Part shown: piece by piece, positions 1-64,000 of the stretch
Numbering within the stretch: position 1 is the first letter of the stretch
How the letters are laid out: each line of letters opens with the position of its first letter
IMG/VR virus record: IMGVR_UViG_3300032334_001259
Coordinates: 186,001-250,000 of that record
Reading direction: 5' to 3' (one strand)
DNA from: a virus
DNA: 64,000 nt
Position numbers and translations under genes: made by a program
Notes under the pieces: generated by a model
Database searches by the model: none
What the model was told of the DNA's origin: nothing
What the model saw: the letters and a program-made list of their open reading frames with translations, nothing else

Positions 1-7
1 TGCTAAC

Positions 8-2707
8 ATGTCAAGTTACACTGGCTTCTGGTTAGATAATGCTTGTGACCGTGTATGGGCATATTATGCACCATTAAGCGGTATGGCAGGTCGTGATCTT
101 GCACAGGTTATGACAGGAATTTACTATCCAGGCAATCAGGTTATTGGACCAGGTTTTAATCAAGTTCCAGGTTATGATGTAACTTATTATGATTATATTC
201 CATATGATTATGCAACAAAAGATATTGAAAATGTTTATGATATCTATGGTGTGCAAAGTGAAGATACTATTATTCGTAGCTTGTTCACTGATACTGGTTT
301 AGGTCTACGTCCAGAAGACATTGATGTTGTTGGTGGTGGATTCATTGATACATATAGTAGTCATGCACCAGAAGAATTGGTACCTGGTCAAATCGTTGAC
401 ACATTAGATATCAAGGTTAATACGCTACCTGATCGTGATGGTGGACCAGATATTATGATCTTCACAAGTAATTATATAGGTAGTGATACATTTAGTTACG
501 ATCCAGAAATTACTGGTGTAGAATTACCACTTGGTGGTATTGAAAAGTTCTATGTAATTGACCGTGATTTAGGTCCAATTGCTGAAACATATCACTATAC
601 TGTTGATTACTATGCTAAAACAATAACTGTTCTTTACACTCCAGCTGCTGGAACATTCTTCTATGTTCTTATGATTGGTAGTAATGGTGTAAATCCAGTT
701 AATGATCTTGATTTCTATGCTGATGGTGTTCAGACAGATTTTGATATTCCAGATTTTGTTACAACACCAATTCAACAGGCATATGTTAAAATAAATGGTG
801 CAAAAGTTGATAATTGGAGTTTGGTTGACAAACTTGAAAACGGCAGAACTTTACTTGCTGTAAGATTTGATACTGCACCTGTTGTTAATGACTATGTTCA
901 AATTCATCTTTACAATGTTGCAGTTGGAACACAAGCATATAGTGAATGGTATGAGCAAACATTTATCATTACAAGTGCAAGTTATCCAATAAACTATAAC
1001 TTTACATTGGATCGTGAAGAATTTTATGTTGAGCCTATAAGTTCATTCCCAATTGTTCGTCTAAATGGTAGTGATTTATTGCCACCACAACAAAGTTATT
1101 ATTTTGGTGATGGTGTAACTACTAATTTCAGTATGACAGATAGTTGGGTTGAAACCATTGCGAATATTGTTGATCCTGAAATCATTGTTGTAGTCGATAA
1201 TGTAACACAGGTTCGTGATCAAGATTATACGGTTTATCATGATCCAACAAATACTGTTACGCCAGTTATACAATTTACAATAGCACCAGCGAGCGGTTCA
1301 AGAATTGTAATAAGTGATAGCAGTCAGTGTGATTTCAAGATTTATGGTAATCAGTTATGGATTAGTCCACAAGTCACAATTACCGATAATAGTAAACTTA
1401 CAGTTTTAACTCAAGGCAATCATGATCCAAATGAACAGTATACTAAATTGTTTAGTGGTAGCACAAGTGCGACAAGTGTTATCGATAATGGTCTTGATAC
1501 AACTGGATTTGATAGTGTTGGTTTTGATAATGAATTGAGCAGTTATATCGGTGCAGTATATTATACTCTTCCACGTGCTGTTACAAACATAAATCAACTT
1601 TACATTACGCTTAAAGCACCAAATACAACAGGTGGTTTCCCACTATTGCCTTATAGTGACTTTAAATTGGTTACACCATCTATTATTGTGTTGGATACTG
1701 CACTTAACATTAGTGGAACAAGTGTCATTACTGTTCGTTTATTTGGTGAACCTGTTCGTCAAAATACTCTTGAATTTAGAATATTCAAAGATATGCGTGA
1801 AAATACAAGAATGTATGGGGTAAAGTCAAAGAAAGCTACACTTACTGCTAACTTGACAGCAAATGCAAATTACATTTATGTTGATAATGTTAATTATCTG
1901 CAACAACCAAGCACTACACCTAATAATTCTGGTATTATCTTCATTAATGGCGAACGTATTTCTTACGGAACTATGGACCGTGTAAACAATCGTTTAGGTA
2001 ATTTGCGCCGTGGAACTGCTGGCACAGGCACACCTAACTTGATCGTAAAAGGCACAACCATTTATGATAGTAGTAGCACAATGGAAATACCAAATACACG
2101 TGAAACTTATGTTCAAACACCTGTTGCAACTTATATCAGCAGTGGATTGTTTACAACATATGCTAATACTTACACAAATAATACTATCATTGATAAAACC
2201 TTACCACTTGTTCCAATTATGAATAACAGTGCAAATGCTGTTGTTCAAGTAAGTGTTGTTAAAAATTCAACAACGCTTGCGGCAAATAGTGATTATGTAA
2301 TAAGTGGAAATAGTGTTATTATTAACAGTAATGTTAACTTGGGAACCTTTGCGATTGCAAACATTACTAGTAGTAACGGTAACATTTATATAAGCAACAC
2401 TTACACAACAGTAAGCAATGCAATGATTGGTCAAACAATAATTGGTGGTAACCTATATCCATCAACTACTATTACCAATGTAAGCAATGCTGCTCCATAC
2501 ATTGTTATTGCGATTAGTAATCCACAAACTGTAAATGCAAATGCTAACATACAGATTCTTGATACAATTACTGTAAACCAAGGTGTATCAAATAAAATGT
2601 TAGTTGCTGCAAACAGTTATATAAGACAAGGAACACTTATACAGAGCTTTGGAACAAGTTTACAAGACTCAACAAGTGCATATGCAGAGTTTATAAGGTC
2701 ACAATAA
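8..2707 (+). CDS. Large virion structural protein, probably tail or baseplate
   Basis: The frame gives 899 residues from the first ATG but is open back to the first base of the window, so the real start may lie upstream. The protein is rich in Thr, Asn, Val and Asp and almost lacks Cys, as phage tail proteins do. Residues ~105-130 carry VVGGGF and SSHAPEELVPG, which I recognise from large structural proteins of T4-like marine phages. The last ~300 residues are a run of Ser/Thr/Asn-rich beta motifs. No enzyme motif is visible. Its stop overlaps the next start by one base (TAATG), so it is probably co-translated with the fibre genes downstream. Whether it is a wedge, hub or fibre protein cannot be decided from sequence alone. 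Confidence 0.6.
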   Translation: MSSYTGFWLDNACDRVWAYYAPLSGMAGRDLAQVMTGIYYPGNQVIGPGFNQVPGYDVTYYDYIPYDYATKDIENVYDIYGVQSEDTIIRSLFTDTGLGLRPEDIDVVGGGFIDTYSSHAPEELVPGQIVDTLDIKVNTLPDRDGGPDIMIFTSNYIGSDTFSYDPEITGVELPLGGIEKFYVIDRDLGPIAETYHYTVDYYAKTITVLYTPAAGTFFYVLMIGSNGVNPVNDLDFYADGVQTDFDIPDFVTTPIQQAYVKINGAKVDNWSLVDKLENGRTLLAVRFDTAPVVNDYVQIHLYNVAVGTQAYSEWYEQTFIITSASYPINYNFTLDREEFYVEPISSFPIVRLNGSDLLPPQQSYYFGDGVTTNFSMTDSWVETIANIVDPEIIVVVDNVTQVRDQDYTVYHDPTNTVTPVIQFTIAPASGSRIVISDSSQCDFKIYGNQLWISPQVTITDNSKLTVLTQGNHDPNEQYTKLFSGSTSATSVIDNGLDTTGFDSVGFDNELSSYIGAVYYTLPRAVTNINQLYITLKAPNTTGGFPLLPYSDFKLVTPSIIVLDTALNISGTSVITVRLFGEPVRQNTLEFRIFKDMRENTRMYGVKSKKATLTANLTANANYIYVDNVNYLQQPSTTPNNSGIIFINGERISYGTMDRVNNRLGNLRRGTAGTGTPNLIVKGTTIYDSSSTMEIPNTRETYVQTPVATYISSGLFTTYANTYTNNTIIDKTLPLVPIMNNSANAVVQVSVVKNSTTLAANSDYVISGNSVIINSNVNLGTFAIANITSSNGNIYISNTYTTVSNAMIGQTIIGGNLYPSTTITNVSNAAPYIVIAISNPQTVNANANIQILDTITVNQGVSNKMLVAANSYIRQGTLIQSFGTSLQDSTSAYAEFIRSQ

Positions 2708-3393
2708 TGAAAAAACCAGAGCAAATTAAACCAATAAATACATCTACTGGTATAGATAGTGGAAAAAAGAAAATGAATCAGCCTAATGAACGTGGTGGTA
2801 TTGCCTTAAGTGGACATATAAAAATATTTGACCCACAAAGTGGTGAAGTATTTGTAAACAAGCGCAATGCTATCCATTATGAAAACTTTAGTTATGCACT
2901 TGCACAAAGTGTAAGTAATGCACAGCAAGGTTGGATTCATGAAATGGCATTTGGTAATGGTGGAACATCTGTTGATCCTACTGGTGTTATTACATATTTG
3001 CCAACAAATACCACTGGTAGCAATAGTGCACTTTATAACCAAACCTATTACAAAGTTGTAGACAATTATAGCATTTATAATGATGATCCAACACGTAATA
3101 AGATTGAAATTCGCCACACTGCTGGCACAGTTTACAGTGATATCTTTATCACTTGCACACTTGATTATGGTGAGCCAAGTGGTCAACAGGCATTTGATAA
3201 CACTACAAACTTTAATGATACATTTGTGTTTGACGAACTTGGTATTAAGAGTTGGAATGGTAGCACTGTTGATGCTGGTAACTTATTAACCCATGTCATT
3301 TTTCACCCAATACAGAAAAGTTTGAATCGTCTTATACAGATTGATTACACTATTCGTGTTCAAACACTAACAAACTTAAGTTCGCAGGTATAA
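2707..3393 (+). CDS. Tail/baseplate structural protein of unknown role
   Basis: 228 residues. It starts on the TAATG overlap with the preceding structural gene and ends three bases before the next fibre gene. The N-terminal ~30 residues are polar and Lys/Asn-rich; the rest is beta-rich with GNGGTSVDPTG (~residue 80), HTAGTVYSDIF and a C-terminal IQIDYTIRVQ segment. I recognise this general pattern from conserved structural proteins of T4-like phages, where such genes sit between baseplate and fibre genes, but I cannot give a T4 gene number. No membrane segment or catalytic motif is seen. The structural assignment rests mainly on context and composition. Confidence 0.55.
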   Translation: MKKPEQIKPINTSTGIDSGKKKMNQPNERGGIALSGHIKIFDPQSGEVFVNKRNAIHYENFSYALAQSVSNAQQGWIHEMAFGNGGTSVDPTGVITYLPTNTTGSNSALYNQTYYKVVDNYSIYNDDPTRNKIEIRHTAGTVYSDIFITCTLDYGEPSGQQAFDNTTNFNDTFVFDELGIKSWNGSTVDAGNLLTHVIFHPIQKSLNRLIQIDYTIRVQTLTNLSSQV

Positions 3394-3396
3394 CGC

Positions 3397-4338
3397 ATGA
3401 CTTTTTATATTAACTATACAAACGGTGCCAATTTAACTGCAATTAGCGATGGTACAATTAATACTACATCAACAAGTTTAACACTTATTGGTAAAAACTT
3501 TCCGACTTATGGTCAGTTATTAAATCAAAACTTGGTTAGTATGTTAGAAAATTGGGCTAATACAACTAGTCCAAATTATCCACTTGTTGGGCAGTTATGG
3601 TATGACAGTAATAATAGTGTTATTAAGTATTATCGTGGTGGTGCCGCAAGTAATTATTGGCAAGACGTTGCAAATATACTTTATAGCAGTAGCACACCAA
3701 GCAGCCCACAACAAAATGACTTCTGGTGGGATAGCACAAACCAACAATTAAAGTATTATGATAATCGTAATTGGATTACGATTGGTCCACAAACTACCAA
3801 TGACGGCTTAAATCGTGTTAGTGGAACAAATAGTTTTATTATTCAGATCGGTGGTAACAATGTATTCACAGTTGATGCATATGGTCGTGTAAATGCTGCA
3901 TATAATCCTGTTGTTCAGGCTTATGGGTTTGCAACAGGCACACCATTCACAGGTAGTGGATTAACTTCTCCGCAAACTATGATTCCTGCAACAGTTTCAG
4001 TAAACGTTGGTAGTTATTTTAATGCTTCAACAGGTATCTTTACTTGTCCAGTAGCAGGAATCTATCAAGTTACGGGAACAGCCATAAGTTTGGGTTATAA
4101 TAGCATACCAGCACCTTATCAAAAGATTGAATGGTGGAAGAATGGCACTACAACATATATTAGTTGTCAGGCACAAAATCCAGCAAGTATTACAAGTGAA
4201 GACTTTGATACACCAATGATTGCCACTGGTTATGTTCAATGTTCTGCGAATGATACACTACAATTCGTTATGGCTGCAAGTGCAAATGGACAAATTGACA
4301 ATAACAACTCAACGTTGAGTATAAGATTAGTTGCTTAA
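3397..4338 (+). CDS. Tail fibre protein with C1q-like C-terminal domain
   Basis: 313 residues. Residues ~25-70 form an N-terminal module (SLTLIGKNFPTYGQ ... GQLWYDS) that recurs in the next two fibre genes and probably anchors the fibre. A second W-D-S repeat follows at ~105-120 (NDFWWDSTNQQLKYYD). The C-terminal ~120 residues read like a C1q/TNF-type trimeric beta-sandwich: FNASTGIFTCPVAGIYQV, a later CQAQNP strand, GYVQCSANDTLQFV and the closing STLSIRLVA. In phage fibres such domains are trimeric receptor-binding tips. The order anchor, spacer, C1q-like tip therefore suggests a short fibre that recognises the host surface. The fold assignment is from pattern recognition only. Confidence 0.65.
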   Translation: MTFYINYTNGANLTAISDGTINTTSTSLTLIGKNFPTYGQLLNQNLVSMLENWANTTSPNYPLVGQLWYDSNNSVIKYYRGGAASNYWQDVANILYSSSTPSSPQQNDFWWDSTNQQLKYYDNRNWITIGPQTTNDGLNRVSGTNSFIIQIGGNNVFTVDAYGRVNAAYNPVVQAYGFATGTPFTGSGLTSPQTMIPATVSVNVGSYFNASTGIFTCPVAGIYQVTGTAISLGYNSIPAPYQKIEWWKNGTTTYISCQAQNPASITSEDFDTPMIATGYVQCSANDTLQFVMAASANGQIDNNNSTLSIRLVA

Positions 4339-4341
4339 CCA

Positions 4342-4348
4342 ATAAATA
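4342..4348 (+). promoter_or_regulatory. T4-type late promoter core ATAAATA
   Basis: ATAAATA lies in the 26-base gap upstream of the repeat-containing fibre gene, 16 bases before its ATG. This is the core of T4-type late promoters, which are read by host RNA polymerase carrying a gp55-like sigma factor. The same heptamer stands before many structural or late genes in this window. Confidence 0.5.
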
Positions 4349-4364
4349 ATATTGGGTAATCAGC

Positions 4365-5993
4365 ATGTCATATAACATTAAAAACTTTTCTCAAACCGTA
4401 ACATACACTGTCAACGACAGTACTGCTAATACCAATGCAGTCAGTCTAACGCTTTTGGGTAAAAGTTTACCCAACTATGGAACATACTTTAACCAGAACT
4501 TTGTTTGGTTAATGGAAAACTTTAGCAGTGATAGTGCCAATCCACCACCATATGCAGTTCAAGGACAATTGTGGTGGGATAGCACTTATAAATTTATGAA
4601 TGTTTATGATGGCAGTGCTTGGAAAACCATTTACGGAAATTTAGCAACACTCAATGTTAACGGTGCAGTAAACTTAAGCTCGCTTACATCAACTTCTATA
4701 GCCGCAAATGCTATAACTGCAAACTCATTAGTTACAACATGGAATGTTGGAATTGGTGGCACACCTGCAAACTATGGCGCAGGTTATACAGATTTATGGA
4801 TTGATGGAACAAGTGTTTCACAGATTGATTTGGCTCGTAGTGGAGTTTTAAAAGCATCATTTGTGGCAAATAGTGGTGGTGTGTATTTTGGTACTACTGG
4901 TAGTGCGGCTGCAAGCCTTAATATTATGACTGCTACTGGTGCATATGCCGTAAAAAATCAATTCACATTTAATACATCTGGTGATTTAGTTTCAACAAAT
5001 GGCGGTGAATTTATAGGTTATCATACTGGCGCAATTGGTGCAAATACACCCAATACAGTAGTTGCTACAAGTGTAACAACTAGTAGTGGTGGTCAACATA
5101 TTGGTTACCTAACTGGTGCTATTGGTGCAAATACACCTAACACTGTAGTTGCTACTAGTGTTACTACAAGTAGCGGTGGACAACATATTGGTTACCTAAC
5201 TGGTGCTATTGGTGCTAATACTGCAAATAGTGGTGCATTTACAACAATAACTACAACTAGTGGTGGTCAATTAACTGGTTATCATACTGGTGCAATTGGT
5301 GCAAATACACCCAATACAGTAGTTGCTACAAGTGTAACAACTAGTAGTGGTGGTCAACATATTGGTTATCTGACTGGTGCAATTGGTGCCAATACTGCAA
5401 ATACTGGTGCGTTTACAACAATAACATCTACATCACATATTACTCCAACTGGAAATAACACAGCAAATCTTGGAGCAGTAAGCACATTATATGCAAACGT
5501 TCATGGAACAAATTATTATGTTGCTAATTCAATAATACCTATTTCAAACATTACTGTTGATATTGGTACACCACAAGCAACGTTTGATGCAGTCTATGCA
5601 ACTAGCTTTTTTGGAACATCTACTACCGCAAAATACGCTGACTTGGCTGAAAAATACTTACCAGATTCAAATTATGAAATTGGAACAGTTATGATGGTTG
5701 GTGGTAGTGCTGAAGTGACACAGCATGATGGACGCAAAGTTCGTGCGATTGGTGTTATAAGTGAGTATCCAGCATATAAAATGAACGATGGTCAAGTCGG
5801 TGGTGTATATGTTGCACTTAAAGGACGTGTTCCAGTTAAAGTAATTGGGCCAGTAGAAAAAGGTCAAGCTCTTATTGGAACAGCACACGGACTTGCCGTT
5901 GCACAAACTGATGATAGTCAATGGATGTTTGGTATAGCACTTGAAAATCATAATAGTATGACAATTAAGTTAATTGAAGCAGTTATACTTTAA
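4365..5993 (+). CDS. Tail fibre protein with five 29-residue repeats
   Basis: 542 residues. The N-terminal module (SLTLLGKSLPNYG ... GQLWWDS, residues ~25-70) matches the neighbouring fibre genes. Residues 218-362 are five tandem 29-residue units beginning GYHTGAIGAN or GYLTGAIGAN; such repeats commonly form an elongated trimeric beta shaft. The C-terminal ~125 residues start with KYADLAEKYLPD, a hallmark I recognise from fibre C-termini of T4-like phages, and continue with GRVPVKVIGPVEKGQALIG. That part resembles the separate 130-residue gene at 7262, so the domain exists both fused and free. A late-promoter heptamer precedes the gene. Confidence 0.7.
   Translation: MSYNIKNFSQTVTYTVNDSTANTNAVSLTLLGKSLPNYGTYFNQNFVWLMENFSSDSANPPPYAVQGQLWWDSTYKFMNVYDGSAWKTIYGNLATLNVNGAVNLSSLTSTSIAANAITANSLVTTWNVGIGGTPANYGAGYTDLWIDGTSVSQIDLARSGVLKASFVANSGGVYFGTTGSAAASLNIMTATGAYAVKNQFTFNTSGDLVSTNGGEFIGYHTGAIGANTPNTVVATSVTTSSGGQHIGYLTGAIGANTPNTVVATSVTTSSGGQHIGYLTGAIGANTANSGAFTTITTTSGGQLTGYHTGAIGANTPNTVVATSVTTSSGGQHIGYLTGAIGANTANTGAFTTITSTSHITPTGNNTANLGAVSTLYANVHGTNYYVANSIIPISNITVDIGTPQATFDAVYATSFFGTSTTAKYADLAEKYLPDSNYEIGTVMMVGGSAEVTQHDGRKVRAIGVISEYPAYKMNDGQVGGVYVALKGRVPVKVIGPVEKGQALIGTAHGLAVAQTDDSQWMFGIALENHNSMTIKLIEAVIL
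5016..5450 (+). repeat. Five tandem 87-bp coding repeats in a tail fibre gene
   Basis: Units begin at 5016, 5103, 5190, 5277 and 5364, each 87 bp (29 codons). Units 1 (5016-5102) and 4 (5277-5363) differ at only one base by eye, while units 2, 3 and 5 have diverged more. This indicates recent copying between units, so unit number may vary between relatives. The repeats are in frame and contiguous, so this is not a CRISPR array. Confidence 0.85.
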
Positions 5994-6012
5994 TGAAGTA
6001 ATTCATAAACCG

Positions 6013-6019
6013 ATAAATA
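6013..6019 (+). promoter_or_regulatory. T4-type late promoter core ATAAATA
   Basis: ATAAATA (context CCGATAAATAAT) lies in the 47-base gap before the third fibre gene, 21 bases upstream of its ATG. The context is nearly identical to the one at 4342, CCAATAAATAAT. Confidence 0.55.
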
Positions 6020-6040
6020 ATTTAAAACAGGTTTTAAAAC

Positions 6041-7252
6041 ATGTCATATACCTTAACCGTAGTCAACCGCACACCAATTACCATTCAAAATGGTGCAACT
6101 GATAGTTCAACAAGTTTAACTCTCGTAGGTAAAAATTATCCAAATTATGGTCAAATTATTGAACAAGACTTAATTTATCTTATGCAGAACTTTGCTGGTG
6201 GCTCACAACCTGTAAATCCTGTAACTGGTCAGTTATGGTGGAGCACAACAAGTAATAATCTACAAGTTTATAATGGAACAACTTTTAAAACAATTGGTGG
6301 TGCAACAGTAAGCACAAGTGCACCGACAAGTAGCAGTATTGCTGGTGATCTTTGGTATAAGAGTGATGATGCACAGCTTTATCTTTACAATGGTAGTAGT
6401 TGGTTGCTTATTGGTCCAAATTATACAAGTTCACAGCAACAAACAAATGCTACAGCATTAACAATTACAGATAATACAAGTTCAACTCATACAGTATTAG
6501 CATTTTATGTTGGTAATACACTAACTGGTATTTTAAGTAAAGATGCAACATTCACACCACAAAGTCCAATCACTGGATTTGCAACCATTCTTCCTGGTTA
6601 TAATGTTAACTCAACAATTTTTGCTGGTAACATTACAATTAGTGGAACAATTATTCAAAATGCACAACCATATATAACAAGTCTTGGTACACTTACTGGG
6701 TTGACGGTAACAGCACCTATTGTTGGTAGTGTTCTTTATAATGCAAATACTGTTATCTATTCAAGTCAACCTAATATTACAAGTGTAGGAACACTGACAA
6801 GTTTAACAAGTAGTGGGACTGTTCTTGCACCAAATGTTACATCAACCTTAAATGGTGCTATTGGAACAGCCGCACCAAATGTAGCAACATTTACAAATGC
6901 TACTGTAAATAATCGCCTTGTTCAAAATGTTTATACTGCTGGAAGTGTGGGTGCAACTTATACAGTTGATTGGAGTGCAAGTAATTTTTATACATTAACA
7001 CTAACTGCAAGCTGCGCACTTACTTTCACTAATCCACCAGCAAGTGGTAAAGAACAAACTTTAACAATTGTTACAACACAAGGTGGTAGTGGTAGTTATA
7101 CATTATCATATCCAGCTGCAGTTCGTTGGGCTAACGGTGTTGCACCAACCTTAACTACAACTGTTTCATACCGTGATGTTCTTCAATTTGTAACATATGA
7201 TGGCGGAACTTCTTATTTGGGTCGTGCAATCTGGTCTAATGTAGCTCCTTGA
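6041..7252 (+). CDS. Tail fibre protein, third paralogue
   Basis: 403 residues. The N-terminal module (SLTLVGKNYPNYGQ ... GQLWWST) is shared with the genes at 3397 and 4365 and is followed by a second copy of the W-Y/D-x-S pattern (GDLWYKSDD, ~105). The middle is a Ser/Thr/Asn-rich shaft with ITSLGTLTGLTVTAP and ITSVGTLTSLTSSGT, a motif common in phage fibres. The C-terminal ~80 residues (SASNFYTLTLTASCALTF ... GSGSYTLSYPAAVRWANG) form a compact beta-rich tip like those in many T4-like fibre proteins. It differs from the other two paralogues mainly in its tip, which suggests modular exchange of host-recognition domains. Confidence 0.7.
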   Translation: MSYTLTVVNRTPITIQNGATDSSTSLTLVGKNYPNYGQIIEQDLIYLMQNFAGGSQPVNPVTGQLWWSTTSNNLQVYNGTTFKTIGGATVSTSAPTSSSIAGDLWYKSDDAQLYLYNGSSWLLIGPNYTSSQQQTNATALTITDNTSSTHTVLAFYVGNTLTGILSKDATFTPQSPITGFATILPGYNVNSTIFAGNITISGTIIQNAQPYITSLGTLTGLTVTAPIVGSVLYNANTVIYSSQPNITSVGTLTSLTSSGTVLAPNVTSTLNGAIGTAAPNVATFTNATVNNRLVQNVYTAGSVGATYTVDWSASNFYTLTLTASCALTFTNPPASGKEQTLTIVTTQGGSGSYTLSYPAAVRWANGVAPTLTTTVSYRDVLQFVTYDGGTSYLGRAIWSNVAP

Positions 7253-7261
7253 GGATAAAAT

Positions 7262-7654
7262 ATGTCTACAATTGCAATACCTTTAGCTAATAAAGACAAA
7301 TATGAAAATAACTTGTTAGTTGTTTTAGATGGCATTAATGATGAAATGACTATTTCAAAGAAATCACATGATCCCAAAGTAATTGGTGTAACTACTGATT
7401 ATGACAATGCTGAATTAGGACTTAATGATTTTGGAGAAAATCCACACCGTCTTGTTGCTGTTAGTGGTCGTATTCTTTGCTATGTAAAGGGTCCAATTGG
7501 GTTTGGTGATTGCATTGTTACTAGTGATAAAGAAGGTGTTGGGCAAAAACTTGACCAAACAAAGTATGTTCCAGGTTGTATTATTGGAAAATCACTTACC
7601 ACTATAAAAGATAATAGTGTTGAATTAGTAGAGATGGTGCTGACTACTGCATAA
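7262..7654 (+). CDS. Fibre-associated protein, stand-alone copy of a fibre C-terminal domain
   Basis: 130 residues, with a strong Shine-Dalgarno (GAGGAT) before the ATG. The segment VSGRILCYVKGPIGFGDCIV parallels LKGRVPVKVIGPVEKGQALI in the C-terminal domain of the fibre protein at 4365: same spacing of GR, GP and G. The preceding KVIGVTTDYDN also matches RAIGVISEYP. I infer a small structural protein built from that domain alone, perhaps capping a fibre. It ends in a stop codon that overlaps the late-promoter heptamer of the next gene. No independent function is known to me. Confidence 0.5.
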   Translation: MSTIAIPLANKDKYENNLLVVLDGINDEMTISKKSHDPKVIGVTTDYDNAELGLNDFGENPHRLVAVSGRILCYVKGPIGFGDCIVTSDKEGVGQKLDQTKYVPGCIIGKSLTTIKDNSVELVEMVLTTA

Positions 7655-7657
7655 ATA
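7651..7657 (+). promoter_or_regulatory. T4-type late promoter core ATAAATA
   Basis: ATAAATA overlaps the stop codon of the preceding gene and lies 19 bases before the ATG at 7677, the usual distance seen for the other late-type sites in the window. Confidence 0.45.
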
Positions 7658-7676
7658 CCGTTGTGGGAATTTATAA

Positions 7677-8612
7677 ATGACATATGCCAGTGGCGGTATA
7701 ATCCAAGCATCAGATTTTAATACTCGTGTATCTGCAGTTAACGCATTGTGGGGCACTGGTGCTAATGCTAATGGATATGGTCAAGCAAGCACTGTTACTA
7801 CAACTTCTACTGGTACAGTTGTTCCTGCAACTGATTGGGCCACACTTATTGCACGTTTAACTTCTGCAAATCAGCACCAAGTAAACAATACCACTGGTAT
7901 TCCATCACAGCCTACTTCGGGTGGTATTATTACCTATCTTAATACATTAGACAGTGCTATTTCTACAATTAACACAAATAAACTTTCAAGTTTTGCACAA
8001 CAGGCGGCTGCTGCTTTTACAGCGGCACAAACTGCTTCTAGTAGCACTGCATGGACAACAAGTGCACAACGCACATTTACTGCAACTTTTGCTAATGCAG
8101 ATGCTGCACGTTACTTTTTTAATTCAAATGGTTATCTGGAAGTTAGTTTTGTCAATAATGCACTCGCTGGTAATAGTAAAAGTGATTATTGGCAAGCATT
8201 TTTAGCAAATGGTGTAAAACAACATATTTTAAGAGCAAATGCATCTTATTATACTGGAACTGGTTTTACTCCAAATACTAATTTGACTACACAAGGTTAT
8301 TATAACTTAACAAGAGGTCTTGCTACTTTCTTCCAAGTATATGATACTCCAAGTTCTGTTGATTATGTTAACAACTACATGAATATACAGTATGGCATTG
8401 GTAGTGCACAAAATGCTGGTGGTAATGGAGATAACGGTTCAGTTATCGTTATTAACGTTAATATGTTTGATGCTGCTGGTGACGTGTTAAACGATTCAGT
8501 TACTGGAAATACAGTAGTTCAAGTTCGTCCAGTTTACCCAGAAACAACTTATCTTACAACACAAAGTTGGGGCACTGTCACAATCGCTGCTAACGTCAAT
8601 ACTCAAGCATAA
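7677..8612 (+). CDS. Virion structural protein, unknown
   Basis: 311 residues. The first ~65 contain SGGIIQASDFNTRVSAVNALWGTG, a pattern I recognise from phage tail-associated proteins. Residues ~95-125 are Ala/Ser/Thr-rich and the C-terminal half is beta-rich with aromatic residues (YYTGTGF, YYNLTRGLATFFQVYD). It is the last gene of the plus-strand structural block and has its own late-type promoter. It is followed by 36 bases that hold an early-type promoter rather than another late one, so it marks the boundary between the structural module and the radical SAM operon. Confidence 0.5.
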   Translation: MTYASGGIIQASDFNTRVSAVNALWGTGANANGYGQASTVTTTSTGTVVPATDWATLIARLTSANQHQVNNTTGIPSQPTSGGIITYLNTLDSAISTINTNKLSSFAQQAAAAFTAAQTASSSTAWTTSAQRTFTATFANADAARYFFNSNGYLEVSFVNNALAGNSKSDYWQAFLANGVKQHILRANASYYTGTGFTPNTNLTTQGYYNLTRGLATFFQVYDTPSSVDYVNNYMNIQYGIGSAQNAGGNGDNGSVIVINVNMFDAAGDVLNDSVTGNTVVQVRPVYPETTYLTTQSWGTVTIAANVNTQA

Positions 8613-8613
8613 T

Positions 8614-8642
8614 TTGACTTATTAATATTTTTTTGTTACAAT
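8614..8642 (+). promoter_or_regulatory. Sigma-70-like promoter for the radical SAM/glycosyltransferase operon
   Basis: TTGACT (8614-8619), a 17-base spacer and TACAAT (8637-8642), on the plus strand in the only gap between the structural block and the operon beginning at 8649. It is the only clear early-type promoter on this strand. The -10 box ends six bases before the ATG, so the predicted transcript would have almost no leader. Confidence 0.6.
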
Positions 8643-8648
8643 TTCAAT

Positions 8649-8969
8649 ATGACTCCAGAAGAACTACGTGAACGGGCTATTGACGCCTATAATCGTGATT
8701 TAGCAAAACAAAACATCCTTACTGCCATGGAATCACGCATGACAGTAAATTATTATGATGGTGTGTTTATTGTTACTCAAGAACTTATTAGTTTTTTAAA
8801 TGCTTGGCGTGACGAAGAAATTTATATGCTTGATGCTTATGATACACCAGTAAAAGTAAATGCTCATGTATTATTAATTCGCTGCAAGCAGCGTTGGCAA
8901 GAAGTTATGAATGAATTTGCTGTAGAATACGAAGAATATAAAAAGATTCGTAATGCAAGACAACTCTAA
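8649..8969 (+). CDS. Unknown protein, first gene of the radical SAM operon
   Basis: 106 residues, highly charged (many Glu, Arg and Lys). The N-terminus is helical (MTPEELRERAIDAYNRDLAK), followed by a short beta segment (VNYYDGVFIV) and a long C-terminal helix. No Shine-Dalgarno is visible before the ATG, which lies at about the predicted transcription start, so translation may be leaderless; an internal ATG at 8728 is a weaker alternative. It overlaps the next gene by 17 bases. I do not recognise the family. Confidence 0.6.
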   Translation: MTPEELRERAIDAYNRDLAKQNILTAMESRMTVNYYDGVFIVTQELISFLNAWRDEEIYMLDAYDTPVKVNAHVLLIRCKQRWQEVMNEFAVEYEEYKKIRNARQL

Positions 8970-9705
8970 AGGTTGTATCATATTTGCATACAACACAGAT
9001 AAAATCGATTATTTTAGTCAAGCGGTAGAAGCCGCTGATAGAGTAAATCATTTTCTTGATTTACCAGTTACTATTTTTACAAATGAAGAAAGAGAGTGTA
9101 AACACAATGTTATCATTACTGAAATTCCTCCAAAAAATTACAAACAAAGAAATATTTGGTACAACCGCAGCAGAACTGGAGCGTTTGATCTTACGCCTTA
9201 CAGTAAAACACTGGTGATTGATAGTGATTATTTCTTATGCACTGATACATTAAAATATCATATTGAAAGTCAAAAACCATTTTTAATTGCGAATGAAGTT
9301 TATAATCCAGTTAAAGGTGAGAAAACAATTTTTAATATTGGAAAAAGTCATGTTCCTATGATGTGGGCTACTATAATGATATTTGACAAAAGTGATGAAG
9401 CAAAACAAATATTTGAGTTTGCAAAAATTGTTGAAAAACATTATGACTATTATAGTAGGTTATATGGTTTTCATTATTCAAGTATAAGAAACGATTACAT
9501 TTTTAGTATAGCATGTCACGTAATGGGTGGTTATGGTTCTATATCTTATGCTTTAAAAAATTATCCTATTGTAAATTGCGATAGTCAAACATTTTATGAA
9601 AGTTTAGATAATAACAAACTTGTATACAAATATGCACATGATAAAATATACGGAAATAGATTACAAAATATAGATTTACATCTTATGAATAAAGGTCAAC
9701 TATGA
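8953..9705 (+). CDS. Glycosyltransferase-like protein with DxD motif
   Basis: 250 residues. The N-terminus (GCIIFAYNTDKIDYFSQAVE) looks like the first strand-helix of a GT-A fold. Residues 86-95 read TLVIDSDYFL, a hydrophobic strand followed by D-x-D, the metal/nucleotide-sugar site of GT-A enzymes. FNIGKSHVPMMWATIMIF and SIRNDYIFSIACHVMGG continue in the manner of GT8-like proteins. The acceptor is unknown. It overlaps both neighbours (17 bases upstream, ATGA downstream). Its DNA seems somewhat more AT-rich than that of the fibre genes. The fold is inferred from motif and topology only. Confidence 0.5.
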   Translation: MQDNSKGCIIFAYNTDKIDYFSQAVEAADRVNHFLDLPVTIFTNEERECKHNVIITEIPPKNYKQRNIWYNRSRTGAFDLTPYSKTLVIDSDYFLCTDTLKYHIESQKPFLIANEVYNPVKGEKTIFNIGKSHVPMMWATIMIFDKSDEAKQIFEFAKIVEKHYDYYSRLYGFHYSSIRNDYIFSIACHVMGGYGSISYALKNYPIVNCDSQTFYESLDNNKLVYKYAHDKIYGNRLQNIDLHLMNKGQL

Positions 9706-10544
9706 GTTCTGGTTACATATGTATTGCACAAAATAGTGGCGATGTAGATTATTTGCGTATGGCATATCTGCAAGCCTTAAGTTGTAAACTGACACAGACA
9801 ACATATAATAGTTTTAGTGTTATCGTAGATAAAGAAACTGCTGATTGTATAGAACAAAAATACATTGATGTATTTGATAATATTATTGTTATTAAAGATG
9901 ACCTTGCAAAAAATAGTAAAATTAAAATGCAGAACGAGTGTCAGGTTTTCAAGTATAGCCCTTATAAACAAACTATGAAAACCGAAGCAGACATGTTGTT
10001 TACTTCAAACTATGATGAGCTATGGTATGCTTGGAATGTTAGTAAGCAAGTTTTTTGTTCACATGTTTATACATATGACGGTCATTTAATCACAGATCGC
10101 AGTCAGCGTAAGTTGTTTGATGATAGTTTATTACCAAACGTTTATAGTGCTTGGACATATTTTTCATATGACTTGGAATGTAAACAATTTTATGATACAA
10201 TGCGTGTCATTATAGATGATTGGAATTATTACCGTGACAATTATCTTATAAACTGTCGTTATGATGAACCACGAACAGATGAAGTTTATGCACTTGCTTG
10301 TAAAATATTAGATATAAAATATAAAAGCAATGGTTTTGGGTTTGTTCATATGAAACCTAAACTTCAAAGAATTGCAACAAACTCAAGTTGGTCTGAAATG
10401 CTTTCATTTGAAGTTCATAACGATTTTGCACCAGTTATTGGTGGGTATAAGCAATCTAAACCACTGCATTATGTTGAGAAAACCTTTGTAACAGATGAAT
10501 TATTAGATAGATATGAGTATGAATTTAACAAAAGAAGAAGTTAA
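9702..10544 (+). CDS. Glycosyltransferase-like protein, diverged paralogue of the preceding gene
   Basis: 280 residues, starting on an ATGA overlap. The opening GYICIAQNSGDVDYLRMAYLQA and the segment KQTMKTEADMLF (~residues 89-100) align with the start and DxD region of the preceding protein, but the first Asp is Glu (E-A-D). The C-terminal region has DEVYALACKILD and GFGFVHMKP, where the neighbour has NDYIFSIACHVMGG. The DxD change may mean altered metal use or a non-catalytic partner. I infer that the two act on the same substrate as the radical SAM enzymes downstream, because all share one operon. Confidence 0.45.
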   Translation: MSSGYICIAQNSGDVDYLRMAYLQALSCKLTQTTYNSFSVIVDKETADCIEQKYIDVFDNIIVIKDDLAKNSKIKMQNECQVFKYSPYKQTMKTEADMLFTSNYDELWYAWNVSKQVFCSHVYTYDGHLITDRSQRKLFDDSLLPNVYSAWTYFSYDLECKQFYDTMRVIIDDWNYYRDNYLINCRYDEPRTDEVYALACKILDIKYKSNGFGFVHMKPKLQRIATNSSWSEMLSFEVHNDFAPVIGGYKQSKPLHYVEKTFVTDELLDRYEYEFNKRRS

Positions 10545-10740
10545 GGCTTGGTGGGATGAGTTTGAAAGAGAACTTGGAAAAATGGTAATGCCTTGTGTTC
10601 CTATGCCAGAACCTCCTCCGCCTCCACCTGTTTACAACCCAAGATGGCGGCATGGAAATACTTACTTTACACTTAAGAATGATATGCAATTTGCTGTTGA
10701 TAGTTCACATACAAACGCAATGGGCTGGAAATATGAGTAA
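10513..10740 (+). CDS. Small proline-rich protein
   Basis: 75 residues. The N-terminal half is an acidic amphipathic helix (NLTKEEVKAWWDEFERELGK), then PMPEPPPPPPVYNP, then a polar C-terminus. It overlaps the preceding gene by 32 bases and the next by 8; an ATG two codons downstream (10519) is an equally good start. A helix followed by a polyproline arm suggests a protein-protein adaptor, but nothing else supports this. I do not recognise a family. Confidence 0.55.
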   Translation: MSMNLTKEEVKAWWDEFERELGKMVMPCVPMPEPPPPPPVYNPRWRHGNTYFTLKNDMQFAVDSSHTNAMGWKYE

Positions 10741-11671
10741 TTTAGTTGATATAAGTGATCTTGATGTAATATTCTTAAGCTATAAAGAAACCAACGCTGA
10801 TAGCAATTGGTCTTATGTTCGTAGTTTTGTTCCGTGGGCAAAACGTGTTCATGGTATAGAAGGAAGTGATGCAGCCCACAAAGCTGCCGCATCAAAAAGT
10901 GAAACAGAGAGATTTATTCTTATTGATGGTGATAATCAACCAAACCCAGAATTTTTTAATCAACAATTAAGACTTAATGATGATAATAGTGAATGTGTAT
11001 TTCGTTGGCGTGCAAAAAATCACATTAATGGGTTATGCTATGGTAATGGTGGGTTGAGCAGTTGGACTAAAACTTTTGTTAATAATATGCGAACCCATGA
11101 AGCAAGTGACGGAAATACAGAAACAGCCGTTGAGTTCTGTTATTTTCAAAATTATTGGGCTATGCATGATGTTTGGAGTATAACATCACCAAATGGTAGT
11201 CCACAACAAGCATGGCAAGCAGGATTTCGTGAAGGTGTTAAACTTTGTCTTGACCGTGGTCGCCGTGTAAATCCAGAAGAATTTGAAAAGGCAACCTGGT
11301 TAGGCAATCGCACAAATCTTGTTATTTGGTGTAGTATCGGTGCTGATGTTGAATATGGCAAATATGCAATGTTGGGTGCTCGTCAAGGTGCTTTTAAAAC
11401 CATGTTCGATGATGATTGGGACTATACAGAAGTTCGTGATTTTGATAAGTTAGAAAATATTTGGAATGATAGTTTAGAATATAACGACAAAGAAAGTGAA
11501 ACGTTTGCAAGAATGTTGCGTAAACGTTTAAATCTTGATATAGTGACTTTTAATGCTGAACAAAGTAAATGGTTTAAAAATCATCAACGTACATATCAAA
11601 ATATTGATATTATGTTACCAGAAAGAGATGTAGGAAATGTCATCCGAAGTGCTGCTAGACAACTCTGGTGA
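10733..11671 (+). CDS. Glycosyltransferase-like protein with DGD motif
   Basis: 312 residues from the ATG at 10733. The frame stays open upstream, but that part overlaps the Pro-rich gene completely and has no protein character. Residues ~10-20 are the first strand (LDVIFLSYKE), followed by WAKRVHGIEGSDAAHKAAA. Residues 61-70 are FILIDGDNQP, a canonical GT-A D-x-D. NINGxxYGNGG-like and QAWQAGFREGVKL segments follow. The same succession (DVIF ... PxxK ... G ... AxKxAAxxS ... W/F-R-x-x-FRExxKL) recurs in the C-terminal half of the 511-residue protein at 19222, so two related domains flank the five radical SAM genes. Confidence 0.55.
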   Translation: MSNLVDISDLDVIFLSYKETNADSNWSYVRSFVPWAKRVHGIEGSDAAHKAAASKSETERFILIDGDNQPNPEFFNQQLRLNDDNSECVFRWRAKNHINGLCYGNGGLSSWTKTFVNNMRTHEASDGNTETAVEFCYFQNYWAMHDVWSITSPNGSPQQAWQAGFREGVKLCLDRGRRVNPEEFEKATWLGNRTNLVIWCSIGADVEYGKYAMLGARQGAFKTMFDDDWDYTEVRDFDKLENIWNDSLEYNDKESETFARMLRKRLNLDIVTFNAEQSKWFKNHQRTYQNIDIMLPERDVGNVIRSAARQLW

Positions 11672-13076
11672 TACTGCCACAGTTAACGAAGATAACACAT
11701 TAAAAAGTGATTTTCTAACCGCCGCTGAAAAAATGCAGCAGAAGTTAGGTAATTCACTTTGCCTTTCCAAATGGATGCAAACGAGTTTGCACCTAACAAC
11801 TGGTCATACTAATAGTTGCTACCATCCACCACTACATAGGATAAATGCAGATGATCTCACCGATAACCCCAGTGCACTCCACAACACTGAATTTAAAAAA
11901 ACGCAAAGACAGCGAATGCTACTTGGAGAACGCCCAGAAGAATGTAGTTACTGTTGGCGAGTTGAAGCCACAGGAAACTTATCAGATAGACATTACAGAT
12001 CGGGAGAACCTTGGGCTGCTAATAAGTATAATGAGATTCTTATTCAAGACCCCTTAACTTGGAATGTAAATCCAGCTTATGTAGAAGTAAATTTTAGTAA
12101 TGTTTGTAACTTACAATGTAGCTATTGTTCGCCACAATTTAGTAGTGCGTGGCAAAAGGAAATAAATGAAAACGGTGCTTATCCTACTTCTAATTCCCAC
12201 AATAGTCCTTCTTACTTTACTACTGATCGTAGAGTTATACCAAACAGGGAAAGTAATGTTTATGTTGATGCGTTCTGGCGATGGTGGCCAGAACTCTACC
12301 CAAACCTAAAACATTTTCGTATGACAGGCGGTGAACCACTGCTTGACAAAAACACTTATCGTGTATTTGATTATGTATTAGACCATCCTAAAAAAGATTT
12401 ACATCTAAACGTAACAAGTAACTTTAGCCAAGATGAATATGTATTTGAAAAATATCTCACTTATGTAAAGCATATGTGTGGTAATAAAGTGTTAGAGCAT
12501 TTCATGCAGTTTGTCTCTATTGATGGTTATGGTGAACGTGCTGAATATGGTCGTCATGGTCTTGATTTTAAACTTATGCAATCTAACGTTGAGAAGTTCT
12601 TAACAGATATACCAGGTCGTAATAGCGTAACTTTTATCATTACGATGAATGTGCTAAACATCACAAGTCTTAAAGAATTGATGCAATGGATACTTGAACT
12701 TCGTAACAAATACAATACAACGTATCAACGTGTTTGGTTTGATACTCCAATTCTTCGTGAACCTAAATGGCAATGTGTTGATATACTGCCAGAAAGTTAT
12801 GCTTGGTTCTTACAGAATATTGTTGATTGGATGAAGCCACAGACAGAAACGGTTGATACAAGATTTAATGGTTTTAAAGATTATGAAATAACTAAATTAC
12901 AACGTGTTGTAGATTGGATGCGTGAACATCACCGTGAAGATAATAAAGCTATGGCAGATTTTTATAAATTTTTTGCTGAACATGATAGCCGCCGCAAAAC
13001 TAATTTTTTACAAACCTTTCCAGAAATGGTAGAATGGTGGGATAATTGCAAATATTGGGCAGATAATGCGAAGTAA
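11637..13076 (+). CDS. Radical SAM protein (1 of 5)
   Basis: 479 residues. The radical SAM cluster motif is CNLQCSYC with Cys at 157, 161 and 164, followed by the S-adenosylmethionine-contacting MTGGEPLL. Upstream of the core are extra cysteines (C42, C61 and the pair C103/C106 in ECSYCWR), a SPASM/twitch-like arrangement placed at the N-terminus that may bind an auxiliary iron-sulfur cluster. Such enzymes modify peptides, sugars or other substrates by radical chemistry; the substrate is unknown. The start overlaps the previous gene by 35 bases with a Shine-Dalgarno (AGGA) very close to the ATG, so a slightly later start is possible. Confidence 0.8.
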   Translation: MSSEVLLDNSGDTATVNEDNTLKSDFLTAAEKMQQKLGNSLCLSKWMQTSLHLTTGHTNSCYHPPLHRINADDLTDNPSALHNTEFKKTQRQRMLLGERPEECSYCWRVEATGNLSDRHYRSGEPWAANKYNEILIQDPLTWNVNPAYVEVNFSNVCNLQCSYCSPQFSSAWQKEINENGAYPTSNSHNSPSYFTTDRRVIPNRESNVYVDAFWRWWPELYPNLKHFRMTGGEPLLDKNTYRVFDYVLDHPKKDLHLNVTSNFSQDEYVFEKYLTYVKHMCGNKVLEHFMQFVSIDGYGERAEYGRHGLDFKLMQSNVEKFLTDIPGRNSVTFIITMNVLNITSLKELMQWILELRNKYNTTYQRVWFDTPILREPKWQCVDILPESYAWFLQNIVDWMKPQTETVDTRFNGFKDYEITKLQRVVDWMREHHREDNKAMADFYKFFAEHDSRRKTNFLQTFPEMVEWWDNCKYWADNAK

Positions 13077-14424
13077 AAAACCAGAAGAATCTTTTTTAGA
13101 ATATAAACAACGTGTGTTAGATACAAAAAGTAAATCTTTTTGTGGTGCTAAATGGTATAATGCAACTATATGGCTTGGTAGTGGACAAACGACAAGTTGT
13201 CACCACCCACTTCCGCATACTATACCTGTAAATGAATTAGAAAAAAATCCAAGTGTATTGCATAACACATATCAAAAGAAGACTGAACGTGCAATGATGC
13301 AACAGGGGGAACGTCCAAAAGGATGTGAATATTGTTGGCGTATTGAGGATAACAGTGATATAGCTATCAGTGACCGTCCTTACAAAAGTATGATATATAG
13401 TGAAGAAGAATTGAACGAGGCATTTCGTCTACCATTTGATACTGACGTAAATCTTCGCACTTTGGAGATAGCCTTTGATAGAACTTGTAACTTTGCTTGT
13501 AGCTATTGTAATCCCGCTTTTAGTACTACTTGGGTTAAAGACATTAAAGTTAATGGACCATACGTTGACCTTGTTAGCGATGGTCGCAATCATTTTACCC
13601 ATATACATGATTCTTCTCAGCTATATAGTTTCTCTGATACGAATCCATATGTAGAAGCATTCTTTAAATGGTGGGAAACTGACCTATATAAGACACTACG
13701 TGAATTACGTATAACTGGTGGTGAACCACTTATGAGTGGACATACATGGAAGTTGCTTGATTGGTTTAAAAACAATCGTGGTAAAAGCCGAACGAAACTT
13801 GCAATTAACAGCAATCTTGGTATTGAACGAGAAAAACTTGTAGAGTTTGTAGATAATATTCGTGAATTGCCACACGTTGAAGTTTATACAAGTTGTGAAG
13901 CATTTAAAGAGCAAGCTGAATATATTCGTGATGGTTTAAATTATTATCAATGGTTTGATAATTTAGTTTACCTACAAAATAGTGGTGCTGTTAAACAATT
14001 ACACGTAATGGCAACTATTAATGGATTATGTTTGCCATCATTACCAAATTTTCTTGAACACATGATGGATTTTAAAATGGGTTATGGTCGTGATAGTTTA
14101 ACTGTTACACTTAACATTTTGCGTTTCCCAAGTTTTCAAAGTCCAATTGTAATGCCATATGGTATCAAAGAAGAATGCGCTGTTGCTCTTGAAAAGTTTT
14201 TAGAACGACATGAACATGGAAAATATTTGCATCAAATGGAAATTGAACATGTTAAACGTTTAATTCAATATTTACGTACAACAACAACTCCACATGAAGG
14301 TGCAAGTCACATTGATATTTTAGAAAAAGATTTTAAAAACTTCTATGAACAATACGACAAACGCCGTGGTAAAGATTTTATTGAAACTTTTCCTGATTTA
14401 GAAGATTGGTATAATGGCATATAA
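13066..14424 (+). CDS. Radical SAM protein (2 of 5)
   Basis: 452 residues, the closest relative of the preceding gene: CNFACSYC (C141, C145, C148), ITGGEPLMSG and the same N-terminal cysteine set (C26, C45, C87/C90 in GCEYCWR). Both have SCxHPxxH near residue 45-60 and a C-terminal tail of the type FYxxxDxRRxxxFxxTFPxxxxW, so they look like tandem duplicates. It overlaps its neighbours by 11 bases on each side. Two adjacent near-paralogues may act as a heterodimer or on successive positions of one substrate; this is inference. Confidence 0.8.
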   Translation: MRSKKPEESFLEYKQRVLDTKSKSFCGAKWYNATIWLGSGQTTSCHHPLPHTIPVNELEKNPSVLHNTYQKKTERAMMQQGERPKGCEYCWRIEDNSDIAISDRPYKSMIYSEEELNEAFRLPFDTDVNLRTLEIAFDRTCNFACSYCNPAFSTTWVKDIKVNGPYVDLVSDGRNHFTHIHDSSQLYSFSDTNPYVEAFFKWWETDLYKTLRELRITGGEPLMSGHTWKLLDWFKNNRGKSRTKLAINSNLGIEREKLVEFVDNIRELPHVEVYTSCEAFKEQAEYIRDGLNYYQWFDNLVYLQNSGAVKQLHVMATINGLCLPSLPNFLEHMMDFKMGYGRDSLTVTLNILRFPSFQSPIVMPYGIKEECAVALEKFLERHEHGKYLHQMEIEHVKRLIQYLRTTTTPHEGASHIDILEKDFKNFYEQYDKRRGKDFIETFPDLEDWYNGI

Positions 14425-15685
14425 CTATAACGGCAAAGAACCAATTAAAATTGCTGTTGACGATTTAACAGATTCTCAAAAACATTTAATCTTTGAGAAC
14501 AAATCATTTTGTATGTATCCTTGGATTCATCTTCATGCATTTCCAACAGGAGAAGCATATCCGTGTTGTAATACCGAGATGCCTGAACTTGTAGGTAACA
14601 CTCGCCATAATACAATAGAAGAAATTTGGCATGGATCGGCAATGCAAGATGTTCGTAATAAGATGCTTGCTGGTGAACCAGTAAAAGGTTGCAGTCGTTG
14701 TTATGAGCAAGAAGACAATGGTTTTTTCAGTATGCGCATGAGTGCTAATAAACACTTTGGACATCATATTGCACTGACAGACAATCCCACACCGCCAATG
14801 AAAATGATTTATTGGGATATACGTTTTAGTAATTTATGCAATCTTCGTTGTCGCAGTTGTGGTCATATCTTTAGTTCAAATTGGTATGATGATCAAGTTA
14901 AACTTGCAGGTGAAGAGTGGGGAAAAAATAACAAACGTATCAATTTTGCTGGTCGCAATGAAGATGATATTTGGAATCAGCTTGAACCGCAGATTGATAA
15001 TCTTGAACAAGTATATTTTGCTGGCGGTGAACCACTTATCATGGAAGAACATTACCGTTTGCTTAAAGAACTTATTAAGCGTGGTCGTCACGATGTTCGT
15101 CTCATTTACAATACAAACTTTACACAAACAGTTTATAAGAAAACAAATGTGTTTGAACTTTGGCGTGAGTTTAAAAGTGTAAGTGTTGGAGCAAGTTTAG
15201 ACGCAATGGGTAAACACGCCGAGTATATTCGCAAGAATACGGTATGGGCAGATGTTGAACGCAATCGTGAAGAAATGTTAAAGATATGTCCACGTGTAGA
15301 TTTTTATATAAGTCCAACATTAAGTGTTATGAATGCATTACACTTACCTACTTTTCATCGTGATTGGGTAGAACGTGGATTTTTAAAACCGCAAGATTTA
15401 AATATTAATATATTGCAAGATCCACCTCATTATCGTATTGATATACTGCCATTTCAATATAAAGTTGATGTGCAAGAACTTTATTTGGAGCATATTGATT
15501 GGCTTAAACCCCAAGATTACCTGAAACGAGCAACTGCTGGATTTGAAAGTGCAATTAACTTTATGATGGCAGATGATAAGAGTAATTTGCTAGAAAAGTT
15601 TATTACTAAGACAGTTCAACTAGATAAGATACGAAATGAAAATATTTTGGAATCCATTCCAGAAATGAGATTTATTCATGAATAA
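14414..15685 (+). CDS. Radical SAM protein (3 of 5)
   Basis: 423 residues. CNLRCRSC (C142, C146, C149) and FAGGEPLI form the core. The N-terminal cysteine region (C33 in CMYPW, C51-C52, C93/C96 in GCSRCYEQE) is present with the sequence YPCCN, which differs from copies 1 and 2 but matches copies 4 and 5. The subgroup formed by 3-5 starts with a C-x-x-P-W/F motif typical of the auxiliary region in SPASM-like proteins. The C-terminus ends ESIPEMRFIHE, parallel to the tails of the others. No other domain is fused. Confidence 0.8.
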   Translation: MAYNYNGKEPIKIAVDDLTDSQKHLIFENKSFCMYPWIHLHAFPTGEAYPCCNTEMPELVGNTRHNTIEEIWHGSAMQDVRNKMLAGEPVKGCSRCYEQEDNGFFSMRMSANKHFGHHIALTDNPTPPMKMIYWDIRFSNLCNLRCRSCGHIFSSNWYDDQVKLAGEEWGKNNKRINFAGRNEDDIWNQLEPQIDNLEQVYFAGGEPLIMEEHYRLLKELIKRGRHDVRLIYNTNFTQTVYKKTNVFELWREFKSVSVGASLDAMGKHAEYIRKNTVWADVERNREEMLKICPRVDFYISPTLSVMNALHLPTFHRDWVERGFLKPQDLNINILQDPPHYRIDILPFQYKVDVQELYLEHIDWLKPQDYLKRATAGFESAINFMMADDKSNLLEKFITKTVQLDKIRNENILESIPEMRFIHE

Positions 15686-16841
15686 TTTTTGTGTATTACC
15701 ATTTACTAGTATTGAAGCAGATCCAATGGGTAAATGTAAGGTATGTTGTTTATCAAAAACTACTATACCAAATATTGACCTTAAAACTAATACATTAACA
15801 GAAGCATTTAACAGTGATTACATGCGTAATTTAAGACAACAATTTTTACAAGATGAAAAACCAAGTGAATGTGAACGTTGTTGGACAGAAGAAGCAAGTG
15901 GACGCACTAGTAAACGTATGCACAGCACTATGCGACTTCAAAAAATTTTGCAAAATAAATCTTTTACTAAAGATACTGATGGTGAACTTATTTTTCTTGA
16001 TCTTAAACTTGGAAATATTTGTAATTTGAAGTGTAGAATATGTGGTAGCTTTAGTAGCAGTAAATGGGCACAGGAAGAAATTGATATATTTAAAAATAAC
16101 AATACAGCACGTGAAAATCTTGAAAATGGACGTTGGCCACGTGAAGCAAACAATTTTTGGAAAGATTTAGCAGATTTATTATCAAATACAAAATATTTTG
16201 AATTTACGGGTGGCGAACCATTTCTTATTGACGAACACTTTACATTATTAGAAATTGCAGTCAAGATGGGTTATGCAAAAGATATTGAATTGCATTACAA
16301 TACTAATACTACTACTTTTCCTAAACGTGGTTTAGAATTGTGGCCAAATTTTAAATTGGTTGAAATTGCCCTATCAATTGATGATATGGGTAAGCGGTTT
16401 GAATATCAAAGATTTGGAACAAAATGGGAAACTACTCTTGAAAATTTAGAACGTTTTAGACAATTAAGACAAAACAATAAAAATATAAAGCTACAACTGT
16501 GTTTAACTGTTAATGTACTAAATGTTTACTATCTTGATGAAATTTGTAAATGGATACCAAAACAAAAATTTAATTATGTTTATTTTAACGTATTGCATGA
16601 TGCCTGGTATTTTAGTATCAAACATTTTACTCAACGTGCTAAGGATTTAGTTAATGAAAAATATAAAAATTATACTGGTTTTTACGCTGATGAAATAAAA
16701 AATTTAATAACATTTATGAATCAGGGTGTTAGTAGTGATGGAACTGATTTGGTAAGAATACTTAAGCAAAGTGACATACAGCGTAATCAAAAGTTTAGCA
16801 ATTATCATAGTGAGATAGCGGCGGCAATTGGTTATGAATGA
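15678..16841 (+). CDS. Radical SAM protein (4 of 5)
   Basis: 387 residues, the shortest of the five. The core motif is CNLKCRIC (C115, C119, C122), followed by FTGGEPFL. The N-terminal auxiliary cysteines are C5 (NNFCVLPF), C20/C23/C24 and C65/C68 (ECERCWTEE). The shorter length comes mainly from a reduced linker between the N-terminal cysteine region and the core. It starts 8 bases inside the preceding gene. Like its relatives it has no signal peptide or membrane segment, so it should act in the cytoplasm. Confidence 0.8.
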   Translation: MNNFCVLPFTSIEADPMGKCKVCCLSKTTIPNIDLKTNTLTEAFNSDYMRNLRQQFLQDEKPSECERCWTEEASGRTSKRMHSTMRLQKILQNKSFTKDTDGELIFLDLKLGNICNLKCRICGSFSSSKWAQEEIDIFKNNNTARENLENGRWPREANNFWKDLADLLSNTKYFEFTGGEPFLIDEHFTLLEIAVKMGYAKDIELHYNTNTTTFPKRGLELWPNFKLVEIALSIDDMGKRFEYQRFGTKWETTLENLERFRQLRQNNKNIKLQLCLTVNVLNVYYLDEICKWIPKQKFNYVYFNVLHDAWYFSIKHFTQRAKDLVNEKYKNYTGFYADEIKNLITFMNQGVSSDGTDLVRILKQSDIQRNQKFSNYHSEIAAAIGYE

Positions 16842-18126
16842 TTTTTGTTTGGCACCTTGGACCCACACATATATATCACCACAAGGTGAGCGTAGGTTAT
16901 GCTGTGCATCACGAGAACCCGCACAAAATTTTAAACAGTATATTGACACTGAACACGGAAATGGTGAATTTCAAGCCTTAGCACTAGAGGAATGGTGGAA
17001 TGGTGAACATATTAGAAGAATAAGAAAAGAGTGGTTATCTGGAACAATCCCAAAAGAATGTGAAGTATGCGATAAAAAGTTACTTAATACTTCTGTTTAT
17101 CGTGATTACTTTGCTCATCTCTTCGGTCATTTACGGAAGGATATTATTTCTTCTACTGACCATGAAGGTTATACAACCATAGAACCAATATCCTGGGATT
17201 ATCGTTATAGTAATGTATGCAACTTTAAGTGCCGTATGTGTGGTGACATGTTAAGTAGTGCATGGGAAGTTGAAGTGCGTAAAAATGATATGGTTGACAT
17301 AAAAAATCCAAAGAACTATTGGATGCAACCAAAGAATCGCCATGCTATTCGTGATTTTACTCGTGATGTAGTAATACCAGAATTTCGTGAAGCTATAGAA
17401 AACAAAACTGTGCGTGAAATCTATTGGGTAGGCGGTGAACCACTATTGTATGACGAACACTGGACTTTCATGCGCCGCATCGTTGAATTAGGTTATGCAG
17501 ATCAGGTCCGTGTGCGGTATAATACGAATTTAAGTTATACTAAAGATAAAGATGGAACTCTTTGGGATTTATTACACCACTTTCCACATTGGGAAATATG
17601 TGCAAGTTTAGATGGAACAGGAGATATTGGTGAGTATATTAGAAGTGGTCTTAATTATAATGATTGGTTGGATAATTTTAAACAAGGAATCCAACATCAG
17701 CGACATGTTCGCCAAATGCGTATTGATTTTACTCTTACTTTGCCTGGTTTATATGATCTGGCCAATATTATTAATCTTGTTGATTCTCTTAATGTTTCCC
17801 TATTAAGTAAAGTAGTATTTGCTTTTAGCCCTGATATATTATTAAGTCCATTAGCTTTACCTCGTAATATATTAATACCACTTATAGAAAATATACAAGA
17901 AAATATAAAATCAAAAATAACTTACAGAACTCAAAGTTTGTGGGATGTATTGGAACATCTTAAAACTCGTCAAACTTTTGAAGAAGAATTTCCTGACAAT
18001 TATAAACAAGAGGCAAAACGAGGTAAGGCGCATCTTTTAAAATTGGAATCTATTCGTAAAGATGCTAAAATAAAATTAGAAGATATCTTAACTGGTGATA
18101 CCTTAGATTGGTGGAATAGTATATGA
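16834..18126 (+). CDS. Radical SAM protein (5 of 5)
   Basis: 430 residues from the ATG at 16834, chosen over an in-frame TTG two codons earlier because ATG is stronger and the 8-base overlap is typical of this operon. The core motif is CNFKCRMC (C129, C133, C136) with WVGGEPLL, where the usual T of TGGEP is V. The auxiliary cysteines are C5 (NDFCLAPW), C23-C24 and C76/C79. The C-terminus ends DTLDWWNSI. The next gene starts on an ATGA overlap, so it is very probably translated together with the unknown protein that follows. Confidence 0.8.
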   Translation: MNDFCLAPWTHTYISPQGERRLCCASREPAQNFKQYIDTEHGNGEFQALALEEWWNGEHIRRIRKEWLSGTIPKECEVCDKKLLNTSVYRDYFAHLFGHLRKDIISSTDHEGYTTIEPISWDYRYSNVCNFKCRMCGDMLSSAWEVEVRKNDMVDIKNPKNYWMQPKNRHAIRDFTRDVVIPEFREAIENKTVREIYWVGGEPLLYDEHWTFMRRIVELGYADQVRVRYNTNLSYTKDKDGTLWDLLHHFPHWEICASLDGTGDIGEYIRSGLNYNDWLDNFKQGIQHQRHVRQMRIDFTLTLPGLYDLANIINLVDSLNVSLLSKVVFAFSPDILLSPLALPRNILIPLIENIQENIKSKITYRTQSLWDVLEHLKTRQTFEEEFPDNYKQEAKRGKAHLLKLESIRKDAKIKLEDILTGDTLDWWNSI

Positions 18127-19229
18127 ATGTTGTAATGACCCTTCGCAATCCGTTAGACAAAACAGATTTTTTAAATGTTTTTATTGAACCTAATGATACC
18201 CAACTTGCAAAAGATTGGCAAGCAGCATTGCAGTTTGAGATACAGCGCAACTCTATTTTGGAAAAAAATTATTGTTGGCATGGTTGGCCAAATGGTGCAA
18301 GAAACCTACAATATCTTACTAGCGAATTAAGTCGTCATGCACTTAACATATGGAAGTTTAACGAACTAGGAATCTGGCAAGGTTTAGGACTACCTAATAT
18401 TAAAATTGAAACTGTTTATACGCCTGAAACAGTTATGCTTCCGCTCACAGATGAACCTGATAGTGGTGGACCAAACCACGATGTTATGAATATAGTGCAT
18501 AATCATTTTGAACATCTGCAAGGAACTGTAGAAAATCTTAGTCCATACTACAAGATTGCACCACCAAATATAAAGTATAGCATAAGACAATTAAACAATC
18601 TTTGCCATGAGATTGAAACATTATGTTTAAGTTTGCGTAAGCAAAAACACAAACCAGATTGGATTCGTCCTAGCCAGATTACAACCTTTTTAAATGCTAA
18701 AAGATATAATTTAACAGATGAACATCGTAATGGTTTTTTAACAAATGGACATGACCGAAAGTTTGCACATGTTTATATGCATTGGACACAGATTGGCAAA
18801 ACATTACTTGAAGTATTTCGTGATGAAGATGCACCACACCTTAATCAAGTAACGTGTGATGCTATAACACATTTACAATATTACAGTGGCGAGTTTGATA
18901 TTGAATGGGGGCGTGATGTTTGTTATGGAAAACATGATTGGCATACACAAGAGATTGATAAGTTCAATGACTGGTTAAAGCGTGAAGGATATGACCCAAA
19001 CAATAAATCTTTAAGTCTTGGTTATCTTGAAATTGGTAAGATTGATCTTGAAATGAGTTTTGGAACCACTGACATTTCTACAATATGGGATGTTATGGGC
19101 GACTATCTTGACATATACAGCCTTGAAGTAGATGGAGACCATGCTATCTATGATTATAGTTGGGCTGACGAAAACCATGAACAACGCCAAATTGATTATT
19201 TGATGCCTGGTTATCGCAGTCATGTTTGA
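18123..19229 (+). CDS. Unknown 368-residue protein at the end of the radical SAM array
   Basis: No family recognised. The protein is mixed alpha/beta, rich in His, Trp and Asp, with CWHGWPNGARN (~residue 50), a central helical HNHFEHLQG segment, YMHWTQIGKTLLEVFRDEDAPHL (~220-240) and FDIEWGRDVCYGKHDWH (~260-276). The frequency of His, Asp and Cys in conserved-looking patches suggests metal binding, but no known metalloenzyme signature is clear. Its place directly after the fifth radical SAM gene, with ATGA coupling, makes it a candidate substrate, chaperone or partner enzyme. Confidence 0.6.
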   Translation: MNVVMTLRNPLDKTDFLNVFIEPNDTQLAKDWQAALQFEIQRNSILEKNYCWHGWPNGARNLQYLTSELSRHALNIWKFNELGIWQGLGLPNIKIETVYTPETVMLPLTDEPDSGGPNHDVMNIVHNHFEHLQGTVENLSPYYKIAPPNIKYSIRQLNNLCHEIETLCLSLRKQKHKPDWIRPSQITTFLNAKRYNLTDEHRNGFLTNGHDRKFAHVYMHWTQIGKTLLEVFRDEDAPHLNQVTCDAITHLQYYSGEFDIEWGRDVCYGKHDWHTQEIDKFNDWLKREGYDPNNKSLSLGYLEIGKIDLEMSFGTTDISTIWDVMGDYLDIYSLEVDGDHAIYDYSWADENHEQRQIDYLMPGYRSHV

Positions 19230-20757
19230 TATAGTTTGGTATGATTACAGCGATGGTGATATTCAACATTTAATTGCGAAAGCTAAACAAAGTAGCAAAA
19301 CAGAATATGTTTGGCTTGCACATCGTCAACTAGATTATGTAAACTTTAATTTTCGTTGGATGCCTAACCGTCATCAACTACAATACAAACACGCTTGGCC
19401 AAGTCATAACAATGCAGAACATTATACTACATGGCTTATACCTGTTTATAATGATAGCGGAATAGTGCATCATGATCAACTCGTACCAACGATTGATACA
19501 AAATATTATGATACATGTTTGTTGAATACAAATAGTTTTGATAATGCACATACGGTAGATTTTCAAGTTCGTTTAATAACTACCATGCAAACTGCAATTG
19601 ATACCGCAGTTAAAAAATCAACCAAACCTTGGTTGTGGATTATTGCGGATTGTTGTGAGTATGATGGGTTTGATTTTAATTGGTTACCAAATAATCATGA
19701 GATGAATTATATTCACTGCTGGCCAAGTGGAACATGTGAAAAGGGTGATACATTTTTAATTAATGTTGATGCTTATAAACGAGGTGAACGCAATTATAAT
19801 TTTAATCATGAACCTATCAAACGTAAACGTTGGCCAAGTACAAAGGTTACGCATGATAGTTTGGTACAGGAACTTAATGCAACTCCTAGACTAAATGCAA
19901 TTTACACCGTATATTCTTATGTTGGATTTATAGATTATCCAGATGTTTGTCTGTGGGAAAAACGACCTGTGGTTAGTTTAAATCGTAGCAATAGCAGTTG
20001 TCTTGTTCCACGTGATTGTGTTGTAAAAAAAGAAATATACGAATATCCATATCTTATACGTGAAACAAGTTATGGATTTGATCTTGCAATCGATGTTATT
20101 TTTATTGAGAATGGTGAAAGTTGTGCAAAAGAAAATTATGAAAGATTGAAAAAGTTAGAACCATTGACAAAATACTGTGCTGGTGTAAATGGCAGATTAG
20201 CTGCATATAAAAATGCTGCAAACCAAAGTAACAGTGATTGGTTCATTGCTGTGTTTGCAAAGTGTCATGTGAAAGACAATTTTGACGATTTTGATTGGCA
20301 ACCAGATTTTTGGCAAGAACCTAAACATTATATTTTTTATAATCACAATCGTAATAATAATTTGACATATGGACACATGGCACCTATTGCCTACAATACA
20401 AAACTAATTTTACAAAATACGGGTGGTCTTGATATGACATTGGCGCAAATGCACACCACCGTGCCAATTTGTATAAGTGAAACCTATATTGAAGATGATC
20501 CATGGTTGACATGGCGAACTGCGTTTCGTGAGGTAATTAAACTACTTCATTATAGTAAGAATAATCCAAGCGTTGAAAATGAATATCGACTATGGTCATG
20601 GAAAAATATAACAAATGGAAATGATGCTATTTGGCAACAGCGTGGTGTTAAAGATGCAGAAGATTATTATAAAATGTGTGGCGACAATGAAGATGCACTA
20701 ATGTTGACAAGTGAATGGGATTGGTTGCAGGCACATTATTCATCTTTACAAAGATGA
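19222..20757 (+). CDS. Three-repeat protein with a C-terminal glycosyltransferase-like domain
   Basis: 511 residues. A short motif occurs three times: FNFRWMPN (43-50), FDFNWLPN (150-157) and FDDFDWQPD (354-362). The first two are followed by H-x-x-x-Y-x-H-x-WPS. Each sits at the same point of a ~100-200-residue unit that begins with a strand such as YVWLAHRQ, LWIIADCC or WFIAVFAKC. The last unit (residues ~290-450) aligns with the DGD-type glycosyltransferase-like protein at 10733 but carries AKCH where that protein has DGD, so its catalytic Asp pair appears lost. I infer a triplicated GT-A-like scaffold. It overlaps the convergent aminotransferase gene by 12 bases. Confidence 0.5.
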   Translation: MFDIVWYDYSDGDIQHLIAKAKQSSKTEYVWLAHRQLDYVNFNFRWMPNRHQLQYKHAWPSHNNAEHYTTWLIPVYNDSGIVHHDQLVPTIDTKYYDTCLLNTNSFDNAHTVDFQVRLITTMQTAIDTAVKKSTKPWLWIIADCCEYDGFDFNWLPNNHEMNYIHCWPSGTCEKGDTFLINVDAYKRGERNYNFNHEPIKRKRWPSTKVTHDSLVQELNATPRLNAIYTVYSYVGFIDYPDVCLWEKRPVVSLNRSNSSCLVPRDCVVKKEIYEYPYLIRETSYGFDLAIDVIFIENGESCAKENYERLKKLEPLTKYCAGVNGRLAAYKNAANQSNSDWFIAVFAKCHVKDNFDDFDWQPDFWQEPKHYIFYNHNRNNNLTYGHMAPIAYNTKLILQNTGGLDMTLAQMHTTVPICISETYIEDDPWLTWRTAFREVIKLLHYSKNNPSVENEYRLWSWKNITNGNDAIWQQRGVKDAEDYYKMCGDNEDALMLTSEWDWLQAHYSSLQR

Positions 20758-21846
20758 AATTACAGTTTGAATAATATAATCAACTTGTTCATCAGTAAGA
20801 TGTGTATGACTTGGCAAACTAATTATTTTACCAGATAAAGATTCACTTTTAACACACTGATGTTGATTCCACTGTTTAGCAAATTTTTGAGTATGCAATG
20901 GATGTTTATAATGACTGCTATAATTTATTTTTGCATTTTTTAAGTAATTGCATGTTTTTTCATAATCGTTGGTTACAATTGGCATAACATACCAATTATA
21001 GAGATTTTGAAATGCAAATTTTGGAATTTTAATTTGATTGTGATTTGAAAATGCTTCACAATATTTTTTAATTATTTGGACTTTTCTTGTGAAAATTTTT
21101 TCATAATTTTTAATATTTGCTGTAATAAGTGCAGCTTGTATACTTGTTATTCTGGATGTAAATCCAACATTATCAATATTACTATCAAAACCATAAAAAG
21201 ATTTACCATTTGAGCAAATTGAATCTAATAATAATGTATCAATTTTGTTAGTGATGATTGCACCACCACCGCCAGCACCCCCAAAATTTTTGTAAGGATT
21301 AAAACTTATACAAATAGCATCTGCTATAGTTTGATCATAATCTTTTGTTGTTATACTAAAACTCTGTGCAGCATCAATGATAAGTTTTAAATTTCTCTCG
21401 TCACACCATTTCTTTAAATTATAAATGTCACAACCTTGACCATATAAATCAACGACTAAAACAGCACTTACTTCATTAGCATACAAATTATAAACACGAG
21501 TAAGATCATTTAAATCTAACAACCAACTGTCATCAATATCAACAAATGTTGGAATACAATTAGCATTTAAAACAGACTGCGCAGTAGCTGCATATGTCAT
21601 TGTTGGTATTAATATTCTTGAATCTTTTGGAAGATTTAACGATAAGATACCTGCATGTAATGCGGCCGTGCATGTGCTTGTTAATTGCACACTTGCATTA
21701 TTATATAAATTACTAATAAATTTTTTTAATTCAATCTCATGTTGACCACGATAAACTTCACCGTATTCTAAAGTAAATTTTAAATTTTTTAAAATTTCTT
21801 CATTATTGTCTTGATATTGTAAATCCAAATCCGAAAATTTTATCAT
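20746..21846 (-). CDS. DegT/DnrJ/EryC1-type sugar aminotransferase
   Basis: 366 residues, normal length for the family. These PLP enzymes transfer an amino group to a keto-sugar nucleotide. Visible features are TSTCTAALHAG (~57-66, PLP phosphate contact), LIPTMTYAATA (80-89), DAAQS (158-162, where Asp pairs with the pyridine ring) and SFNPYKNFGGAGGGG with the Schiff-base Lys at 186. The start lies on an ATGA overlap with the epimerase stop, so the two probably supply one modified sugar. The gene looks more AT-rich than thymidylate synthase nearby, which hints at separate acquisition. The sugar cannot be named. Confidence 0.85.
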   Translation of the reverse strand: MIKFSDLDLQYQDNNEEILKNLKFTLEYGEVYRGQHEIELKKFISNLYNNASVQLTSTCTAALHAGILSLNLPKDSRILIPTMTYAATAQSVLNANCIPTFVDIDDSWLLDLNDLTRVYNLYANEVSAVLVVDLYGQGCDIYNLKKWCDERNLKLIIDAAQSFSITTKDYDQTIADAICISFNPYKNFGGAGGGGAIITNKIDTLLLDSICSNGKSFYGFDSNIDNVGFTSRITSIQAALITANIKNYEKIFTRKVQIIKKYCEAFSNHNQIKIPKFAFQNLYNWYVMPIVTNDYEKTCNYLKNAKINYSSHYKHPLHTQKFAKQWNQHQCVKSESLSGKIISLPSHTHLTDEQVDYIIQTVISSL

Positions 21847-22715
21847 AGTAATATTTTTATACCACTTTCTAAATCAACTTTGGGGGTATAACCAAGATAT
21901 CTAACAGCAGTGCGTGTATCCATTGCACCACGACGAGGCATGTCCTCTGGTAAATCACGACCACAAATAATTTCACTTTCGCTTTGTGTCAATTCAACGA
22001 TAAGTTTAGCCGCATCATACAAACTTACAGCTTGACCATAACTCACATTAGCAATAACTTTGCTTACTGGTGATGTGGCAGCATTAACGATTGCTTGTGT
22101 AATATCACTTACATATGTAAAGTCAAGTTTAGCTAATGGATCATCTACATTAATTGGTTCATTATTTCTAGCTGATAATATCCATTTACTGATTACTCTG
22201 TTAGGATTATCACCAATTCCATATGCAGCCGTTGGTCTTGTGATAACCCAATTCTTTGCAATATCCTGAACTAATCGTTCACATGCAAGTTTAGCTTTAC
22301 CGTAATCATTAATGGGACGAAGTGGATCATCTTCACGAACAGTTCCAACCCAATTTCCATAAACCATGCTACTGCTTATATAAACAAACTTTGCATTTGG
22401 GTATTTGGTTAATAGATATACAGTTGAATTAATAGTGTTTTGCCAAGCATTGCCAATTTCTTTTGCAAAACTTGCTTGGTTAGGATGGCAAGCAAGATGA
22501 ACAATAACATCTACATCTTCTACAATGGTTTGTGCACAATCACAATTTAACCAATCATCATAACCATAATCCATACGACGACCACGATCAAGATATAATT
22601 GTGTTGTAATAAAACGTAGGTCATCAACAATTGTTACCTTATGTTTTTTATTCTTAAGTGAATTTACAACATGATGACCAATAAACCCAAAACCACCCGT
22701 AACTAAAACGTGCAT
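21843..22715 (-). CDS. NAD(P)-dependent sugar-nucleotide epimerase/dehydratase (extended SDR)
   Basis: 290 residues. The Rossmann motif GGFGFIG is at residues 7-13, VIVHLACHPNQ corresponds to the H-x-A-A/C region, YISSSMVYG gives the catalytic Ser, and NDYGKAK is the YxxxK active site. VTRPTAAYGIG and DFTYVSDI are also typical of the family (the latter as D-F-x-Y-V-x-D). It works on a nucleotide sugar, probably upstream of the DegT-type aminotransferase it is coupled to. It is slightly shorter than GalE (about 340), lacking part of the C-terminal substrate domain. Confidence 0.85.
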   Translation of the reverse strand: MHVLVTGGFGFIGHHVVNSLKNKKHKVTIVDDLRFITTQLYLDRGRRMDYGYDDWLNCDCAQTIVEDVDVIVHLACHPNQASFAKEIGNAWQNTINSTVYLLTKYPNAKFVYISSSMVYGNWVGTVREDDPLRPINDYGKAKLACERLVQDIAKNWVITRPTAAYGIGDNPNRVISKWILSARNNEPINVDDPLAKLDFTYVSDITQAIVNAATSPVSKVIANVSYGQAVSLYDAAKLIVELTQSESEIICGRDLPEDMPRRGAMDTRTAVRYLGYTPKVDLESGIKILL

Positions 22716-22716
22716 A

Positions 22717-23607
22717 TTAGACCGCCATATCTGCTTTAATAGTTTGGTGATGAATATAATTCATTAAACGGATATCATCCATTTGCGCTGTCCACACATC
22801 TTTAACATCACTTAAGTCAAGATGCGGTAATGGAAATGGGCGACGACTCATTTGTTCTTTAACCTGTTCAATATGGTTATTATAAATGTGAACATCACCA
22901 AATGTCAAGATTAATTCGCCAACTTGTGCCCTAATTGTTTTGGCAATAAGATGCGTTAGCAATGCGTAGCTTGCGATATTAAATGGTACACCCAAAAATA
23001 AATCAGCACTGCGTTGATACATCTGACAACTTAAAATATTATTACGAATATAAAATTGTGCAAACATATGACAAGGTGGTAATGCCATATCTTTAAGTTC
23101 AGCAGGATTCCATGCTGTCAAAATATGACGACGACCAGTAGGGTCTTTTTTAAGACCATCAATTAATTCTGCAAGCTGGTCAGTTTCACGATAATTTATT
23201 TTGTTTAGGTTGCTATCTGGTTTAAATGGATTACCAGCTTCGTCTACTGAACGCCAATGTCGCCATTGAACACCATACACACGACCTAAATCACCATCAT
23301 ACTTTGCTTTTGGTTTCCAGTATGGTGCTTTTGCATTTGCAGTCCAGATAGTTGTTTTATCTTTATCACGTGTGCCGTGTAGTATTTCTGCAAGACGGCG
23401 TTCATCACCACTGCCCTCAATAAACCAAAGTAGTTCACTTACTACACTCTTCCATGCAAGTTTCTTTGTTGTAACTGCTGGAAATCCTTCTTGTAAATTA
23501 AAACGTAATTGTTCACCAAAAAGACTAACTGTGCCTACGCCTGTTCTGTCTTCACTTTGGGTGCCATCTAAAATAACTTTTGCACATAAATGATTATAAT
23601 TTTGCAC
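22717..23607 (-). CDS. thyA: Thymidylate synthase
   Basis: 296 residues. It converts dUMP and methylene-tetrahydrofolate to dTMP. The catalytic Cys is in LPPCHMFAQF (C179); RSADLFLGVPFNIASYALL and the earlier DRTGVGTVSLFG are signature segments, and the C-terminus ends IKADMAV as in many ThyA proteins. The start is GTG and overlaps the DHFR gene by 14 bases; residues from there (MQNYNHLCAKVILDG) match the usual ThyA N-terminus, which supports it. The pair ThyA-DHFR regenerates the folate used by ThyA and supplies dTTP for phage DNA. Confidence 0.95.
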   Translation of the reverse strand: MQNYNHLCAKVILDGTQSEDRTGVGTVSLFGEQLRFNLQEGFPAVTTKKLAWKSVVSELLWFIEGSGDERRLAEILHGTRDKDKTTIWTANAKAPYWKPKAKYDGDLGRVYGVQWRHWRSVDEAGNPFKPDSNLNKINYRETDQLAELIDGLKKDPTGRRHILTAWNPAELKDMALPPCHMFAQFYIRNNILSCQMYQRSADLFLGVPFNIASYALLTHLIAKTIRAQVGELILTFGDVHIYNNHIEQVKEQMSRRPFPLPHLDLSDVKDVWTAQMDDIRLMNYIHHQTIKADMAV

Positions 23608-24091
23608 GTTTCCACACCTGAAATAATTTGTCTTTGCCGTAGGTTTCCCAATCCACTTGGAAATTGTGTAACAATTCTACCACATCTACGGCTACATCAC
23701 AATTATAATTATCATCAAAAACTGTAAGATATATTTGTTCAAATAAATGTTTTGTGCTTCTTATAAGTTTTGCACCACCAATTATCCATATATCTTTATC
23801 AGGATTATTGGCTTTTAATACTGCTAAACTTTGTTCAATAAAATCACCATTAATTACATAATGTGCATCACGAAAATTATCAACAGGTTGATTAGATACC
23901 ACACAACATAGTCTTTCAGGAAGTGGTTTGGGCATTTTTGGATCTAACCATGTGTTACTACCCATAATAACAATATGATTGCGTGTATTGTTACTGAACC
24001 ATTGCATGTCTTGTTTATCATGTGGCCAGGGAAGACTGCCACCCTTGCCTATCCCACCATCACGGTCTACGGCAAATATGGCTTTAATCAT
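23594..24091 (-). CDS. folA: Dihydrofolate reductase
   Basis: 165 residues, normal size. It reduces dihydrofolate to tetrahydrofolate using NADPH. The N-terminus IKAIFAVDRDGGIGKGGSLPW carries the W/L-P-W folate loop, HIVIMGSNTW binds NADPH (normally GRxTW, here GSNTW), and IWIIGGAKL is the second cofactor motif. The acidic residue expected in the active site appears as Asp27 (HDKQDMQWF). It starts on an ATGA overlap with the upstream unknown gene and ends inside the start of thymidylate synthase, so the three are translationally linked. Confidence 0.93.
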   Translation of the reverse strand: MIKAIFAVDRDGGIGKGGSLPWPHDKQDMQWFSNNTRNHIVIMGSNTWLDPKMPKPLPERLCCVVSNQPVDNFRDAHYVINGDFIEQSLAVLKANNPDKDIWIIGGAKLIRSTKHLFEQIYLTVFDDNYNCDVAVDVVELLHNFQVDWETYGKDKLFQVWKRAKL

Positions 24092-24393
24092 AGGTCCAGT
24101 AATTCGTTAGTTTTGGATTCTACTTCTTCTGCAATTGCAGATATATTAAGATGAAAGTCCACACACTCTATTTCTTCATCATGTGCATCAAGATAGCTTT
24201 CAATTACAGTTTCAATTTCTGAATATTCATATCCATTTGCCAACATTGTTGTTACATCAAATGCATGAAGCTGACCATCTTGAAATTTTGCATCTATTCT
24301 TTTAATAAAACGAATGGGAACATCTGATATTTCAACACTTGAAATCAAATGCTCCCATCTGTCAAAAAATTCGTCACTGAAACTATCAGACAC
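24088..24393 (-). CDS. Conserved phage-type unknown, 101 residues
   Basis: Small acidic protein starting with GTG and overlapping the preceding gene by 8 bases. FFDRWEHLISSVE at the N-terminus, VPIRFIKRI and the C-terminal IECVDFHLNISAIAEEV...TNELL give the impression of a small alpha/beta protein that I have seen next to nucleotide-metabolism genes in T4-like phages, without a known function. No catalytic motif. Its coupling to the folate genes may be only positional. Confidence 0.6.
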   Translation of the reverse strand: MSDSFSDEFFDRWEHLISSVEISDVPIRFIKRIDAKFQDGQLHAFDVTTMLANGYEYSEIETVIESYLDAHDEEIECVDFHLNISAIAEEVESKTNELLDL

Positions 24394-25078
24394 TGGTCTT
24401 ATTCTTAACGGTCTTTGCTGGTGCTTTCTTTGTAGACTTTACAACTACAGGTTTATCACCTTTAAGTTCATTAAGTTGCTTCTGCATGCTTTGCATGGTC
24501 TTCATCATTTCCATTATAAAAGCAGTCATATCTGGTTGTGCTGTTGGTGCTGGTTGAACTACAGGTGCTGGTGCAAGTTTTGCATTTTCTGCCGCAAGGT
24601 CTATGCCAAGGTCTTTAAAACTTGCATTTTCACTTACAAATGCATCTGTCTGTGCAGTCTTTGCTGGATCAGAATAACCTTGTGAATTTTCCATACGCTC
24701 AAGTTTCTTAACAGCATCATCACCTTTACCAACTGTAGATAATAGGTTGTTTAATTCATCAAGACGCATACTGCTCTTGCTGTTTGGTGTTACCATAACA
24801 CTGTTTGCAGCAACACGCTTAAGATAATTTTCTTGACTTAATGCTTGCAACATATTTTGTCCATCGCTCATCATACGGCGTTCAAGAATATCACTGAACT
24901 CATATGCAGCTTGACCTTCTGTGCTTTCCAAAATCTTCATGACATCATCATGATATTTCTGTGGCATGATATCACTATAAATGACAACTGCCATATGTGG
25001 TTCATCACCACCAATGCTACGCTTGACGATGATAACTTTTTTACTATTGACTTTACCTACGTGTTTAAAAAAACTCAT
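24386..25078 (-). CDS. Unknown protein with coiled C-terminal region
   Basis: 230 residues. The N-terminal ~60 residues form a beta-rich region (KKVIIVKRSIGGDEPHMAVVIYSD), the middle is helical with an RRMMSDGQNMLQALSQENYLKR segment, and residues ~165-185 are a Pro/Ala linker (APAPVVQPAPTAQPD). A Met-rich helix (FIMEMMKTMQSMQKQLNELK) and a Lys-rich tail follow. A globular head, Pro-rich arm and helix with basic tail suggest an oligomerising nucleic-acid or scaffold protein. It starts on an ATGA overlap. I do not recognise a named family. Confidence 0.6.
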   Translation of the reverse strand: MSFFKHVGKVNSKKVIIVKRSIGGDEPHMAVVIYSDIMPQKYHDDVMKILESTEGQAAYEFSDILERRMMSDGQNMLQALSQENYLKRVAANSVMVTPNSKSSMRLDELNNLLSTVGKGDDAVKKLERMENSQGYSDPAKTAQTDAFVSENASFKDLGIDLAAENAKLAPAPVVQPAPTAQPDMTAFIMEMMKTMQSMQKQLNELKGDKPVVVKSTKKAPAKTVKNKTSV

Positions 25079-25284
25079 TGATCCGTTCCTTCGGTTGGTT
25101 GTGCAGCTGGAGTTGCGTTTGCAATAAATGCTTTTACTTTATCATAAACTGCACCAACGGTTGATAACTCTTCTGCTTTAAATGCACCACGTTGTGCAAC
25201 AATCTCTATAATTTGCACCAAAAATGCAATATCATTGATAGTTACACTTGGTGGTGTTTGAACTTCGTTATTTTCGTCGCTCAT
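25075..25284 (-). CDS. Small unknown protein, 69 residues
   Basis: The start is taken at 25284 because GGAG lies seven bases upstream of that ATG; an in-frame ATG at 25296 contains this Shine-Dalgarno. The sequence is acidic with one conserved-looking helix, NDIAFLVQIIEIVAQRGAFKAEELSTVGAVYDK, ending in a polar Pro/Thr tail; similar small proteins occur in T4-like marine phages with no assigned function. It is the first gene after the terminator at 25315 and lacks an obvious promoter of its own. Confidence 0.6.
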   Translation of the reverse strand: MSDENNEVQTPPSVTINDIAFLVQIIEIVAQRGAFKAEELSTVGAVYDKVKAFIANATPAAQPTEGTDQ

Positions 25285-25314
25285 TTTAGTCTCCATTATA
25301 TTATATTTAATATA

Positions 25315-25347
25315 ATAAAAAAGGCTCCGAAAATTTTCGGAGCCTTA
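25315..25347 (-). terminator. Rho-independent terminator after the VWA gene
   Basis: A perfect stem reading GGCTCCGAAAA/TTTTCGGAGCC occupies 25323-25344. On the minus strand it is followed by a run of six T. It lies 26 bases beyond the stop of the metallopeptidase/VWA gene and separates it from the folate operon, which would then depend on readthrough. Confidence 0.85.
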
Positions 25348-25372
25348 AAAGATGCCTTATGGATGGATAGGA

Positions 25373-26635
25373 TTAGGCATCTTCGTAGTAAGCACTTACA
25401 CCAAATGGTGGTTCAATGGTCTTGTTATACTTGTTATGGATAATCCAAACAGTATCACAATAGTTTTCATCACCCCAAGAACCAAATGGTTCACCGTCAG
25501 TAAACACAATCAATAGCTTTGGTGAAACATCTTCGTGCTTCATCCAGTTCCAATTCACTTCAAAGTCGGTGCCACCAAAACCTTTAGGTTCATAGTTTAC
25601 AAGGTCATCACCATCAGCAGTGGTATATTCTTGTGGGTTATGGACCTGTGTATCAAAGCACCACACTTTAATCTTGTAATCATCATATGATTGCATAATA
25701 CCGTTGATTTCACCAAAGAAATTATTCAACTGTTCATTGCTGATAGAACCACTGGTATCAATGGCAACACAGACATCAATAGCTTGGTCCTTACGCATGT
25801 TAGGCAGAACAAAACCATTGCTGAAATGTTTCTTATTAGGAACAGTCCAAGTGTAATCATTCTTAACAGTGGATTGGATTTGTTGTGTAATGAGTTCACG
25901 CCAGTTGATTTTAGGTTGTGTGAGTTCATTAATCATACGCTTGACATTGCCAGGAACATTGCCAGCGCCAGCAGATTGTGCGGCGGCAAGCATTGCTTCC
26001 TTAAACTCATCCTTAATCTTTTGACGTTCTTCTTGTGAAAGTACGGGACGACCTTTGCCATCCTTCTCACCATCACCTTCGCCGCCACCGCCCTTGCCAT
26101 CCTTGTCAGCATCAAGATGGTCATCAAGCAATTGGTCAAGCAAATCTTCAATGTTGATTTTGGTAGCGTTCTTGATCAAGTCATCATAAACTTGTTCAAA
26201 ATTCCATTCATCGTATTTGCGATCATGCAATACGGGAACAACAGTAATTTTTGCACCAAGGTTATACTTAATACAATCAGCATTAACAACATAATCCATT
26301 GCGATGTTGGCAATGTCACGTTGTTTGCCAATACCACGGTTGATATGGTCATATGCACAATGAAGCAATTCGTGACAAAACAAAAACATCATTTGGTTTG
26401 TAGGCAACTTGAGGATAAAGTCACTGTTGTAATAAAAGTGACGACCGTCAGTTGCGGCAGTGGTCAGCCAGCTATCGGCATTAACCAATTTTAGTCGCAT
26501 GGCAAGATTGCCGAAAAAAGGTTGTTTAAGAACCAGTGCAATACGAGCCTTGAGAATTGCTTGACGTGCGTTGTAATCTACCGTAGCATCAATAGTATCG
26601 GACAGTTTGCCACCACCCTGTTTAACTTTAGCCAT
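25373..26635 (-). CDS. Metallopeptidase-like/VWA-like protein (MoxR partner)
   Basis: 420 residues from the ATG at 26635, which has AGGAGA seven bases upstream; the earlier ATG at 26653 contains that Shine-Dalgarno and is not used. The N-terminal domain carries a zinc-protease-like HELLH at 88-92 followed by AYDHINR and an Asp/Asn-rich helix. The linker at ~170-200 is Asp/Gly/Lys-rich. The C-terminal von Willebrand A-like domain has the metal-site motif DTSGS (293-297) and later FTDGEP. This architecture (DUF2201-type metallopeptidase plus VWA-like) pairs in bacteria with MoxR ATPases, as the next gene upstream does here. Its target in phage infection is unknown. Confidence 0.8.
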   Translation of the reverse strand: MAKVKQGGGKLSDTIDATVDYNARQAILKARIALVLKQPFFGNLAMRLKLVNADSWLTTAATDGRHFYYNSDFILKLPTNQMMFLFCHELLHCAYDHINRGIGKQRDIANIAMDYVVNADCIKYNLGAKITVVPVLHDRKYDEWNFEQVYDDLIKNATKINIEDLLDQLLDDHLDADKDGKGGGGEGDGEKDGKGRPVLSQEERQKIKDEFKEAMLAAAQSAGAGNVPGNVKRMINELTQPKINWRELITQQIQSTVKNDYTWTVPNKKHFSNGFVLPNMRKDQAIDVCVAIDTSGSISNEQLNNFFGEINGIMQSYDDYKIKVWCFDTQVHNPQEYTTADGDDLVNYEPKGFGGTDFEVNWNWMKHEDVSPKLLIVFTDGEPFGSWGDENYCDTVWIIHNKYNKTIEPPFGVSAYYEDA

Positions 26636-26659
26636 AATTAATCTCCTATCCATATATAC

Positions 26660-26687
26660 ATAATACCACAGAATTATATTATGTCAA
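26660..26687 (-). promoter_or_regulatory. Early sigma-70-like promoter of the VWA gene
   Basis: On the minus strand: TTGACA (26687-26682), 16-base spacer, TATTAT (26665-26660), with CTGTGG just before the -10 box. It lies between the hairpin array and the start of the VWA gene. Confidence 0.8.
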
Positions 26688-26690
26688 GAG

Positions 26691-26728
26691 AAAAAATAGG
26701 GGGGAAGTGTTGCGGCACTACCCCCCTA
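26691..26728 (-). terminator. Terminator after the MoxR gene (hairpin 1 of 3)
   Basis: An inverted repeat with a stem of TAGGGGGG and AGTG/CACT arms (26697-26728) is followed on the minus strand by ATTTTTT. It sits between the two hairpins below and the promoter of the VWA gene, so it would separate MoxR and VWA transcription. Confidence 0.75.
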
Positions 26729-26731
26729 ACC

Positions 26732-26758
26732 GTAGGAAAAATCACACTTTTTTCCTAC
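26732..26758. repeat. Inverted repeat between MoxR and VWA genes (hairpin 2 of 3)
   Basis: GTAGGAAAAA (26732-26741) pairs with TTTTTCCTAC (26749-26758) around a seven-base loop. It could act as a second terminator or protect the 3' end of the MoxR transcript. Confidence 0.7.
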
Positions 26759-26762
26759 CTTA

Positions 26763-26800
26763 TCTCGCCCTCACTGTGATGGAGAACGATAGGGGCGAGA
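26763..26800. repeat. Inverted repeat abutting the MoxR stop codon (hairpin 3 of 3)
   Basis: TCTCGCCC (26763-26770) pairs with GGGCGAGA (26793-26800), directly next to the MoxR stop codon at 26801. The 22-base loop includes a small palindrome, TCACTGTGA. Confidence 0.65.
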
Positions 26801-27928
26801 TTAATCACGCACTGCCGCAAGGATGAAGTCACCGTTTTTAGCATGATATTCCTTATAGTGCTTCATCTTGCTAGTCTTCATTGGCAACTTGTAGTTACGG
26901 AGAATAGTAGCAAGCATCATAACTTGTAATTCCGTATCCATGTTGTCAAGGAAGAAGCGGAACACGTTGTCAAGTTCATCGTGCCAAGCGGTATTCTCGT
27001 TGTCTTTCATACGTTCACCACCACGACGATCATAGCTATCCTTGAGTTCATAGCAACATGAAACCGTCAGCGAATACTTTGCACCAATGTCTTTCGCTTT
27101 GAGTTCCTTAACCTTACCGTTAAGAATATCGGTAGGATTAGGCATCTGGCTTGCTACCTTACGATGTGCGGCAAACTTAAGTGCAACACCTTCACCAACT
27201 GTACCAGACACAAGGTCATTCAGTTCAGTATCTACAAGGTCTTCTTGCAAGAGATCGCTAACAAACGACCACGAACGAGGCGTAGCAAACGATGCACCAC
27301 TTTGGCGAGGATCAAAGTTGAACAAATCATTCTTGTTGCAAGTTACATAAGCAACAACGTCAGGATTGATAGCATTGTTCAATGCCCAATCATTCCACGA
27401 CTCGAAGTCAACACGCAAGTTCAAGTGAACAAAACGGTTGGCAAGTGGCGATGGCATACGATACACAACACCACGGTCAGTGTCACGGTTACCAGCGGCA
27501 ACGATAACAACATTGTCAGGAAGTTCATACGTGCCAACACGACGATTAAGAACAAGCTGATAAGCGGCAGCTTGTGTTGCTGGTGCAGCAGAGTTCATTT
27601 CGTCAAGGAAAAGAACCACAACAGGATACTTGGCAGCTTCTTCTGCTGTAGGCAGATCGGGTGGAGCATTCCACATGGCATTGCCAACGGTTGGGTTGTA
27701 GTAAAGAACACCTTTAAGATCGGAAGGGTCCATAAGTGCAAGACGCAAGTCATACAGCTTGCCGCCCATGCTTTCACAGATATCGGCAACAAGTTCGGAC
27801 TTGCCAATACCAGGTGCGCCCCACAAGAAGATAGGACGTTTACGCTTCATACATACCATAATTTCACGCTTTGCAGAAGCGAGAGTAACGGTGCGCACTT
27901 CGGAAAGTGCCTCATTTGGTTTAGCCAT
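26801..27928 (-). CDS. MoxR-type AAA+ ATPase
   Basis: 375 residues. Walker A is GAPGIGKS (37-44), Walker B is VVVLFLDE (103-110), the sensor-1 Asn lies in AAGNRDTD (~147) and SPLANRF (~160-166) holds the likely Arg finger. MoxR ATPases act as chaperones that insert cofactors or remodel partner proteins, usually one with a VWA domain; the VWA gene lies directly downstream. The gene has its own strong early promoter and ends in three hairpins. Compared with typical MoxR (about 330 residues), the C-terminus is extended by a helical region with DRRGGERMKDNENTAWHDE. Confidence 0.87.
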   Translation of the reverse strand: MAKPNEALSEVRTVTLASAKREIMVCMKRKRPIFLWGAPGIGKSELVADICESMGGKLYDLRLALMDPSDLKGVLYYNPTVGNAMWNAPPDLPTAEEAAKYPVVVLFLDEMNSAAPATQAAAYQLVLNRRVGTYELPDNVVIVAAGNRDTDRGVVYRMPSPLANRFVHLNLRVDFESWNDWALNNAINPDVVAYVTCNKNDLFNFDPRQSGASFATPRSWSFVSDLLQEDLVDTELNDLVSGTVGEGVALKFAAHRKVASQMPNPTDILNGKVKELKAKDIGAKYSLTVSCCYELKDSYDRRGGERMKDNENTAWHDELDNVFRFFLDNMDTELQVMMLATILRNYKLPMKTSKMKHYKEYHAKNGDFILAAVRD

Positions 27929-27957
27929 TGTAATTCTCCATCAGTTGACTATAACTC

Positions 27958-27985
27958 AATATAACACATTATTTGTAGTTGTCAA
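27958..27985 (-). promoter_or_regulatory. Early sigma-70-like promoter of the MoxR gene
   Basis: Minus strand: TTGACA (27985-27980), 16-base spacer, TATATT (27963-27958). The leader holds GATGGAGAA as Shine-Dalgarno region, nearly the same as at 28221 and 29035. Confidence 0.8.
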
Positions 27986-28221
27986 GCAGAAATTTTTTGC
28001 AAATCTGCAAGCGCACCTTGCAACCAACGTGATTTCTGGACAAGTGCCTTACCAGACAATTCACCGTCACAGCAAAGGTTTTCGGGCGAAAGTTCAGCTT
28101 CAAGACTATCTTGCAATTCTGCAATATCACGACTTGTCAAATTATTGACATCCATTTGACGCTTGTTGAAAATAGCGTTCCAAACGTTCTGCTTATTGAT
28201 ATAGGCTTCAAGATTACGCAT
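27982..28221 (-). CDS. Small unknown protein, 79 residues
   Basis: The ATG at 28221 is chosen; the TTG one codon earlier is weaker, and GGAGAA stands eight bases upstream. The protein is helical with NLTSRDIAELQDSLEAEL in the middle and a C-terminal ALADLQKISA helix. One Cys pair (LCCD) is present. No family recognised. It has its own early promoter and its stop overlaps the -35 box of the MoxR promoter, an arrangement repeated for the next two genes upstream. Confidence 0.65.
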   Translation of the reverse strand: MRNLEAYINKQNVWNAIFNKRQMDVNNLTSRDIAELQDSLEAELSPENLCCDGELSGKALVQKSRWLQGALADLQKISA

Positions 28222-28250
28222 CAATTTTCTCCATCAATTGACTATAACTT

Positions 28251-28278
28251 ATATTACCACAGGATTAGGGGTTGTCAA
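28251..28278 (-). promoter_or_regulatory. Early sigma-70-like promoter of the 79-residue gene
   Basis: Minus strand: TTGACA (28278-28273), 16-base spacer ending CTGTGG, then TAATAT (28256-28251). The -35 box overlaps the stop of the 215-residue gene. Confidence 0.8.
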
Positions 28279-28922
28279 GCACTTTTTTCAAGACGAACAT
28301 AATGTAAACGGGTTACATTTTTGTCATCATGTTTATAGATACGTGCGGTCAAGCTGATTTTCTCGTTATTTTCCAAGCGGTTAGCATGTGGAAAACTTAC
28401 AAGATTTCCGTCAATTTCAGCCGTATGATACCATTTACCATAATTATGGCTATAAACGGCACTTACAATTGTTACGGTTGCCTTTAACCCATCACCAATT
28501 TGTCCAATATGACGGCTGTTTTCGCCAATTTGTGCAATCTTTTCAACGGCTTGCTCACGCTTTACAGCGTTATTATAGGAACTAGGAACGCTGGCAATAA
28601 CCGCCAAGTTACGGTAATCGTCAGTTTTAAATTCTTTTTGTTCTGTTAAAAGAACGCAAGTTTTCCAGTATTCTTGTAATGTGCCAGCAATAAGTTCAAT
28701 CATCTTGCTGTCAAGATATTCACAAATTTGTTCAGCAAATTCAATATCTTGCGGTAAAATTTTAAAGTTTTCCATTTCTGGATTAAGAAATTCACGCATA
28801 AGTGCGGCATTGCTTAATTCACCCTTGGTGTTGTCAGCATCATGCCGTTTGATATAACGACCATTTGTCCGTTGTGCCGCACAAGCGGCAGACATAGCAT
28901 GTTTCAAGCCAATAGTGGTCAT
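28275..28922 (-). CDS. Unknown protein, 215 residues
   Basis: No family recognised. The N-terminal region is Ala-rich with HAMSAACAAQRTNGRYIKR. The central part is helical (FAEQICEYLDSKMIELIAGTL), and the C-terminal ~75 residues look like a small beta-barrel (LKATVTIVSAVYSHNYGKWYH ... LTARIYKHDDKNVTRLHYVRL). The latter could be an OB-like nucleic-acid-binding domain, but this is only a topology guess. The start is on an ATGA overlap with the ArfA-like gene, so both come from one promoter at 29060-29087. Confidence 0.6.
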   Translation of the reverse strand: MTTIGLKHAMSAACAAQRTNGRYIKRHDADNTKGELSNAALMREFLNPEMENFKILPQDIEFAEQICEYLDSKMIELIAGTLQEYWKTCVLLTEQKEFKTDDYRNLAVIASVPSSYNNAVKREQAVEKIAQIGENSRHIGQIGDGLKATVTIVSAVYSHNYGKWYHTAEIDGNLVSFPHANRLENNEKISLTARIYKHDDKNVTRLHYVRLEKSA

Positions 28923-29035
28923 TTTGCACCTTTATGCTTTGGTTTACGGGTATAGCTGCCCTTGCCCTTACGGGGGGTGACAATTTTTTGACGGTATTTG
29001 GGGTCAGCCAATGACTTGGCAATAAGGCTACGCAT
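28919..29035 (-). CDS. ArfA-like alternative ribosome-rescue factor
   Basis: A 38-residue gene. The protein contains LADPKYRQKIV followed by KGKGSYTRKPKH. E. coli ArfA, as I recall it, has LHDPLFRQRVE then KGKGSYMRKGKH at the same spacing. In ArfA the DPxFRQ region contacts release factor RF2 and the Lys/Arg-rich tail lies in the empty mRNA channel, freeing ribosomes stalled on truncated mRNA. Here the protein ends shortly after the tail, like the truncated active form of bacterial ArfA, but with a normal stop codon. It has a strong early promoter, a GGAG ribosome site and ATGA coupling to the next gene. Confidence 0.72.
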   Translation of the reverse strand: MRSLIAKSLADPKYRQKIVTPRKGKGSYTRKPKHKGAK

Positions 29036-29059
29036 CGCTAGTTCTCCATCAATTATGCT

Positions 29060-29087
29060 ATAATATCATATAATTATGCCTTGTCAA
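29060..29087 (-). promoter_or_regulatory. Early sigma-70-like promoter of the ArfA-like gene
   Basis: Minus strand: TTGACA (29087-29082), 16-base spacer, TATTAT (29065-29060). The -35 box overlaps the end of the 133-residue gene. GATGGAGAA follows in the leader. Confidence 0.8.
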
Positions 29088-29485
29088 GACATATTTTGGA
29101 TGGCTTGGCTTAAATTATTGTCACAGAGTGCTAACATCATGCTTAATTCACTATCCATAAGGAATAATTCACCCTTGCTCATTTGGTAAAACCACGGATG
29201 ATTATGGTAACGATCCATTAGAACAAGTTCTTTACCATTGATTTGATATTTTTGCCTATCAATATGATGTTCATAGAATTTATATCCATAACTGCGCAAT
29301 AGTTCAAGGGCAGTATTGTTGAGCCTAAATCCAAAATTTTTATTATTATTATACCAATAAAGAATAAAAATATTTTTTTGATTTATGTGAGGAATAGGCG
29401 CATCTTGTCCATGTGACAAATGATATAATTCGTGTGTCCAATCAATTTTGGATTTATTATTTTGTTGGGTAAACGATTGGGCCAC
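29084..29485 (-). CDS. Unknown protein, 133 residues
   Basis: Starts with GTG inside the end of the preceding gene (29-base overlap); no clear Shine-Dalgarno is visible, so coupling to the upstream gene is likely. Aromatic-rich alpha/beta sequence with IDWTHELYHLSHGQD (~14-28), FILYWYNNNKNFGF and a C-terminal helix with ELSMMLALCDNNLSQAI. H-E-L-Y-H resembles a zinc-binding HExxH but no third ligand or protease context is clear, so I do not call it a peptidase. Confidence 0.55.
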   Translation of the reverse strand: MAQSFTQQNNKSKIDWTHELYHLSHGQDAPIPHINQKNIFILYWYNNNKNFGFRLNNTALELLRSYGYKFYEHHIDRQKYQINGKELVLMDRYHNHPWFYQMSKGELFLMDSELSMMLALCDNNLSQAIQNMS

Positions 29486-29750
29486 TATTGAGCAATACTA
29501 CGCTAAAACGATTTGTTTTAAATTGTGCATTAAGTTTCTTGCAAAGATTAATAGCATGACCAGGATTGCTAAAACTACTTTTTTTATATTTTGGTCCACT
29601 ATACTGTGCCAACATGCTTGTAGTTTTAAGATTTACTGGTTTATTGTCAAGAAAGATAGCCCAAATACCTTCACTTGCCAGCACTTGTTCTGACTTGTAA
29701 GTTTGCTTATTCGTAATTTCTAATAGTACTTGAGGCTTTGGTCTACTCAT
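29457..29750 (-). CDS. Conserved small phage protein, 97 residues
   Basis: MSRPKPQVLLEITNKQTYKSEQVL and KKSSFSNPGHAINLCKKLN are segments I recognise from a family of small hypothetical proteins in T4-like phages; the function is not known. The protein is basic with a beta-rich start and a helix around the GHAINL motif. A late-type promoter core lies 21 bases upstream of the ATG, unlike the early promoters of the next genes. Confidence 0.65.
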   Translation of the reverse strand: MSRPKPQVLLEITNKQTYKSEQVLASEGIWAIFLDNKPVNLKTTSMLAQYSGPKYKKSSFSNPGHAINLCKKLNAQFKTNRFSVVLLNSGPIVYPTK

Positions 29751-29770
29751 AATTGATAATATCTATAGTT

Positions 29771-29777
29771 TATTTAT
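29771..29777 (-). promoter_or_regulatory. T4-type late promoter core ATAAATA
   Basis: Minus strand CCGATAAATAAAC, 21 bases upstream of the ATG at 29750. It directly follows a perfect inverted repeat (29779-29793). Confidence 0.5.
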
Positions 29778-29778
29778 C

Positions 29779-29793
29779 GGATCGATTCGATCC
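29779..29793 (-). terminator. Short perfect inverted repeat, possible terminator
   Basis: GGATCGA-T-TCGATCC overlaps the last base of the stop codon of the 73-residue gene. On the minus strand it is not followed by a T run but by the late-promoter heptamer. It may terminate poorly or mark an RNA processing site. Confidence 0.4.
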
Positions 29794-30014
29794 TAAAAAT
29801 CTTTCCCTATCATTTCTACATTTATAGTATCTGCATTTTCAAGTTTTACTTCTAAATCAGCAATATGATTTTCTAATTGCAGAACATATCCAAGTAAATC
29901 TACAAGTTCACCTTGGACTTTTCGTATTTCATCATTATCAATAATTTGTTTACCTGCGGCAACAGTTACACGATTATTAAATTCACGGATGTAATGCGTA
30001 TTAGGCGGTCTCAC
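29793..30014 (-). CDS. Small coiled-coil protein, 73 residues
   Basis: Starts with GTG, which has AAGGA nine bases upstream and overlaps the previous gene by 14 bases; no ATG lies near. The central part (QGELVDLLGYVLQLENHIADLEVKLENA) shows heptad spacing of Leu/Val/Ile, a clear coiled coil. No family name; small coiled-coil proteins of this kind occur often in T4-like phages. Confidence 0.6.
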   Translation of the reverse strand: MRPPNTHYIREFNNRVTVAAGKQIIDNDEIRKVQGELVDLLGYVLQLENHIADLEVKLENADTINVEMIGKDF

Positions 30015-30477
30015 TATTACAAATCCTTAAACGTTCTTGCTGTTCCAATTTGGTCTTAAATGGACCTTCATACTCATATCGTTGTAGTGTAATGAGTTTT
30101 GGTGTAAACTCTGGAACAAAAGTTTTATTATATTTTACAATGTAATAACCAGCACAATAATATGAACTGCTCTTATCGTTCTTTGTATAAATTGGAACTT
30201 TAAGTTTTACATTCCATAAGATATTATGTGGTGTATGATTTGTTGGATAATCATACACCGTATTTTCAACAGTAGGTTTTGTTTCACGACTGCGGCGAAC
30301 AAACTTAATATCTTTGTTTGCAATCATTTCTTGCATGTTTGGAAATACTTCAACACTGTCTTCCATAGTGCAACGAACACCACTTGTGGTTTGCGCAATG
30401 TTTCCAATGCGCTCACCACGATCATTTTCAATAATCCAAAAGCGGTTTTCTACAATACTCTTTGCTTTAAGACTCAT
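30001..30477 (-). CDS. Conserved phage unknown, 158 residues
   Basis: The start at 30477 is preferred: GGAAG is eight bases upstream, while the in-frame GTG at 30486 lies too near it. The N-terminal half (ENRFWIIENDRGERIGNIAQ) is a small beta sheet I recognise from hypothetical proteins of T4-like phages. The C-terminal half has SSSYYCAGYYIVKYN and LQRYEYEGPFKTKLE. A basic patch RRSRETK lies in the middle. No catalytic motif. Confidence 0.6.
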   Translation of the reverse strand: MSLKAKSIVENRFWIIENDRGERIGNIAQTTSGVRCTMEDSVEVFPNMQEMIANKDIKFVRRSRETKPTVENTVYDYPTNHTPHNILWNVKLKVPIYTKNDKSSSYYCAGYYIVKYNKTFVPEFTPKLITLQRYEYEGPFKTKLEQQERLRICNSETA

Positions 30478-30679
30478 TTTTAACACTTCCTTTTACCATA
30501 TCAAGCAATGAATAATATTCACCACGTAATTCAATTACACTTAACCAACCAACGATAGCTACAATACTGATTACAGTTCTGGTAGTATCAGTGCCCCAAT
30601 AGTGGACTGTATCATAAACACAAAGTGTTACAACTGCCCACGGAAGAATATTATCAATAATTTTAATTACTTTATGCAT
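30467..30679 (-). CDS. Small inner-membrane protein, two helices
   Basis: 70 residues from the ATG at 30679, which has GGAG nine bases upstream and overlaps the end of the exonuclease gene by 8 bases. The frame is open further upstream but without a ribosome site. Two hydrophobic segments are visible, ILPWAVVTLCVYDTVHYW and TVISIVAIVGWLSVI, separated by a short polar loop and followed by a charged tail. Its role (for example holin-like or superinfection exclusion) cannot be inferred; the place next to a replication gene does not help. Confidence 0.55.
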   Translation of the reverse strand: MHKVIKIIDNILPWAVVTLCVYDTVHYWGTDTTRTVISIVAIVGWLSVIELRGEYYSLLDMVKGSVKNES

Positions 30680-31670
30680 AGGATTGCTCCATAAGAGGTT
30701 TAGCCAAAATATCGGCAATGGGTTGCACATTTTCACTTAACTTGACAAGTTCCCACTTACTACAAAACTTAATAAGATGGGTGCCAATTTGACGATTGCT
30801 CTTGGGCTTTACTTGCATAAGTTCAGCATCAATAGCATCACGTATATCCTGTGGCTGTGCAGTTAAATCCACAAGAACACGATTTTCTTCATAACGGTCA
30901 AGCACACGATGTTCTACACCTTCATGGTCAGTCCAACGTTGTAACATCATATTATTCCATGCCCAACCACGTTTATCACGGTCAGCAAATGCTTCTACAA
31001 GACCAACTTTTTTAGCACTGCCTTTGGTGCGAACACCAGGATATGCAGTCATAATGTTATCAGTTGGGTCACCACGCATACATTTTTCAAACAACACAAA
31101 CTTTGGATCACCAACAGTCTTGTGTTCTTTGGTTTTATTATCAACAACTGGTTTACCATTATCATCAAAATATCCATCAGTTGTAATATAATGGTTAACT
31201 AAACCATTGTAAATGCTGACGTTTTTTTCAAGTAATTGATGAAAGTCACTGTCATTGCTTAAGATGATGTGTTCATCTTGCGGATGTAATGCAATCCAAC
31301 GTGCAATAATATCATCTGCTTCTGCACGTTCAACTCTAATAACACTACAGTTTGTCTTTTCATTTACCCATGAGGTAAAATCGCCATAGGCTTTCCAAAA
31401 CTCTGCATCTTCTTCTGCTTCACGTACTGTCATTTTACCCTTAATAACTGCACGGTTTGCTTTGTATGTGAGTTTATGATCCTTACGCCAACTACGAGCC
31501 TCAAGTGCAAAAATAACATGGTCAGGCTTGTGCAAACGATTTACCTTTTGGATCACATTAAACATAATGTGCAAGGCAAGCCCAATCTTTTGCCACGTAT
31601 CAGTTCCACGATTGGTGGAATGACGTGCACGTGCAAACAGGTTAGCTGTATCTACAAGAAGATATTTCAT
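30672..31670 (-). CDS. 5'-3' exonuclease/flap nuclease (T4 RNase H-like)
   Basis: 332 residues, near T4 RNase H (305). Acidic residues typical of FEN-family nucleases are visible: YLLVDTANLFAR at the N-terminus, the bridge region RKDHKLTYKANR, ERAEADDIIARW (~120) and ILSNDSDFHQLL (~145). RGDPTDNI... (~195) looks like the helix-hairpin-helix region. It removes RNA primers during lagging-strand synthesis and fits with the polymerase and clamp genes nearby. It has its own early promoter. Confidence 0.88.
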   Translation of the reverse strand: MKYLLVDTANLFARARHSTNRGTDTWQKIGLALHIMFNVIQKVNRLHKPDHVIFALEARSWRKDHKLTYKANRAVIKGKMTVREAEEDAEFWKAYGDFTSWVNEKTNCSVIRVERAEADDIIARWIALHPQDEHIILSNDSDFHQLLEKNVSIYNGLVNHYITTDGYFDDNGKPVVDNKTKEHKTVGDPKFVLFEKCMRGDPTDNIMTAYPGVRTKGSAKKVGLVEAFADRDKRGWAWNNMMLQRWTDHEGVEHRVLDRYEENRVLVDLTAQPQDIRDAIDAELMQVKPKSNRQIGTHLIKFCSKWELVKLSENVQPIADILAKPLMEQSYA

Positions 31671-31679
31671 AATAACCTT

Positions 31680-31708
31680 AATATAATGTATGGACTTTAA
31701 TTTGTCAA
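31680..31708 (-). promoter_or_regulatory. Early sigma-70-like promoter of the exonuclease gene
   Basis: Minus strand: TTGACA (31708-31703), 17-base spacer, TATATT (31685-31680). It directly precedes the ATG at 31670, so the leader is very short. Confidence 0.75.
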
Positions 31709-31711
31709 GGG

Positions 31712-32143
31712 TTATTTTATTTCAGTGCGACCATCACCAAGATTAGTTCTGGTAACATACCGAGTGTTATCTAAATTGGGGGGATTTTGTTCGTTGGTGC
31801 GTATGATATTACGTGCCACATCATTAAGCCAAGCATCAACAAGGTCTTCGGGATTGATACCACGATAACCATTTTCACGCAGCATTTCAATAAACTCTGC
31901 GTTCCAATCAAGTTCCATACTACCCATACTTGGATTTTTTGGATCAAAGTCAAATCCAAGCACGGATACACGTGGTTCTACTTTTACAGGTTTTTCTTTT
32001 TTTACACGAGGTTTTTTAGGTTTTGGTTCTGGTTTAGTTTTAGTAACGGCTGGTGGTGCGCTTTCTGTTTGCACAGTAGAGGCGTCAGCGGTTTTGTTAT
32101 TTGTATTAGTTAATGTTTCTATAATTTTATTAAAGATTTTCAT
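31712..32143 (-). CDS. Unknown protein with Lys/Pro-rich linker, 143 residues
   Basis: The start at 32143 is taken from an ATGA overlap; a GTG two codons earlier is less likely. Residues ~30-60 are a Lys/Pro-rich linker (KTKPEPKPKKPRVKKEKPVK). A small acidic domain follows (LGFDFDPKNPSMGSMELDWN, then WNAEFIEMLRENGYRG, LVDAWLNDVARNII). The arrangement resembles phage proteins that tether a short domain to nucleic acid or another protein. No family recognised. Confidence 0.55.
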   Translation of the reverse strand: MKIFNKIIETLTNTNNKTADASTVQTESAPPAVTKTKPEPKPKKPRVKKEKPVKVEPRVSVLGFDFDPKNPSMGSMELDWNAEFIEMLRENGYRGINPEDLVDAWLNDVARNIIRTNEQNPPNLDNTRYVTRTNLGDGRTEIK

Positions 32144-32451
32144 TGACACACTGTTTGAAATACTGGACGACCATAAATGTCACGCCCAGCAAAGTAACGG
32201 TTACATACTGGTTGATAATATGGATCGTAATAAGGTTGCTGTTGATAATATTGTGGTTGGTTCATGCTGTTGAGCATACCACCAATGATAAGACCGCCAA
32301 CAAGTCCACCAAATAGAGCAGCACCAGCGTCACCGCCACCGCCACGATAGTATCCGCCACCACCATGATGGTGATGACCGTTCCAATCAGCATAAGATAC
32401 TGATGGCATTAAAGTAGCAGTTACTAATATAGCAGCAATAATCTTACGCAT
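32140..32451 (-). CDS. Exported Gly-zipper protein
   Basis: 103 residues from the ATG at 32451, with GGAGAA eight bases upstream; the longer frame lacks this. Residues 1-22 form a signal peptide (MRKIIAAILVTATLMPSVSYADW, cut probably after SYA). A His/Gly-rich region (HHHHGGGGYYRGGGG) and a glycine zipper (ALFGGLVGGLIIGGML) follow, then a Gln/Tyr-rich stretch and two Cys near the end. This composition is known from bacterial envelope proteins. In a phage it could act at the envelope, for instance against superinfection or during lysis; that is inference. It has its own early promoter. Confidence 0.65.
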   Translation of the reverse strand: MRKIIAAILVTATLMPSVSYADWNGHHHHGGGGYYRGGGGDAGAALFGGLVGGLIIGGMLNSMNQPQYYQQQPYYDPYYQPVCNRYFAGRDIYGRPVFQTVCQ

Positions 32452-32470
32452 GGTTTTCTCCATATAACCC

Positions 32471-32499
32471 TTTATACTACGGTATTTAATATCTGTCAA
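32471..32499 (-). promoter_or_regulatory. Early sigma-70-like promoter of the exported protein
   Basis: Minus strand: TTGACA (32499-32494), 17-base spacer, TATAAA (32476-32471). Confidence 0.75.
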
Positions 32500-32502
32500 G
32501 TA

Positions 32503-32736
32503 CTAATTTAGATAAGGACGATGTTTTGCCTCAAATTCTTTTATAAATTTAGCGGCACTTGGATGTAGGACAATTTTCTCATTTTCCAAGTCTTCTGGCA
32601 ATTCAGCCCCAAGATATTCATATATTTCACGTGCCTCTACGTATTTTTTACCGTTTTTAGTTTGTTCCTGAATATATTTTAACATAAAATATTCAATTTC
32701 TTCTTGGTCAAGTTCAAGTTCTTCTTGGCTATTCAT
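32503..32736 (-). CDS. Small acidic unknown protein, 77 residues
   Basis: Very acidic N-terminal helix (NSQEELELDQEEIEYFMLKYIQEQ) followed by a short helical domain with VEAREIYEYLGAELPEDL. The second part has the look of a winged-helix or small helical fold but no clear match. It overlaps the upstream gene by 8 bases. Small acidic early phage proteins often act as host inhibitors or DNA mimics; there is no direct evidence here. Confidence 0.55.
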   Translation of the reverse strand: MNSQEELELDQEEIEYFMLKYIQEQTKNGKKYVEAREIYEYLGAELPEDLENEKIVLHPSAAKFIKEFEAKHRPYLN

Positions 32737-32989
32737 TTGTCACCTGCAATAGTGTTAGGTAGGTTTTCCATGCTTCTTCAAGAGATGGATGCTGTTTTTG
32801 AAGTTCTTTTTGTTTAGCGTAAGAAATGTTAAAAAACGCACTGTCATTAGTTTCTAACAATGCGTTTTCAACCCATTTTTTTATATTATTCCTACGAGCA
32901 TCATGAAAATCTTGCCATCCTGCACTATCACGTGGAATAGCCCGTCCAGTATCATACTCAAAATCGTATTCGTATTGAGTGCTGCTCAC
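32729..32989 (-). CDS. Small unknown protein, 86 residues
   Basis: GTG start in a GTGA overlap with the preceding gene. The N-terminal part is Tyr/Asp-rich, the middle basic-helical (ARRNNIKKWVENALLE). The end, HPSLEEAWKTYLTLLQVT, has the pattern P-x-L-x-x-A-x-x-x-Y-x-x-L. The same closing motif (YPTLKDAYEQYQTLLNL) ends the 137-residue protein at 40245, and this tail recurs widely in phage proteins I know. It may be a shared interaction helix. Confidence 0.55.
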   Translation of the reverse strand: MSSTQYEYDFEYDTGRAIPRDSAGWQDFHDARRNNIKKWVENALLETNDSAFFNISYAKQKELQKQHPSLEEAWKTYLTLLQVTNE

Positions 32990-33300
32990 CTGTTACTTAT
33001 CACATATTGCGTAACGATTTCAGTAAGTTCAGCACCAAGAGTTTCTAAACCATCTGGAATTATATAAATCTGATTGTTACAGCGATCCTTAATACGGTCA
33101 TATTTGCTAAACTCTACGATATAACCACCATTGTCAGCAAACCATAACTTGAAATCAACATAATCTTTTGATGGATGCGAGTTTCTTGTTTGATTACTAA
33201 CTGTCCTTGGTCCATCATTGAGTAAGATGTGTTGTTCTTTCTGTGCCGCATCCCAAGCCCGCTTTGCTTGTTTTTGGAACCACTTATCAAACCACTTCAT
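32986..33300 (-). CDS. Unknown protein, 104 residues
   Basis: Basic N-terminal helix (KWFDKWFQKQAKRAWDAAQKE), then SNQTRNSHPSKDYVDFKLWFADNGGYIVEFSKYD and a C-terminal helix. The FKLWFADNGGYIVEF strand pair is typical of small hypothetical proteins from marine T4-like phages. It begins inside the stop of the cupin gene (ATGA), so it belongs to the same mini-operon of at least four overlapping genes (33955 to 32503). Confidence 0.6.
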   Translation of the reverse strand: MKWFDKWFQKQAKRAWDAAQKEQHILLNDGPRTVSNQTRNSHPSKDYVDFKLWFADNGGYIVEFSKYDRIKDRCNNQIYIIPDGLETLGAELTEIVTQYVISNR

Positions 33301-33650
33301 TGGAACTGCCTTTCAATGTCATCTTCATCACACGCTTCACCATATTGTGTTTCAATAATAACAAGTGGTTCCTTACCAATATTCACAACTTGATGCCAAT
33401 TACCAACAGGAATTGAAACAGTTTCGCCTGCCTGTAAAATTGTAGTGTGATCATTGTCTTTGGCACCACTATAATTTTTTACAACTCTTGCAACACCACT
33501 TTGAATTACCCAAAATTCACTGCGCTTGCTATGCTTTTGGTAACTTAAACAATGGCTTGGCTTTACTACAAGTTCTTTTACTTTGACATTGCCAGCGTCA
33601 TGCAACACTGTAAAATGTCCCCAAATACGTTCTTCATAATCTTTGCTCAT
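33297..33650 (-). CDS. Cupin, phosphomannose isomerase type II-like
   Basis: 117 residues, matching the C-terminal cupin of bifunctional mannose-6-phosphate isomerases. Visible are RIWGHFTVL, KELVVKPSHCLSYQKHSKRSEFWVI (metal-binding QxH and E), then VSIPVGNWHQVVN and LVIIETQYGEACDEDDIER. The guanylyltransferase half is missing, so only the isomerase reaction (fructose-6-P to mannose-6-P) can be expected. It could feed GDP-mannose-type sugars together with the epimerase and aminotransferase at 20.7-22.7 kb, though it is far from them. Confidence 0.82.
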   Translation of the reverse strand: MSKDYEERIWGHFTVLHDAGNVKVKELVVKPSHCLSYQKHSKRSEFWVIQSGVARVVKNYSGAKDNDHTTILQAGETVSIPVGNWHQVVNIGKEPLVIIETQYGEACDEDDIERQFQ

Positions 33651-33955
33651 ATTTCTAATCCATCTTTCGGTAAAACTGGTAATTTCATAGCGGCATAAGT
33701 TGCCGCCTCTTTATTTTTAAATTCTATATGAACTTTGCCTAATCCGCAAGTTAAAAATGTAAAATCCACATTATATCTATAACCTGCTTCACCCATTGCA
33801 TTGCAGATTATACAAGCGGCTTCTACATCCTGATAGTTTGCATTAAGTGCACCACCCTCTATATAATCACCAGGATCAATCATATATCCGTTTGAAATCG
33901 GTCTTTGTGTAAGTGATTTACTTGGAAATTCAAGTATTAAACTTTTTCTTGGCAT
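33647..33955 (-). CDS. Unknown protein, 102 residues
   Basis: ATGA overlap with the cupin gene. Alpha/beta sequence with ALNANYQDVEAACIICNAMGEAGYRYNVDFTFLTCGLG. The tail KNKEAATYAAMKLPVLPKDG resembles a small regulatory or RNA-recognition-like sandwich. Two Cys in IICNAM and LTCGLG. No family recognised and no clear role; co-translation with the cupin is the only context. Confidence 0.55.
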   Translation of the reverse strand: MPRKSLILEFPSKSLTQRPISNGYMIDPGDYIEGGALNANYQDVEAACIICNAMGEAGYRYNVDFTFLTCGLGKVHIEFKNKEAATYAAMKLPVLPKDGLEI

Positions 33956-34176
33956 TTATATTTCAACGCATAAAAACTACAGTTTGAAGGTTCTGCAAAC
34001 CTGACTTTAATACAATTGCTATTGTCTATTTGTAAAAAAAGATAATCTTGCCCATTTACAAGATTATCTTCATTAAACCACCTTTTTAAAGTATACATTG
34101 CTGTTTGACGACCTACCCAATTTCTTGGTACTTCAAAAGCTACTTCATTATCTTTTGTAATATATGGCACTGGCAA
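33937..34176 (-). CDS. Small unknown protein, 79 residues
   Basis: Start uncertain: TTG at 34176 (GGAT three bases upstream) or GTG at 34170 (same site, eight bases upstream). No ATG is available in frame. The sequence has a beta-rich N-terminus (PYITKDNEVAFEVPRNWVGRQ), a helical QTAMYTLKRWFNED segment and a C-terminal FAEPSNCSFYALKYK. It resembles the 102-residue neighbour in length and strand pattern. No family recognised. Confidence 0.5.
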   Translation of the reverse strand: MPVPYITKDNEVAFEVPRNWVGRQTAMYTLKRWFNEDNLVNGQDYLFLQIDNSNCIKVRFAEPSNCSFYALKYKCQEKV

Positions 34177-34187
34177 ATATCCATTAA

Positions 34188-34409
34188 TTACTGGACGCTT
34201 CCGTATACTTTTTCGGTAAACAATTTATCATCAATATCCCAATTATTTGGGATCTTCTCCCCACGCTTTACACGCTCATATTGCGAATAAGCATGCTTAT
34301 CCTTGCGATAAAGTTCTGCCTCATTAAAGACAAAACCATACTCCACACAAAATGCCTTGAACGCCTCAAGGTCATTGAACACACGATTTACATTTTGGTT
34401 CTTAATCAT
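34188..34409 (-). CDS. Small unknown protein, 73 residues
   Basis: Starts from its own early promoter. Helical N-terminus (VNRVFNDLEAFKAFCVEYGFVFNE) and a polar basic middle (YRKDKHAYSQYERVKRGEKIPNNW). This looks like a small DNA- or protein-binding helical protein, but the family is not recognised. It is the first gene of the overlapping group that ends at 32503. Confidence 0.6.
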   Translation of the reverse strand: MIKNQNVNRVFNDLEAFKAFCVEYGFVFNEAELYRKDKHAYSQYERVKRGEKIPNNWDIDDKLFTEKVYGSVQ

Positions 34410-34459
34410 TTGCTATCTTTCTGTTAGCGTTATATGGACTTGCCAGTGCCATAATTGTC

Positions 34460-34487
34460 AATATACAGTAAACTTATAGTTTGTCAA
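34460..34487 (-). promoter_or_regulatory. Early sigma-70-like promoter of the 73-residue gene
   Basis: Minus strand: TTGACA (34487-34482), 16-base spacer, TATATT (34465-34460). The -35 box lies within the end of the 112-residue gene, as seen for other early promoters here. Confidence 0.8.
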
Positions 34488-34812
34488 CTACTTTTTTATC
34501 TTTATTTTTCAATAACTTATTATAATGGTCAATAGCCGCCTGTATTTTAGGAATATCTTCCTTTTGAACAATTACATCATTCCAAGTTAATTCTGCTCCA
34601 AAAATGTATTTTATAGCAGCCCACACTCTCTTATGAAATGGTTTGTAATTAGAAGCCTGTATTTCAATAAAGAAATCTGGTTTATAAGGCATGCTATCGC
34701 CCCAATCATAAACTTGGATAATAACAGTATGATCAGGAGATTGACATTCACACGAAAGAAATACTTTCAGGTCATTATCATTCTTTACTGATATATCTTC
34801 AATTTTGCTCAT
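34474..34812 (-). CDS. Unknown protein, 112 residues
   Basis: One-base TAATG overlap with the clamp gene. The N-terminal half is a beta sheet containing LKVFLSCECQSPDHTVIIQVYDWGDS with two Cys near each other. The C-terminal half is basic-helical (PFHKRVWAAIKYIFGAE). I recognise this as a small hypothetical found near replication genes in T4-like phages, with unknown role. Possibly co-expressed with the clamp. Confidence 0.6.
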   Translation of the reverse strand: MSKIEDISVKNDNDLKVFLSCECQSPDHTVIIQVYDWGDSMPYKPDFFIEIQASNYKPFHKRVWAAIKYIFGAELTWNDVIVQKEDIPKIQAAIDHYNKLLKNKDKKVVDKL

Positions 34813-35543
34813 TATTTTGTCTTTGCTGGTAATAGATATTCATACTTGATAAGACCGCTGTCAACTGTAATCTTGGCTACACCATCATCACTGAATTGCA
34901 TTGTCTTATCACCTTGTAGGTTAAGAATTGAAACTACCAAACCTACTGGCCATGCCCAACCCTTTGTAAGAGTTCCAGTTACACCGCTTTGGAATACAAA
35001 GTTACCAGCGTGAGTGGAAGCATCACCAAAATAAAACTTTAAGTCACTGCCTTCTGTTTTTGCAATAAATGCAGGTTCTTCATTATTAGCTTGTGCTTGA
35101 AATTTAAGGCGTTGAATATTACTACCAGTTGGTTCAAAAGTAACACCAAAATTAGCACCACGGAATGTTACAGTCTTCAACTTTTCGTTAATAACTTCTG
35201 TTGTCATAAAACGATAGTCGTTTTTAAAATCACCCTTTGCATTTTCAAAATGAATACCAACTGGTGTTGAAGCACCATTACGAGTTTCACGCTTTAATTC
35301 AATTGTGGCATCTTTTGCATATTCTGGAATATTAAGAATAGTATTCAATTTTGGCAGATTTGGCATACCAAATACACCAACAAAATCTGCATTCACTTCG
35401 TTGAATGTTGCGTTAAGAATAAGTGTGCGATCTTCGCTAACACTTTGAATTTTAGTTTCTTTATCATCACCTGTAATCTTGATAACATCAATTTTACCAG
35501 TTCCAAGTGTATGATGTACGATATCTGTAAGAAAGTCTTTCAT
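34812..35543 (-). CDS. DNA polymerase sliding clamp (T4 gp45-like)
   Basis: 243 residues, near T4 gp45 (228). The sequence has the twofold beta/helix layout of gp45-type clamps: N-terminal TDIVHHTLGTGKIDVIKITGD, then DFVGVFGMPNLPKLNTILNI (where gp45 has its FDVAIYDLNGFLGILS segment) and a second half ending LIKYEYLLPAKTK. It lies next to the polymerase and methyltransferase-like genes and has its own promoter. Sequence similarity is low, as usual for these clamps, so the call rests on length, layout and context. Confidence 0.65.
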   Translation of the reverse strand: MKDFLTDIVHHTLGTGKIDVIKITGDDKETKIQSVSEDRTLILNATFNEVNADFVGVFGMPNLPKLNTILNIPEYAKDATIELKRETRNGASTPVGIHFENAKGDFKNDYRFMTTEVINEKLKTVTFRGANFGVTFEPTGSNIQRLKFQAQANNEEPAFIAKTEGSDLKFYFGDASTHAGNFVFQSGVTGTLTKGWAWPVGLVVSILNLQGDKTMQFSDDGVAKITVDSGLIKYEYLLPAKTK

Positions 35544-35564
35544 AGATTTTTTCCTTTATGTCAT

Positions 35565-35593
35565 AGAATAACAAATTATTAATTATAAGTCAA
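35565..35593 (-). promoter_or_regulatory. Early sigma-70-like promoter of the clamp gene
   Basis: Minus strand: TTGACT (35593-35588), 17-base spacer, TATTCT (35570-35565). The -35 box overlaps the stop of the methyltransferase-like gene. Confidence 0.65.
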
Positions 35594-36419
35594 TTATTTC
35601 TGCAGTACCACCACCAATTTTATATCTTGGTTGTAGTTCACCAGATTTTCTCCATACCATGTAACTACTTTTTAATGGTTTAATTTCAAAATTGTCCAAA
35701 ACAAAACCTAACATAGTAAGTTCATTTATTACATGTTGATAATCAATGACGCTTAAATTATTTTCTATATTAGCTTGTTGCGCCCATACTTGGTCATTAG
35801 GTAAAAAATTAAAAACCCAAATACCACCTTCATAAAGCAAATCATAAACTTGTTTGCTTATATCAATAATATAATTTTCGTCAGCCTGTATAAATTCACT
35901 AAAACAATATACTATCCCAAATGATTTTTGAGGAAGAGATAACATATTATTATCAGGTATTTCATATTTTCTTAAACGACGATTTGCATAAAATGGATTG
36001 TTTAATGATGCTGCAGCTTCAATGCAAATATCATAATATCTATCTGCGATGTAGAAAGGTTCTGCAGATACACTAAATGGTAGAAATTGTCCACGACCTG
36101 GAAATAATTCTAAAGTAGGAACATTATTTGCGATATATTTTAATAATAAACTTGATAGATTAGTTACATCATATTCATTAAATTTGTTTGAATCAAGAAA
36201 AATTCTTCGTGACTCTAAACTTTGACCTTTCAATTTATTAACATAAACAGTTGTATTGTTTTTTAATATTGTTAAATCTTTTTCCAATCCTATTTCAAGT
36301 TTTTTTATTAATGTATCATATAAATCTGCAACTTCATTAAAGTATGTAGAATAGTTTTGAAAAACTTTTTTTGATTCTTTTAAAGAATTAAGGTGATTTT
36401 GTTTTTCTAATAGGTTCAT
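35583..36419 (-). CDS. SAM-dependent methyltransferase-like protein
   Basis: 278 residues. The N-terminal ~90 residues are helical with coiled-coil character. Residues ~100-125 hold VPTLELFPGRGQFLPF, which matches motif I (E/D-x-G-x-G-x-F) of class I methyltransferases, followed by a strand ending in an acidic residue (FYIADRYYDI). Around 160-180 FGIVYCFSEFIQ corresponds to the second acidic loop, and GGIWVFNFLPN resembles motif III. The substrate is unknown. Its start overlaps the polymerase stop by one base (TAATG). Confidence 0.55.
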   Translation of the reverse strand: MNLLEKQNHLNSLKESKKVFQNYSTYFNEVADLYDTLIKKLEIGLEKDLTILKNNTTVYVNKLKGQSLESRRIFLDSNKFNEYDVTNLSSLLLKYIANNVPTLELFPGRGQFLPFSVSAEPFYIADRYYDICIEAAASLNNPFYANRRLRKYEIPDNNMLSLPQKSFGIVYCFSEFIQADENYIIDISKQVYDLLYEGGIWVFNFLPNDQVWAQQANIENNLSVIDYQHVINELTMLGFVLDNFEIKPLKSSYMVWRKSGELQPRYKIGGGTAEIIDL

Positions 36420-39082
36420 TAAATAAACTCAAATAAATTGGTAAAAGTATTGCTTATATTAGTTCTGTTAGTTATATCCCAACCTAACACACCAAGCAAG
36501 TTTTCTACTTTCTGACTTACAATTGTGTCTTCCATTTCATCACTATCAAATGGCATATCTTTAAACCATTGCGGAATACGTGTTTCATCTGTAGGATAAC
36601 CAATACTTGTTAATTTAAGTGGATTATCTTTTAGCTTACACACAATAGTTTTCATACCGTCAACGATTTCAATACTGCGAGTATCACCATGCATGCGACG
36701 AAGATTATTCCAATTGAGAGCGGCACGAACGTGACCTGGCATATTAGCACGACCTTCACGGCGTTCTGCTTCACCATAGAATGTTAATTTATTAACACGT
36801 TTTGGTGTTCCCTTTTCCCAACTTGGTAAGTTTTTAAACTTATATTTGAAATCACGAATTTCTTCAACAAGTGTTTCTTGGTCAACACCATCAAGTGTTT
36901 TTTTAAGAATGTCAGCAAGAAAGTCCTGAACAAGTTTTGGTGTATCACTGCGTTTTAAGTCTAAACCCATTGCTTTAAGTTTGCCAGATTTTCCTTCAAC
37001 ATCGAGACGTTTGTTTTCAAGGTCATAAATCAATACTGCATATCGTTTCTTTGTAATAAACAAACCTTTACTTGCAACCAATTCACGACCACCCTTAATG
37101 ATTTCACCAAGTTCTGGTGTAGTATGAAATGCTTCATACATAAACTTTGGAAACGTAAGGTTAACTTGTTCACCAATACTGTCATAAAGTTGGACACATA
37201 TCTCTTTGTTCCACTCCATGCGACCAGCTTCAACATCATCTTTGATAACTGGCCATGCAGAGAAATAAACAGAGTCAGTATCACCATAGATTATTGCCTT
37301 ACCAACATGGTCATGCTCACCAGTAATAAGTTGATTAACTGTAGCATCCATGTGCTTTGCAATCGTACGACCACATAGCGTAGTGCTTTGTCCAATACGT
37401 TGGTCAAAGAAACGACAACCTGCGTTAAGAATAGCACCGTATAGACTGTTCAAGTTAATCTTTTTAACCAACTGACGTTTATCCCAGAAAGCAATTTCTT
37501 TTGGGTCTTTGGCTTCTTTCTTTTTAGCTTGCAATTCTTTACGTTCACTATACCAACGTTCAAGCAAACTTGGCACAACACCTTGGCGTTCAAGGTTAAA
37601 AATAGTTCCATTGGCACTTAATGCCCATGGAGCATAATTGTCAAAAATCATATCATAAATTTGTGCTGCACTGTAAACTTCACTACTACCATTTTCCCAA
37701 TCAATGGTAATTTCTGTGCCAATTTCACGATTCATTACAGCAGTGTATTCTAATGTTGCAAACAAACCTTCCCATGCACCTGCAAATGATTTGCCTTCAT
37801 CTATGCGTTGTTTAAGTAGTGCTTCTGTCATAATAGGACGAAGTTGTCCAACGATGGTTTCTGGTCCCATATTGAGTGCACGAATAACGGATGGATACAG
37901 TGAGTTAATATCAATAGCACCAATCCAATCATGCAATCCTTTCTTTGGATATGCAACATAAGCACCAGCAACCTGTGTATTGACTTCTTCTTCACGTGAA
38001 CGGCGACTTGGAACCACTAACCCACGACGATGCGCTTCATTGATAATTGCCTGGTCTGTCACTGCAACAGCACCCATTGTAGTCTGCAACAACACGGTAT
38101 TATCATGCGCAATTTCGTTTGCCAAATCAAGAAAACGCAACTTTTTATCTAATTTGTTTAACAGTGCAACGTCCTGACGAGAATACTGAATAAAGGTTTC
38201 AAAGTCACGATTATATAACTGGTCAAGCGAACCTTCGTATGCTGTCTTGCGTTCATTGAGTTCGTATTCGCCAATAGCATCAAGGCTATAGGAATGGCGT
38301 TCTTCATAGGTATACTTGCGATATAGCACCATATAATCAAGATGAACACGACCTACCAAATCATAGGTATAACTGGTCTTGCCGTATTTTTCATATTCAC
38401 GTTCTTTAGGAAACTGATCCCATAAGCAGAAACGACGAGTATCGTCTTTGCTTAATACACGTGTAACACGATTAACGGTATATGGAATATCAAAACCTTC
38501 ACTATTCCAACCACTTAACACATCTGCGTCATCAATAAGTTCAAGGAATGTAAGTAGTAATTCACGCTCACTTTCAAACATAAATGTGTTTTCAAATCGT
38601 GCGCCAATCTTATTAGCTTCATCTATGCTCATTCCCTTTGGTGGCATGGCAAGTGTAATAAGTTGGTCGAGCCAATCCAAATAGATTGTTATTGCAGTGA
38701 TTCTGGTAAACGGGTCATCAGGAGTGCTGTAACCTTTTTGCGGATCAAAGTCCGTCTCAATATCGAAAAAGGCTGTTTGTAATTGTGGCGAATCTTTACC
38801 AAGATAATTTTCAGCGAGACAACGAAAAATTGGGTTGAGGTCACTTTCAAATATACGTTTACCTTTTTTTACTCCGTTTAATTCACGGCGTAAATCTTTA
38901 TTACTACGACAACTTACACGACGAACTGGGGTATCATAAATGCTGCGATGAGTGCCATTGTCATCTTCATAATAAAATTGATAGTTACAATTATACTCTT
39001 TATAAACACGTTTACCATCTACACGTTCAACAACATGAATGCGTTCTCGTGTTCTGTCATGGATGGCATCAACATAACTCAT
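36419..39082 (-). CDS. Family B DNA polymerase (gp43-like)
   Basis: 887 residues, T4 gp43 being 898. Exonuclease motifs: FDIE (106-109), LSGWNSEGFDIPY (189-201), YSRQDVA (300-306). Polymerase motifs: A, DINSLYPS with D391; B, KKINLNSLYGA (540-550); C, YGDTDSVYF with DTD 601-603. All catalytic acids are present, so it should both polymerise and proofread. No intein or split is seen, unlike in several T4-like relatives. Its own promoter lies at 39104-39132. Confidence 0.95.
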   Translation of the reverse strand: MSYVDAIHDRTRERIHVVERVDGKRVYKEYNCNYQFYYEDDNGTHRSIYDTPVRRVSCRSNKDLRRELNGVKKGKRIFESDLNPIFRCLAENYLGKDSPQLQTAFFDIETDFDPQKGYSTPDDPFTRITAITIYLDWLDQLITLAMPPKGMSIDEANKIGARFENTFMFESERELLLTFLELIDDADVLSGWNSEGFDIPYTVNRVTRVLSKDDTRRFCLWDQFPKEREYEKYGKTSYTYDLVGRVHLDYMVLYRKYTYEERHSYSLDAIGEYELNERKTAYEGSLDQLYNRDFETFIQYSRQDVALLNKLDKKLRFLDLANEIAHDNTVLLQTTMGAVAVTDQAIINEAHRRGLVVPSRRSREEEVNTQVAGAYVAYPKKGLHDWIGAIDINSLYPSVIRALNMGPETIVGQLRPIMTEALLKQRIDEGKSFAGAWEGLFATLEYTAVMNREIGTEITIDWENGSSEVYSAAQIYDMIFDNYAPWALSANGTIFNLERQGVVPSLLERWYSERKELQAKKKEAKDPKEIAFWDKRQLVKKINLNSLYGAILNAGCRFFDQRIGQSTTLCGRTIAKHMDATVNQLITGEHDHVGKAIIYGDTDSVYFSAWPVIKDDVEAGRMEWNKEICVQLYDSIGEQVNLTFPKFMYEAFHTTPELGEIIKGGRELVASKGLFITKKRYAVLIYDLENKRLDVEGKSGKLKAMGLDLKRSDTPKLVQDFLADILKKTLDGVDQETLVEEIRDFKYKFKNLPSWEKGTPKRVNKLTFYGEAERREGRANMPGHVRAALNWNNLRRMHGDTRSIEIVDGMKTIVCKLKDNPLKLTSIGYPTDETRIPQWFKDMPFDSDEMEDTIVSQKVENLLGVLGWDITNRTNISNTFTNLFEFI

Positions 39083-39103
39083 TTATTACCCCAGTCTGTG
39101 TAT

Positions 39104-39132
39104 ATTATAATTTATTACTGTGAATCTTGCAA
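39104..39132 (-). promoter_or_regulatory. Sigma-70-like promoter of the DNA polymerase
   Basis: Minus strand: TTGCAA (39132-39127), 17-base spacer, TATAAT (39109-39104). The -35 box lies in the end of the DsbA-like gene. Confidence 0.65.
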
Positions 39133-39381
39133 ATTATCCGTAGATTGTAGGATACTTTCAATGATATCAAGTTCATCACGTGCCTTATCAAAGTCACGCT
39201 TCTGTGCCATCTTTACTGCTTTCTTAAGAAGATTTGGCTTAAGTTGCATTTCTTCTGCTACAGCGGCAATCGTATCATTAAGTCCACCAGTAAGTACTTC
39301 TACTTCGGTGGTTACGCTGATTGCTTCTGTAATAAGTTGTTTAAGTTTTGCACGTTCTTCATTGCTAAATGTTCTTGACAT
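39115..39381 (-). CDS. DsbA-like small DNA-binding protein
   Basis: 88 residues. FSNEERAKLKQLITEAISVTTEVE, then GGLNDTIAAVAEEMQLKPNLLKKAVKMAQKRDF. This resembles the T4 DsbA type (G-Y-N-E-L-I...A-K-x-E-L-x-x-x-x-x-x-x-x-L-L-x-x-x-x-K), a small double-stranded-DNA-binding protein linked to late transcription. The match is in pattern and length (DsbA 89 residues) rather than identity. It is located next to the polymerase, has its own early promoter, and ends just before the polymerase promoter region. Confidence 0.55.
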   Translation of the reverse strand: MSRTFSNEERAKLKQLITEAISVTTEVEVLTGGLNDTIAAVAEEMQLKPNLLKKAVKMAQKRDFDKARDELDIIESILQSTDNLQDSQ

Positions 39382-39403
39382 GATTTAAGTCCTTTCACTG
39401 TCT

Positions 39404-39432
39404 AATATATATAATCTTTAAAAATAAGTCAA
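39404..39432 (-). promoter_or_regulatory. Early sigma-70-like promoter of the DsbA-like gene
   Basis: Minus strand: TTGACT (39432-39427), 17-base spacer, TATATT (39409-39404). This is the minus half of a divergent promoter region. Confidence 0.7.
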
Positions 39433-39463
39433 TATAATATGTTTTGTCGTCGTAGTGTCATAG

Positions 39464-39498
39464 TATACAACTTAAATATTTGCGTACCATGGTGGTAC
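39464..39498 (+). promoter_or_regulatory. Leader of the isolated plus-strand gene, with weak promoter and hairpin
   Basis: TATACA (39464-39469) with a poor -35 (TTTTGT 16 bases upstream) could start transcription of the gene at 39527. In the leader GTACCA-TGG-TGGTAC (39484-39498) forms a short hairpin that lies ahead of the AAAGGA ribosome site. Whether it regulates is unknown. Confidence 0.35.
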
Positions 39499-39526
39499 AC
39501 AAAATTCAAACCAAAAGGAACAACCC

Positions 39527-40177
39527 ATGAGATTAGACGATTTGGCCACACGTTTAGTTGCTGTTGAAGCAAAAGTAGCAACACTAACAGGCACTACAGT
39601 TAATACAAATGCACCTACTACTACAGAAGAACTTGATGCTCGCCTTTCAGTAGTTGAAGCACAAGTTGACCACCTAATTGCTGCAAAGACCGCAGAACAC
39701 ATTGATGCTATCGTTGCAGCACCAGCAGACGCTGCACCAGTTGCAGTTGAAGATGTTGTTGCTCTCTCACCAAGTGCAGACGTTCCAGAAGCAGCAGCTA
39801 TTGTAGCTGACGTTGTTGCAGATCAACATGAAGCAGATGCTATTGTTGATAGCGAAGTAGCAGTTATTATTGCAGCCGCTGTTTCAGCAGTTGTTAGCGC
39901 AGACCCAGAAGTTGTAACTGATCCAGTTGCTATCGCTGATGCTATCTCTGCAGCAGTTGCAGATGCACCAGCACCAACAACTCCAGAAGCAGTAGAAGCA
40001 GCAGTAGCAGCAGTTGCTGATATTATTGCAACTGCAACTGGCGTTGATGAAGTAGCACCAGAAGTTGTTGCAGCGGTTTCAGAAGCAGTTGCTACACCTG
40101 CTGACCCAGCACTTGATGCAATTGAAGTACGTCTTGGTACTGTTGAAACAAAGGTTGATTCACTTTTGGGAAACTAA
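39527..40177 (+). CDS. Ala/Val-rich acidic protein with matching coiled ends
   Basis: 216 residues, the only plus-strand gene between 20.8 kb and the end of the window. It begins (LATRLVAVEAKVATLTG) and ends (IEVRLGTVETKVDSLLGN) with the same L-x-x-V-E-x-K-V-x-x-L heptads, and residues ~32-52 repeat them (LDARLSVVEAQVDHL). The ~130 residues between are Ala/Val/Asp/Pro only (VVADVVADQHEADAIV, AVEAAVAAVAD). This looks like a fibrous oligomer with three trimerising or dimerising segments. It lies between a divergent promoter and two terminators, as an independently acquired gene would. No family recognised. Confidence 0.6.
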   Translation: MRLDDLATRLVAVEAKVATLTGTTVNTNAPTTTEELDARLSVVEAQVDHLIAAKTAEHIDAIVAAPADAAPVAVEDVVALSPSADVPEAAAIVADVVADQHEADAIVDSEVAVIIAAAVSAVVSADPEVVTDPVAIADAISAAVADAPAPTTPEAVEAAVAAVADIIATATGVDEVAPEVVAAVSEAVATPADPALDAIEVRLGTVETKVDSLLGN

Positions 40178-40180
40178 TAA

Positions 40181-40212
40181 CCAACGCTCTGCGTTGGGTT
40201 AAAAAGTTTTTT
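40181..40212 (+). terminator. Terminator of the Ala/Val-rich gene
   Basis: CCAACGC-TCT-GCGTTGG (40181-40197), a perfect 7-bp stem just after the stop codon, followed by GTTAAAAAGTTTTTTT. Confidence 0.75.
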
Positions 40213-40220
40213 TAATACGA

Positions 40221-40246
40221 AAGAGCCACTTCGGTGGCTCTTTTTT
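40221..40246. terminator. Second, bidirectional terminator
   Basis: AAGAGCCAC-TTCG-GTGGCTCTT (40221-40242) with a stable TTCG loop, followed by TTTT on the plus strand. It lies between the convergent stops of the plus-strand gene and the minus-strand gene at 40245 and can serve both. Confidence 0.8.
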
Positions 40247-40658
40247 ATTCTTCACCCTGTTTGTATAGGTTTAATAGTGTTTGGTATTGTTCATAAGCAT
40301 CCTTTAATGTAGGATACTTTTCTGTAAAGTATGGGTCATCTGCAATAATCATCATCTTATCTGCAATCATCATAACAGTTTTATACAATTTATCAAGATT
40401 TATTTCATTATGATTAGTTTTAATAATTGCATCACCCTTATCTTGTGGCGTAATTTGCAATTCTTTGCTTGTTATTGCTACTGATGGAGTTATTGTATTA
40501 AAATTGTATGATGAAGATGAACCAGTAGCAAGATACATTCCACTACCACCACCGCCTCCGCCGCCTATTGTGTTTATAGTAATAGAACCAGTAGGGGCAT
40601 TAGTTGGAAGTGTATAAGTGGTTCCTGATAATGGTATTTGAGTAATATTGGTGCTCAT
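40245..40658 (-). CDS. Unknown protein with Gly-rich linker, 137 residues
   Basis: The N-terminal third is Thr/Ser-rich (TTYTLPTNAPTGSITINTI) and beta-like, followed by GGGGGGGSG (~33-41). The C-terminal half is helical: ELQITPQDKGDAIIKTNHNEINLD, then a Met-rich helix and the closing YPTLKDAYEQYQTLLNLYK, the tail noted in the 86-residue protein at 32729. The linker joins a fibre-like segment to a helical interaction tail. It has a moderate early promoter and ends at a terminator. Function unknown. Confidence 0.6.
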   Translation of the reverse strand: MSTNITQIPLSGTTYTLPTNAPTGSITINTIGGGGGGGSGMYLATGSSSSYNFNTITPSVAITSKELQITPQDKGDAIIKTNHNEINLDKLYKTVMMIADKMMIIADDPYFTEKYPTLKDAYEQYQTLLNLYKQGEE

Positions 40659-40663
40659 TCTTT

Positions 40664-40692
40664 AATTTACTAATTTACATAGCTAAAGTCAA
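40664..40692 (-). promoter_or_regulatory. Possible early promoter of the 137-residue gene
   Basis: Minus strand: TTGACT (40692-40687), 17-base spacer, TAAATT (40669-40664). The -10 box is weak. Confidence 0.45.
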
Positions 40693-40694
40693 TA

Positions 40695-41825
40695 TTATTC
40701 TACTCTTCTTTCTATGTCACAAGTAATACAATGTAAACTACCTTCCCAAAAAACATCATTTGACCATTCAACATAGATTGCAGTAATACCATCGTTTTTT
40801 AAAACTGAATAAAAGTTCCTGTCATAAAACGGTAAAATTATTGTTTCTGGATTAATTGTTAAACAATTAACTTTTTTGTTATTTTTTTTAAAAAGAGGTT
40901 GCCACTTATGTAACCACAAACTTGGATCGTATTGTTCTTGCACAAAAGAAGATGGCAAGGTTTTAATCCACTCATTACTATTTTCTGGAACATATATTTT
41001 TTTAAAATAATTAGATAAAACGTTTTCTTTATTAAAAGAAATTATTGAATCAGAATTTAAAATACAAATTTCACTATCTAAATGTCCAATTGCATCAACG
41101 TAAATTAATTCAATTCCCAAAAAGTTAAGCCAATTTTTCATCCATATTTTGCCTAATTCTGTTCCACTATATTTGCTAATAAAACACTTACTATTATGTT
41201 TTAAAATAGAAGCAGTGTGAAAATAATTTTTTGAATAATTTGAAATGTTATGTTTTATTAACCACTCCAATTTATTAAATGGATCAACTTTTTTTATATT
41301 TTTAACAAAACTTTTTGCATGATTTATATTTTTTGGTGGAAAAATTCCTACCATTTTGAAATAATCATCATATGTTTTTAAAATATATTCAGGATTAATT
41401 TCTACATCTTCTTGTAAATTTACCTCAGTTGAATTGACAATTAAATTACCATCCCTTAATAAATCATCACAAATTTTTTCTAGCCACAAATGTTGATATC
41501 TACGTTCAACATAAGGTCCATACGTTGTAAAAAACATATTACCATAGACCATATAAAAATCACGCATGTTTATAAGTGGGTCATGATTTATTATTTCAAC
41601 ACAATTATAATTTAACGGTTGCTTTGGTCGTAAAACTTTAACATTTAGTTGTTCTAAAATATTTTGAAAATTATTCAGTTCACGATTTGATTGTTCAACA
41701 ATACTAACAAAATCTTCTTGTTTTTTATCATCATACCTTGAAGGAATTTTATCATTTTCAAAAACAGAACCTAATATAACAGTTTTTAAACTATCATATT
41801 CATTCCAACAGTGTATTTTGGTCAT
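40695..41825 (-). CDS. Glycine amidinotransferase-like enzyme
   Basis: 376 residues. Family enzymes move an amidino group from arginine to an amine through a cysteine intermediate. The expected residues are present: an N-terminal E-Y-x-x-L-K-x-V-I-L-G opening, NMRDFYMVYGN (86-96) with the catalytic-type Asp, GHLDSE with H248, and the C-terminal GSLHCITCDIERR with C366. The length fits (about 380 in the family). The gene is more AT-rich than its neighbours, which suggests transfer. It is the last of three genes behind the late promoter at 43153-43159. Arginine deiminase activity is an alternative within the same fold. Confidence 0.78.
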   Translation of the reverse strand: MTKIHCWNEYDSLKTVILGSVFENDKIPSRYDDKKQEDFVSIVEQSNRELNNFQNILEQLNVKVLRPKQPLNYNCVEIINHDPLINMRDFYMVYGNMFFTTYGPYVERRYQHLWLEKICDDLLRDGNLIVNSTEVNLQEDVEINPEYILKTYDDYFKMVGIFPPKNINHAKSFVKNIKKVDPFNKLEWLIKHNISNYSKNYFHTASILKHNSKCFISKYSGTELGKIWMKNWLNFLGIELIYVDAIGHLDSEICILNSDSIISFNKENVLSNYFKKIYVPENSNEWIKTLPSSFVQEQYDPSLWLHKWQPLFKKNNKKVNCLTINPETIILPFYDRNFYSVLKNDGITAIYVEWSNDVFWEGSLHCITCDIERRVE

Positions 41826-41828
41826 AAA

Positions 41829-42182
41829 TTAAACGCTTTTTGGACGATTTTGACGGTCATGCTTTAATTTAGCAGCAAAGGCATCTGGGGTCAATTTATA
41901 TTTTGCAATAAAAGCATCATGTAAATCTTTTGGGTCAACTTGGAAAGCCACTGATATGTTTTGCATTAAATCATCAATGCTTGCATAATCTATTTGTTCC
42001 ATATCATCTAATTGGCTTCCAAGACGTGCAACAGCACCCATCATATTCTTACCTTCTACACCTCTTACAACAGTGTCATACTTCCAACGTGCTGCCATAA
42101 GACCACGTGCACCAGCACTTATAGGATTGCGTCCTTGAATCGTAGTGCTCATTGCTGCTTCAATAATTTCTTTAACTTTCAT
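41829..42182 (-). CDS. Late protein with capsid-targeting-like leader, 117 residues
   Basis: Starts MKVKEIIEAAM, where IIE-A fits the I/L-x-E-A cleavage site of T4-type prohead proteases. The rest is basic at its start (IQGRNPISAGARGLMAARWKYD) and helical later (DPKDLHDAFIAKYKLTPDAFAAKLKHDRQNRP). It overlaps the DctP-like gene by one base (TAATG) and lies just ahead of the amidinotransferase. I infer a small packaged or head-associated protein. Confidence 0.55.
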   Translation of the reverse strand: MKVKEIIEAAMSTTIQGRNPISAGARGLMAARWKYDTVVRGVEGKNMMGAVARLGSQLDDMEQIDYASIDDLMQNISVAFQVDPKDLHDAFIAKYKLTPDAFAAKLKHDRQNRPKSV

Positions 42183-43135
42183 TAGGTTGCCATAATTTTT
42201 TTAAGTAATGTGGGAGCAAATAAATTTTTAACTAATTCAGATTTGTAAATTTCAGAAGTCATTTCTTTAAATTTTTTCATTTCATCTACACCAAATTCAA
42301 AAAACCCACTGCATCTATTTTTGCTTTGCTCTACAAATTTTTCACTATCCTTAATAGTTTCTGTTCTTTCAATTAAAGCGGTTTTTTTAGCAGTTTCTTT
42401 AAATAATTTTTGATCATTTTCTGATAGTGAATTCCAAAAATCATTTGATATAACAATAGTTGTTAAAAACAAACTATGATTTGTATTTGTGATAAAAGGT
42501 GTTTTGTGTTTGACTTTATCAAATCTGACCAAAGTTGTTTCACCACCATCAAAATTAATATCTTTCATTCTTTCAAAGTGTGCGGATAAATCATCACCAT
42601 GTTCATCTAAAATCGCATTTGCTCCTAAAATATCATAAACCTTTTTTGTAATTGGGCTTTCTGAACAACTAACTGTTTTACCCTTAATATCATCTATTTT
42701 TTTTAAAGGTTGATTACTTACCATGATACGGAATCCACCGCTGTAAGTAAAAGCTAATCCTCTCATTGCAGTATTTTTACCTAATAATTCTAAAAGATTT
42801 TCTCCTATAGAACCATCAAGAACTCTGGAAGCATGGTCATGGTCTTGAAACAAAAATGGCATATCAAATATATAAAAGTTATTAAATTTTGAACCTATTG
42901 CCGTAGTTTGAAACTGTGCCATTTGAAATTTGTTGTCACGTAATGATTTATAAAAACTTGCACTATGATTATAACTAGGATTAGAAAAAAATTCTTTTCT
43001 AGTTAAAACTTCAATATTGATTCGTCCACTTGTCTCTTTTTCAATTATATTTTTAAAAGTATTTGCTGATCTTAAAAATAGATTAAGAGGTTCATGAGCA
43101 ACAACCCAACGACAATTTATTGAAGTTTCAGTCAT
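42182..43135 (-). CDS. TRAP-type (DctP-like) solute-binding protein without signal peptide
   Basis: 317 residues, the size of a mature DctP protein. Typical segments are visible: NTFKNIIEKETSGRINIEVL, YIFDMPFLFQDHDHASRVLDG, GFRIMVSNQPLKKIDDIKGKTV (R147 being the carboxylate-binding Arg) and FLTTIVISNDFWNSL, with a long C-terminal helix. Bacterial DctP proteins are periplasmic and have a signal peptide; this one starts directly at TETSINCRWV, so it should stay in the cytoplasm. The gene is AT-rich and has a strong AAAGGA site and a late-type promoter. It might bind a small organic acid in the infected cell, but this is speculation. Confidence 0.72.
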   Translation of the reverse strand: MTETSINCRWVVAHEPLNLFLRSANTFKNIIEKETSGRINIEVLTRKEFFSNPSYNHSASFYKSLRDNKFQMAQFQTTAIGSKFNNFYIFDMPFLFQDHDHASRVLDGSIGENLLELLGKNTAMRGLAFTYSGGFRIMVSNQPLKKIDDIKGKTVSCSESPITKKVYDILGANAILDEHGDDLSAHFERMKDINFDGGETTLVRFDKVKHKTPFITNTNHSLFLTTIVISNDFWNSLSENDQKLFKETAKKTALIERTETIKDSEKFVEQSKNRCSGFFEFGVDEMKKFKEMTSEIYKSELVKNLFAPTLLKKIMAT

Positions 43136-43152
43136 AGTAATTCCTTTTTACC

Positions 43153-43159
43153 TATTTAT
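43153..43159 (-). promoter_or_regulatory. T4-type late promoter core ATAAATA
   Basis: Minus strand TTCATAAATAGG, 18 bases upstream of the DctP-like ATG. The 52-base gap here contains no early-type promoter. Confidence 0.6.
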
Positions 43160-43187
43160 GAATAAAAATATGAAATTATATGTTATC

Positions 43188-43595
43188 TTAAACTTTACCA
43201 CTTGGGTCCATAATAGGCGGTAGACCTAACTTATTGGTTTTATTACCAAATTTGGCGGCTTGACGCTGTGTTTCGCCAGGTTTTATATCAACTGTCATGC
43301 TCATAGCATAACGTGGGTCTTTTGCCATCTTTTTATTGCCAGCAACTACGCCTACACCAGCAGATTCACGGTAAACTTTTTCGGCACCAACAGGGTTAAT
43401 CTTAAATCCCCACATCTTTAATTTATATAATAATTCTTCTTCATCTTGTGCAACAAAATCATATTTGTTTGTATAACCATAATAGGTTCCATTAGGACGT
43501 TTTGTTACATATGCAGTTTCGCCTGTGCGTGGGTTATCATATACAGTGGCGTAAGTTGCTTCGTCTAACTGTGAGAATAATTCGTTTAATAACAT
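43188..43595 (-). CDS. Late unknown protein with capsid-targeting-like leader, 135 residues
   Basis: The start at 43595 overlaps the stop of the GIY-YIG gene (TAATG); upstream ATG at 43610 is inside that gene. The N-terminus MLLNELFSQLDEATYA contains LDE-A, the T4-type protease site. The next ~50 residues (DNPRTGETAYVTKRPNGTYYGYT) form a small beta unit, and the end (GNKTNKLGLPPIMDPSGKV) is a conserved tail in several phage proteins. Probably a small packaged protein; no enzyme motif. Confidence 0.6.
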   Translation of the reverse strand: MLLNELFSQLDEATYATVYDNPRTGETAYVTKRPNGTYYGYTNKYDFVAQDEEELLYKLKMWGFKINPVGAEKVYRESAGVGVVAGNKKMAKDPRYAMSMTVDIKPGETQRQAAKFGNKTNKLGLPPIMDPSGKV

Positions 43596-44239
43596 TACAT
43601 TAAGTCCCATTTTTTAAGAGACCATTTTTTAACCATATCACGTGATAAATTTACTTTGGTTGATATCTCTCTTGCTGTTAAACCTTCATTTTTTAACATC
43701 TGAATAGAATCAAATTGTTCTTTCGTTAAACCACGACGAATCATCGCTCGTTTCTCTATAATTGATTTTTCCCACTTTACCCAAGGTTTTTTCTTACCTT
43801 TATGTGATTCTGATATTTTCTTTTTAGATTCTTCCGAATGAATTTTACCGTGCATTCTTGTATAATTTTTAGCAATGCCTTTTAATGCTCTACTTCTTTT
43901 TACATTTGACTCTTCTGACATAATTATGCCATTATTGCCATCGCCACCTTTTGTAGAATTATATCCATTTTTATAGGTATCAAATTTTTCTATAAGTTCT
44001 ATTTCTTTTTGTTTAGCAACTTCTGCGGAATCAACCAATTCTAATAATTCTATCTTCCACACATCAGTTCCATACTTGTTTATAGCATTGTAAAATTTTC
44101 TATTGTCACGAATTTTTATAGCATCTTTCTTATGCTGTTCAAATCTTTCAAATATGGTATTACCAGTAAAACCAATATATGATTTACCATTTACATTATT
44201 TGTAATTTTATAAACAGAATAGGTTTTTGCAATTACCAT
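43595..44239 (-). mobile_element. GIY-YIG homing endonuclease gene
   Basis: 214 residues from the ATG at 44239, which has GGAG upstream; a TTG at 44254 is not needed. The domain opens with YSVYKITNNVNGKSYIGFTGN (GIY-YIG shape), R33-like ERFEQHKKDA and the closing ELIEKFDTYKNGYNSTKGGDG. NUMOD3-like SEESKKKISESHKGKK motifs and a helix-turn-helix GLTAREISTKVNLSRDMVKKW follow; these bind DNA. It sits between two late genes with overlaps at both ends, as intercalated homing genes in T4-like phages do. Confidence 0.85.
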
Positions 44240-45174
44240 GCACGGCAACTCCAATATCTTGCAGTTGTTCTATCTTTTGCTGTTTTGCAATTGTGTCTGG
44301 CTCTAAAAGACTTTCTGCGTTTTGGATTTGACCGCTTTATTCTCATTTTTTTGTCACCAAAATTTACTTTAATTACTTTGCCTGTTTTTGGATTTTTCAC
44401 GTACACTTTTTTCTTTTTAACATCGCCCTTCATAGGTTTGCCAAGTGGAACTTTACGACCATGATATTCTGCTTCTGCAACGAGTGATTCATGAAGTTCA
44501 TCCATAAAGAAACGAACTTCTTTGTCGCCTTTGTTAAGAACAATATCATCATCGTCTTCGTCAATATCCCAACCCATGTTGCTTAACATTTTTACGGCTT
44601 GGGCATGCTTACCTTCATCACCATGCCACCACATCTTTGCCAAACGTTTTAGAGTTTGGTGATTATCTTGCATAGAAACTACTTCACCTTCTGCTACACT
44701 ACTTTTCTGTGCGATTGCACGTTCTGCAGCTTGGTTGATGTCCTCACGACTTGCGCTATATGGGCTTACATTTAGCGTGGTGATTTCTTCGTATGCAGGC
44801 GTCATTTCATCATCGGTTTTTACAACTTTTTTAAGAAGATGATAATTTGTCTTACGAACATCATCAGACTCATGACCACTTGTTGCAATAAAATAATCAT
44901 CACGATAATGCTTTACATAATTGTTGCCACCAAAATCACGTTCTCGCCAAAGTTTTGCTTCACCAAGATATTTGGTTTCAATTGCGCCTAAACTTTCTAA
45001 TAAACCAAGTAATTTTTCATCACCAAGTAATGTAATACTTTCGTTATCCATTTCCATAATTTCAGTATCTACTTGTAGAATATTACTGAACTCAAGATAG
45101 ACACCATCACCAATGGTTGGACGATCTTCGCTTATGGCTGTAAGTTTTTCAATTAGGGAACGCATATCACTCAT
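44233..45174 (-). CDS. Late head-associated-type protein with basic RARHNC tail, 313 residues
   Basis: Starts SDMRSLIEKLTAISED, close to but not exactly the packaging leader pattern. The middle has LGEAKLWRERDFGGNNYVKHYRDDYFI and SVAEGEVVSMQDNHQTLKRLAKMWWHGDE. The C-terminus, KRRKSFRARHNC followed by ARYWSCRAW, is a basic Cys/Trp tail that I know from many T4-like phage proteins, role unproven. It is preceded by a late-type promoter and an AGGA site. I infer a late protein that enters the capsid and may bind DNA. Confidence 0.6.
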   Translation of the reverse strand: MSDMRSLIEKLTAISEDRPTIGDGVYLEFSNILQVDTEIMEMDNESITLLGDEKLLGLLESLGAIETKYLGEAKLWRERDFGGNNYVKHYRDDYFIATSGHESDDVRKTNYHLLKKVVKTDDEMTPAYEEITTLNVSPYSASREDINQAAERAIAQKSSVAEGEVVSMQDNHQTLKRLAKMWWHGDEGKHAQAVKMLSNMGWDIDEDDDDIVLNKGDKEVRFFMDELHESLVAEAEYHGRKVPLGKPMKGDVKKKKVYVKNPKTGKVIKVNFGDKKMRIKRSNPKRRKSFRARHNCKTAKDRTTARYWSCRAW

Positions 45175-45193
45175 GTTAAAAATCCTGATATGT

Positions 45194-45200
45194 TATTTAT
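45194..45200 (-). promoter_or_regulatory. T4-type late promoter core ATAAATA
   Basis: Minus strand AAAATAAATAAC, 20 bases upstream of the ATG at 45174. Confidence 0.55.
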
Positions 45201-46147
45201 TTTGCTTTGGTGCTTACACGAATTGGTGCTTTACCTGTTCCGCCAGTATCTTTACCACCACGACCTGCTGCATTTTGTGCTTTACGTTTACGAGTAACTG
45301 CACTGCGTTTTTGTGCCGCACTCATTTTACGTGCTTTGGCTGCTGGTACACATTTTGCATAGCCACTCTTGCTGCCGCTTGTTCCGCATGGTGGATGCTT
45401 ACCGCCAACCTTCTTGCCAATATTAACCCACTTGTCTTTAAACCACTTGTGTAGATTGCCCTTGGCTTCTGGTAATACAAGATTTCCGCAATGAATACAA
45501 TAATCAACTTGTTCAAGTAGCACACTCTCGGTAATTGGATCACATGTAAGTTCTGTGCTTTCTAAGGTCATTTCCATAGCGATTTTTTTCTTATATACGT
45601 ATAGTTTGTAACCTGAAGCATCATCGCTAAAAATCTTTTTCTGTTGGACTGGATCAGTTACAGCCTTAAAACCCATCTGCTCAAAGAATTTTGCTGCCCT
45701 ATCATATAACTTGATTCTGCTTGGTTCGTTTGATTTTGCACCCATGACAATTACTTCAGTTTTAGGATGTCTTGCAATAAAGTGATTCAAACAATAGGCA
45801 ACGCCATTGAATATTTTAAAAACAGTATCTCTTTCAGTGCCAGTTGCAGCATGGGTATCAGGTCTGCTCTGCGTTTTATTTTCAAATGCCAATACATAAT
45901 AATTTTCATTATATTCTTTAAATGTGACTTCAATTTTGGTTTTATTAACGGTGAAATCATAATCAGAACCGTAATTATCTGCATACACATCAAAATTTTC
46001 TGGCGCTTTGTTTACGTCGATAAATTCTTCAATTTCTTCGCTTTCGTTCTTGACGCAGTTTGGATACTTCTTTCCAAACATTGTTTTCATGCCTTCTTTA
46101 TGATAGCCTTTCCAACATGCTTCGCCAAGAACATCTTCCATCTTCAT
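45197..46147 (-). CDS. Late protein with packaging-type leader and basic C-terminal tail, 316 residues
   Basis: Starts MKMEDVLGEACWKGYH, with LGE-A as protease site followed by CWKGYHKEGMKTMFGKKYPNCV, a short domain shared by many T4-like phage proteins. Residues ~45-185 read as a GNAT-like alpha/beta part (DFTVNKTKIEVTFKEYNENYYVLAFENK ... LYDRAAKFFEQMGFKAV). A CIHCGN zinc-ribbon-like pair precedes the tail HPPCGTSGSKSGYAKCVPAAKARKMSAAQKRSAV, again basic. It therefore joins three modules seen separately in phages. GNAT assignment is tentative. ATGA overlap upstream. Confidence 0.6.
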   Translation of the reverse strand: MKMEDVLGEACWKGYHKEGMKTMFGKKYPNCVKNESEEIEEFIDVNKAPENFDVYADNYGSDYDFTVNKTKIEVTFKEYNENYYVLAFENKTQSRPDTHAATGTERDTVFKIFNGVAYCLNHFIARHPKTEVIVMGAKSNEPSRIKLYDRAAKFFEQMGFKAVTDPVQQKKIFSDDASGYKLYVYKKKIAMEMTLESTELTCDPITESVLLEQVDYCIHCGNLVLPEAKGNLHKWFKDKWVNIGKKVGGKHPPCGTSGSKSGYAKCVPAAKARKMSAAQKRSAVTRKRKAQNAAGRGGKDTGGTGKAPIRVSTKAK

Positions 46148-46881
46148 TTGGATTTATTTCCCCAGTTTTTAGCACCAGCCTTGCGGCACTTAACTAACGC
46201 ACCGCTTGCATAAGCACTTGGCCATACTTTATAACGGCTCTTAACTTTGTAATAACAAGCATCTTTCTTTTCATTCATAAGACTTGCTTCATACATTAAT
46301 CCACCACAATGTGGACAACTTTCTTCTACAGCTTCTAACTCATCTGTTGTATCACCAGTAACAGGATATGTCTTGCCACCAACATTGAATGATTTTTTAC
46401 CTGCTTTTATAGCATTCATTCTTGCATCAGTAAAGGCATTGGATTCTTCCATGTCATCGTGTTCAGCATTACCAATGATTTCATTATAATTGTCCATGCA
46501 AAGATAATCATGACTCTTACTCAACTCTATAAGTTTTTCAGCAACATCGTGTAAATCCATATCAGTCTTTGCATCTTCACGTGCATATTCCATGATTCTA
46601 ATAAGCAATGGAACATCCATTGTTACAGTATCTGTAGCATCTGCTTCTGGAATTACTTCAACATTTTCTTGTGGAATTACTTTTGGTTTACGAATAGCAC
46701 TACCTGGTATCATCTTGTCCATTGCAAGTTCAACACCAGCACGTTGTTTTTTGCTTTTACCAGCAGCATGACCCTTCATTAAATTAGGGTTGCGTGATAA
46801 TCGCTTTGTTACATAAGAAGTAAGAGTTTTATTGCGTAGTTCTTCTAAATCTGTCTCAACAATAATATCATTTATACGCAT
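46144..46881 (-). CDS. Late protein with leader and basic NWGNK-type tail, 245 residues
   Basis: MRINDIIVETDLEEL gives a leader like those of its neighbours, with IVE-T instead of E-A. A basic region follows (SYVTKRLSRNPNLMKGHAAGKSKKQRAG). The middle is acidic-helical (MDVPLLIRIMEYAREDAKTDMDLHDVAEKLIELSK). It ends CPHCGGLMYEA and DACYYKVKSRYKVWPSAYASGALVKCRK...GNKSK, a tail I recognise from several phage proteins, adjacent to a C-x-x-C pair. Possibly DNA-associated in the head. ATGA coupling on its downstream side. Confidence 0.6.
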   Translation of the reverse strand: MRINDIIVETDLEELRNKTLTSYVTKRLSRNPNLMKGHAAGKSKKQRAGVELAMDKMIPGSAIRKPKVIPQENVEVIPEADATDTVTMDVPLLIRIMEYAREDAKTDMDLHDVAEKLIELSKSHDYLCMDNYNEIIGNAEHDDMEESNAFTDARMNAIKAGKKSFNVGGKTYPVTGDTTDELEAVEESCPHCGGLMYEASLMNEKKDACYYKVKSRYKVWPSAYASGALVKCRKAGAKNWGNKSK

Positions 46882-47753
46882 TAGTCACCACCTACCATTT
46901 TATCACCAGGTGGTCCACTATCTGTACCTTTCCAATAGCCAGTAAATTTTGGACCAGTTTTTTTAGATTCGTTTTTTCTACGTTTCTTTTGCTTATATGT
47001 TCCACCGAATAATGATCCAACACCATTGCGACTTATCATTCCACCTAATGGACTTGAAACAGCAGCAATACCACCTGCACTACTTGCGCCAGCACTTGCA
47101 CTTTCACCAATCACGTGAAAGCCAGCTTGTTGCTTACTTTTAACTTGTGCTTGTGGAACCATAACAGGAATACCCTGAACATTACCATTTGTATCAATTT
47201 TTGCCATCTTTACCATGCCTGGTGTTTGTGTCATACCAGGTGGCTTTTTAGGACCAAGTGTTTTTTGTGGCGTTCCTGTTGTTGTGGGCTGAACTGGCAT
47301 TTCTGCTTCTGTCATTTCACTTGGATAACGCATTTCATAATCAAGATAATCAAAAACACTTTCAATATAATCAGCTGCACGAGTTAGTTTACGTTGAACC
47401 CAACCCTCAAGTCCTTGATTTTCCCCAACATTTTTAAGCATATCATGTAACATGATAGCAAGTTTAGCTGTGCGGTAAAGTTCCTGACGTGCCATTTGAA
47501 CTTCGTGATCTGGATACTGATTATATGTTTGTGGCATAATTTCGCCAGTTGGTTGTGCTTGGCAATCACATTCATCAAGACTCTTAATAGTTTCTGGTAG
47601 TTTAATCATATAACGACCAGTTGGAAGTTTCCAAACAGTGCCGTTGAAACGTTGTAATAGTTTTTCTGCTTCATCGTAATTTACAATTACTGGCTTGCCA
47701 TTTTTAGCAAGAATTTTACCATAAACGTAAGTGTCTTTAATCTGATAATCCAT
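46881..47753 (-). CDS. Conserved T4-like phage protein, 290 residues
   Basis: The N-terminal third is beta-rich (KILAKNGKPVIVNYDEAEKLLQRF). Residues ~80-145 form a helical module, HEVQMARQELYRTAKLAIMLHDMLKNV followed by EGWVQRKLTRAADYIESVFDYLDYE, which I recognise from several T4-like phage proteins that otherwise differ. A Pro/Thr-rich linker and a Gly/Ser/Ala-rich basic C-terminus follow (SKKTGPKFTGYWKGTDSG). It has a late-type promoter and lacks the E-A leader at the start. Probably a virion or capsid-associated protein. Confidence 0.6.
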   Translation of the reverse strand: MDYQIKDTYVYGKILAKNGKPVIVNYDEAEKLLQRFNGTVWKLPTGRYMIKLPETIKSLDECDCQAQPTGEIMPQTYNQYPDHEVQMARQELYRTAKLAIMLHDMLKNVGENQGLEGWVQRKLTRAADYIESVFDYLDYEMRYPSEMTEAEMPVQPTTTGTPQKTLGPKKPPGMTQTPGMVKMAKIDTNGNVQGIPVMVPQAQVKSKQQAGFHVIGESASAGASSAGGIAAVSSPLGGMISRNGVGSLFGGTYKQKKRRKNESKKTGPKFTGYWKGTDSGPPGDKMVGGD

Positions 47754-48090
47754 TGGAAATTTCCTCTGTATTATTTATTTTACTTTCTGTAACAGTAAGG
47801 TTAAGATTTTTGATAGTAATACCATTGAAAGAATTAAATTTAATGTTATTAATATTCATTGATTTAATTTTACATTCTTTATTTTTTAAATTAATAAATT
47901 TTAACGATTTGGGTTCAAACCCTTCATTTTTTACATAAAAAATATCAACGATGCCTTGATTTTGTTGCAAAACAGGCAAACTACGTTCACTTATAAGTTG
48001 ATCTTCAAAATATATTCTATAACATATTTCTTCTTCACCATAATCATATGATTCTGGTACAATTATTAATTTAAATTCAATTTCCGCCAT
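47737..48090 (-). CDS. Small beta-rich unknown protein, 117 residues
   Basis: AT-rich gene with many Asn/Ile/Lys codons. Beta-rich sequence (FKLIIVPESYDYGEEEICYRIYFEDQLISERSLPVLQ), typical of small head or tail decorating proteins, followed by a second sheet rich in Ile and Asn. It overlaps both neighbours by 1 and 17 bases. No family recognised. Confidence 0.55.
   Translation of the reverse strand: MAEIEFKLIIVPESYDYGEEEICYRIYFEDQLISERSLPVLQQNQGIVDIFYVKNEGFEPKSLKFINLKNKECKIKSMNINNIKFNSFNGITIKNLNLTVTESKINNTEEISNGLSD
47772..47778 (-). promoter_or_regulatory. T4-type late promoter core ATAAATA
   Basis: Minus strand AAAATAAATAATAC, 19 bases upstream of the ATG at 47753, inside the 3' end of the previous gene. 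Its context resembles that at 57936. Confidence 0.55.
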
Positions 48091-48359
48091 TATAAAACCT
48101 GTTGCAAACCTTTTAATAATTTATCTTGGTGCAACTTTGCTGTTTTACTTTTACTTTTTTTAATTTTTTGGATTTTTGCGTGAAAGCGGCGTAAATCGCT
48201 GCGAGTGAGTTTTTTATTTTTCTTTGAAAGAAATTCTATAGCTTGGCTTTTTATATTTGTGGATTGTATTTCTAAATTACTGTTTATTTGATACTCTTCC
48301 CAAAGTTGAACGATTTGTTCCCATTGTGCTTGGGAGAGAGCAGTATTGTCGTCAAGCAT
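48090..48359 (-). CDS. Small basic protein, 89 residues
   Basis: The start is set at 48359 because AGGAG lies six bases upstream of this ATG and the gene then begins just after the stop of the phosphatase gene; the longer frame would overlap that gene by over 120 bases. N-terminal helix (SQAQWEQIVQLWEEYQ) then a Lys-rich tail (KKNKKLTRSDLRRFHAKIQKIKKSKSKTAKLHQDKLLKGL). The basic tail suggests nucleic-acid contact. No family recognised. Confidence 0.6.
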   Translation of the reverse strand: MLDDNTALSQAQWEQIVQLWEEYQINSNLEIQSTNIKSQAIEFLSKKNKKLTRSDLRRFHAKIQKIKKSKSKTAKLHQDKLLKGLQQVL

Positions 48360-48372
48360 TGTACTCTCCTCA

Positions 48373-48885
48373 TTAATTGTATCTCCCCAATTTTGCATAA
48401 CTGGAGAGTTCTCTTGCAACTTTTCCAAATTCACTGTCATTATACTTGATGCCAATGCCGCCAGCACTTTGCCAACTTGCAATGTTCTTGCCATAATCAT
48501 CTACAAGAATACAAGAATTACCACCCAATGTGGCAAACATTGCTTTATTATGTGTAAGTTCAATGTGGCGTGGTGGCATATCACTAAAGTGCATATTAAC
48601 CCAAGCAACCTTGCCTGGCGCACTACGTGGATCACCTGTTAGCGGTGAACTGCAAATATGATAACTGCCAAACTCTTTAATAACATGTCGCACTAACTGA
48701 CGAGCATGTGGAAGTAACGGTAGGTCAACCCAAAATGTAGGATGGTCACGGACCAACTGTAATTTTGCCTCTGGATTGTCTATATCTTTATAGTGGTCTT
48801 TTTTATCTAATCTGGCCCACTCACCAAAAAAATCAGCAAGAACGCCGTCCATATCAAGATAAACTCGGAATTTTTGGTATGCCAT
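48373..48885 (-). CDS. HAD-family 5'(3')-deoxyribonucleotidase-like phosphatase
   Basis: 170 residues. The catalytic motif DMDGVLADF (11-19, DxDGV) is followed by an HICSSPLTGDPRSAPGK segment (motif II/III Ser and Lys) and CILVDDYGKNI (motif IV acids). Such enzymes dephosphorylate nucleoside monophosphates and occur in T4-like phages. It has its own early promoter, whereas the genes around it are mostly late-type. Together with ThyA and DHFR it points to control of nucleotide pools. Confidence 0.85.
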   Translation of the reverse strand: MAYQKFRVYLDMDGVLADFFGEWARLDKKDHYKDIDNPEAKLQLVRDHPTFWVDLPLLPHARQLVRHVIKEFGSYHICSSPLTGDPRSAPGKVAWVNMHFSDMPPRHIELTHNKAMFATLGGNSCILVDDYGKNIASWQSAGGIGIKYNDSEFGKVARELSSYAKLGRYN

Positions 48886-48916
48886 AGTAATATTTACCTA
48901 ATTTTGCCTATGGTTT

Positions 48917-48945
48917 ATACTACCACGGATTTACAAATCTGTCAA
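48917..48945 (-). promoter_or_regulatory. Early sigma-70-like promoter of the HAD phosphatase
   Basis: Minus strand: TTGACA (48945-48940), 17-base spacer ending CCGTGG, TAGTAT (48922-48917). It lies between the giant gene and the phosphatase gene. Confidence 0.75.
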
Positions 48946-48948
48946 GTC

Positions 48949-51900
48949 TTAAACTTCACGCAAAGACAATCTACCCGTCTCATATTCTCTTGTAAATGTA
49001 TCAAGAAGTGCTTGACCACCAGCTTCTTTATAGTGTTTTACCAATATTTCATATGCTTCCGTTGGTGTATCAGCACCAACTTCAATAAATCGATCAACAG
49101 AGGTATCTCTATATAATGCAAACACTTTACTTGCATTTGCACGACCAATACGGTCTACAATTACATTAGAACGCTGTGGCTGTGGTTTTGGTTGTGGTTT
49201 TGGTTTTCTTACACCAGTTTTATAATCAGTTGGTGTTACCAGATGATATGGTCCATTACCATTACTAATATTATTTGCAATGTTGCGATAACCGCCATTA
49301 TTAAGATTTGCTAATGCACTTTCTTCACTATCGCCACGAACACGAACAAATACAAAGTTATTTGTATCACTTACAACATAGAACTCAATCTTGCCGCTAC
49401 CAACAACAACAATGTGATTTATATCTTGCTTGCCTATGGCTTGACGTGCGTTTCTGCTGCCCCAATGCAATCTACGATTACCACGATAAACAATCATATT
49501 GTTATCAAATGCATTTGCATAATAATCAGCAATTTCTGCAACTTGATCTTGTGTATATTTTGCTGGATCAAAACGTGCAATAATATGGTCATCATAATCT
49601 TCAATGCGATATGCAAGAGTATTGTAAACCTGTTCAGCATTAGGTTTGCCATCCAAACCGTTTCGCTCAATTTTTATGATTTCACCATAAAGTGATGCAA
49701 TGTTATTATCACTATAATTATATCCTATAACATTCAAGTAATTTTTAACATCTTCTCTGCTAACATTTGGTATAAGATTTTTTACAGCTTCAAATTCTAT
49801 TTCATCAGTGTTTGCTTGATTTGGATAAAGTCCTAATCTGCTATACTCACGATTCTTTAAACCATTGCCCTGCATATAAATCGTTGTGACGTAAATGTTA
49901 AAATATGGGAACTTTAACAAATATGCTTGTGTATCCATATTGCGTTCATTTAGCCAATCATATGCAAGTTTAATCATTTCATATAGTTGTTCACCATGAA
50001 CTTCTACTACTTCATCACCTAATTTAGTTTCAATTTTAGCAGTAATTTTACCTTGACCGATTGGTTTAACTGGCTCACGTGACTTACGAACTGCTTGAAC
50101 TTGACGCACCAATTCTTCTTTGTCAATATCACCAGTAACATATTTTGCAAATATATCAACTGTGCTACTGTCTTTCTTTACGCTATCTACAATAAGTTTA
50201 TAAAACTTCTTGTGATATTCTTGTTTGCTATCTTCTGGATCAGCAGCCGCAGCCATAGCACGAACATAACGTAACATTGTGTTACGGATTTCATCATACT
50301 TTTCAAAGTAATTGCCACCAGCACTACGAAACTCAATATAATTAGACTTGATGTTTACACTTACGTAACGATCACCTTTAGTTCCACTGATAATTTTGTT
50401 TACTTCTCTATTAGTTTGGTCAAGTAAACCAGCACGTGCATCATCCAATATCTTTGGTAGTGACTTACGGAAATCACGTGTTTCTGTTGCTTTATATGCT
50501 TGGTCAAACATACTCTTTGTCCAACGGCTGTTTAGTCGTTCAAAACGGTCTAATACATACTTGTCACCAAGCAACAATATAAGTTTAAGGTGATTTATAT
50601 TTGCCATAGTTTGGTCAGGAACACTAACACCAATATGGAAACCTGTTGTGCGATTAGTATAATAACGGTTACGCTTTGCCCATGTGAATACGTTATTAAG
50701 TGCTTCAAGTGCATCATCAAGTAACATTGGTGGTGATACAAGTTCTACACCGCCATCTTCAAAGTCTTCTGGACTATCTAAACTGCTATCTGGTTCAAAT
50801 ATCCAGTAATCACCACGACTTGTGCCGTGATAACCACTGCTTTCAACTGCGCTATAACCTGTTGCATTTTCAAAACTATTCACTAAATCATCATAAGTTA
50901 CATCACCTGAACTACTGCCATCAGTCATATATGGCCAATCAAGACTATCAACATTTGTTTCACGATTAATGTAACGTGCAAAACCTTGCATTGTGTCAAT
51001 TTCGTGGATTCTTAAAAAGTCTTGCCAGTTTTCTTTATCGTTTTCATTTTCCCAATTTTCACGAACAGAAGATTCGGCTTCATCTTTTTGTTCTTCGGTT
51101 ACTTCACTGTAATCATCTACGCCTACTTCATCAGCAATTGCTTGTTTCCATTCATCGCTGTTTTCATATTCATAATATTGATCACTTACATAATCGCTAA
51201 AGTTTTCATAGAATGCTTCTAATGCACGTTCTACACTGCGACGACTATTGCCATAATCACCTTCTGTAAAGAAGTCTATAATCATACGTTGGCGATCTTT
51301 GTAAGTTTCATCTGCTGGAAAATCTTCATCTTGATCATAATCTGGCTCTGGGTCTTCTTCTTCACCTTGTAGACCAGGTACATACATTTCAGTTTCAAAG
51401 CCAACACGCATTTGTTGTGCAAACTCGCTCTTGGCAAATGCTTCCAAACTCTTTGGATTCATTTTTACTTCTGCAAGGAAAGATTCTGTTAGACTTTCTT
51501 CAATGCTTTCGTTGCGTTCTGGAACTGCTACAATAGTATAACCTGGTCCCATATTATGTTCAGTTGCCCAACTTTGTGCATAACGACGAGCAGCAGTTTC
51601 ACTTGCAGCAGTAAATGTATGGTAAACACCGCCCATACTACCTACAATATTATATGTAGTTTCTCCTTGCGGTGTAGCACGATGCTGTGCAATAATTAGT
51701 GGTGGTATTGTATTGCCAGCAATATCATAACCACGCTGTATTTCCCAATCTGCATATTGTCGTTGTTGTTCTGGTTGTGGTCTTGGTTGTGGAATTAGTT
51801 GACCTTGCGCATCCCATAGATTATTGTTGTTTGGTGTTCTAATTGCAATATTTGCTAATGATAGACCACGTTGTTGTGCAAAACTTTGTGCTGCTTGACT

Positions 51901-54900
51901 TGCTTGGTAAAAACTTCGTGCTTGTGTTGCTAATAATTCTGTGCCATCGCTTCGGTTTACAACAACATATGTTCCGCCAGATTGTTGTTGCTGTACTGGC
52001 TGTGCTGATGCACCGCCAACAGTTCTCCATTCCCACCTGCCATTTATAAGACGATTATCATCTGCCCATTGTCTTGCATATTGGTATGCTGCTGCTTGAC
52101 TGTCAGCAGTAAAACGATGAACAACACCGCCTTGCGATAGTATTTCAAATTGTTGTCCTGACTGTGATGCTTGTTGTGTTTCATTAGGTCTAAACAGATT
52201 GTATGAATCAAGTGCTATATTATTTCTATTTGCATATTCACGAGCTGCTGCAATAGCCTCTTGGGTAGTAGTATAAGTTCCTTGTGCAATTACTCTATCA
52301 CCACTACTGGTTCGCATTTGGAATACAGCGCCAGCAGTTTGGTATGGCATTTGCGGAATAGTTGCAGCAGTTTGTGTTTGTCCAACAGTTTGTGCATCTG
52401 TTTCACGGCGTGTCATAAATTGCGGAACATCAATCATTTCACCACTTGGTGCTTGTAGTTGAACACTATCAGGATAACCACCATCACGTGCAATTCTGCG
52501 ACCATAACCACGAGCACGATCCATTACATCAAGTAGTGTGCCAAACATAGTTACTTGACGTGAACCGTTTATAAACAACATAAAGTTTTGTTGTGCGTCT
52601 TGTGGTGTTTGTGTTTGTTGTGGTTCGCTACGGCGTGTTTCGTTGGCTGTAAAAACATTATAATATGTATTAACACCCATATAATTGTGTTTTAATTCAT
52701 AATTATTATAATTTACACCACGACCACGCAACCACCTAAATGCTAAATCAGAAGCATCGTATTTGTTATCTGCACGAACAATCTGCACTGCTAATTCTGT
52801 ATCTTTATAAACTATTTCATAACGATTGCTACCACTGCCAATACCAGTGTCACTTGCAACAAACGCCAGTGGTGGTAGTGCAGGCATTAAACCACTTACA
52901 TACGTAGCATTTTTCAAACGAACCAGCATTACATCTTGTAGATAATAGCCACTGTCACTGCTTGTCCAATTACGTGCATCGTCATAAACTTCATAAGGAT
53001 CATTGCCATAAAACTTTTTAAGAACTGTTCCGTTCTTGGTGCGAACTTCATATTCCTCTACACCAGAACCTTTTTTATCACGACTAATAGCACGTTTACG
53101 CTGTTCATTACGAACATGTGATAACAGTGCAGTCTTTGGAATAGTGCCGCTTACATATTGACTAAAATACTTGATTGTATCTGTATCTTCTTTTGGTGCA
53201 TTAGTTGCTAATAATTTATAAAACTTCTTTGCATATTCTTGCTTTTCTGCTTCTGGATCAATCGCAATACTCAATGCATAAACTGTGCGGTAAAGGGTGT
53301 TTATAACTTTATCTAAATCCATATCTAACCAATTACCGCCAGGACTACGAATCTCAATACGATTATCTTTGGTGTTGATACTGGTAAACTTATCAGTATT
53401 AGTATCGTGAATCATCTTACTAACAGTTTTGTTTAAGTTAGTGCGAATCATACTAATTGCTTGTTCTGCTTTGCCTGGATTACGCTTGATTACAGTGGCT
53501 ACTTTATCTAATGCACTTACTGCATAATTATTACCAAGACGACCGAATGTATCAAGAACATACTTGTCTCCTAAAAATAGTGCCATCTTTACATAATCAA
53601 GATTTTGCAAACTATAACCAGGCAGACTTACATTCATATGCAGACCAGTGGTTTTATTGGTATAAGCATTTCCACTCTTTGCCCACGCTGCAACTTTCTT
53701 TATAACATCTACCATTTGCGGAATAGTTAGTGGTGGACTTACAAACTCCCAACCTTCACCACCACGACCGCTGCTTGCATGCAAACTACTATCTGGTTCA
53801 ACCTTAAAGTAATTAGGTTTTTGGCGTTGGGTGTGATAACCACCACTTACTTGTATATCATAACCTACGGCTTGACTAAAACTACGTGCAGGCGGACCAT
53901 CGCCACGACCACGACTATTATCATAATCTGGTTCTGTCCAGTGCGGCCAATTTATAGTTCCACTAAAATAATTGTGAATGTCACTATATGTATCACCACC
54001 AATAACACTATCTAAAAAGTCTTCTACAAGTGAGCCGTCTTCGCTTGCTTTATCATACCACTTTTCATAGTTTTCACGAGTGAAGCGCATGTAAGCATCA
54101 ATTGGTGGTATTTCAGGAAATAGTTCACCTTGCTTTTCATAATCACGACCATAGGTTTTATCTAACCATACTTGATATCGTGTATCAGTTTGTCCACTTT
54201 CTTGACTATTTGCCCAATTATCAAACGCAATTTTAGCATAAGTTTCATATTCACCAGCAATACTTTCTTGAACTTGTTGTATATCACGGCGAGTATTATG
54301 GTCACCACGGAAGAATTCCATAATTGAATTTTGTAAATCAGTTAGATTATCTGCAAATATGTTTCCATCTTGGTCATAATCTGGTTCGCTGTCAAAGTCT
54401 TCGTATGGATCATAGTCATCGTCATCTTCAAACTCTGTAACGATAAGTTCAAACTCTAAACCAGCACGTGCAAGTGGCAATGCATCAACTGCTTTTTTAA
54501 GTGCAGTAGGACTCATTGCAACTTCATTTAATAATTCTTCTGTAATCAAACTATCGCCAAGCACTACATCTTCAAGCCAAGGAATCTTTGGACTTTGTTG
54601 ATCTCCACGTGGATATTCATCCCATGGAAACTTTGCTACTGCACGGTCAGTAAGAGTAGGACCACCACCAACTGTTCCAAGAATACTTGGTGCGTGTTCG
54701 CTTTGCTTTTGTGGTCCAAGTAAGCGCATAAACTTTACCTTGTCTCTTGGCATTACATAATCATAAGAAAGTTGGTTATCAATTGTTCCATCAATAATTA
54801 TATCTACTGCAATATTTTTGAATCCAAGTGCGGTTTGTGCATATACACGATAAGTCTTTCGCAGATCAGGCAACGTTCCTTGAACAAAGAATGTGACAGT

Positions 54901-57486
54901 TGCTTTTGCAAATCGCACATATCCAAGTTTAAATGCTGCTTCATATCCATCTATACCTTGGCTATGTAGATAACCTTCGTGATATTCTGGTGGAACATAA
55001 ACAACTTTACGATCAGGCAATATCCAACCATGTGTTTCATTTGGGTCAAGTGCTTCTTCAATGCTTTCAGCCTTTTGCATCCACTTACTTTTAATGTATT
55101 CAATTACACCCATAGTATCTTTAATATTATTCTGCTGCATGAATCGCACAATCTTGCGACCATTTTCATAATCAGTATCACCAGGCTTTCGTGAATTGCT
55201 TAATTCTCTACGTAAACCAAAGTCATCACCATCAATATTATAATAACGCAAGTCAAACAATATCTTGCTTGCTTCTTTGCTTAATGTTGAACGATTCTGT
55301 CCAAATAACAATTCAACATAAGGAGCCAAATAACTTTTTCTGCTATATTGCTTACGTGATGGTTGTGGACCTTTAAGGATATTCTTTGCCGCACCAATTG
55401 TAATACTCTTTGCAGTATTTTGTAATCTCCATGCTTCTTCATCGGCATAAAGATATGTTGGAATACCACGCTTTTTTGCAGCAAGTAATACACGGCGCAC
55501 CGCTGGACTTTGGAACTCATGTTGTTCTTTAATTAAAACATGAACACTCATTACTGGTGTAATTGCAATAGTGCCATCACGACTGAATACACGGTCTTCA
55601 CTTTCACGATGACGTGTAGTGCTTTGGTCATTCCAATAATCAATTGGTTTTACTTTATAATTTTGGTTTAACCAACGACCATTCAATACAAACATTACAG
55701 CACTATTACCAACATATTTGTGATAACCACCGCTACGACTGCGTGTAGTGCTTAAAAAGTATGGATAACCTTTTGGTTGTAGTTTATATTCCCAATCACT
55801 GCCAACAGTGTTGCTCAACTTAAACTCACCACTTGTTAATATTTCAGCGGCAGCAGTTGTTCCTGTGTAATGGTATAGAACATCAGTTGCTAATTCTGTT
55901 AGTGGTTCAACGCCTTCATCAAGTTGTGATTGTATACTTTTAACAATTTGTGGTGATGCTTTTCCGCTTGTCCATTCAGTTTCAATACTGCCATCAGGAT
56001 TCATCCAGAATAATGCTGCTTCACCATTGTCAATAGCATCAAGATAACGATCAGCAACATAGAAATTATGATGGAAATCATTTTCTGCAGCTTTTTCATA
56101 TGTATAGGTTGCTAATACATGACCATCACGTGTATCAAATACACCAATGTAAAATGGTTTACCACGGAAACTACCAACATTCTTGTTGGTGCTTTCTTCT
56201 AAATCTTTACGATGACTACGCTTGTAGTATGAACACCAACCATTAGGCGCAATCTTGCCTTTTACCGCACTACAACCATGAGGAGGACGCCACATAGTGC
56301 AGTGGTCGCAACGTTGACCATTGCGAGGCATTGCCTGATACTTTGCTTCGGCTTTGGTTGATTTTTCTGCGGCTTCTTCAACTTTCTTTTGTGCAAGATG
56401 CATTATATCTTTTTTAGGAACAACATAAACATCAATGGTTTTCTTGTTCTCTACATCAATCGCTTTTTTCATACGATTTAAACCATCAGCAACACTTAAA
56501 TGACCATCATCATTTTGTATTACAAGTAGCGGATAACGTGTGTCAGCATTCTGCATACGCTCACGCTGTGCTGCATTATCTTGCCACCAACTTAAATCGT
56601 GTTTAATTTTATCTAATGGAAAATTCTTGTGCAAATATTGTGGTTTAGATTGTGCAAACTTTAATACCGCTTCTACACTAAACTGATTGCCAGCATCATC
56701 GCCAAACTTACTACCGTGAAAGTAATCTTTTGCTTCATACTTTGGTAAACCGTATAAATCTAAATCAACACCGTGTGTAGAACCATAATAGGTATCATCT
56801 ACATTTGGTTTATATGGTTTACGACCAACCTTTACAAGTTTTGGTAAATCATCCCAATCACCACCAATGCCTGGTGCTTCTGTAATGTTTTCTTCAACTG
56901 CTTCGCCTAATCCCAAACCAATACGCACTGCTTGCATAAGTGTTTTGCCATCTACCATGATGTTTTGTGGGACTTGTGTAGCACGTTCAAAAGCATCTGC
57001 ATCACCACTCTTTGCTGCTTCACGTGCATTAGTAGCACTGGTTAGTCGTGGACTTTCAACAAATGTAAGTGGTTCAAATTTATAAAAACCGTGTGCAACT
57101 TCTTTGCCATTATATTGTTCAAGCACTGGACGCATACTTGCCATATCATCTTCGCCAGCAACAAAGGTTGCACTACGGAAACCTTTTTCATAAAGATAAG
57201 CAGCGGCTTGTAGGAATGTTTTAATATTTGGATCTTCTACGATATGACCTTTGGTTTCTGGATATAATGTATAAAGCCAACGTAGTTTTAAATCATATGG
57301 CAGTGGATTTTTTTTCTTGTCTTGTGACTTACTTAAAAATCCTGCCCATGCACCATTCTTTGCACTGGTAATTGTAGTTTGGATTAATCCCTGATGACCA
57401 AAATGTGGTGGATTTAGTCTGCCAAAGAAGAAAGAGATATGTGGTCCGCTTGCTTCTTTTAATGTGCTGTTAATAATTGTCATCAT
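48949..57486 (-). CDS. Giant multidomain protein, possibly packaged in the capsid (2845 residues)
   Basis: Leader TIINSTLKEASG (LKE-A, cut after residue 11). Residues 14-195: nucleotidyltransferase-like, with GRLNPPHFGH and SPRLTSATNAR. 205-375: ParB-like, with LSVADGLNRMKKAI. 388-425: four Cys (C393, C396, C405, C418) in a HiPIP-like pattern. 530-690: ADP-ribosyltransferase-like, with YHYTGTT (H539), YFLSTTR and RESEDR (E628/E630). 989-1450 and 2007-2465: two copies of an amidoligase-like domain (GLEFELIV/GFETEMYV, FEPDSSL, E-W-E/ELVSPP, GLH/GFH). 1477-1988: seven degenerate ~75-residue repeats. 2480 on: an eighth repeat and an unknown beta-rich end. It starts at ATG-ATG behind a late-type promoter. 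Confidence 0.75.
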   Translation of the reverse strand: MMTIINSTLKEASGPHISFFFGRLNPPHFGHQGLIQTTITSAKNGAWAGFLSKSQDKKKNPLPYDLKLRWLYTLYPETKGHIVEDPNIKTFLQAAAYLYEKGFRSATFVAGEDDMASMRPVLEQYNGKEVAHGFYKFEPLTFVESPRLTSATNAREAAKSGDADAFERATQVPQNIMVDGKTLMQAVRIGLGLGEAVEENITEAPGIGGDWDDLPKLVKVGRKPYKPNVDDTYYGSTHGVDLDLYGLPKYEAKDYFHGSKFGDDAGNQFSVEAVLKFAQSKPQYLHKNFPLDKIKHDLSWWQDNAAQRERMQNADTRYPLLVIQNDDGHLSVADGLNRMKKAIDVENKKTIDVYVVPKKDIMHLAQKKVEEAAEKSTKAEAKYQAMPRNGQRCDHCTMWRPPHGCSAVKGKIAPNGWCSYYKRSHRKDLEESTNKNVGSFRGKPFYIGVFDTRDGHVLATYTYEKAAENDFHHNFYVADRYLDAIDNGEAALFWMNPDGSIETEWTSGKASPQIVKSIQSQLDEGVEPLTELATDVLYHYTGTTAAAEILTSGEFKLSNTVGSDWEYKLQPKGYPYFLSTTRSRSGGYHKYVGNSAVMFVLNGRWLNQNYKVKPIDYWNDQSTTRHRESEDRVFSRDGTIAITPVMSVHVLIKEQHEFQSPAVRRVLLAAKKRGIPTYLYADEEAWRLQNTAKSITIGAAKNILKGPQPSRKQYSRKSYLAPYVELLFGQNRSTLSKEASKILFDLRYYNIDGDDFGLRRELSNSRKPGDTDYENGRKIVRFMQQNNIKDTMGVIEYIKSKWMQKAESIEEALDPNETHGWILPDRKVVYVPPEYHEGYLHSQGIDGYEAAFKLGYVRFAKATVTFFVQGTLPDLRKTYRVYAQTALGFKNIAVDIIIDGTIDNQLSYDYVMPRDKVKFMRLLGPQKQSEHAPSILGTVGGGPTLTDRAVAKFPWDEYPRGDQQSPKIPWLEDVVLGDSLITEELLNEVAMSPTALKKAVDALPLARAGLEFELIVTEFEDDDDYDPYEDFDSEPDYDQDGNIFADNLTDLQNSIMEFFRGDHNTRRDIQQVQESIAGEYETYAKIAFDNWANSQESGQTDTRYQVWLDKTYGRDYEKQGELFPEIPPIDAYMRFTRENYEKWYDKASEDGSLVEDFLDSVIGGDTYSDIHNYFSGTINWPHWTEPDYDNSRGRGDGPPARSFSQAVGYDIQVSGGYHTQRQKPNYFKVEPDSSLHASSGRGGEGWEFVSPPLTIPQMVDVIKKVAAWAKSGNAYTNKTTGLHMNVSLPGYSLQNLDYVKMALFLGDKYVLDTFGRLGNNYAVSALDKVATVIKRNPGKAEQAISMIRTNLNKTVSKMIHDTNTDKFTSINTKDNRIEIRSPGGNWLDMDLDKVINTLYRTVYALSIAIDPEAEKQEYAKKFYKLLATNAPKEDTDTIKYFSQYVSGTIPKTALLSHVRNEQRKRAISRDKKGSGVEEYEVRTKNGTVLKKFYGNDPYEVYDDARNWTSSDSGYYLQDVMLVRLKNATYVSGLMPALPPLAFVASDTGIGSGSNRYEIVYKDTELAVQIVRADNKYDASDLAFRWLRGRGVNYNNYELKHNYMGVNTYYNVFTANETRRSEPQQTQTPQDAQQNFMLFINGSRQVTMFGTLLDVMDRARGYGRRIARDGGYPDSVQLQAPSGEMIDVPQFMTRRETDAQTVGQTQTAATIPQMPYQTAGAVFQMRTSSGDRVIAQGTYTTTQEAIAAAREYANRNNIALDSYNLFRPNETQQASQSGQQFEILSQGGVVHRFTADSQAAAYQYARQWADDNRLINGRWEWRTVGGASAQPVQQQQSGGTYVVVNRSDGTELLATQARSFYQASQAAQSFAQQRGLSLANIAIRTPNNNNLWDAQGQLIPQPRPQPEQQRQYADWEIQRGYDIAGNTIPPLIIAQHRATPQGETTYNIVGSMGGVYHTFTAASETAARRYAQSWATEHNMGPGYTIVAVPERNESIEESLTESFLAEVKMNPKSLEAFAKSEFAQQMRVGFETEMYVPGLQGEEEDPEPDYDQDEDFPADETYKDRQRMIIDFFTEGDYGNSRRSVERALEAFYENFSDYVSDQYYEYENSDEWKQAIADEVGVDDYSEVTEEQKDEAESSVRENWENENDKENWQDFLRIHEIDTMQGFARYINRETNVDSLDWPYMTDGSSSGDVTYDDLVNSFENATGYSAVESSGYHGTSRGDYWIFEPDSSLDSPEDFEDGGVELVSPPMLLDDALEALNNVFTWAKRNRYYTNRTTGFHIGVSVPDQTMANINHLKLILLLGDKYVLDRFERLNSRWTKSMFDQAYKATETRDFRKSLPKILDDARAGLLDQTNREVNKIISGTKGDRYVSVNIKSNYIEFRSAGGNYFEKYDEIRNTMLRYVRAMAAAADPEDSKQEYHKKFYKLIVDSVKKDSSTVDIFAKYVTGDIDKEELVRQVQAVRKSREPVKPIGQGKITAKIETKLGDEVVEVHGEQLYEMIKLAYDWLNERNMDTQAYLLKFPYFNIYVTTIYMQGNGLKNREYSRLGLYPNQANTDEIEFEAVKNLIPNVSREDVKNYLNVIGYNYSDNNIASLYGEIIKIERNGLDGKPNAEQVYNTLAYRIEDYDDHIIARFDPAKYTQDQVAEIADYYANAFDNNMIVYRGNRRLHWGSRNARQAIGKQDINHIVVVGSGKIEFYVVSDTNNFVFVRVRGDSEESALANLNNGGYRNIANNISNGNGPYHLVTPTDYKTGVRKPKPQPKPQPQRSNVIVDRIGRANASKVFALYRDTSVDRFIEVGADTPTEAYEILVKHYKEAGGQALLDTFTREYETGRLSLREV
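51523..53058 (-). repeat. Seven degenerate ~75-residue repeats inside the giant protein
   Basis: Repeat units begin at about residues 1477, 1555, 1633, 1720, 1779, 1838 and 1943. Each reads as a strand with a Gly turn (for example NIVGSMGGVYHTF), then T/S-x-x-x-A-x-x-Y/A-A-R-x-W/Y-A and a second strand. The 133-residue protein at 57515 contains one more (FSADSQDEADRIGADWVEQ). Gln/Pro-rich linkers separate them. The units are recognisable only at the protein level, so they are old duplications. Confidence 0.7.
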
Positions 57487-57488
57487 AT

Positions 57489-57515
57489 AATCCAGATAAA
57501 ATATTTATCTGGATT
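57489..57515 (-). promoter_or_regulatory. Hairpin overlapping the late promoter of the giant gene
   Basis: AATCCAGATAAA (57489-57500) and TTTATCTGGATT (57504-57515) form a perfect 12-bp stem around a 3-base loop. It begins at the stop codon of the upstream gene and includes the ATAAATA core at 57502-57508, 16 bases before the giant gene's first ATG. There is no T run, so it is not a typical terminator. Confidence 0.6.
57502..57508 (-). promoter_or_regulatory. T4-type late promoter core ATAAATA of the giant gene
   Basis: Minus strand CCAGATAAATATTT, inside the 12-bp hairpin and 16 bases upstream of the first ATG of the giant gene. Confidence 0.55.
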
Positions 57516-57916
57516 CATTTAGAACGATTTTTACTATAGTAGCCATTCTTAATTGCTCTTATTGTTTTAAGAGCATGGTATCTTTGTTTTAAATCACCCT
57601 TTTTCTTATATTCTGCGCTTTTAAAGTGTGGATTAGCGTCAAGTTCTTTGTGTTGTCTTAATAAATCTTCTTCTGTATCGTTATCATATTCATGTGGTCT
57701 GTATGTTACAACTTGATATGGGAAATGTATTCCCTTGTTCATTGTTGCAAGATTTTGTTCTACCCAATCTGCACCAATACGATCAGCTTCATCTTGAGAA
57801 TCTGCACTAAAAGTATCAACTGTTCTGTATGAACGTTGATTGTATGCATTTGGAAATAATAATTGTACGGCATATGTTTGTTGGGTATCTTCGCCAATTA
57901 TTTCACTATAACGCAT
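57515..57916 (-). CDS. Late protein related to the giant protein's repeats, 133 residues
   Basis: Start at the ATG 57916, with GGAT nine bases upstream; the TTG at 57931 is not needed. Leader MRYSEIIGEDTQQ (IGE-D) resembles the packaging leaders. Residues ~13-60 hold AVQLLFPNAYNQRSYRTVDTFSADSQDEADRIGADWVEQNL, one unit of the repeat found in the giant protein. The end is basic (KKGDLKQRYHALKTIRAIKNGYYSKNRSK). Probably co-packaged with the giant protein, or interacts through the shared repeat. Confidence 0.6.
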   Translation of the reverse strand: MRYSEIIGEDTQQTYAVQLLFPNAYNQRSYRTVDTFSADSQDEADRIGADWVEQNLATMNKGIHFPYQVVTYRPHEYDNDTEEDLLRQHKELDANPHFKSAEYKKKGDLKQRYHALKTIRAIKNGYYSKNRSK

Positions 57917-57935
57917 CTTATAATCCTTCAAGTAT

Positions 57936-57942
57936 TATTTAT
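57936..57942 (-). promoter_or_regulatory. T4-type late promoter core ATAAATA
   Basis: Minus strand CTAATAAATAATAC, 19 bases upstream of the ATG at 57916; it overlaps the stop codon of the ligase-fold gene. Confidence 0.55.
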
Positions 57943-59081
57943 TAGGTTGGTGTCCAACGATGTCTTGGAACCAATTTAACATTAGGTTCACCAGCTTTAC
58001 CATAAGCAACATAGCCCTCACCACCAGGCTCACCTTTTGTAGTTTGTGTAATGTCACTTAGTTCACTGTCAATTTGTTCAATAATATTATTCTTGATAGC
58101 ACGTAGATTTTCTAATACATTAAATGTAGCAAGGAATCCACGACTATTCTTGTTTACCCATTCAGTAATCTTATTCTGCATAGGAACACTTTGGCGACTG
58201 CTTGGTAACCATTCTAAAAACTTGTTAGCAAGTCCAGTTGTAATACCACTACGTGCCATTTGGTTGTTAAAATTATATAATACTTGCTTAAATCCAGACA
58301 TCTTCATAGCTGCAAGATTCTGGTCATTTAAGAAATTATCAATAGCAATCTTATTTGTGGCAACATACTTCTGTAAATTAGCAAGTGCAGTTGTATCTAT
58401 TTTTGGTTGTGATTGGGCATAACGTGGACCTAATACAATCAAGCCAGCAGTTTTATTAAATGCTGTAAAATCATTTATAGGTTGTTGCTCATCATCACTT
58501 AAACCAAACTCTGGGAAGTAAGCATGACCAACAGCTGCTGCTGTGCTTTTTGCAATACGTTGTCCAAGTTCACTATTTGCCTTAACACTGTATGTTACAT
58601 TGTTTGGTGTAAATGTGTAAGCACCGTCTTTAAGTGGTGGACGATTCATATAAAGTAAATCAGCATATACATAACCACGAAATTCTTTCGGTGTAGCTGC
58701 TTCAAATAGCGGCCAAAGGCTTGCAAATTGTGTAGCAAATGCTTGTCTTTGCTTGATTTCTTCTGGTGTTTCTGCTTTACCAGTTTGCATAATAAAACGT
58801 GCAAGGTCACCTGCACTTTGTGATTTACCATCTATGGTTCGTTTTAACCAACCGTTGTGACCAACCATGATGAATTTACCATCAGGTTCACGTCCCCAAT
58901 ATACTTGTGGTTTGCCATCCCATTTCCAACGAATATTTTGCTGTGGATTTTTGGCAATTTCTGCAAGTTTGTTTATTGCAGTAGTTGCACCCAAACTACC
59001 ACTTATAAGAACCAAGTCTTCAATATGTTGGAAAGCACGACCAACTTTTGGTGCTTCGGTAAGGATTTGGTTTATAAACAT
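57942..59081 (-). CDS. Nucleotidyltransferase/ligase-fold protein with packaging leader (DUF6267-like)
   Basis: 379 residues. Leader MFINQILTEAPKVG carries LTE-A, a full match to the T4-type protease site. IEDLVLISGSLGATTAINKLAE and RWKWDGKPQVYWGREPDGKF follow; K-W-D-G has the form of ligase motif I (KxDG). The C-terminal GEGYVAYG and VKLVPR resemble motifs IV and V. This is the pattern of a family of phage proteins I know as DUF6267. If active it could join or cap nucleic acid, but no enzymology is known to me. It overlaps the GIY-YIG gene by one base (TAATG). Confidence 0.65.
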   Translation of the reverse strand: MFINQILTEAPKVGRAFQHIEDLVLISGSLGATTAINKLAEIAKNPQQNIRWKWDGKPQVYWGREPDGKFIMVGHNGWLKRTIDGKSQSAGDLARFIMQTGKAETPEEIKQRQAFATQFASLWPLFEAATPKEFRGYVYADLLYMNRPPLKDGAYTFTPNNVTYSVKANSELGQRIAKSTAAAVGHAYFPEFGLSDDEQQPINDFTAFNKTAGLIVLGPRYAQSQPKIDTTALANLQKYVATNKIAIDNFLNDQNLAAMKMSGFKQVLYNFNNQMARSGITTGLANKFLEWLPSSRQSVPMQNKITEWVNKNSRGFLATFNVLENLRAIKNNIIEQIDSELSDITQTTKGEPGGEGYVAYGKAGEPNVKLVPRHRWTPT

Positions 59082-59743
59082 TATAAAATATTTAGTTTGT
59101 TTTTTCTATATGGGCCACGAGATTTTCCTTTTCTTGCATTCCCCATTTTAATACGTGTTTCACTTGATAAAGTTCTTCCTTTAAGAGATGAACTTATTTT
59201 TTGTTTTGTTTCTTCCGAACGTTTTTTTCCTTTATTTGCATTACCTATTTTTTCACAAATTTCTTTATTGTTTGGGTTATTTTTCTTTACTTTGCTTAAT
59301 TTGGCACGATGCTCTGGTGATTTTATTTTTCCTTTTGTTGCAATACTTAAATTATCGCAATGTTTTTTGGAAAATATTCTGCCTTTTTGTACAATACTCA
59401 TTTTAATTCGTGTTTCTTTGGATGGTGATAATCCACTTATTCCATCGCCGCCATCTGTTTTATTATGTAATATACCAGTGCCAATATCTTTGCGACCATA
59501 CCACGCAATCATACGCCGTTCTATTGCTAATGCACCTATTTCGGTTAAATTATGTTCTAAAATAATAATATTATTTTTGTTTTTTGGTGTAGACGTATTA
59601 TAATGCTTTTCATATGCACGTCTATCTTTGCCTTTACCAATATAATATGGAGTTAAATCATCTGCTCTTATATAAGCATATACGTAATATCCGCTTGGCG
59701 GATTAGTGCTGGTAAATACCATTGCTGTGTTCCCTATAAACAT
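59081..59743 (-). mobile_element. GIY-YIG homing endonuclease gene with NUMOD3 repeats
   Basis: 220 residues from 59743; an ATG at 59722 with GGGAA upstream (protein starting [18 protein letters not shown]) is an alternative start. The GIY-YIG core is visible as [16 protein letters not shown]-x-x-x-Y-E-K, and [27 protein letters not shown]. Three NUMOD3-type units follow ([29 protein letters not shown]). It is inserted just upstream of the ligase-fold gene. Confidence 0.85.
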
Positions 59744-59746
59744 AGA

Positions 59747-59774
59747 GTAGGTAGGGCTGCAACCCGTGACCTAC
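59747..59774 (-). promoter_or_regulatory. Leader hairpin of the GIY-YIG gene
   Basis: GTAGGT (59747-59752) pairs with ACCTAC (59769-59774), with an inner GGG/CCC pairing. It lies between the late-type promoter core at 59780 and the start codon. Leader hairpins that block translation are known from T4 homing-endonuclease genes; here the ribosome site itself is outside the stem. Confidence 0.4.
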
Positions 59775-59779
59775 ACTAT

Positions 59780-59786
59780 TATTTAT
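59780..59786 (-). promoter_or_regulatory. T4-type late promoter core TATAAATA
   Basis: Minus strand TTATAAATAATAG contains the full T4 octamer TATAAATA. It is 37 bases upstream of the first possible ATG of the GIY-YIG gene, with the hairpin between. Confidence 0.55.
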
Positions 59787-59798
59787 AATTTAATTATA

Positions 59799-60275
59799 TT
59801 ACAAATTTTCTAAAAACCACATATAGGTTGGAACAGAGAACTTTAATCGCCATTCACCATTCCATCCTAAATTTTTATAACTGTCTGGAAGTGGTTCTGC
59901 TTCATACTCTGCTGAACCATTGATTTGTTTATGATATTTTCCAAGACTGTAAAACAAATAGTCTAATTCAATTTCATCAATTTCTATTTGTTTAATGTTT
60001 AACAATTGGTCTGCAAGTATATTACCATTTTCATCAACGGGTGTGTGACGATTCTGTTTATCAACAAGTCTTATCTGTAAAACATGATCGCCTTCAATTA
60101 AATCTTTGCTAAAAGTGATGACTTTTTCATCACCACTTTCTGCTTTTTCTACAACTTCACCAGATTCAATAAGTTCACCATCAAGTAGCACTTGGTATTT
60201 TGGCGGTTCATTATGCCAAATACTATCTAAAATAACTTTAAATTCTACAAGTTCACTATCAAGTTCTTCACTCAT
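59799..60275 (-). CDS. Beta-rich virion-type protein, 158 residues
   Basis: Acidic and beta-rich: LVEFKVILDSIWHNEPPKYQVLLDGELIESGEVV looks like an Ig- or carbohydrate-binding-like sandwich, followed by DHVLQIRLVDKQNRHTP and IKQIEIDEIELDYLFYSLGKY. The C-terminus ends WRLKFSVPTYMWFLENL. I recognise such proteins from T4-like phages beside glycosyltransferase and structural genes, without a named function. Four bases separate it from the glycosyltransferase upstream. Confidence 0.55.
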   Translation of the reverse strand: MSEELDSELVEFKVILDSIWHNEPPKYQVLLDGELIESGEVVEKAESGDEKVITFSKDLIEGDHVLQIRLVDKQNRHTPVDENGNILADQLLNIKQIEIDEIELDYLFYSLGKYHKQINGSAEYEAEPLPDSYKNLGWNGEWRLKFSVPTYMWFLENL

Positions 60276-60278
60276 TGT

Positions 60279-61190
60279 TTAGCCTTTCTTAATGGCATCC
60301 TTGTTAATGTTTTTATTTAATTTTAATTTAATTGGTTGTGGTGCTGCACCTGGTGGTTGTGGAGCCTGACCGCCCTGTGGTTGTTCAAGTGGATATTTTG
60401 CATCTGGATTAAGATGATGTGCACCACCATTGCTAATTTGGTTAGTAAGAACCTTCTTAAGTTCTTCTACGTTACCTTCATACTTGTGATAACCAGTGTG
60501 GTCAAGTTTAATACCTGTATCAGCAAAAATCTTACCACCAGCCATACGCCATAGGTAACAGAATGTCCAATCTTCGGAAAGATAATTGTCATCCTTGTCA
60601 ATCATGGTATCAAACAAACCATACATAAGTGGTTCATATTGCGGACCAATACCGATATTATCACGATATTTTAATTCTGGATGTAGGTTGATAAGTTGTT
60701 CAATCACCTGACGCTTTACCATCATGAAACCAGTTCCCAATGTAGAAACTTCAACGAGGTCACCCATAGTAACTGGATTTGGAACAGTGTTAATAACATA
60801 ACGAATTGGAATACGCTTCATTGGATAAACACCACCAACAACATCTTGGTTGGCAAGTAATAGACGAATGATTGCTTCTGGATCAAAACCAAGGTCAACG
60901 TCAATAAACATCAAATGTGTAGCAGCTTGGTTAAACAAGAACTTTGCAACAAGGTTATTACGACCACGAGTAATAAGTGATTCGTTAACCATTGTATCAA
61001 TGCTATAGTTAAGTCCCATCTTACCAGCAATGATACCAAACTTAATCATTGCGATAAAGGTTGCTTCATTACAAAGTCCACCATACATTGGCAAACAGAA
61101 ATGAATATGTTGTTTTCTTAAAAAATCCAATGCCTCTTGTGGCAAACCAAAGGTATTATCTTGTTGTGGTTGATTTAATTGTTCTGTCAT
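60279..61190 (-). CDS. Glycosyltransferase, GT-A fold with DVD motif
   Basis: 303 residues from the ATG at 61190, which has GGAAAGA upstream; an ATG at 61202 contains that site. FCLPMYGGLCNEATFIAMIKF opens the fold; LITRGRNNLVAKFLFN and MFIDVDLGFDPEAI give the DxD (D101/D103 counting from the longer start). GVYPMKRI, GTGFMMVKR and DWTFCYLWRMAGGKIFAD follow. The Pro/Gln-rich C-terminus (QPQGGQAPQPPGAAPQP) may be a linker. The acceptor (virion protein, DNA or host glycan) is unknown. Confidence 0.7.
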   Translation of the reverse strand: MTEQLNQPQQDNTFGLPQEALDFLRKQHIHFCLPMYGGLCNEATFIAMIKFGIIAGKMGLNYSIDTMVNESLITRGRNNLVAKFLFNQAATHLMFIDVDLGFDPEAIIRLLLANQDVVGGVYPMKRIPIRYVINTVPNPVTMGDLVEVSTLGTGFMMVKRQVIEQLINLHPELKYRDNIGIGPQYEPLMYGLFDTMIDKDDNYLSEDWTFCYLWRMAGGKIFADTGIKLDHTGYHKYEGNVEELKKVLTNQISNGGAHHLNPDAKYPLEQPQGGQAPQPPGAAPQPIKLKLNKNINKDAIKKG

Positions 61191-61207
61191 TGATCTTTCC
61201 ATAAAGT

Positions 61208-61229
61208 GTAGATATAATTAGTTATCTAC
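61208..61229. repeat. Inverted repeat in the gap before the glycosyltransferase gene
   Basis: GTAGATA (61208-61214) pairs with TATCTAC (61223-61229) around an 8-base loop. There is no T run, so it may be a weak terminator or RNA-processing element between the structural gene at 61252 and the glycosyltransferase. The gap holds no clear promoter. Confidence 0.45.
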
Positions 61230-61251
61230 TACAAGCAGTATGACAGAATTT

Positions 61252-61623
61252 TTATGTATTGTAAAGAACTTGATTAATATTACCAGAAGTAAAGTTAGTA
61301 ATATGTGCACGGCACCATACAAAATTACCAGTAAAATTAAAGAAATAACTACCAGTGATTGGTGTAGTTCCATCACCAATTATAGTTGATGTAATATCAA
61401 ACCAATCACTGTCGGTTGGGTTTTGTAGTAATGATGCTTGGAAATCAATAATCCCAACAAAGTTAGATAAGTTGTAACTTACTGTATGCAAACCATCTGT
61501 GTAACCATAGTATCCATTACCTTTAACTTTGTCACTGCTCCAAGTTGTGCTACTGCCATTATATGGTCCATTTGCTTGACCATATGCAATAGAATTTAAC
61601 ACTACTTGTGGGATACTACTCAT
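61252..61623 (-). CDS. Conserved phage structural protein, 123 residues
   Basis: SSIPQVVLNSIAYGQANGPYNGSSTTW opens the protein. FVGIIDFQASLLQNPTDSDWFDI and the closing YFFNFTGNFVWCRAHITNFTSGNINQVLYN form a beta-rich unit known from virion proteins of T4-like marine phages, where I remember it annotated as structural. The pattern is typical of a fibre- or capsid-decorating jelly roll. It follows a 56-residue gene with a three-base gap. Confidence 0.65.
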   Translation of the reverse strand: MSSIPQVVLNSIAYGQANGPYNGSSTTWSSDKVKGNGYYGYTDGLHTVSYNLSNFVGIIDFQASLLQNPTDSDWFDITSTIIGDGTTPITGSYFFNFTGNFVWCRAHITNFTSGNINQVLYNT

Positions 61624-61625
61624 TA

Positions 61626-61796
61626 TTATTCCGCTTTTTCAATTTCAACGATTACTTTTTCACCAACAAGTTCCTGAACAACTGCTTCAATGTTTTCAAC
61701 AACATCACTACTGATGATTGTTTTTGAACTTGATTCTTTGTCAGCAACAAGTTTGCTTACTTTGATAACCAATACTTCTTCGTAGATTTTTGCCAT
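61626..61796 (-). CDS. Small unknown protein, 56 residues
   Basis: A short gene: ATG at 61796, TAA at 61626. The protein starts MAKIYEEVLVIKVSKLV and ends VGEKVIVEIEKAE. The overall reading is strand, loop with SSSKTIISSDV, helix (NIEAVVQELVG), strand. A late-type promoter core lies 15 bases upstream, and the gene is tightly placed between its neighbours (1 and 2 bases). Similar small proteins occur next to structural genes in T4-like phages. Confidence 0.6.
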   Translation of the reverse strand: MAKIYEEVLVIKVSKLVADKESSSKTIISSDVVENIEAVVQELVGEKVIVEIEKAE

Positions 61797-61797
61797 C

Positions 61798-62139
61798 TTA
61801 TGACTCCATAGTATTTATTCGTGGTTTACGTCCACGCTTTTTACCACCACCACGTGCGGTGCCATTTGGTTTAATATCATAGGCAAGGCCAAGACGTGTA
61901 GGTTCCATACCATCAATTTCCATAATTTTATCAGTTGGAACACTAAACTTACGACCATTTCTATGACTTGCAATAAACTTAAAACTGTTATCTTCCCAAA
62001 CTACATTATCTACATTTAAGAATAGTTCTTGTTCACCTGGCATACCACCAAAAACTTGAACAGGACATTTAGCAAGTATTCTTGTTTTTCTATTAATTAC
62101 TTTCTTTTCAATTAATGCACGTGTTAGATCTGTATTCAT
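61798..62139 (-). CDS. Unknown protein with basic C-terminus, 113 residues
   Basis: NRKTRILAKCPVQVFGGMPGEQELFLNVDNVVWEDNSFKFIASHRNGRKFSVPTDKI forms a small beta barrel-like unit. The C-terminus GGGKKRGRKPRI contains an AT-hook-like KRGRKPR core, suggesting DNA contact. It overlaps the upstream gene by one base (TAATG). I do not recognise a named family. Confidence 0.6.
   Translation of the reverse strand: MNTDLTRALIEKKVINRKTRILAKCPVQVFGGMPGEQELFLNVDNVVWEDNSFKFIASHRNGRKFSVPTDKIMEIDGMEPTRLGLAYDIKPNGTARGGGKKRGRKPRINTMES
61812..61818 (-). promoter_or_regulatory. T4-type late promoter core ATAAATA
   Basis: Minus strand CGAATAAATACT, 15 bases upstream of the ATG of the 56-residue gene, within the 3' end of the previous gene. 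Confidence 0.5.
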
Positions 62140-62855
62140 TACGCTTTACTCTCTTTCTTAACATGTTTATAAATCTTATTGACGCCATCCTGAAACATCA
62201 TATACATAAGTGGAATATTGTCACCACTTTTGGCAAATACACGAACAGCACCATAATAATAACCACCACTACCAATATAACCATCCACAATTTTCTCACA
62301 CCAACGGTCAAGTTCATATGTCATGCTTAAATCGTCACTGTTGGTTTTTACAAAATTATATAATTCAATTAGATTATCTTTCTGTGTTGATCTACCACCT
62401 ACTCTCCAACCCCAATAGGTATGAAAATCAATTTGATATTTGATATCTGGATCATACTTTATTGCACTGATAAGTTTAACATCAACAGCAATATTGTCAA
62501 GTTTATCCAACTCATCAACATATTGTATATTACTTGTTGTTAAACCATAAACATGTCCAAGCATTTCTGGATCATCAAGAAACGCATCAAGAAGTGACGT
62601 TTCATTTGTAAAAACACGCAAACATCCTTCTTTACGCACACGTGCGGTTGGATCAAGTGCTAATACTTTTTTTCGCAAAGGAGTTGCATGAGTATAAGAA
62701 AAATTCCTTATACTACCATGTGGATCGCCTAATTCCAAACGGAATCTATACTTGTTCTTATACCAAGTTTTAGCTTCGCTTGTTACACGCCAATGTGGAA
62801 TTACGTTTTTAAACTTTTCCTGATATTCAATCAGCGTTTGTTCTGTCACTGCCAT
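62139..62855 (-). CDS. Unknown protein, 238 residues
   Basis: Mixed alpha/beta, positively charged N-terminus. FRLELGDPHGSIRNFSYTHATPLRKKVLAL, LLDAFLDDPEMLGHVYGLTT, LDNIAVDVKLISAIKYDPDIKYQIDF and a C-terminal helical part with YGAVRVFAKSGDNIPLMYMMFQDGVNKIY are visible. The last segments resemble an alpha/beta fold common in T4-like hypothetical proteins. It overlaps the Clp-like gene by 29 bases. No family recognised. Confidence 0.55.
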   Translation of the reverse strand: MAVTEQTLIEYQEKFKNVIPHWRVTSEAKTWYKNKYRFRLELGDPHGSIRNFSYTHATPLRKKVLALDPTARVRKEGCLRVFTNETSLLDAFLDDPEMLGHVYGLTTSNIQYVDELDKLDNIAVDVKLISAIKYDPDIKYQIDFHTYWGWRVGGRSTQKDNLIELYNFVKTNSDDLSMTYELDRWCEKIVDGYIGSGGYYYGAVRVFAKSGDNIPLMYMMFQDGVNKIYKHVKKESKA

Positions 62856-64000
62856 TTTCTGCCACCAATTCTAACTTGTCATCAAGCAAGTCTACTTTAA
62901 TTGTAACACTGTTCTGTGATTTGTCAAACAGTATTTTCTTTGCAAGTGGAACCTTGATGTGTTCATGAATTGTGCGGCTCATTGGTCTTGCACCAAGCAA
63001 TGGGCTATAACCCTTCTTGACAAGCCAATCATAGGCAGCGTCAGTAATATCAAGTGTGATATTTTTACCTGACATCTGTGCTTCAAGTTCAGCAATGAAC
63101 TTTTCAGCAATCTTACGGATAGTTTTGCTATCCAGTTTGTTGAATGTAACAATCGCATCTACACGATTGCGGAACTCTGGACGGAAATGTTCTTTAACAG
63201 CAGTTTCAACAACATCACTACGATCTTGGCTGCCAAAGCCAATAGCAAGACGTTCACTATCAGCTGCACCAAGATTACTGGTCATAATCAGCAATGATTG
63301 GCGACAATCAGCACGTTTACCATTTGTGCCAGTGATGAAACCCTCATCCATAACTTGCAACAATACTTGTGCAACATCAGGATGTGCCTTTTCAATTTCG
63401 TCAAATAATATAATACAATGTGGGTTCTTGGCAACTTCACTGATAAGCAATCCACCAGCAAGATTAGCATCATCATAACCAACATAACCTGGCGGAGAAC
63501 CAATTAATCGTGAAATGCTATGCTTTTCTTGATATTCACTCATATCAAAACGTAGCAGTTTCATATTAAGTTTTTCACTTAACTGTTTAGCAAGTTCTGT
63601 TTTACCAGTGCCAGTTGGACCAAGGAACAAGAAGGAACCAACGGGCTTGTTATCAGCCTTCAAGCCAGCTTGACTTACCCATACACGATCAAGAACTGCA
63701 TCAACCGCCGCATCTTGATTATAAACTTTACGTTTAATTTCTTTGTCAAGAGTTGGCATAAGTTTCTGTGTATTCTCTGCACCAAGCTGTGACTCTGGAA
63801 TACCAGTGATACGGCTCAATTCACGGCGGATTTGTGCAACATCAATAGTGCGTGATCCACGTGACTGTGTGCGGCGTAGTGCTGCGGCACTATCAATAAG
63901 GTCAATAGCCTTATCTGGTAGACGTTTATCTGCTTGATAACGATGACTTAACATCACTGCTTCTGTGACAGCAGCATCTGTAATCTTAACATTATGAAAT
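62827..64000 (-). CDS. Clp-type AAA+ unfoldase (ClpA/ClpB-like), C-terminal part, 5' end outside window
   Basis: The frame is open to the edge of the window; upstream codons continue the family sequence (NVKITDAAVTEAVMLSHRY), so the gene is incomplete here. It shows the end of the first ATPase region (LPDKAIDLIDSAAALRR), then the second AAA+ module: Walker A GPTGTGKTELAK, RFDMSEYQEKHS and SRLIGSPPGYVGY (pore loop region), Walker B IILFDEIEKAHP, and FRPEFRNRVDAIV sensor residues. No ClpP gene is in the window; the phage enzyme could work with host ClpP or act alone as an unfoldase. Confidence 0.9.
   Translation of the reverse strand, partial: FHNVKITDAAVTEAVMLSHRYQADKRLPDKAIDLIDSAAALRRTQSRGSRTIDVAQIRRELSRITGIPESQLGAENTQKLMPTLDKEIKRKVYNQDAAVDAVLDRVWVSQAGLKADNKPVGSFLFLGPTGTGKTELAKQLSEKLNMKLLRFDMSEYQEKHSISRLIGSPPGYVGYDDANLAGGLLISEVAKNPHCIILFDEIEKAHPDVAQVLLQVMDEGFITGTNGKRADCRQSLLIMTSNLGAADSERLAIGFGSQDRSDVVETAVKEHFRPEFRNRVDAIVTFNKLDSKTIRKIAEKFIAELEAQMSGKNITLDITDAAYDWLVKKGYSPLLGARPMSRTIHEHIKVPLAKKILFDKSQNSVTIKVDLLDDKLELVAENGSDRTNAD

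Follow-up and report, generated by a model that had tools for sequence, protein, structure and literature searches.

The genome of a T4-like phage of 338 kb, a large environmental virus of bacteria, carries five N-twitch radical SAM genes (R1-R5) among genes for glycosyltransferase-like proteins in a single run of 12 overlapping ORFs, and related phages keep the five together in a fixed order. We propose that this cassette, which lies in the tail-fibre/host-recognition region, assembles and tailors a glycan, a reading that we believe about as readily as we doubt. The window, by which we mean the whole stretch of DNA analyzed (64,000 nucleotides), had previously been annotated in a sequence-only reading; the first ATG and last stop of the run agree with the limits given there.

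A run of overlapping genes behind a conserved promoter

Every pair of adjoining ORFs in the run overlaps, by 4-35 nt, which bears out the earlier description of a real operon (Table 1). Its gene count does not hold: ten genes were claimed, but there are 12 ORFs, and the components listed in that reading add up to 11.

Table 1. Features of the cassette and its surroundings (window coordinates)
Feature	Coordinates	Strand	Basis
Sigma70-like promoter, TTGACT-17-TACAAT	8614-8642	+	sequence; 6 nt 5′ of g1 ATG
g1, conserved small protein, 106 aa, opens operon	8649-8969	+	ORF; orthologues in 60 contigs
GTa, GT-A-fold glycosyltransferase-like	8953-9705	+	predicted model, PDB matches, invariant residues
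GTb, GTa paralogue, ExD replaces DxD	9702-10544	+	hhalign 99.4% to GTa
Small protein, Pro-rich middle	10513-10740	+	alignment
GTc, GT2-like	10733-11671	+	weak GT2 Pfam in family, invariant D64-x-D66
R1, N-twitch radical SAM	11637-13076	+	NF033640 335.7 bits; invariant Cys
R2, N-twitch radical SAM	13066-14424	+	NF033640 307.8 bits; invariant Cys
R3, N-twitch radical SAM	14414-15685	+	NF033640 400.1 bits; SPASM PF13186 42.5 bits
R4, N-twitch radical SAM	15678-16841	+	NF033640 342.6 bits
R5, N-twitch radical SAM	16834-18126	+	NF033640 292.3 bits
U1, predicted cyclophilin-like barrel with helical insert (~residues 58-180)	18123-19229	+	AF2 pLDDT 89.8
U2, repeat protein	19222-20757	+	C-terminal half GTc-homologous (hhalign 99.7%), without DxD
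DegT/DnrJ/EryC1/StrS aminotransferase	20746-21846	-	PF01041 3.7e-57; convergent
NAD-dependent sugar epimerase/dehydratase	21843-22715	-	PF01370 5.6e-32; convergent

The single promoter proposed for the run was also upheld. Although matches this good are common by chance (92 found versus 88 expected), this one keeps its position: a score of 8/12 or more is reached there in 24 of 31 non-redundant relatives, but in just 1-9 of 32-42 at the other cassette genes tested. The operon mRNA is predicted from the sequence to be leaderless.

Across the convergent junction, the DegT aminotransferase and the epimerase noted earlier are present in the window. However, both are missing from most marine relatives and lie outside the conserved core. 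Thymidylate synthase-like and DHFR-like ORFs (22717-24091) were read from the sequence nearby.

R1-R5 are N-twitch radical SAM enzymes

All five proteins exceed the curated whole-protein cut-off (170 bits) of NCBIfam NF033640 (N_Twi_rSAM), scoring 292-400 bits with near full-length matches. The radical SAM motif CX3CX2C and a GGE motif occur in nearly all orthologues, with at most one row per family lacking them. The N-terminal auxiliary (twitch) cysteines described in the sequence-only reading are likewise present, four in R1 and R2 and five in R3-R5, at a conservation of 0.95-1.0. The exception is the first N-terminal cysteine of R5 (0.58), a low value that may reflect start-codon trimming. 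SPASM Pfam matches rise above cut-off in R3-R5. Identity is 31% between R1 and R2, 27-28% between R3 and R4 or R5, and 22-24% between these groups; with the tree, this supports the proposed subgroups 1-2 and 3-5. When relatives are compared, R4 is the most divergent of the five.

Intact clusters and the genes found nearby support the prediction from sequence that R1-R5 are enzymatically active. A gene resembling MTA/SAH nucleosidases, enzymes that clear 5′-deoxyadenosine, separates R4 from R5 in a cluster of 16, and 5/5 such viruses encode an A-type Fe-S carrier.

Among PDB entries, the R3 N-terminus is closest in sequence to the twitch domain of BtrN (E 0.0016), a dehydrogenase acting on an amino-cyclitol. 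The likeness is confined to the auxiliary domain, which is C-terminal in BtrN. A search for an assigned function of the NF033640 family found none. We rejected a viperin-like antiviral nucleotide enzyme, as scores against prokaryotic viperin (NF038283) were 17.6-35.2 bits versus a cut-off of 180. A lead to Atu_ph07 from a viral fold search was also dropped, with no N-twitch match over cut-off.

Glycosyltransferase-like proteins lie on both sides of the radical SAM genes

The AF2 model of GTa (pLDDT 89.9) aligns with glycogenin over 193 residues (Z 14.8, rmsd 3.9), and a fold search returned 138 PDB matches at E ≤ 1e-3, with GT8/GT6/GT24-type folds among them. Its DxD motif, D90-x-D92, is invariant in 28/28 sequences; the C-terminal H243 and K247 are invariant too. 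None of the GTa, GTb and GTc proteins of the window reaches a Pfam cut-off. Because neither GTa nor GTb passes that of Glyco_transf_8, we call GTa GT8-like by fold alone and do not file it in GT8. GTb matches glycogenin weakly (E 0.02). In the GTc family, 7/27 members have weak GT2 Pfam matches (best E 0.0045) and the window protein has none; a sequence search against solved structures gave noise only. Of the three GT-A-like proteins originally claimed, then, the first stands on its predicted structure and the second on homology to the first, while the third is weakly supported. The framing of the radical SAM genes by such proteins was correctly seen, the C-terminal half of U2 being a GTc homologue.

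The fold of GTa bears on the possibility that the radical SAM enzymes and glycosyltransferases hypermodify phage DNA bases against host nucleases. Phage DNA glycosyltransferases exist, radical SAM enzymes join some thymidine hypermodifications, and the nearby thymidylate synthase-like and DHFR-like ORFs would fit. However, GTa matches GT8/GT6/GT24-type folds, no DNA glucosyltransferase is among the 50 matches listed, and a homologous radical SAM set resides on bacterial chromosomes. We regard DNA or nucleotide modification as highly improbable.

Small proteins encoded ahead of the enzymes could instead point to a RiPP-like product, with g1 or the Pro-rich protein as a precursor peptide that would be matured by the five radical SAM enzymes and glycosylated; some RiPP clusters do combine radical SAM/SPASM enzymes with a glycosyltransferase. 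However, the Pro-rich protein has no leader/core organization, and its middle is conserved in relatives; in the clade of the window it is shortened internally compared with the small phage protein that relatives encode at the same position. A precursor among the small ORFs is thus unsupported. In addition, no RRE/recognition or maturase model scored over cut-off, and no protease or exporter was recognized in the cassette. We consider this origin of the product improbable.

U1 contains many invariant polar residues, including H126, E130, C161, H162, E163 and E165. Its model resembles cyclophilin-type folds with Z 8-9 over 133-139 residues, and a Foldseek search against the PDB gave no match at E ≤ 0.001. 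As Z 8-9 is near the level where chance arrangements occur, confidence in this fold is only moderate. The resemblance is limited to the predicted fold, as no Pfam match places U1 in the cyclophilin sequence family. U1 was not found in four Bdellovibrionota genomes tested or in cultured phages.

The five genes are kept as a unit

The cassette occurs across T4-like phages of fresh water and the sea. Of 79 related viral contigs, 68 carry all five radical SAM genes, and the order R1-R5 is kept in 68/68; single, unlinked copies in relatives, which the sequence-only reading had named as evidence against its view, are not what these contigs contain. The order g1-GTa-GTb-GTc-R1..R5-U1 is retained in 51 of the 52 contigs that have the whole set. 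For nearly all cassette genes, NG86 dN/dS is 0.03-0.34, indicating purifying selection.

The conservation argues against a general boost to host metabolism, or interchangeable accessory genes, without one dedicated pathway. Such roles were put forward for the five-radical-SAM modules of Campylobacter phages CP220/CPt10 (PMC2853527). Here, however, the five orthologues are never separated and are under purifying selection, and the CP220 radical SAM proteins miss the NF033640 cut-off. This explanation has little chance of being correct.

The cassette sits directly behind tail-fibre genes, a position conserved in relatives and one that favors protein maturation. R1-R5 would then introduce epimerised, hydroxylated or cross-linked residues one after another into a virion protein, for which the tail fibres encoded immediately upstream are the likeliest candidates; the glycosyltransferases would glycosylate the same protein, and U1 could be a folding helper, its modeled fold resembling peptidyl-prolyl isomerases. 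SPASM/twitch radical SAM enzymes act mostly on peptides, which supports this possibility and counts against a sugar substrate. Likewise, the tail-fibre cluster of Aeromonas phage 332-Vera includes eight radical SAM genes (PMC12390700). On the other side, the cassette has its own promoter, preceded in many relatives by a terminator-like hairpin; tail-fibre proteins diverge much faster than R1-R5, as judged from match scores; and in Bdellovibrionota no phage tail fibres accompany the set. We view protein maturation as unlikely, though worth keeping in mind.

The split into five predates the phage family

In the tree, R1-R5 each nest among Bdellovibrionota chromosomal genes, with branches next to the phage clade or immediately outside it. 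Thus, the five had already separated before this phage family arose. The stepwise duplication suggested earlier is not supported for the phage, and the tree rejects a recent one. On one chromosome, from Bacteriovoracaceae UBA6144, eight N-twitch enzymes lie in a row; no recognizable glycosyltransferase adjoins this cluster, and searches of the genome found no GTc and no U1. In other Bdellovibrionota, GTc relatives adjoin N-twitch radical SAM genes (L218 and L258), and a single ORF of 635 aa (L257, 16389-18293) fuses a radical SAM enzyme to a GTc/U2-like domain. The Bdellovibrionota clusters resemble the cassette in holding relatives of all five R genes and GTc relatives beside N-twitch enzymes, but their gene order and number vary, and the four genomes tested have no U1.

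Within NF033640 at large, five orthologous subgroups kept as a unit are specific to the cassette and its Bdellovibrionota relatives. In other N-twitch clusters, GT2 genes make up 5/68 neighbors. Outside Bdellovibrionota, reading the sequences of bacterial neighbors revealed no common pathway, just scattered polysaccharide-type genes. We also examined, alongside a control, the N-twitch copies that these viruses carry elsewhere than in the cassette; no glycosyltransferase family is among the 25 commonest Pfam matches of their neighbors. Therefore, the N-twitch family is not always tied to glycosyltransferases.

A possible glycan-tailoring pathway

The glycan module that we propose agrees with the sugar genes that cassettes of relatives enclose: GDP-mannose dehydratase, GHMP kinase, cytidylyltransferase-like, carbamoyltransferase, FkbM methyltransferase and epimerase genes. 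The GTc neighbors and the fusion in Bdellovibrionota, the BtrN match and the gene mixtures of K566 and pelagimyophages also speak for it; the N-twitch copies and the eight-gene Bacteriovoracaceae cluster with no adjoining glycosyltransferase, and the failure of GTa, GTb and GTc to reach a Pfam cut-off, speak against it. GTa and GTb (GT8-like) and GTc (GT2-like) would transfer sugars to an acceptor, which may be an adhesin of the virion or a lipid of the host surface. With SAM and a [4Fe-4S] cluster, each of R1-R5 would remove a hydrogen from either the sugar or the acceptor, while the N-terminal twitch cluster would relay electrons or anchor the substrate; the outcome would be position-specific oxidation, epimerisation or dehydration. 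U1 and the GT-like U2 could be scaffolds or extra enzymes. We infer the carbohydrate substrate, the reaction types and the participation of all five enzymes in one pathway; the product is probably an unusual sugar coat or tail decoration. The modification pathway suggested in the sequence-only reading thus remains plausible. More tentatively, N-twitch enzymes may form a glycan-tailoring class, and these phages might carry, in common with Bdellovibrionota, a complete radical pathway of five steps that is inherited together and makes a sugar structure new to biochemistry.

To our knowledge, reports of phages rich in radical SAM genes go back to 2010 but assign no function, and in no virus is the chemistry understood. 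With a fixed, inseparable five-enzyme set that has defined glycosyltransferase partners and a bacterial chromosomal counterpart, what was anecdotal becomes a pathway open to experiment. Should the product be a glycan, radical chemistry would join the routes to the surface sugars of viruses or bacteria.

Comparison with known phage systems

The run of five, described as striking for a phage, is real, but phages with multiple radical SAM genes were known. CP220/CPt10 have five clustered radical SAM CDSs, 332-Vera has eight, and as many as twelve occur in a T4-like genome from the sea (PMC5332604). The CP220 module is not a homologue of the cassette, as none of its proteins exceeds the NF033640 cut-off (best 30.9 bits). 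By eye, an ORF in one relative (L080) reads like an amidinotransferase, as in CP220/CPt10, with no Pfam match.

In pelagimyophages, too, the host-recognition regions bring together GT8 genes and cassettes of radical SAM genes next to tail fibres (PMC7029224). They share with our cassette a T4-like aquatic phage, the tail-fibre neighborhood and the pairing of GT8-like with radical SAM genes. However, those cassettes were described as variable (PMC7029224), whereas here a 10-gene core is fixed in at least 50 contigs. In the cultured Vibrio phage K566, whose proteins are very divergent from those of the cassette (~22% identity) and include no U1 match, several N-twitch radical SAM genes are interspersed with two GT8 genes and a GT4-like gene. 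Distant relatives of the set are available in cultured Vibrio phages.

A conserved cassette of radical SAM enzymes and glycosyltransferase-like proteins

The virus record (338,435 bases, of which the window is bases 186001-250000) contains a Gp23 capsid gene of T4 type (7.7e-99) and a phage-type DNA polymerase (phrog_262). In its cassette, each adjacent pair of the 12 ORFs overlaps by 4-35 nt; we established which genes are present, their motifs and ancestry, a predicted fold, synteny and selection.

Coordinates of the cassette, its surroundings and compared loci (window positions unless a locus or the virus record is named)
Feature	Position	Strand	Details
Tail-fibre-type genes	4365-5993; 6041-7252		Upstream of cassette; PHROG matches
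Promoter	8614-8642		
Cassette	8649-20757	+	g1 (106 aa), GTa and GTb (GT8-like), small Pro-rich protein, GTc (GT2-like), R1-R5 (N-twitch radical SAM), U1, U2 (repeat protein), in this order
R4	15678-16841	+	
U2	19222-20757	+	
DegT aminotransferase, sugar epimerase		convergent	Downstream of cassette
PNP_UDP_1 protein	L059:13859-14431		Viral relative; between R4 and R5
Inserted ORF	L019:5508-6062; L022:4497-5051		Relatives; between GTb and GTc
Eight consecutive N-twitch genes	L124:6040-18036		Bacteriovoracaceae UBA6144 chromosome contig
635 aa open frame	L257:16389-18293		Bdellovibrionota
Sixth N-twitch gene (L242)	near 271 kb of virus record		
Radical SAM genes L001, L002, L003	near 276, 78 and 283 kb of virus record		

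All five radical SAM proteins exceeded the 170-bit cut-off of NF033640, the N-terminal twitch radical SAM family (R1, 335.7; R2, 307.8; R3, 400.1; R4, 342.6; R5, 292.3 bits). The CX3CX2C and GGE motifs and the N-terminal cysteines (four in R1 and R2, five in R3-R5) were essentially invariant when 32-40 non-redundant orthologues of each gene were compared. Elsewhere, the virus encodes a sixth N-twitch copy above the cut-off, which adjoins an ORF reading like asparagine synthase, and further radical SAM genes, three of them resembling the cobalamin-binding type by eye. An A-type Fe-S carrier gene (PF01521) was present in all five cassette-bearing viruses tested (records G000 and G194-G197).

The AlphaFold2 model of GTa (pLDDT 89.9) gave 138 PDB matches at E<=0.001, with GT-A enzymes at the top; glycogenin aligned to it at Z 14.8. 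The DxD of GTa is invariant. GTb is a GTa paralogue with ExD. GTc has an invariant DxD, with weak GT2 matches in 7 of 27 members; the C-terminal half of U2 is homologous to GTc but lacks DxD. U2 length ranges from about 440 to >1300 aa among relatives. Foldseek found no PDB match to the U1 model (pLDDT 89.8) at E<=0.001. The model resembles cyclophilin-type folds (Z 8-9 across about 135 residues) and carries a helical insert, in and around which invariant polar residues sit.

Synteny, selection and promoter

Scanning with R3 yielded 79 viral loci for comparison. R1-R5 were all present at 68, always in that order (68/68), while g1, GTa, GTb, GTc, R1-R5 and U1 were all present at 52 and in order at 51. 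Incomplete cassettes were mostly truncated by a contig end. Against three relatives, NG86 dN/dS was 0.03-0.34 for nearly all cassette genes. Between the window and its close relative L017, dN reached 0.36 in R4 and 0.45 in U2 (neighbouring genes, 0.01-0.12), as if these two had been swapped by recombination.

A TTGACT-17-TACAAT promoter lies 6 nt ahead of the ATG and was matched in 24 of 31 relatives, compared with 1-9 of 32-42 at the other cassette genes tested; the -10 hexamer kept the 6-nt distance in 19 of 31. Because the promoter is so close to the ATG, a leaderless mRNA is predicted. Judged by eye, a terminator-like hairpin lies immediately upstream in many relatives.

Origin of the five enzymes and their possible link to glycosyltransferases

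Median identity was 49-64% inside an orthologue group and 22-32% across groups. In an 89-row maximum-likelihood tree, R1, R3, R4 and R5 were each monophyletic, as was R2 apart from one extra phage paralogue nested inside, and each phage clade had Bdellovibrionota proteins beside or just outside it. The eight-gene cluster of UBA6144, with Obg-like and L27-like ORFs close by (read by eye), includes relatives of all five. Together, the tree and this cluster argue that R1-R5 were already distinct before the phage family carrying the cassette radiated. Matches above the NF033640 cut-off occurred in 55 of 192 Bdellovibrionota genomes.

In Vibrio phage K566, N-twitch genes are interspersed with two GT8 genes and one GT4-like gene. 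GTc relatives occur in three of seven Bdellovibrionota genomes tested, several near N-twitch genes (loci L218 and L258), and the L257 frame, joining a radical SAM part to a GTc/U2-like part, is by its sequence a natural fusion. Against a link, isolated N-twitch copies of the same viruses sit amid ordinary phage genes, and no recognisable glycosyltransferase lies beside the UBA6144 cluster.

We infer the following substrate class, reactions and joint pathway. Most likely, the glycosyltransferases build or extend a glycan that the five radical SAM enzymes tailor at different positions; the acceptor would be a virion adhesin or the host surface. Since tail fibres adjoin the cassette and pelagimyophages offer a precedent (PMC7029224), a role in recognising the host or in keeping out competing phages is suggested. 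Phages with multiple radical SAM genes are already known: CP220/CPt10 (PMC2853527), 332-Vera (PMC12390700), a marine T4-like genome that has 12 such genes (PMC5332604) and pelagimyophages (PMC7029224). We found no account in the open-access literature of this cassette of five fixed orthologues, of its U1/GTc partners or of the Bdellovibrionota counterpart.

Cassettes of relatives also include GDP-mannose dehydratase, GHMP kinase, cytidylyltransferase-like, carbamoyltransferase, FkbM methyltransferase and epimerase genes. The PNP_UDP_1 protein, found in a cluster of 16 relatives, reads like an MTA/SAH nucleosidase and may clear 5'-deoxyadenosine. By eye, the ORF inserted in two relatives is GIY-YIG homing endonuclease-like.

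What the first reader, a model, noticed from the sequence alone, without database searches (positions are those of the whole stretch)
48949..57486. 2845-residue protein combining nucleotidyltransferase, ParB-like, Cys-cluster, ADP-ribosyltransferase-like and two amidoligase-like regions
One gene occupies 8.5 kb. Several segments carry recognisable enzyme signatures, and the protein begins with a packaging-type leader (LKE-A). In T4 the packaged Alt ADP-ribosyltransferase is injected and modifies host RNA polymerase. A multi-enzyme version delivered with the DNA would be an unusual early-takeover device. Domain calls come from motifs read by eye.
Basis: partly seen in the sequence, partly recalled or inferred. 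Interest (0 to 1): 0.85.

Follow-up and report, generated by a model that had tools for sequence, protein, structure and literature searches.

The report
Self-packaged phage enzyme polyprotein with cut-sites
A giant virus of bacteria appears to string several enzymes together in one 2,845-residue protein that carries a head-packaging tag and a cut-site for the virus's own head protease at nearly every joint, so the separate enzymes would be released inside the virus head and injected with its DNA.

Summary
The ORF is real: 2845 aa, minus strand, in a 338-kb T4-like jumbo phage. A HIGH nucleotidyltransferase, a ParB/sulfiredoxin-fold domain, a HiPIP-like Cys cluster, an ART-fold domain and two Amidoligase_2 domains are supported by profiles or by AlphaFold/Foldseek. 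The ART is DarT-like, not Alt-like. The new result concerns the joints. At the ART boundary all 41 non-redundant T4-like homologues carry hydrophobic-x-Glu. In 20 standalone homologues this ends an N-terminal T4-type capsid-targeting leader (MRATEFIAE|GAT...). In 21 fused proteins the same site is internal; it keeps the processing residues (P3, P1) but has lost the targeting residue (P4 hydrophobic 17/20 versus 3/21, p=7e-6). The amidoligase boundary behaves the same way, and in relatives the gene is split exactly there. Recombination breakpoints coincide with [LI]xE sites. The phage encodes a T4-type prohead protease, and the gene has a T4-like late promoter box. Best explanation: a late-expressed, capsid-targeted polyprotein of injected enzymes, diced by the prohead protease. 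Virion presence and cleavage are inferred, not shown. No phage record searched (50,697) has such a chain. Modules are shuffled among uncultivated relatives and include superoxide dismutase and lysozyme.

The parts
48949..57486 (-). whole ORF, 2845 aa (P0001)
   Evidence: 100% identical copy in an independent contig
57502..57508 (-). T4-like late promoter box ATAAATA, 22 nt upstream of the start codon
   Evidence: same box in 16/55 late structural genes, 7/14 genes of this cluster, 4/69 others
57490..57514 (-). palindrome ATCCAGATAAATATTTTATCTGGAT enclosing the late box; conserved upstream of fused relatives
   Evidence: RNA hairpin -13.2 kcal/mol, z -4.6
57454..57486 (-). residues 1-11, capsid-targeting-like leader MMTIINSTLKE|A
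   Evidence: homologous NTases begin MKKFSEIIE|A (Melnitz) and MKKFSDFLTE|A (S-SSM4)
56902..57453 (-). residues 12-195, HIGH-superfamily nucleotidyltransferase (HFGH and SATNAR motifs present)
   Evidence: phrog_3041 E=3.8e-32, phrog_395 3.2e-20; alignment A3
56878..56910 (-). residues 193-203, joint with predicted sites LGE|A (195) and ITE|A (203)
   Evidence: recombination breakpoint at 201 supported by 8+9 alignments
56371..56679 (-). residues 270-372, ParB/sulfiredoxin-fold domain (DGLNR motif)
   Evidence: AF2 pLDDT ~80; Foldseek Srx/SbnI/ParB; phrog_17560 8e-10
56194..56370 (-). residues 373-431, HiPIP-like four-Cys cluster, ends at predicted site LEE|S (431)
   Evidence: breakpoint at 432
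55915..56193 (-). residues 432-524, small domain of unknown fold, ends at predicted site LDE|G (524)
   Evidence: breakpoint at 520 supported by 12 alignments
55054..55893 (-). residues 532-811, DarT-like ADP-ribosyltransferase-fold module, preceded by LTE|L (531) and ended by IEE|A (811)
   Evidence: AF2 pLDDT around 90 over the core; Foldseek DarT; 41/41 homologues with the site
54538..55053 (-). residues 812-983, 'ETHGW' module of unknown function, ends at ITE|E (983)
   Evidence: breakpoints at 812 and 982; low AF2 confidence
53077..54522 (-). residues 989-1470, Amidoligase_2 domain 1, preceded by LNE|V (988)
   Evidence: PF12224 E=6.4e-14; A1; split-gene relatives start here
51496..53076 (-). 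residues 1471-1997, tandem small repeat domains
   Evidence: read from sequence; sub-threshold DUF2188
50077..51468 (-). residues 2007-2470, Amidoligase_2 domain 2, preceded by IEE|S, LTE|S, LAE|V (1997, 2001, 2006)
   Evidence: second stretch of PF12224; breakpoint at 2001
48955..50076 (-). residues 2471-2844, C-terminal repeat-like region; ends LRE|V (2844), IRE|V in L028
   Evidence: T4 Alt is also C-terminally processed (PMC5694885, PMC9026906)
57942..59081 (-). neighbour with leader MFINQILTE|A; DUF6267, which phrog_455 joins to the NTase in other phages
57515..57931 (-). neighbour with leader MRYSEIIGE|D (from its internal ATG); resembles by eye the small repeat domains of P0001
44233..45174 (-). 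neighbour with leader ...LTAISE|D and internal LVAE|A
45197..46147 (-). neighbour with leader MKMEDVLGE|A
46144..46881 (-). neighbour with leader MRINDIIVE|T
43188..43610 (-). neighbour with leader ...LFSQLDE|A
41829..42182 (-). neighbour with leader MKVKEIIE|A

Best explanation
P0001 is a capsid-targeted polyprotein. It is expressed late from a T4-like late promoter and drawn into the prohead core by its N-terminal leader. Inside the prohead the phage's gp21-type (S77) protease cuts it after hydrophobic-x-Glu at the module joints. The released enzymes (nucleotidyltransferase; ParB-fold plus HiPIP-like Cys cluster; DarT-like ADP-ribosyltransferase; two amidoligases with repeats) stay in the head and enter the next host with the DNA. 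SHOWN by sequence or structure computation: the fused frame, the domains, the protease and capsid genes, the late box, and conservation of a processing-type site at module edges whether terminal or internal. INFERRED: packaging, cleavage, injection, and any action on host NAD, nucleic acids or proteins.
For: (1) T4-type prohead protease PF03420 (1.9e-26) and gp23 PF07068 (7.7e-99) are in the genome. (2) At the ART edge P1=Glu and P3 hydrophobic in 41/41, while P2 is near random (3.0 bits). In T4 IPIII, processing maps to CTS residues 8 and 10 and targeting to residues 4 and 7 (PMC9026906). Internal sites keep the processing half (21/21) and lose the targeting half (P4 hydrophobic 3/21 versus 17/20, p=7e-6). 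(3) The amidoligase edge is alike: Atu_ph07 MRWQDISSKKLTE|LKMN aligns to internal LNE|V and LAE|V; every relative with an identifiable amidoligase start has hydrophobic-x-Glu there, and L031/L039 are split into two genes exactly at this site. (4) Well-supported recombination breakpoints of P0001 fall within 4 aa of [LI]xE in 7/11 cases (p=6.6e-7). In 32 related proteins the ratio is 6.1-fold at support >=5, while [LI].D, [LI].S and [LI].G are not enriched. (5) Late box at -22. (6) Fragment 532-811 (280 aa) matches standalone mature ART size (median 286). (7) The protease is present in the contig of the 2286-aa polyprotein; phiKZ-like ART homologues without the site lie in records with no match to it.
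Against: No virion proteomics; no phage record searched has this protein. The total number of [LI]xE in P0001 equals chance (22 versus 21.9), so some sites in folded cores are surely fortuitous. Linkers are Glu-rich, which inflates related control motifs. In several relatives the N-terminal leader ends FxE rather than [LI]xE. A CTS-like motif alone does not predict MS-detected virion proteins in PA5oct (10/84 versus 24/255, p=0.32). Fused homologues are partly related, so counts are not fully independent. The region 1471-1994 shows no cut-site, so not every domain would be freed.
Confidence: 0.68

Rival explanations
1. Packaged but mostly uncut: a polyvalent protein injected whole after removal of the leader. 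Internal sites are relics of fusion between formerly separate CTS-tagged genes.
For: Polyvalent proteins with many domains are known and some are transferred whole (PMC5512222); the fusion history is clear.
Against: Relics should decay as a block. Instead P3 and P1 are kept in 21/21 internal sites while P2 and the targeting residue P4 are free.
Confidence: 0.2
2. One reading: an Alt-like packaged ADP-ribosyltransferase device that modifies host RNA polymerase.
For: Packaging leader; an ART fold is present.
Against: Foldseek finds DarT only; no Pfam ART family match to P0001 and no PDB sequence relative; Alt belongs to a different, R-S-E clade (PMC5512222).
Confidence: 0.07
3. A late cytoplasmic multi-enzyme that is never packaged; leader and joint motifs are coincidental.
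For: No direct virion data; the leader motif alone is weakly specific.
Against: Joint-site conservation, the breakpoint test, and homologues that begin with T4-type leaders.
Confidence: 0.05

Closest known systems
T4 internal head proteins (IPI-III) and Alt, with gp21 prohead protease
   Same: N-terminal leader of about 10 aa ending hydrophobic-x-Glu, late promoter box, S77 protease and gp23 capsid in the genome; a possible C-terminal site like that of Alt
   Different: T4 proteins are single units with one leader; here a chain of enzymes carries sites at its internal joints
Polyvalent proteins (Iyer et al. 2017, PMC5512222)
   Same: large phage proteins combining unrelated enzymatic domains (ART, ParB and others) in shuffled orders, probably delivered with DNA
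   Different: no peptidase domain of its own was found; cutting in trans by the prohead protease is proposed; amidoligase is not mentioned in that paper's main text
phiKZ/SPN3US ejection proteins with prohead-protease propeptides (PMC5694885, PMC10052503)
   Same: injected head proteins cut by a gp21-related protease after x-x-Glu motifs
   Different: cuts there remove propeptides; they do not separate several enzymes
DarT ADP-ribosyltransferases
   Same: predicted fold (Foldseek prob 1.0)
   Different: no sequence-family match; no DarG partner looked for; activity unknown

Membership tests
T4-type CTS internal head protein | short N-terminal leader ending hydrophobic-x-Glu | tested here: met
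   MMTIINSTLKE|A; homologous leaders in NTase, ART and amidoligase relatives
T4-type CTS internal head protein | genome encodes gp21-type prohead protease | tested here: met
   PF03420 1.9e-26
T4-type CTS internal head protein | late promoter | tested here: met
   ATAAATA box at -22, enriched at late genes; predicted, expression not measured
T4-type CTS internal head protein | present and processed in virions | not testable with these tools
   needs virion proteomics
Polyvalent protein | several unrelated domains in one phage polypeptide | tested here: met
Polyvalent protein | delivered with DNA in early infection | not testable with these tools
   inferred from leader and homologues
T4 Alt family ART | Alt/VIP2-type ART domain | tested here: not met
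   Foldseek returns DarT only; no Pfam ART match to P0001
DarT | DarT-like ART fold | tested here: met
   7omw E=4.4e-4, prob 1.0, TM by target 0.46
DarT | DarT sequence family | tested here: not met
   no Pfam DarT hit in 33 members
DarT | ADP-ribosylates DNA | not testable with these tools
   needs a biochemical assay
Amidoligase_2 (PF12224) | curated profile score | tested here: met
   52.8 bits versus cut-off 22, two stretches
ParB/sulfiredoxin superfamily | fold | tested here: met
   Foldseek Srx/SbnI/ParB, prob 0.98-1.0, E about 4e-3 to 1e-2
HiPIP | four-Cys profile | tested here: inconclusive
   19.3 bits versus cut-off 22 here; 22.4 in relative L055; NCBIfam Iro 35 bits versus cut-off 100

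The most novel reading that the evidence does not exclude
A family of jumbo phages has evolved a polyprotein strategy for injected effectors: one leader imports a swappable chain of enzymes into the prohead, and the maturation protease dices it into separate effectors in equal numbers. Modules recombine at the cut-sites, so new enzymes (e.g. Cu/Zn superoxide dismutase, lysozyme) can be added as cassettes.
Probability: 0.6. Interest if true: 0.9.

Novelty: new variant of a known kind. Interest (0 to 1): 0.8.

Why it matters
Packaged, injected phage proteins are known mostly one at a time, and how very large multi-domain phage proteins are handled is open. A protease-delimited polyprotein would give a general rule: the prohead cut-site marks module borders, so injected effectors can be found and separated from sequence alone. 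It would also explain fast module exchange, set the effectors at equal copy number, and offer a natural design for loading several proteins into T4-type heads. It points to a DarT-like ART, amidoligases and a superoxide dismutase as candidate injected effectors.

Tried and rejected
(a) Overall excess of [LI]xE in P0001: none (22 versus 21.9 expected); the signal is in position only. (b) CTS-like N-terminal motif as a predictor of MS-detected virion proteins in PA5oct: not significant. (c) PA5oct's giant MS-detected proteins in the syntenic ClpA-to-DNA-polymerase region: tail-fibre-like, not polyproteins. (d) PDB sequence search with the ART profile: no hit. (e) genome-contig scan for a host link: none confirmed. 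(f) Megablast of the region against phages: no match. (g) A fold for residues 812-985 and 203-265: AF2 confidence too low. (h) Exact T4 late promoter TATAAATA: almost absent; [AC]TAAATA is the box seen. (i) Cyanophage virion proteomics of the NTase: the search returned no paper using that term, and none was read.

Full report
OBSERVATION. The ORF at 48949-57486 is real, 2845 aa, on the minus strand. The window is positions 186001-250000 of a 338,435-base virus record. The phage is T4-like: family-B DNA polymerase phrog_262, Gp23 major capsid protein (7.7e-99) and gp21-type prohead protease (1.9e-26). Its capsid protein is 69% identical to Pseudomonas phages PA5oct and Paride. No phage record of 50,697 covers more than 17% of the protein. 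An identical copy lies in another metagenome contig and a 93% relative in a third.

DOMAINS. Residues 12-195: HIGH nucleotidyltransferase (phrog_3041 3.8e-32) with HFGH and SATNAR motifs (read from sequence). Residues 270-385: AF2 confidence about 80 and Foldseek matches to sulfiredoxin, SbnI and ParB with probability 0.98-1.0. Residues 373-431: four-Cys HiPIP-like cluster, sub-threshold here (19.3 versus 22 bits), above threshold in relative L055, NCBIfam iron oxidase Iro 1.3e-8. Residues 532-811: AF2 core around 90; the only credible PDB matches are DarT ADP-ribosyltransferases (E=4.4e-4, probability 1.0); no Pfam ART family match to P0001. Two Amidoligase_2 domains (PF12224, 6.4e-14, two stretches) both keep GxExE, ExVSP, TGxH and IExR motifs in alignment with an Atu_ph07 protein. 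The remainder consists of small repeat domains (by eye) and unknown modules.

THE JOINTS. The protein begins MMTIINSTLKE|A. Standalone NTases in T4-like phages begin MKKFSEIIE|A and MKKFSDFLTE|A, the T4 capsid-targeting pattern. A search with the ART module found 63 loci. Standalone ART proteins of about 290 aa begin MRATEFIAE|GATDILYHYTG; fused ones of 400-2800 aa carry ...ESQLDE|AASPVLFHYTG at the same aligned place. In 41 non-redundant T4-like sequences Glu is invariant at P1, P3 is hydrophobic in all, and P2 is nearly random. T4 IPIII mutagenesis placed targeting at CTS residues 4 and 7 and processing at residues 8 and 10 (PMC9026906). Exactly this split appears here: N-terminal sites keep both halves (P4 hydrophobic 17/20), internal sites keep only the processing half (3/21; Fisher p=7e-6). 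Homologues from phiKZ-like records lack the site, and their records gave no PF03420 match, while the contig of the 2286-aa polyprotein L028 has it (records may be fragments).

The amidoligase edge behaves alike: LNE|VAMSP, LAE|VKMNP, LDE|VNMSP, LFE|INMSP, LVE|VEMTP and others, terminal or internal. In L031 and L039 the chain is two genes, the second starting with a short leader (MSDKDLILEEILNE|VNMSP in L031), i.e. split at the site that is internal in P0001.

STATISTICS. All-against-all BLAST of the related proteins gave recombination breakpoints without reference to motifs. In P0001 the well-supported ones at 201, 432, 520, 812, 982 and 2001 lie next to sites 203, 431, 524, 811, 983 and 2001; others (250, 360, 1469, 2474) are not near a site. 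7 of 11 lie within 4 aa (p=6.6e-7). Over 32 proteins [LI]xE is enriched 6.1-fold at breakpoints of support >=5; [LI].D, [LI].S and [LI].G are not. Some Glu-containing controls are also enriched because the linkers are Glu-rich. The total count of [LI]xE in P0001 equals chance.

EXPRESSION. [AC]TAAATA occurs 34 times in 144 kb on both strands; it lies within 80 nt upstream of 16/55 late structural genes, 7/14 genes of the cluster holding P0001, and 4/69 others (p=2e-4 for the cluster). This is the late box reported for jumbo phages CBB/GAP32 (ATAAATA; PMC5259590) and cyanophage S-PM2 (NATAAATA; PMC2984593). P0001 has it at -22 inside a palindrome conserved upstream of fused relatives.

SHUFFLING. 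Fused relatives exchange modules at the sites: Cu/Zn superoxide dismutase (2.3e-45) in L022, LysM plus phage lysozyme in L030, alternative ParB-like modules, Pol-beta-like NTases by eye in L060/L063. Even the 93% relative has a different ParB module and an extra one.

NEGATIVE CHECKS. In PA5oct, whose virion proteins are annotated by MS, the leader motif alone does not separate detected from undetected proteins (p=0.32), and the syntenic giant proteins are fibre-like. The leader motif is therefore weak evidence alone; conservation at module edges carries the case.

MECHANISM. Proposed: late synthesis, import by one leader, dicing by the S77 protease in the prohead, retention with DNA, injection. 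Predicted products: 12-195/203 NTase; 204-431 ParB plus Cys; 432-524; 532-811 ART (280 aa, standalone mature median 286); 812-983; 989-1997; 2007-2844. T4 precedents: gp22, gp67 and gp68 are cut into fragments, and Alt is cut at both ends (PMC5694885, PMC9026906); P0001 ends LRE|V and L028 IRE|V. What the enzymes do in the host is unknown. An NMNAT-type NTase beside an NAD-using ART would fit NAD-centred conflict (PMC7824862), but this is inference.

COMPARISON. It works like T4 CTS internal proteins and overlaps with polyvalent proteins (PMC5512222), but joint-by-joint protease sites cut in trans are not described in the papers found; the literature held is open-access only. I therefore call it a new variant of a known kind.

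Noticed in passing
window 42182-43135 (-): DctP-type TRAP transporter solute-binding protein (NF037995 1.3e-28) encoded by the phage within the leader-bearing gene cluster.
   Followed up: no
window 11637-18126 (+): Five consecutive radical-SAM-like proteins, followed by two large unassigned ORFs and an aminotransferase.
   Followed up: no
window 57490-57514 (-): 25-base palindrome containing the late box, just upstream of the polyprotein; conserved (with compensating change in some) upstream of fused relatives. Could be an operator, a bidirectional promoter or a hairpin.
   Followed up: partly
L022:3763-7182: Cu/Zn superoxide dismutase module (2.3e-45) flanked by Glu-ending sites inside a 1140-aa chain with NTase and ART: a candidate injected antioxidant enzyme.
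   Followed up: partly
L030:5995-8106: ART followed by a GNAT-like stretch (by eye), LysM and phage lysozyme domains, with a Tat-like segment after an INE|A site.
   Followed up: no
window 59081-59743 (-) and 43595-44254 (-): NUMOD3 homing-endonuclease-like gene, and a GIY-YIG-like gene by eye, in or beside the leader-bearing cluster.
   Followed up: no
window 8-2707 (+); ORF starts in the record at 174011: C-terminal part of a 4898-aa ORF (record 174011-188707) in a region of tail-like genes.
   Followed up: no
window 40695-41825 (-): 376-aa protein resembling amidinotransferases by eye; only phrog_25854 (unknown function) matched.
   Followed up: no
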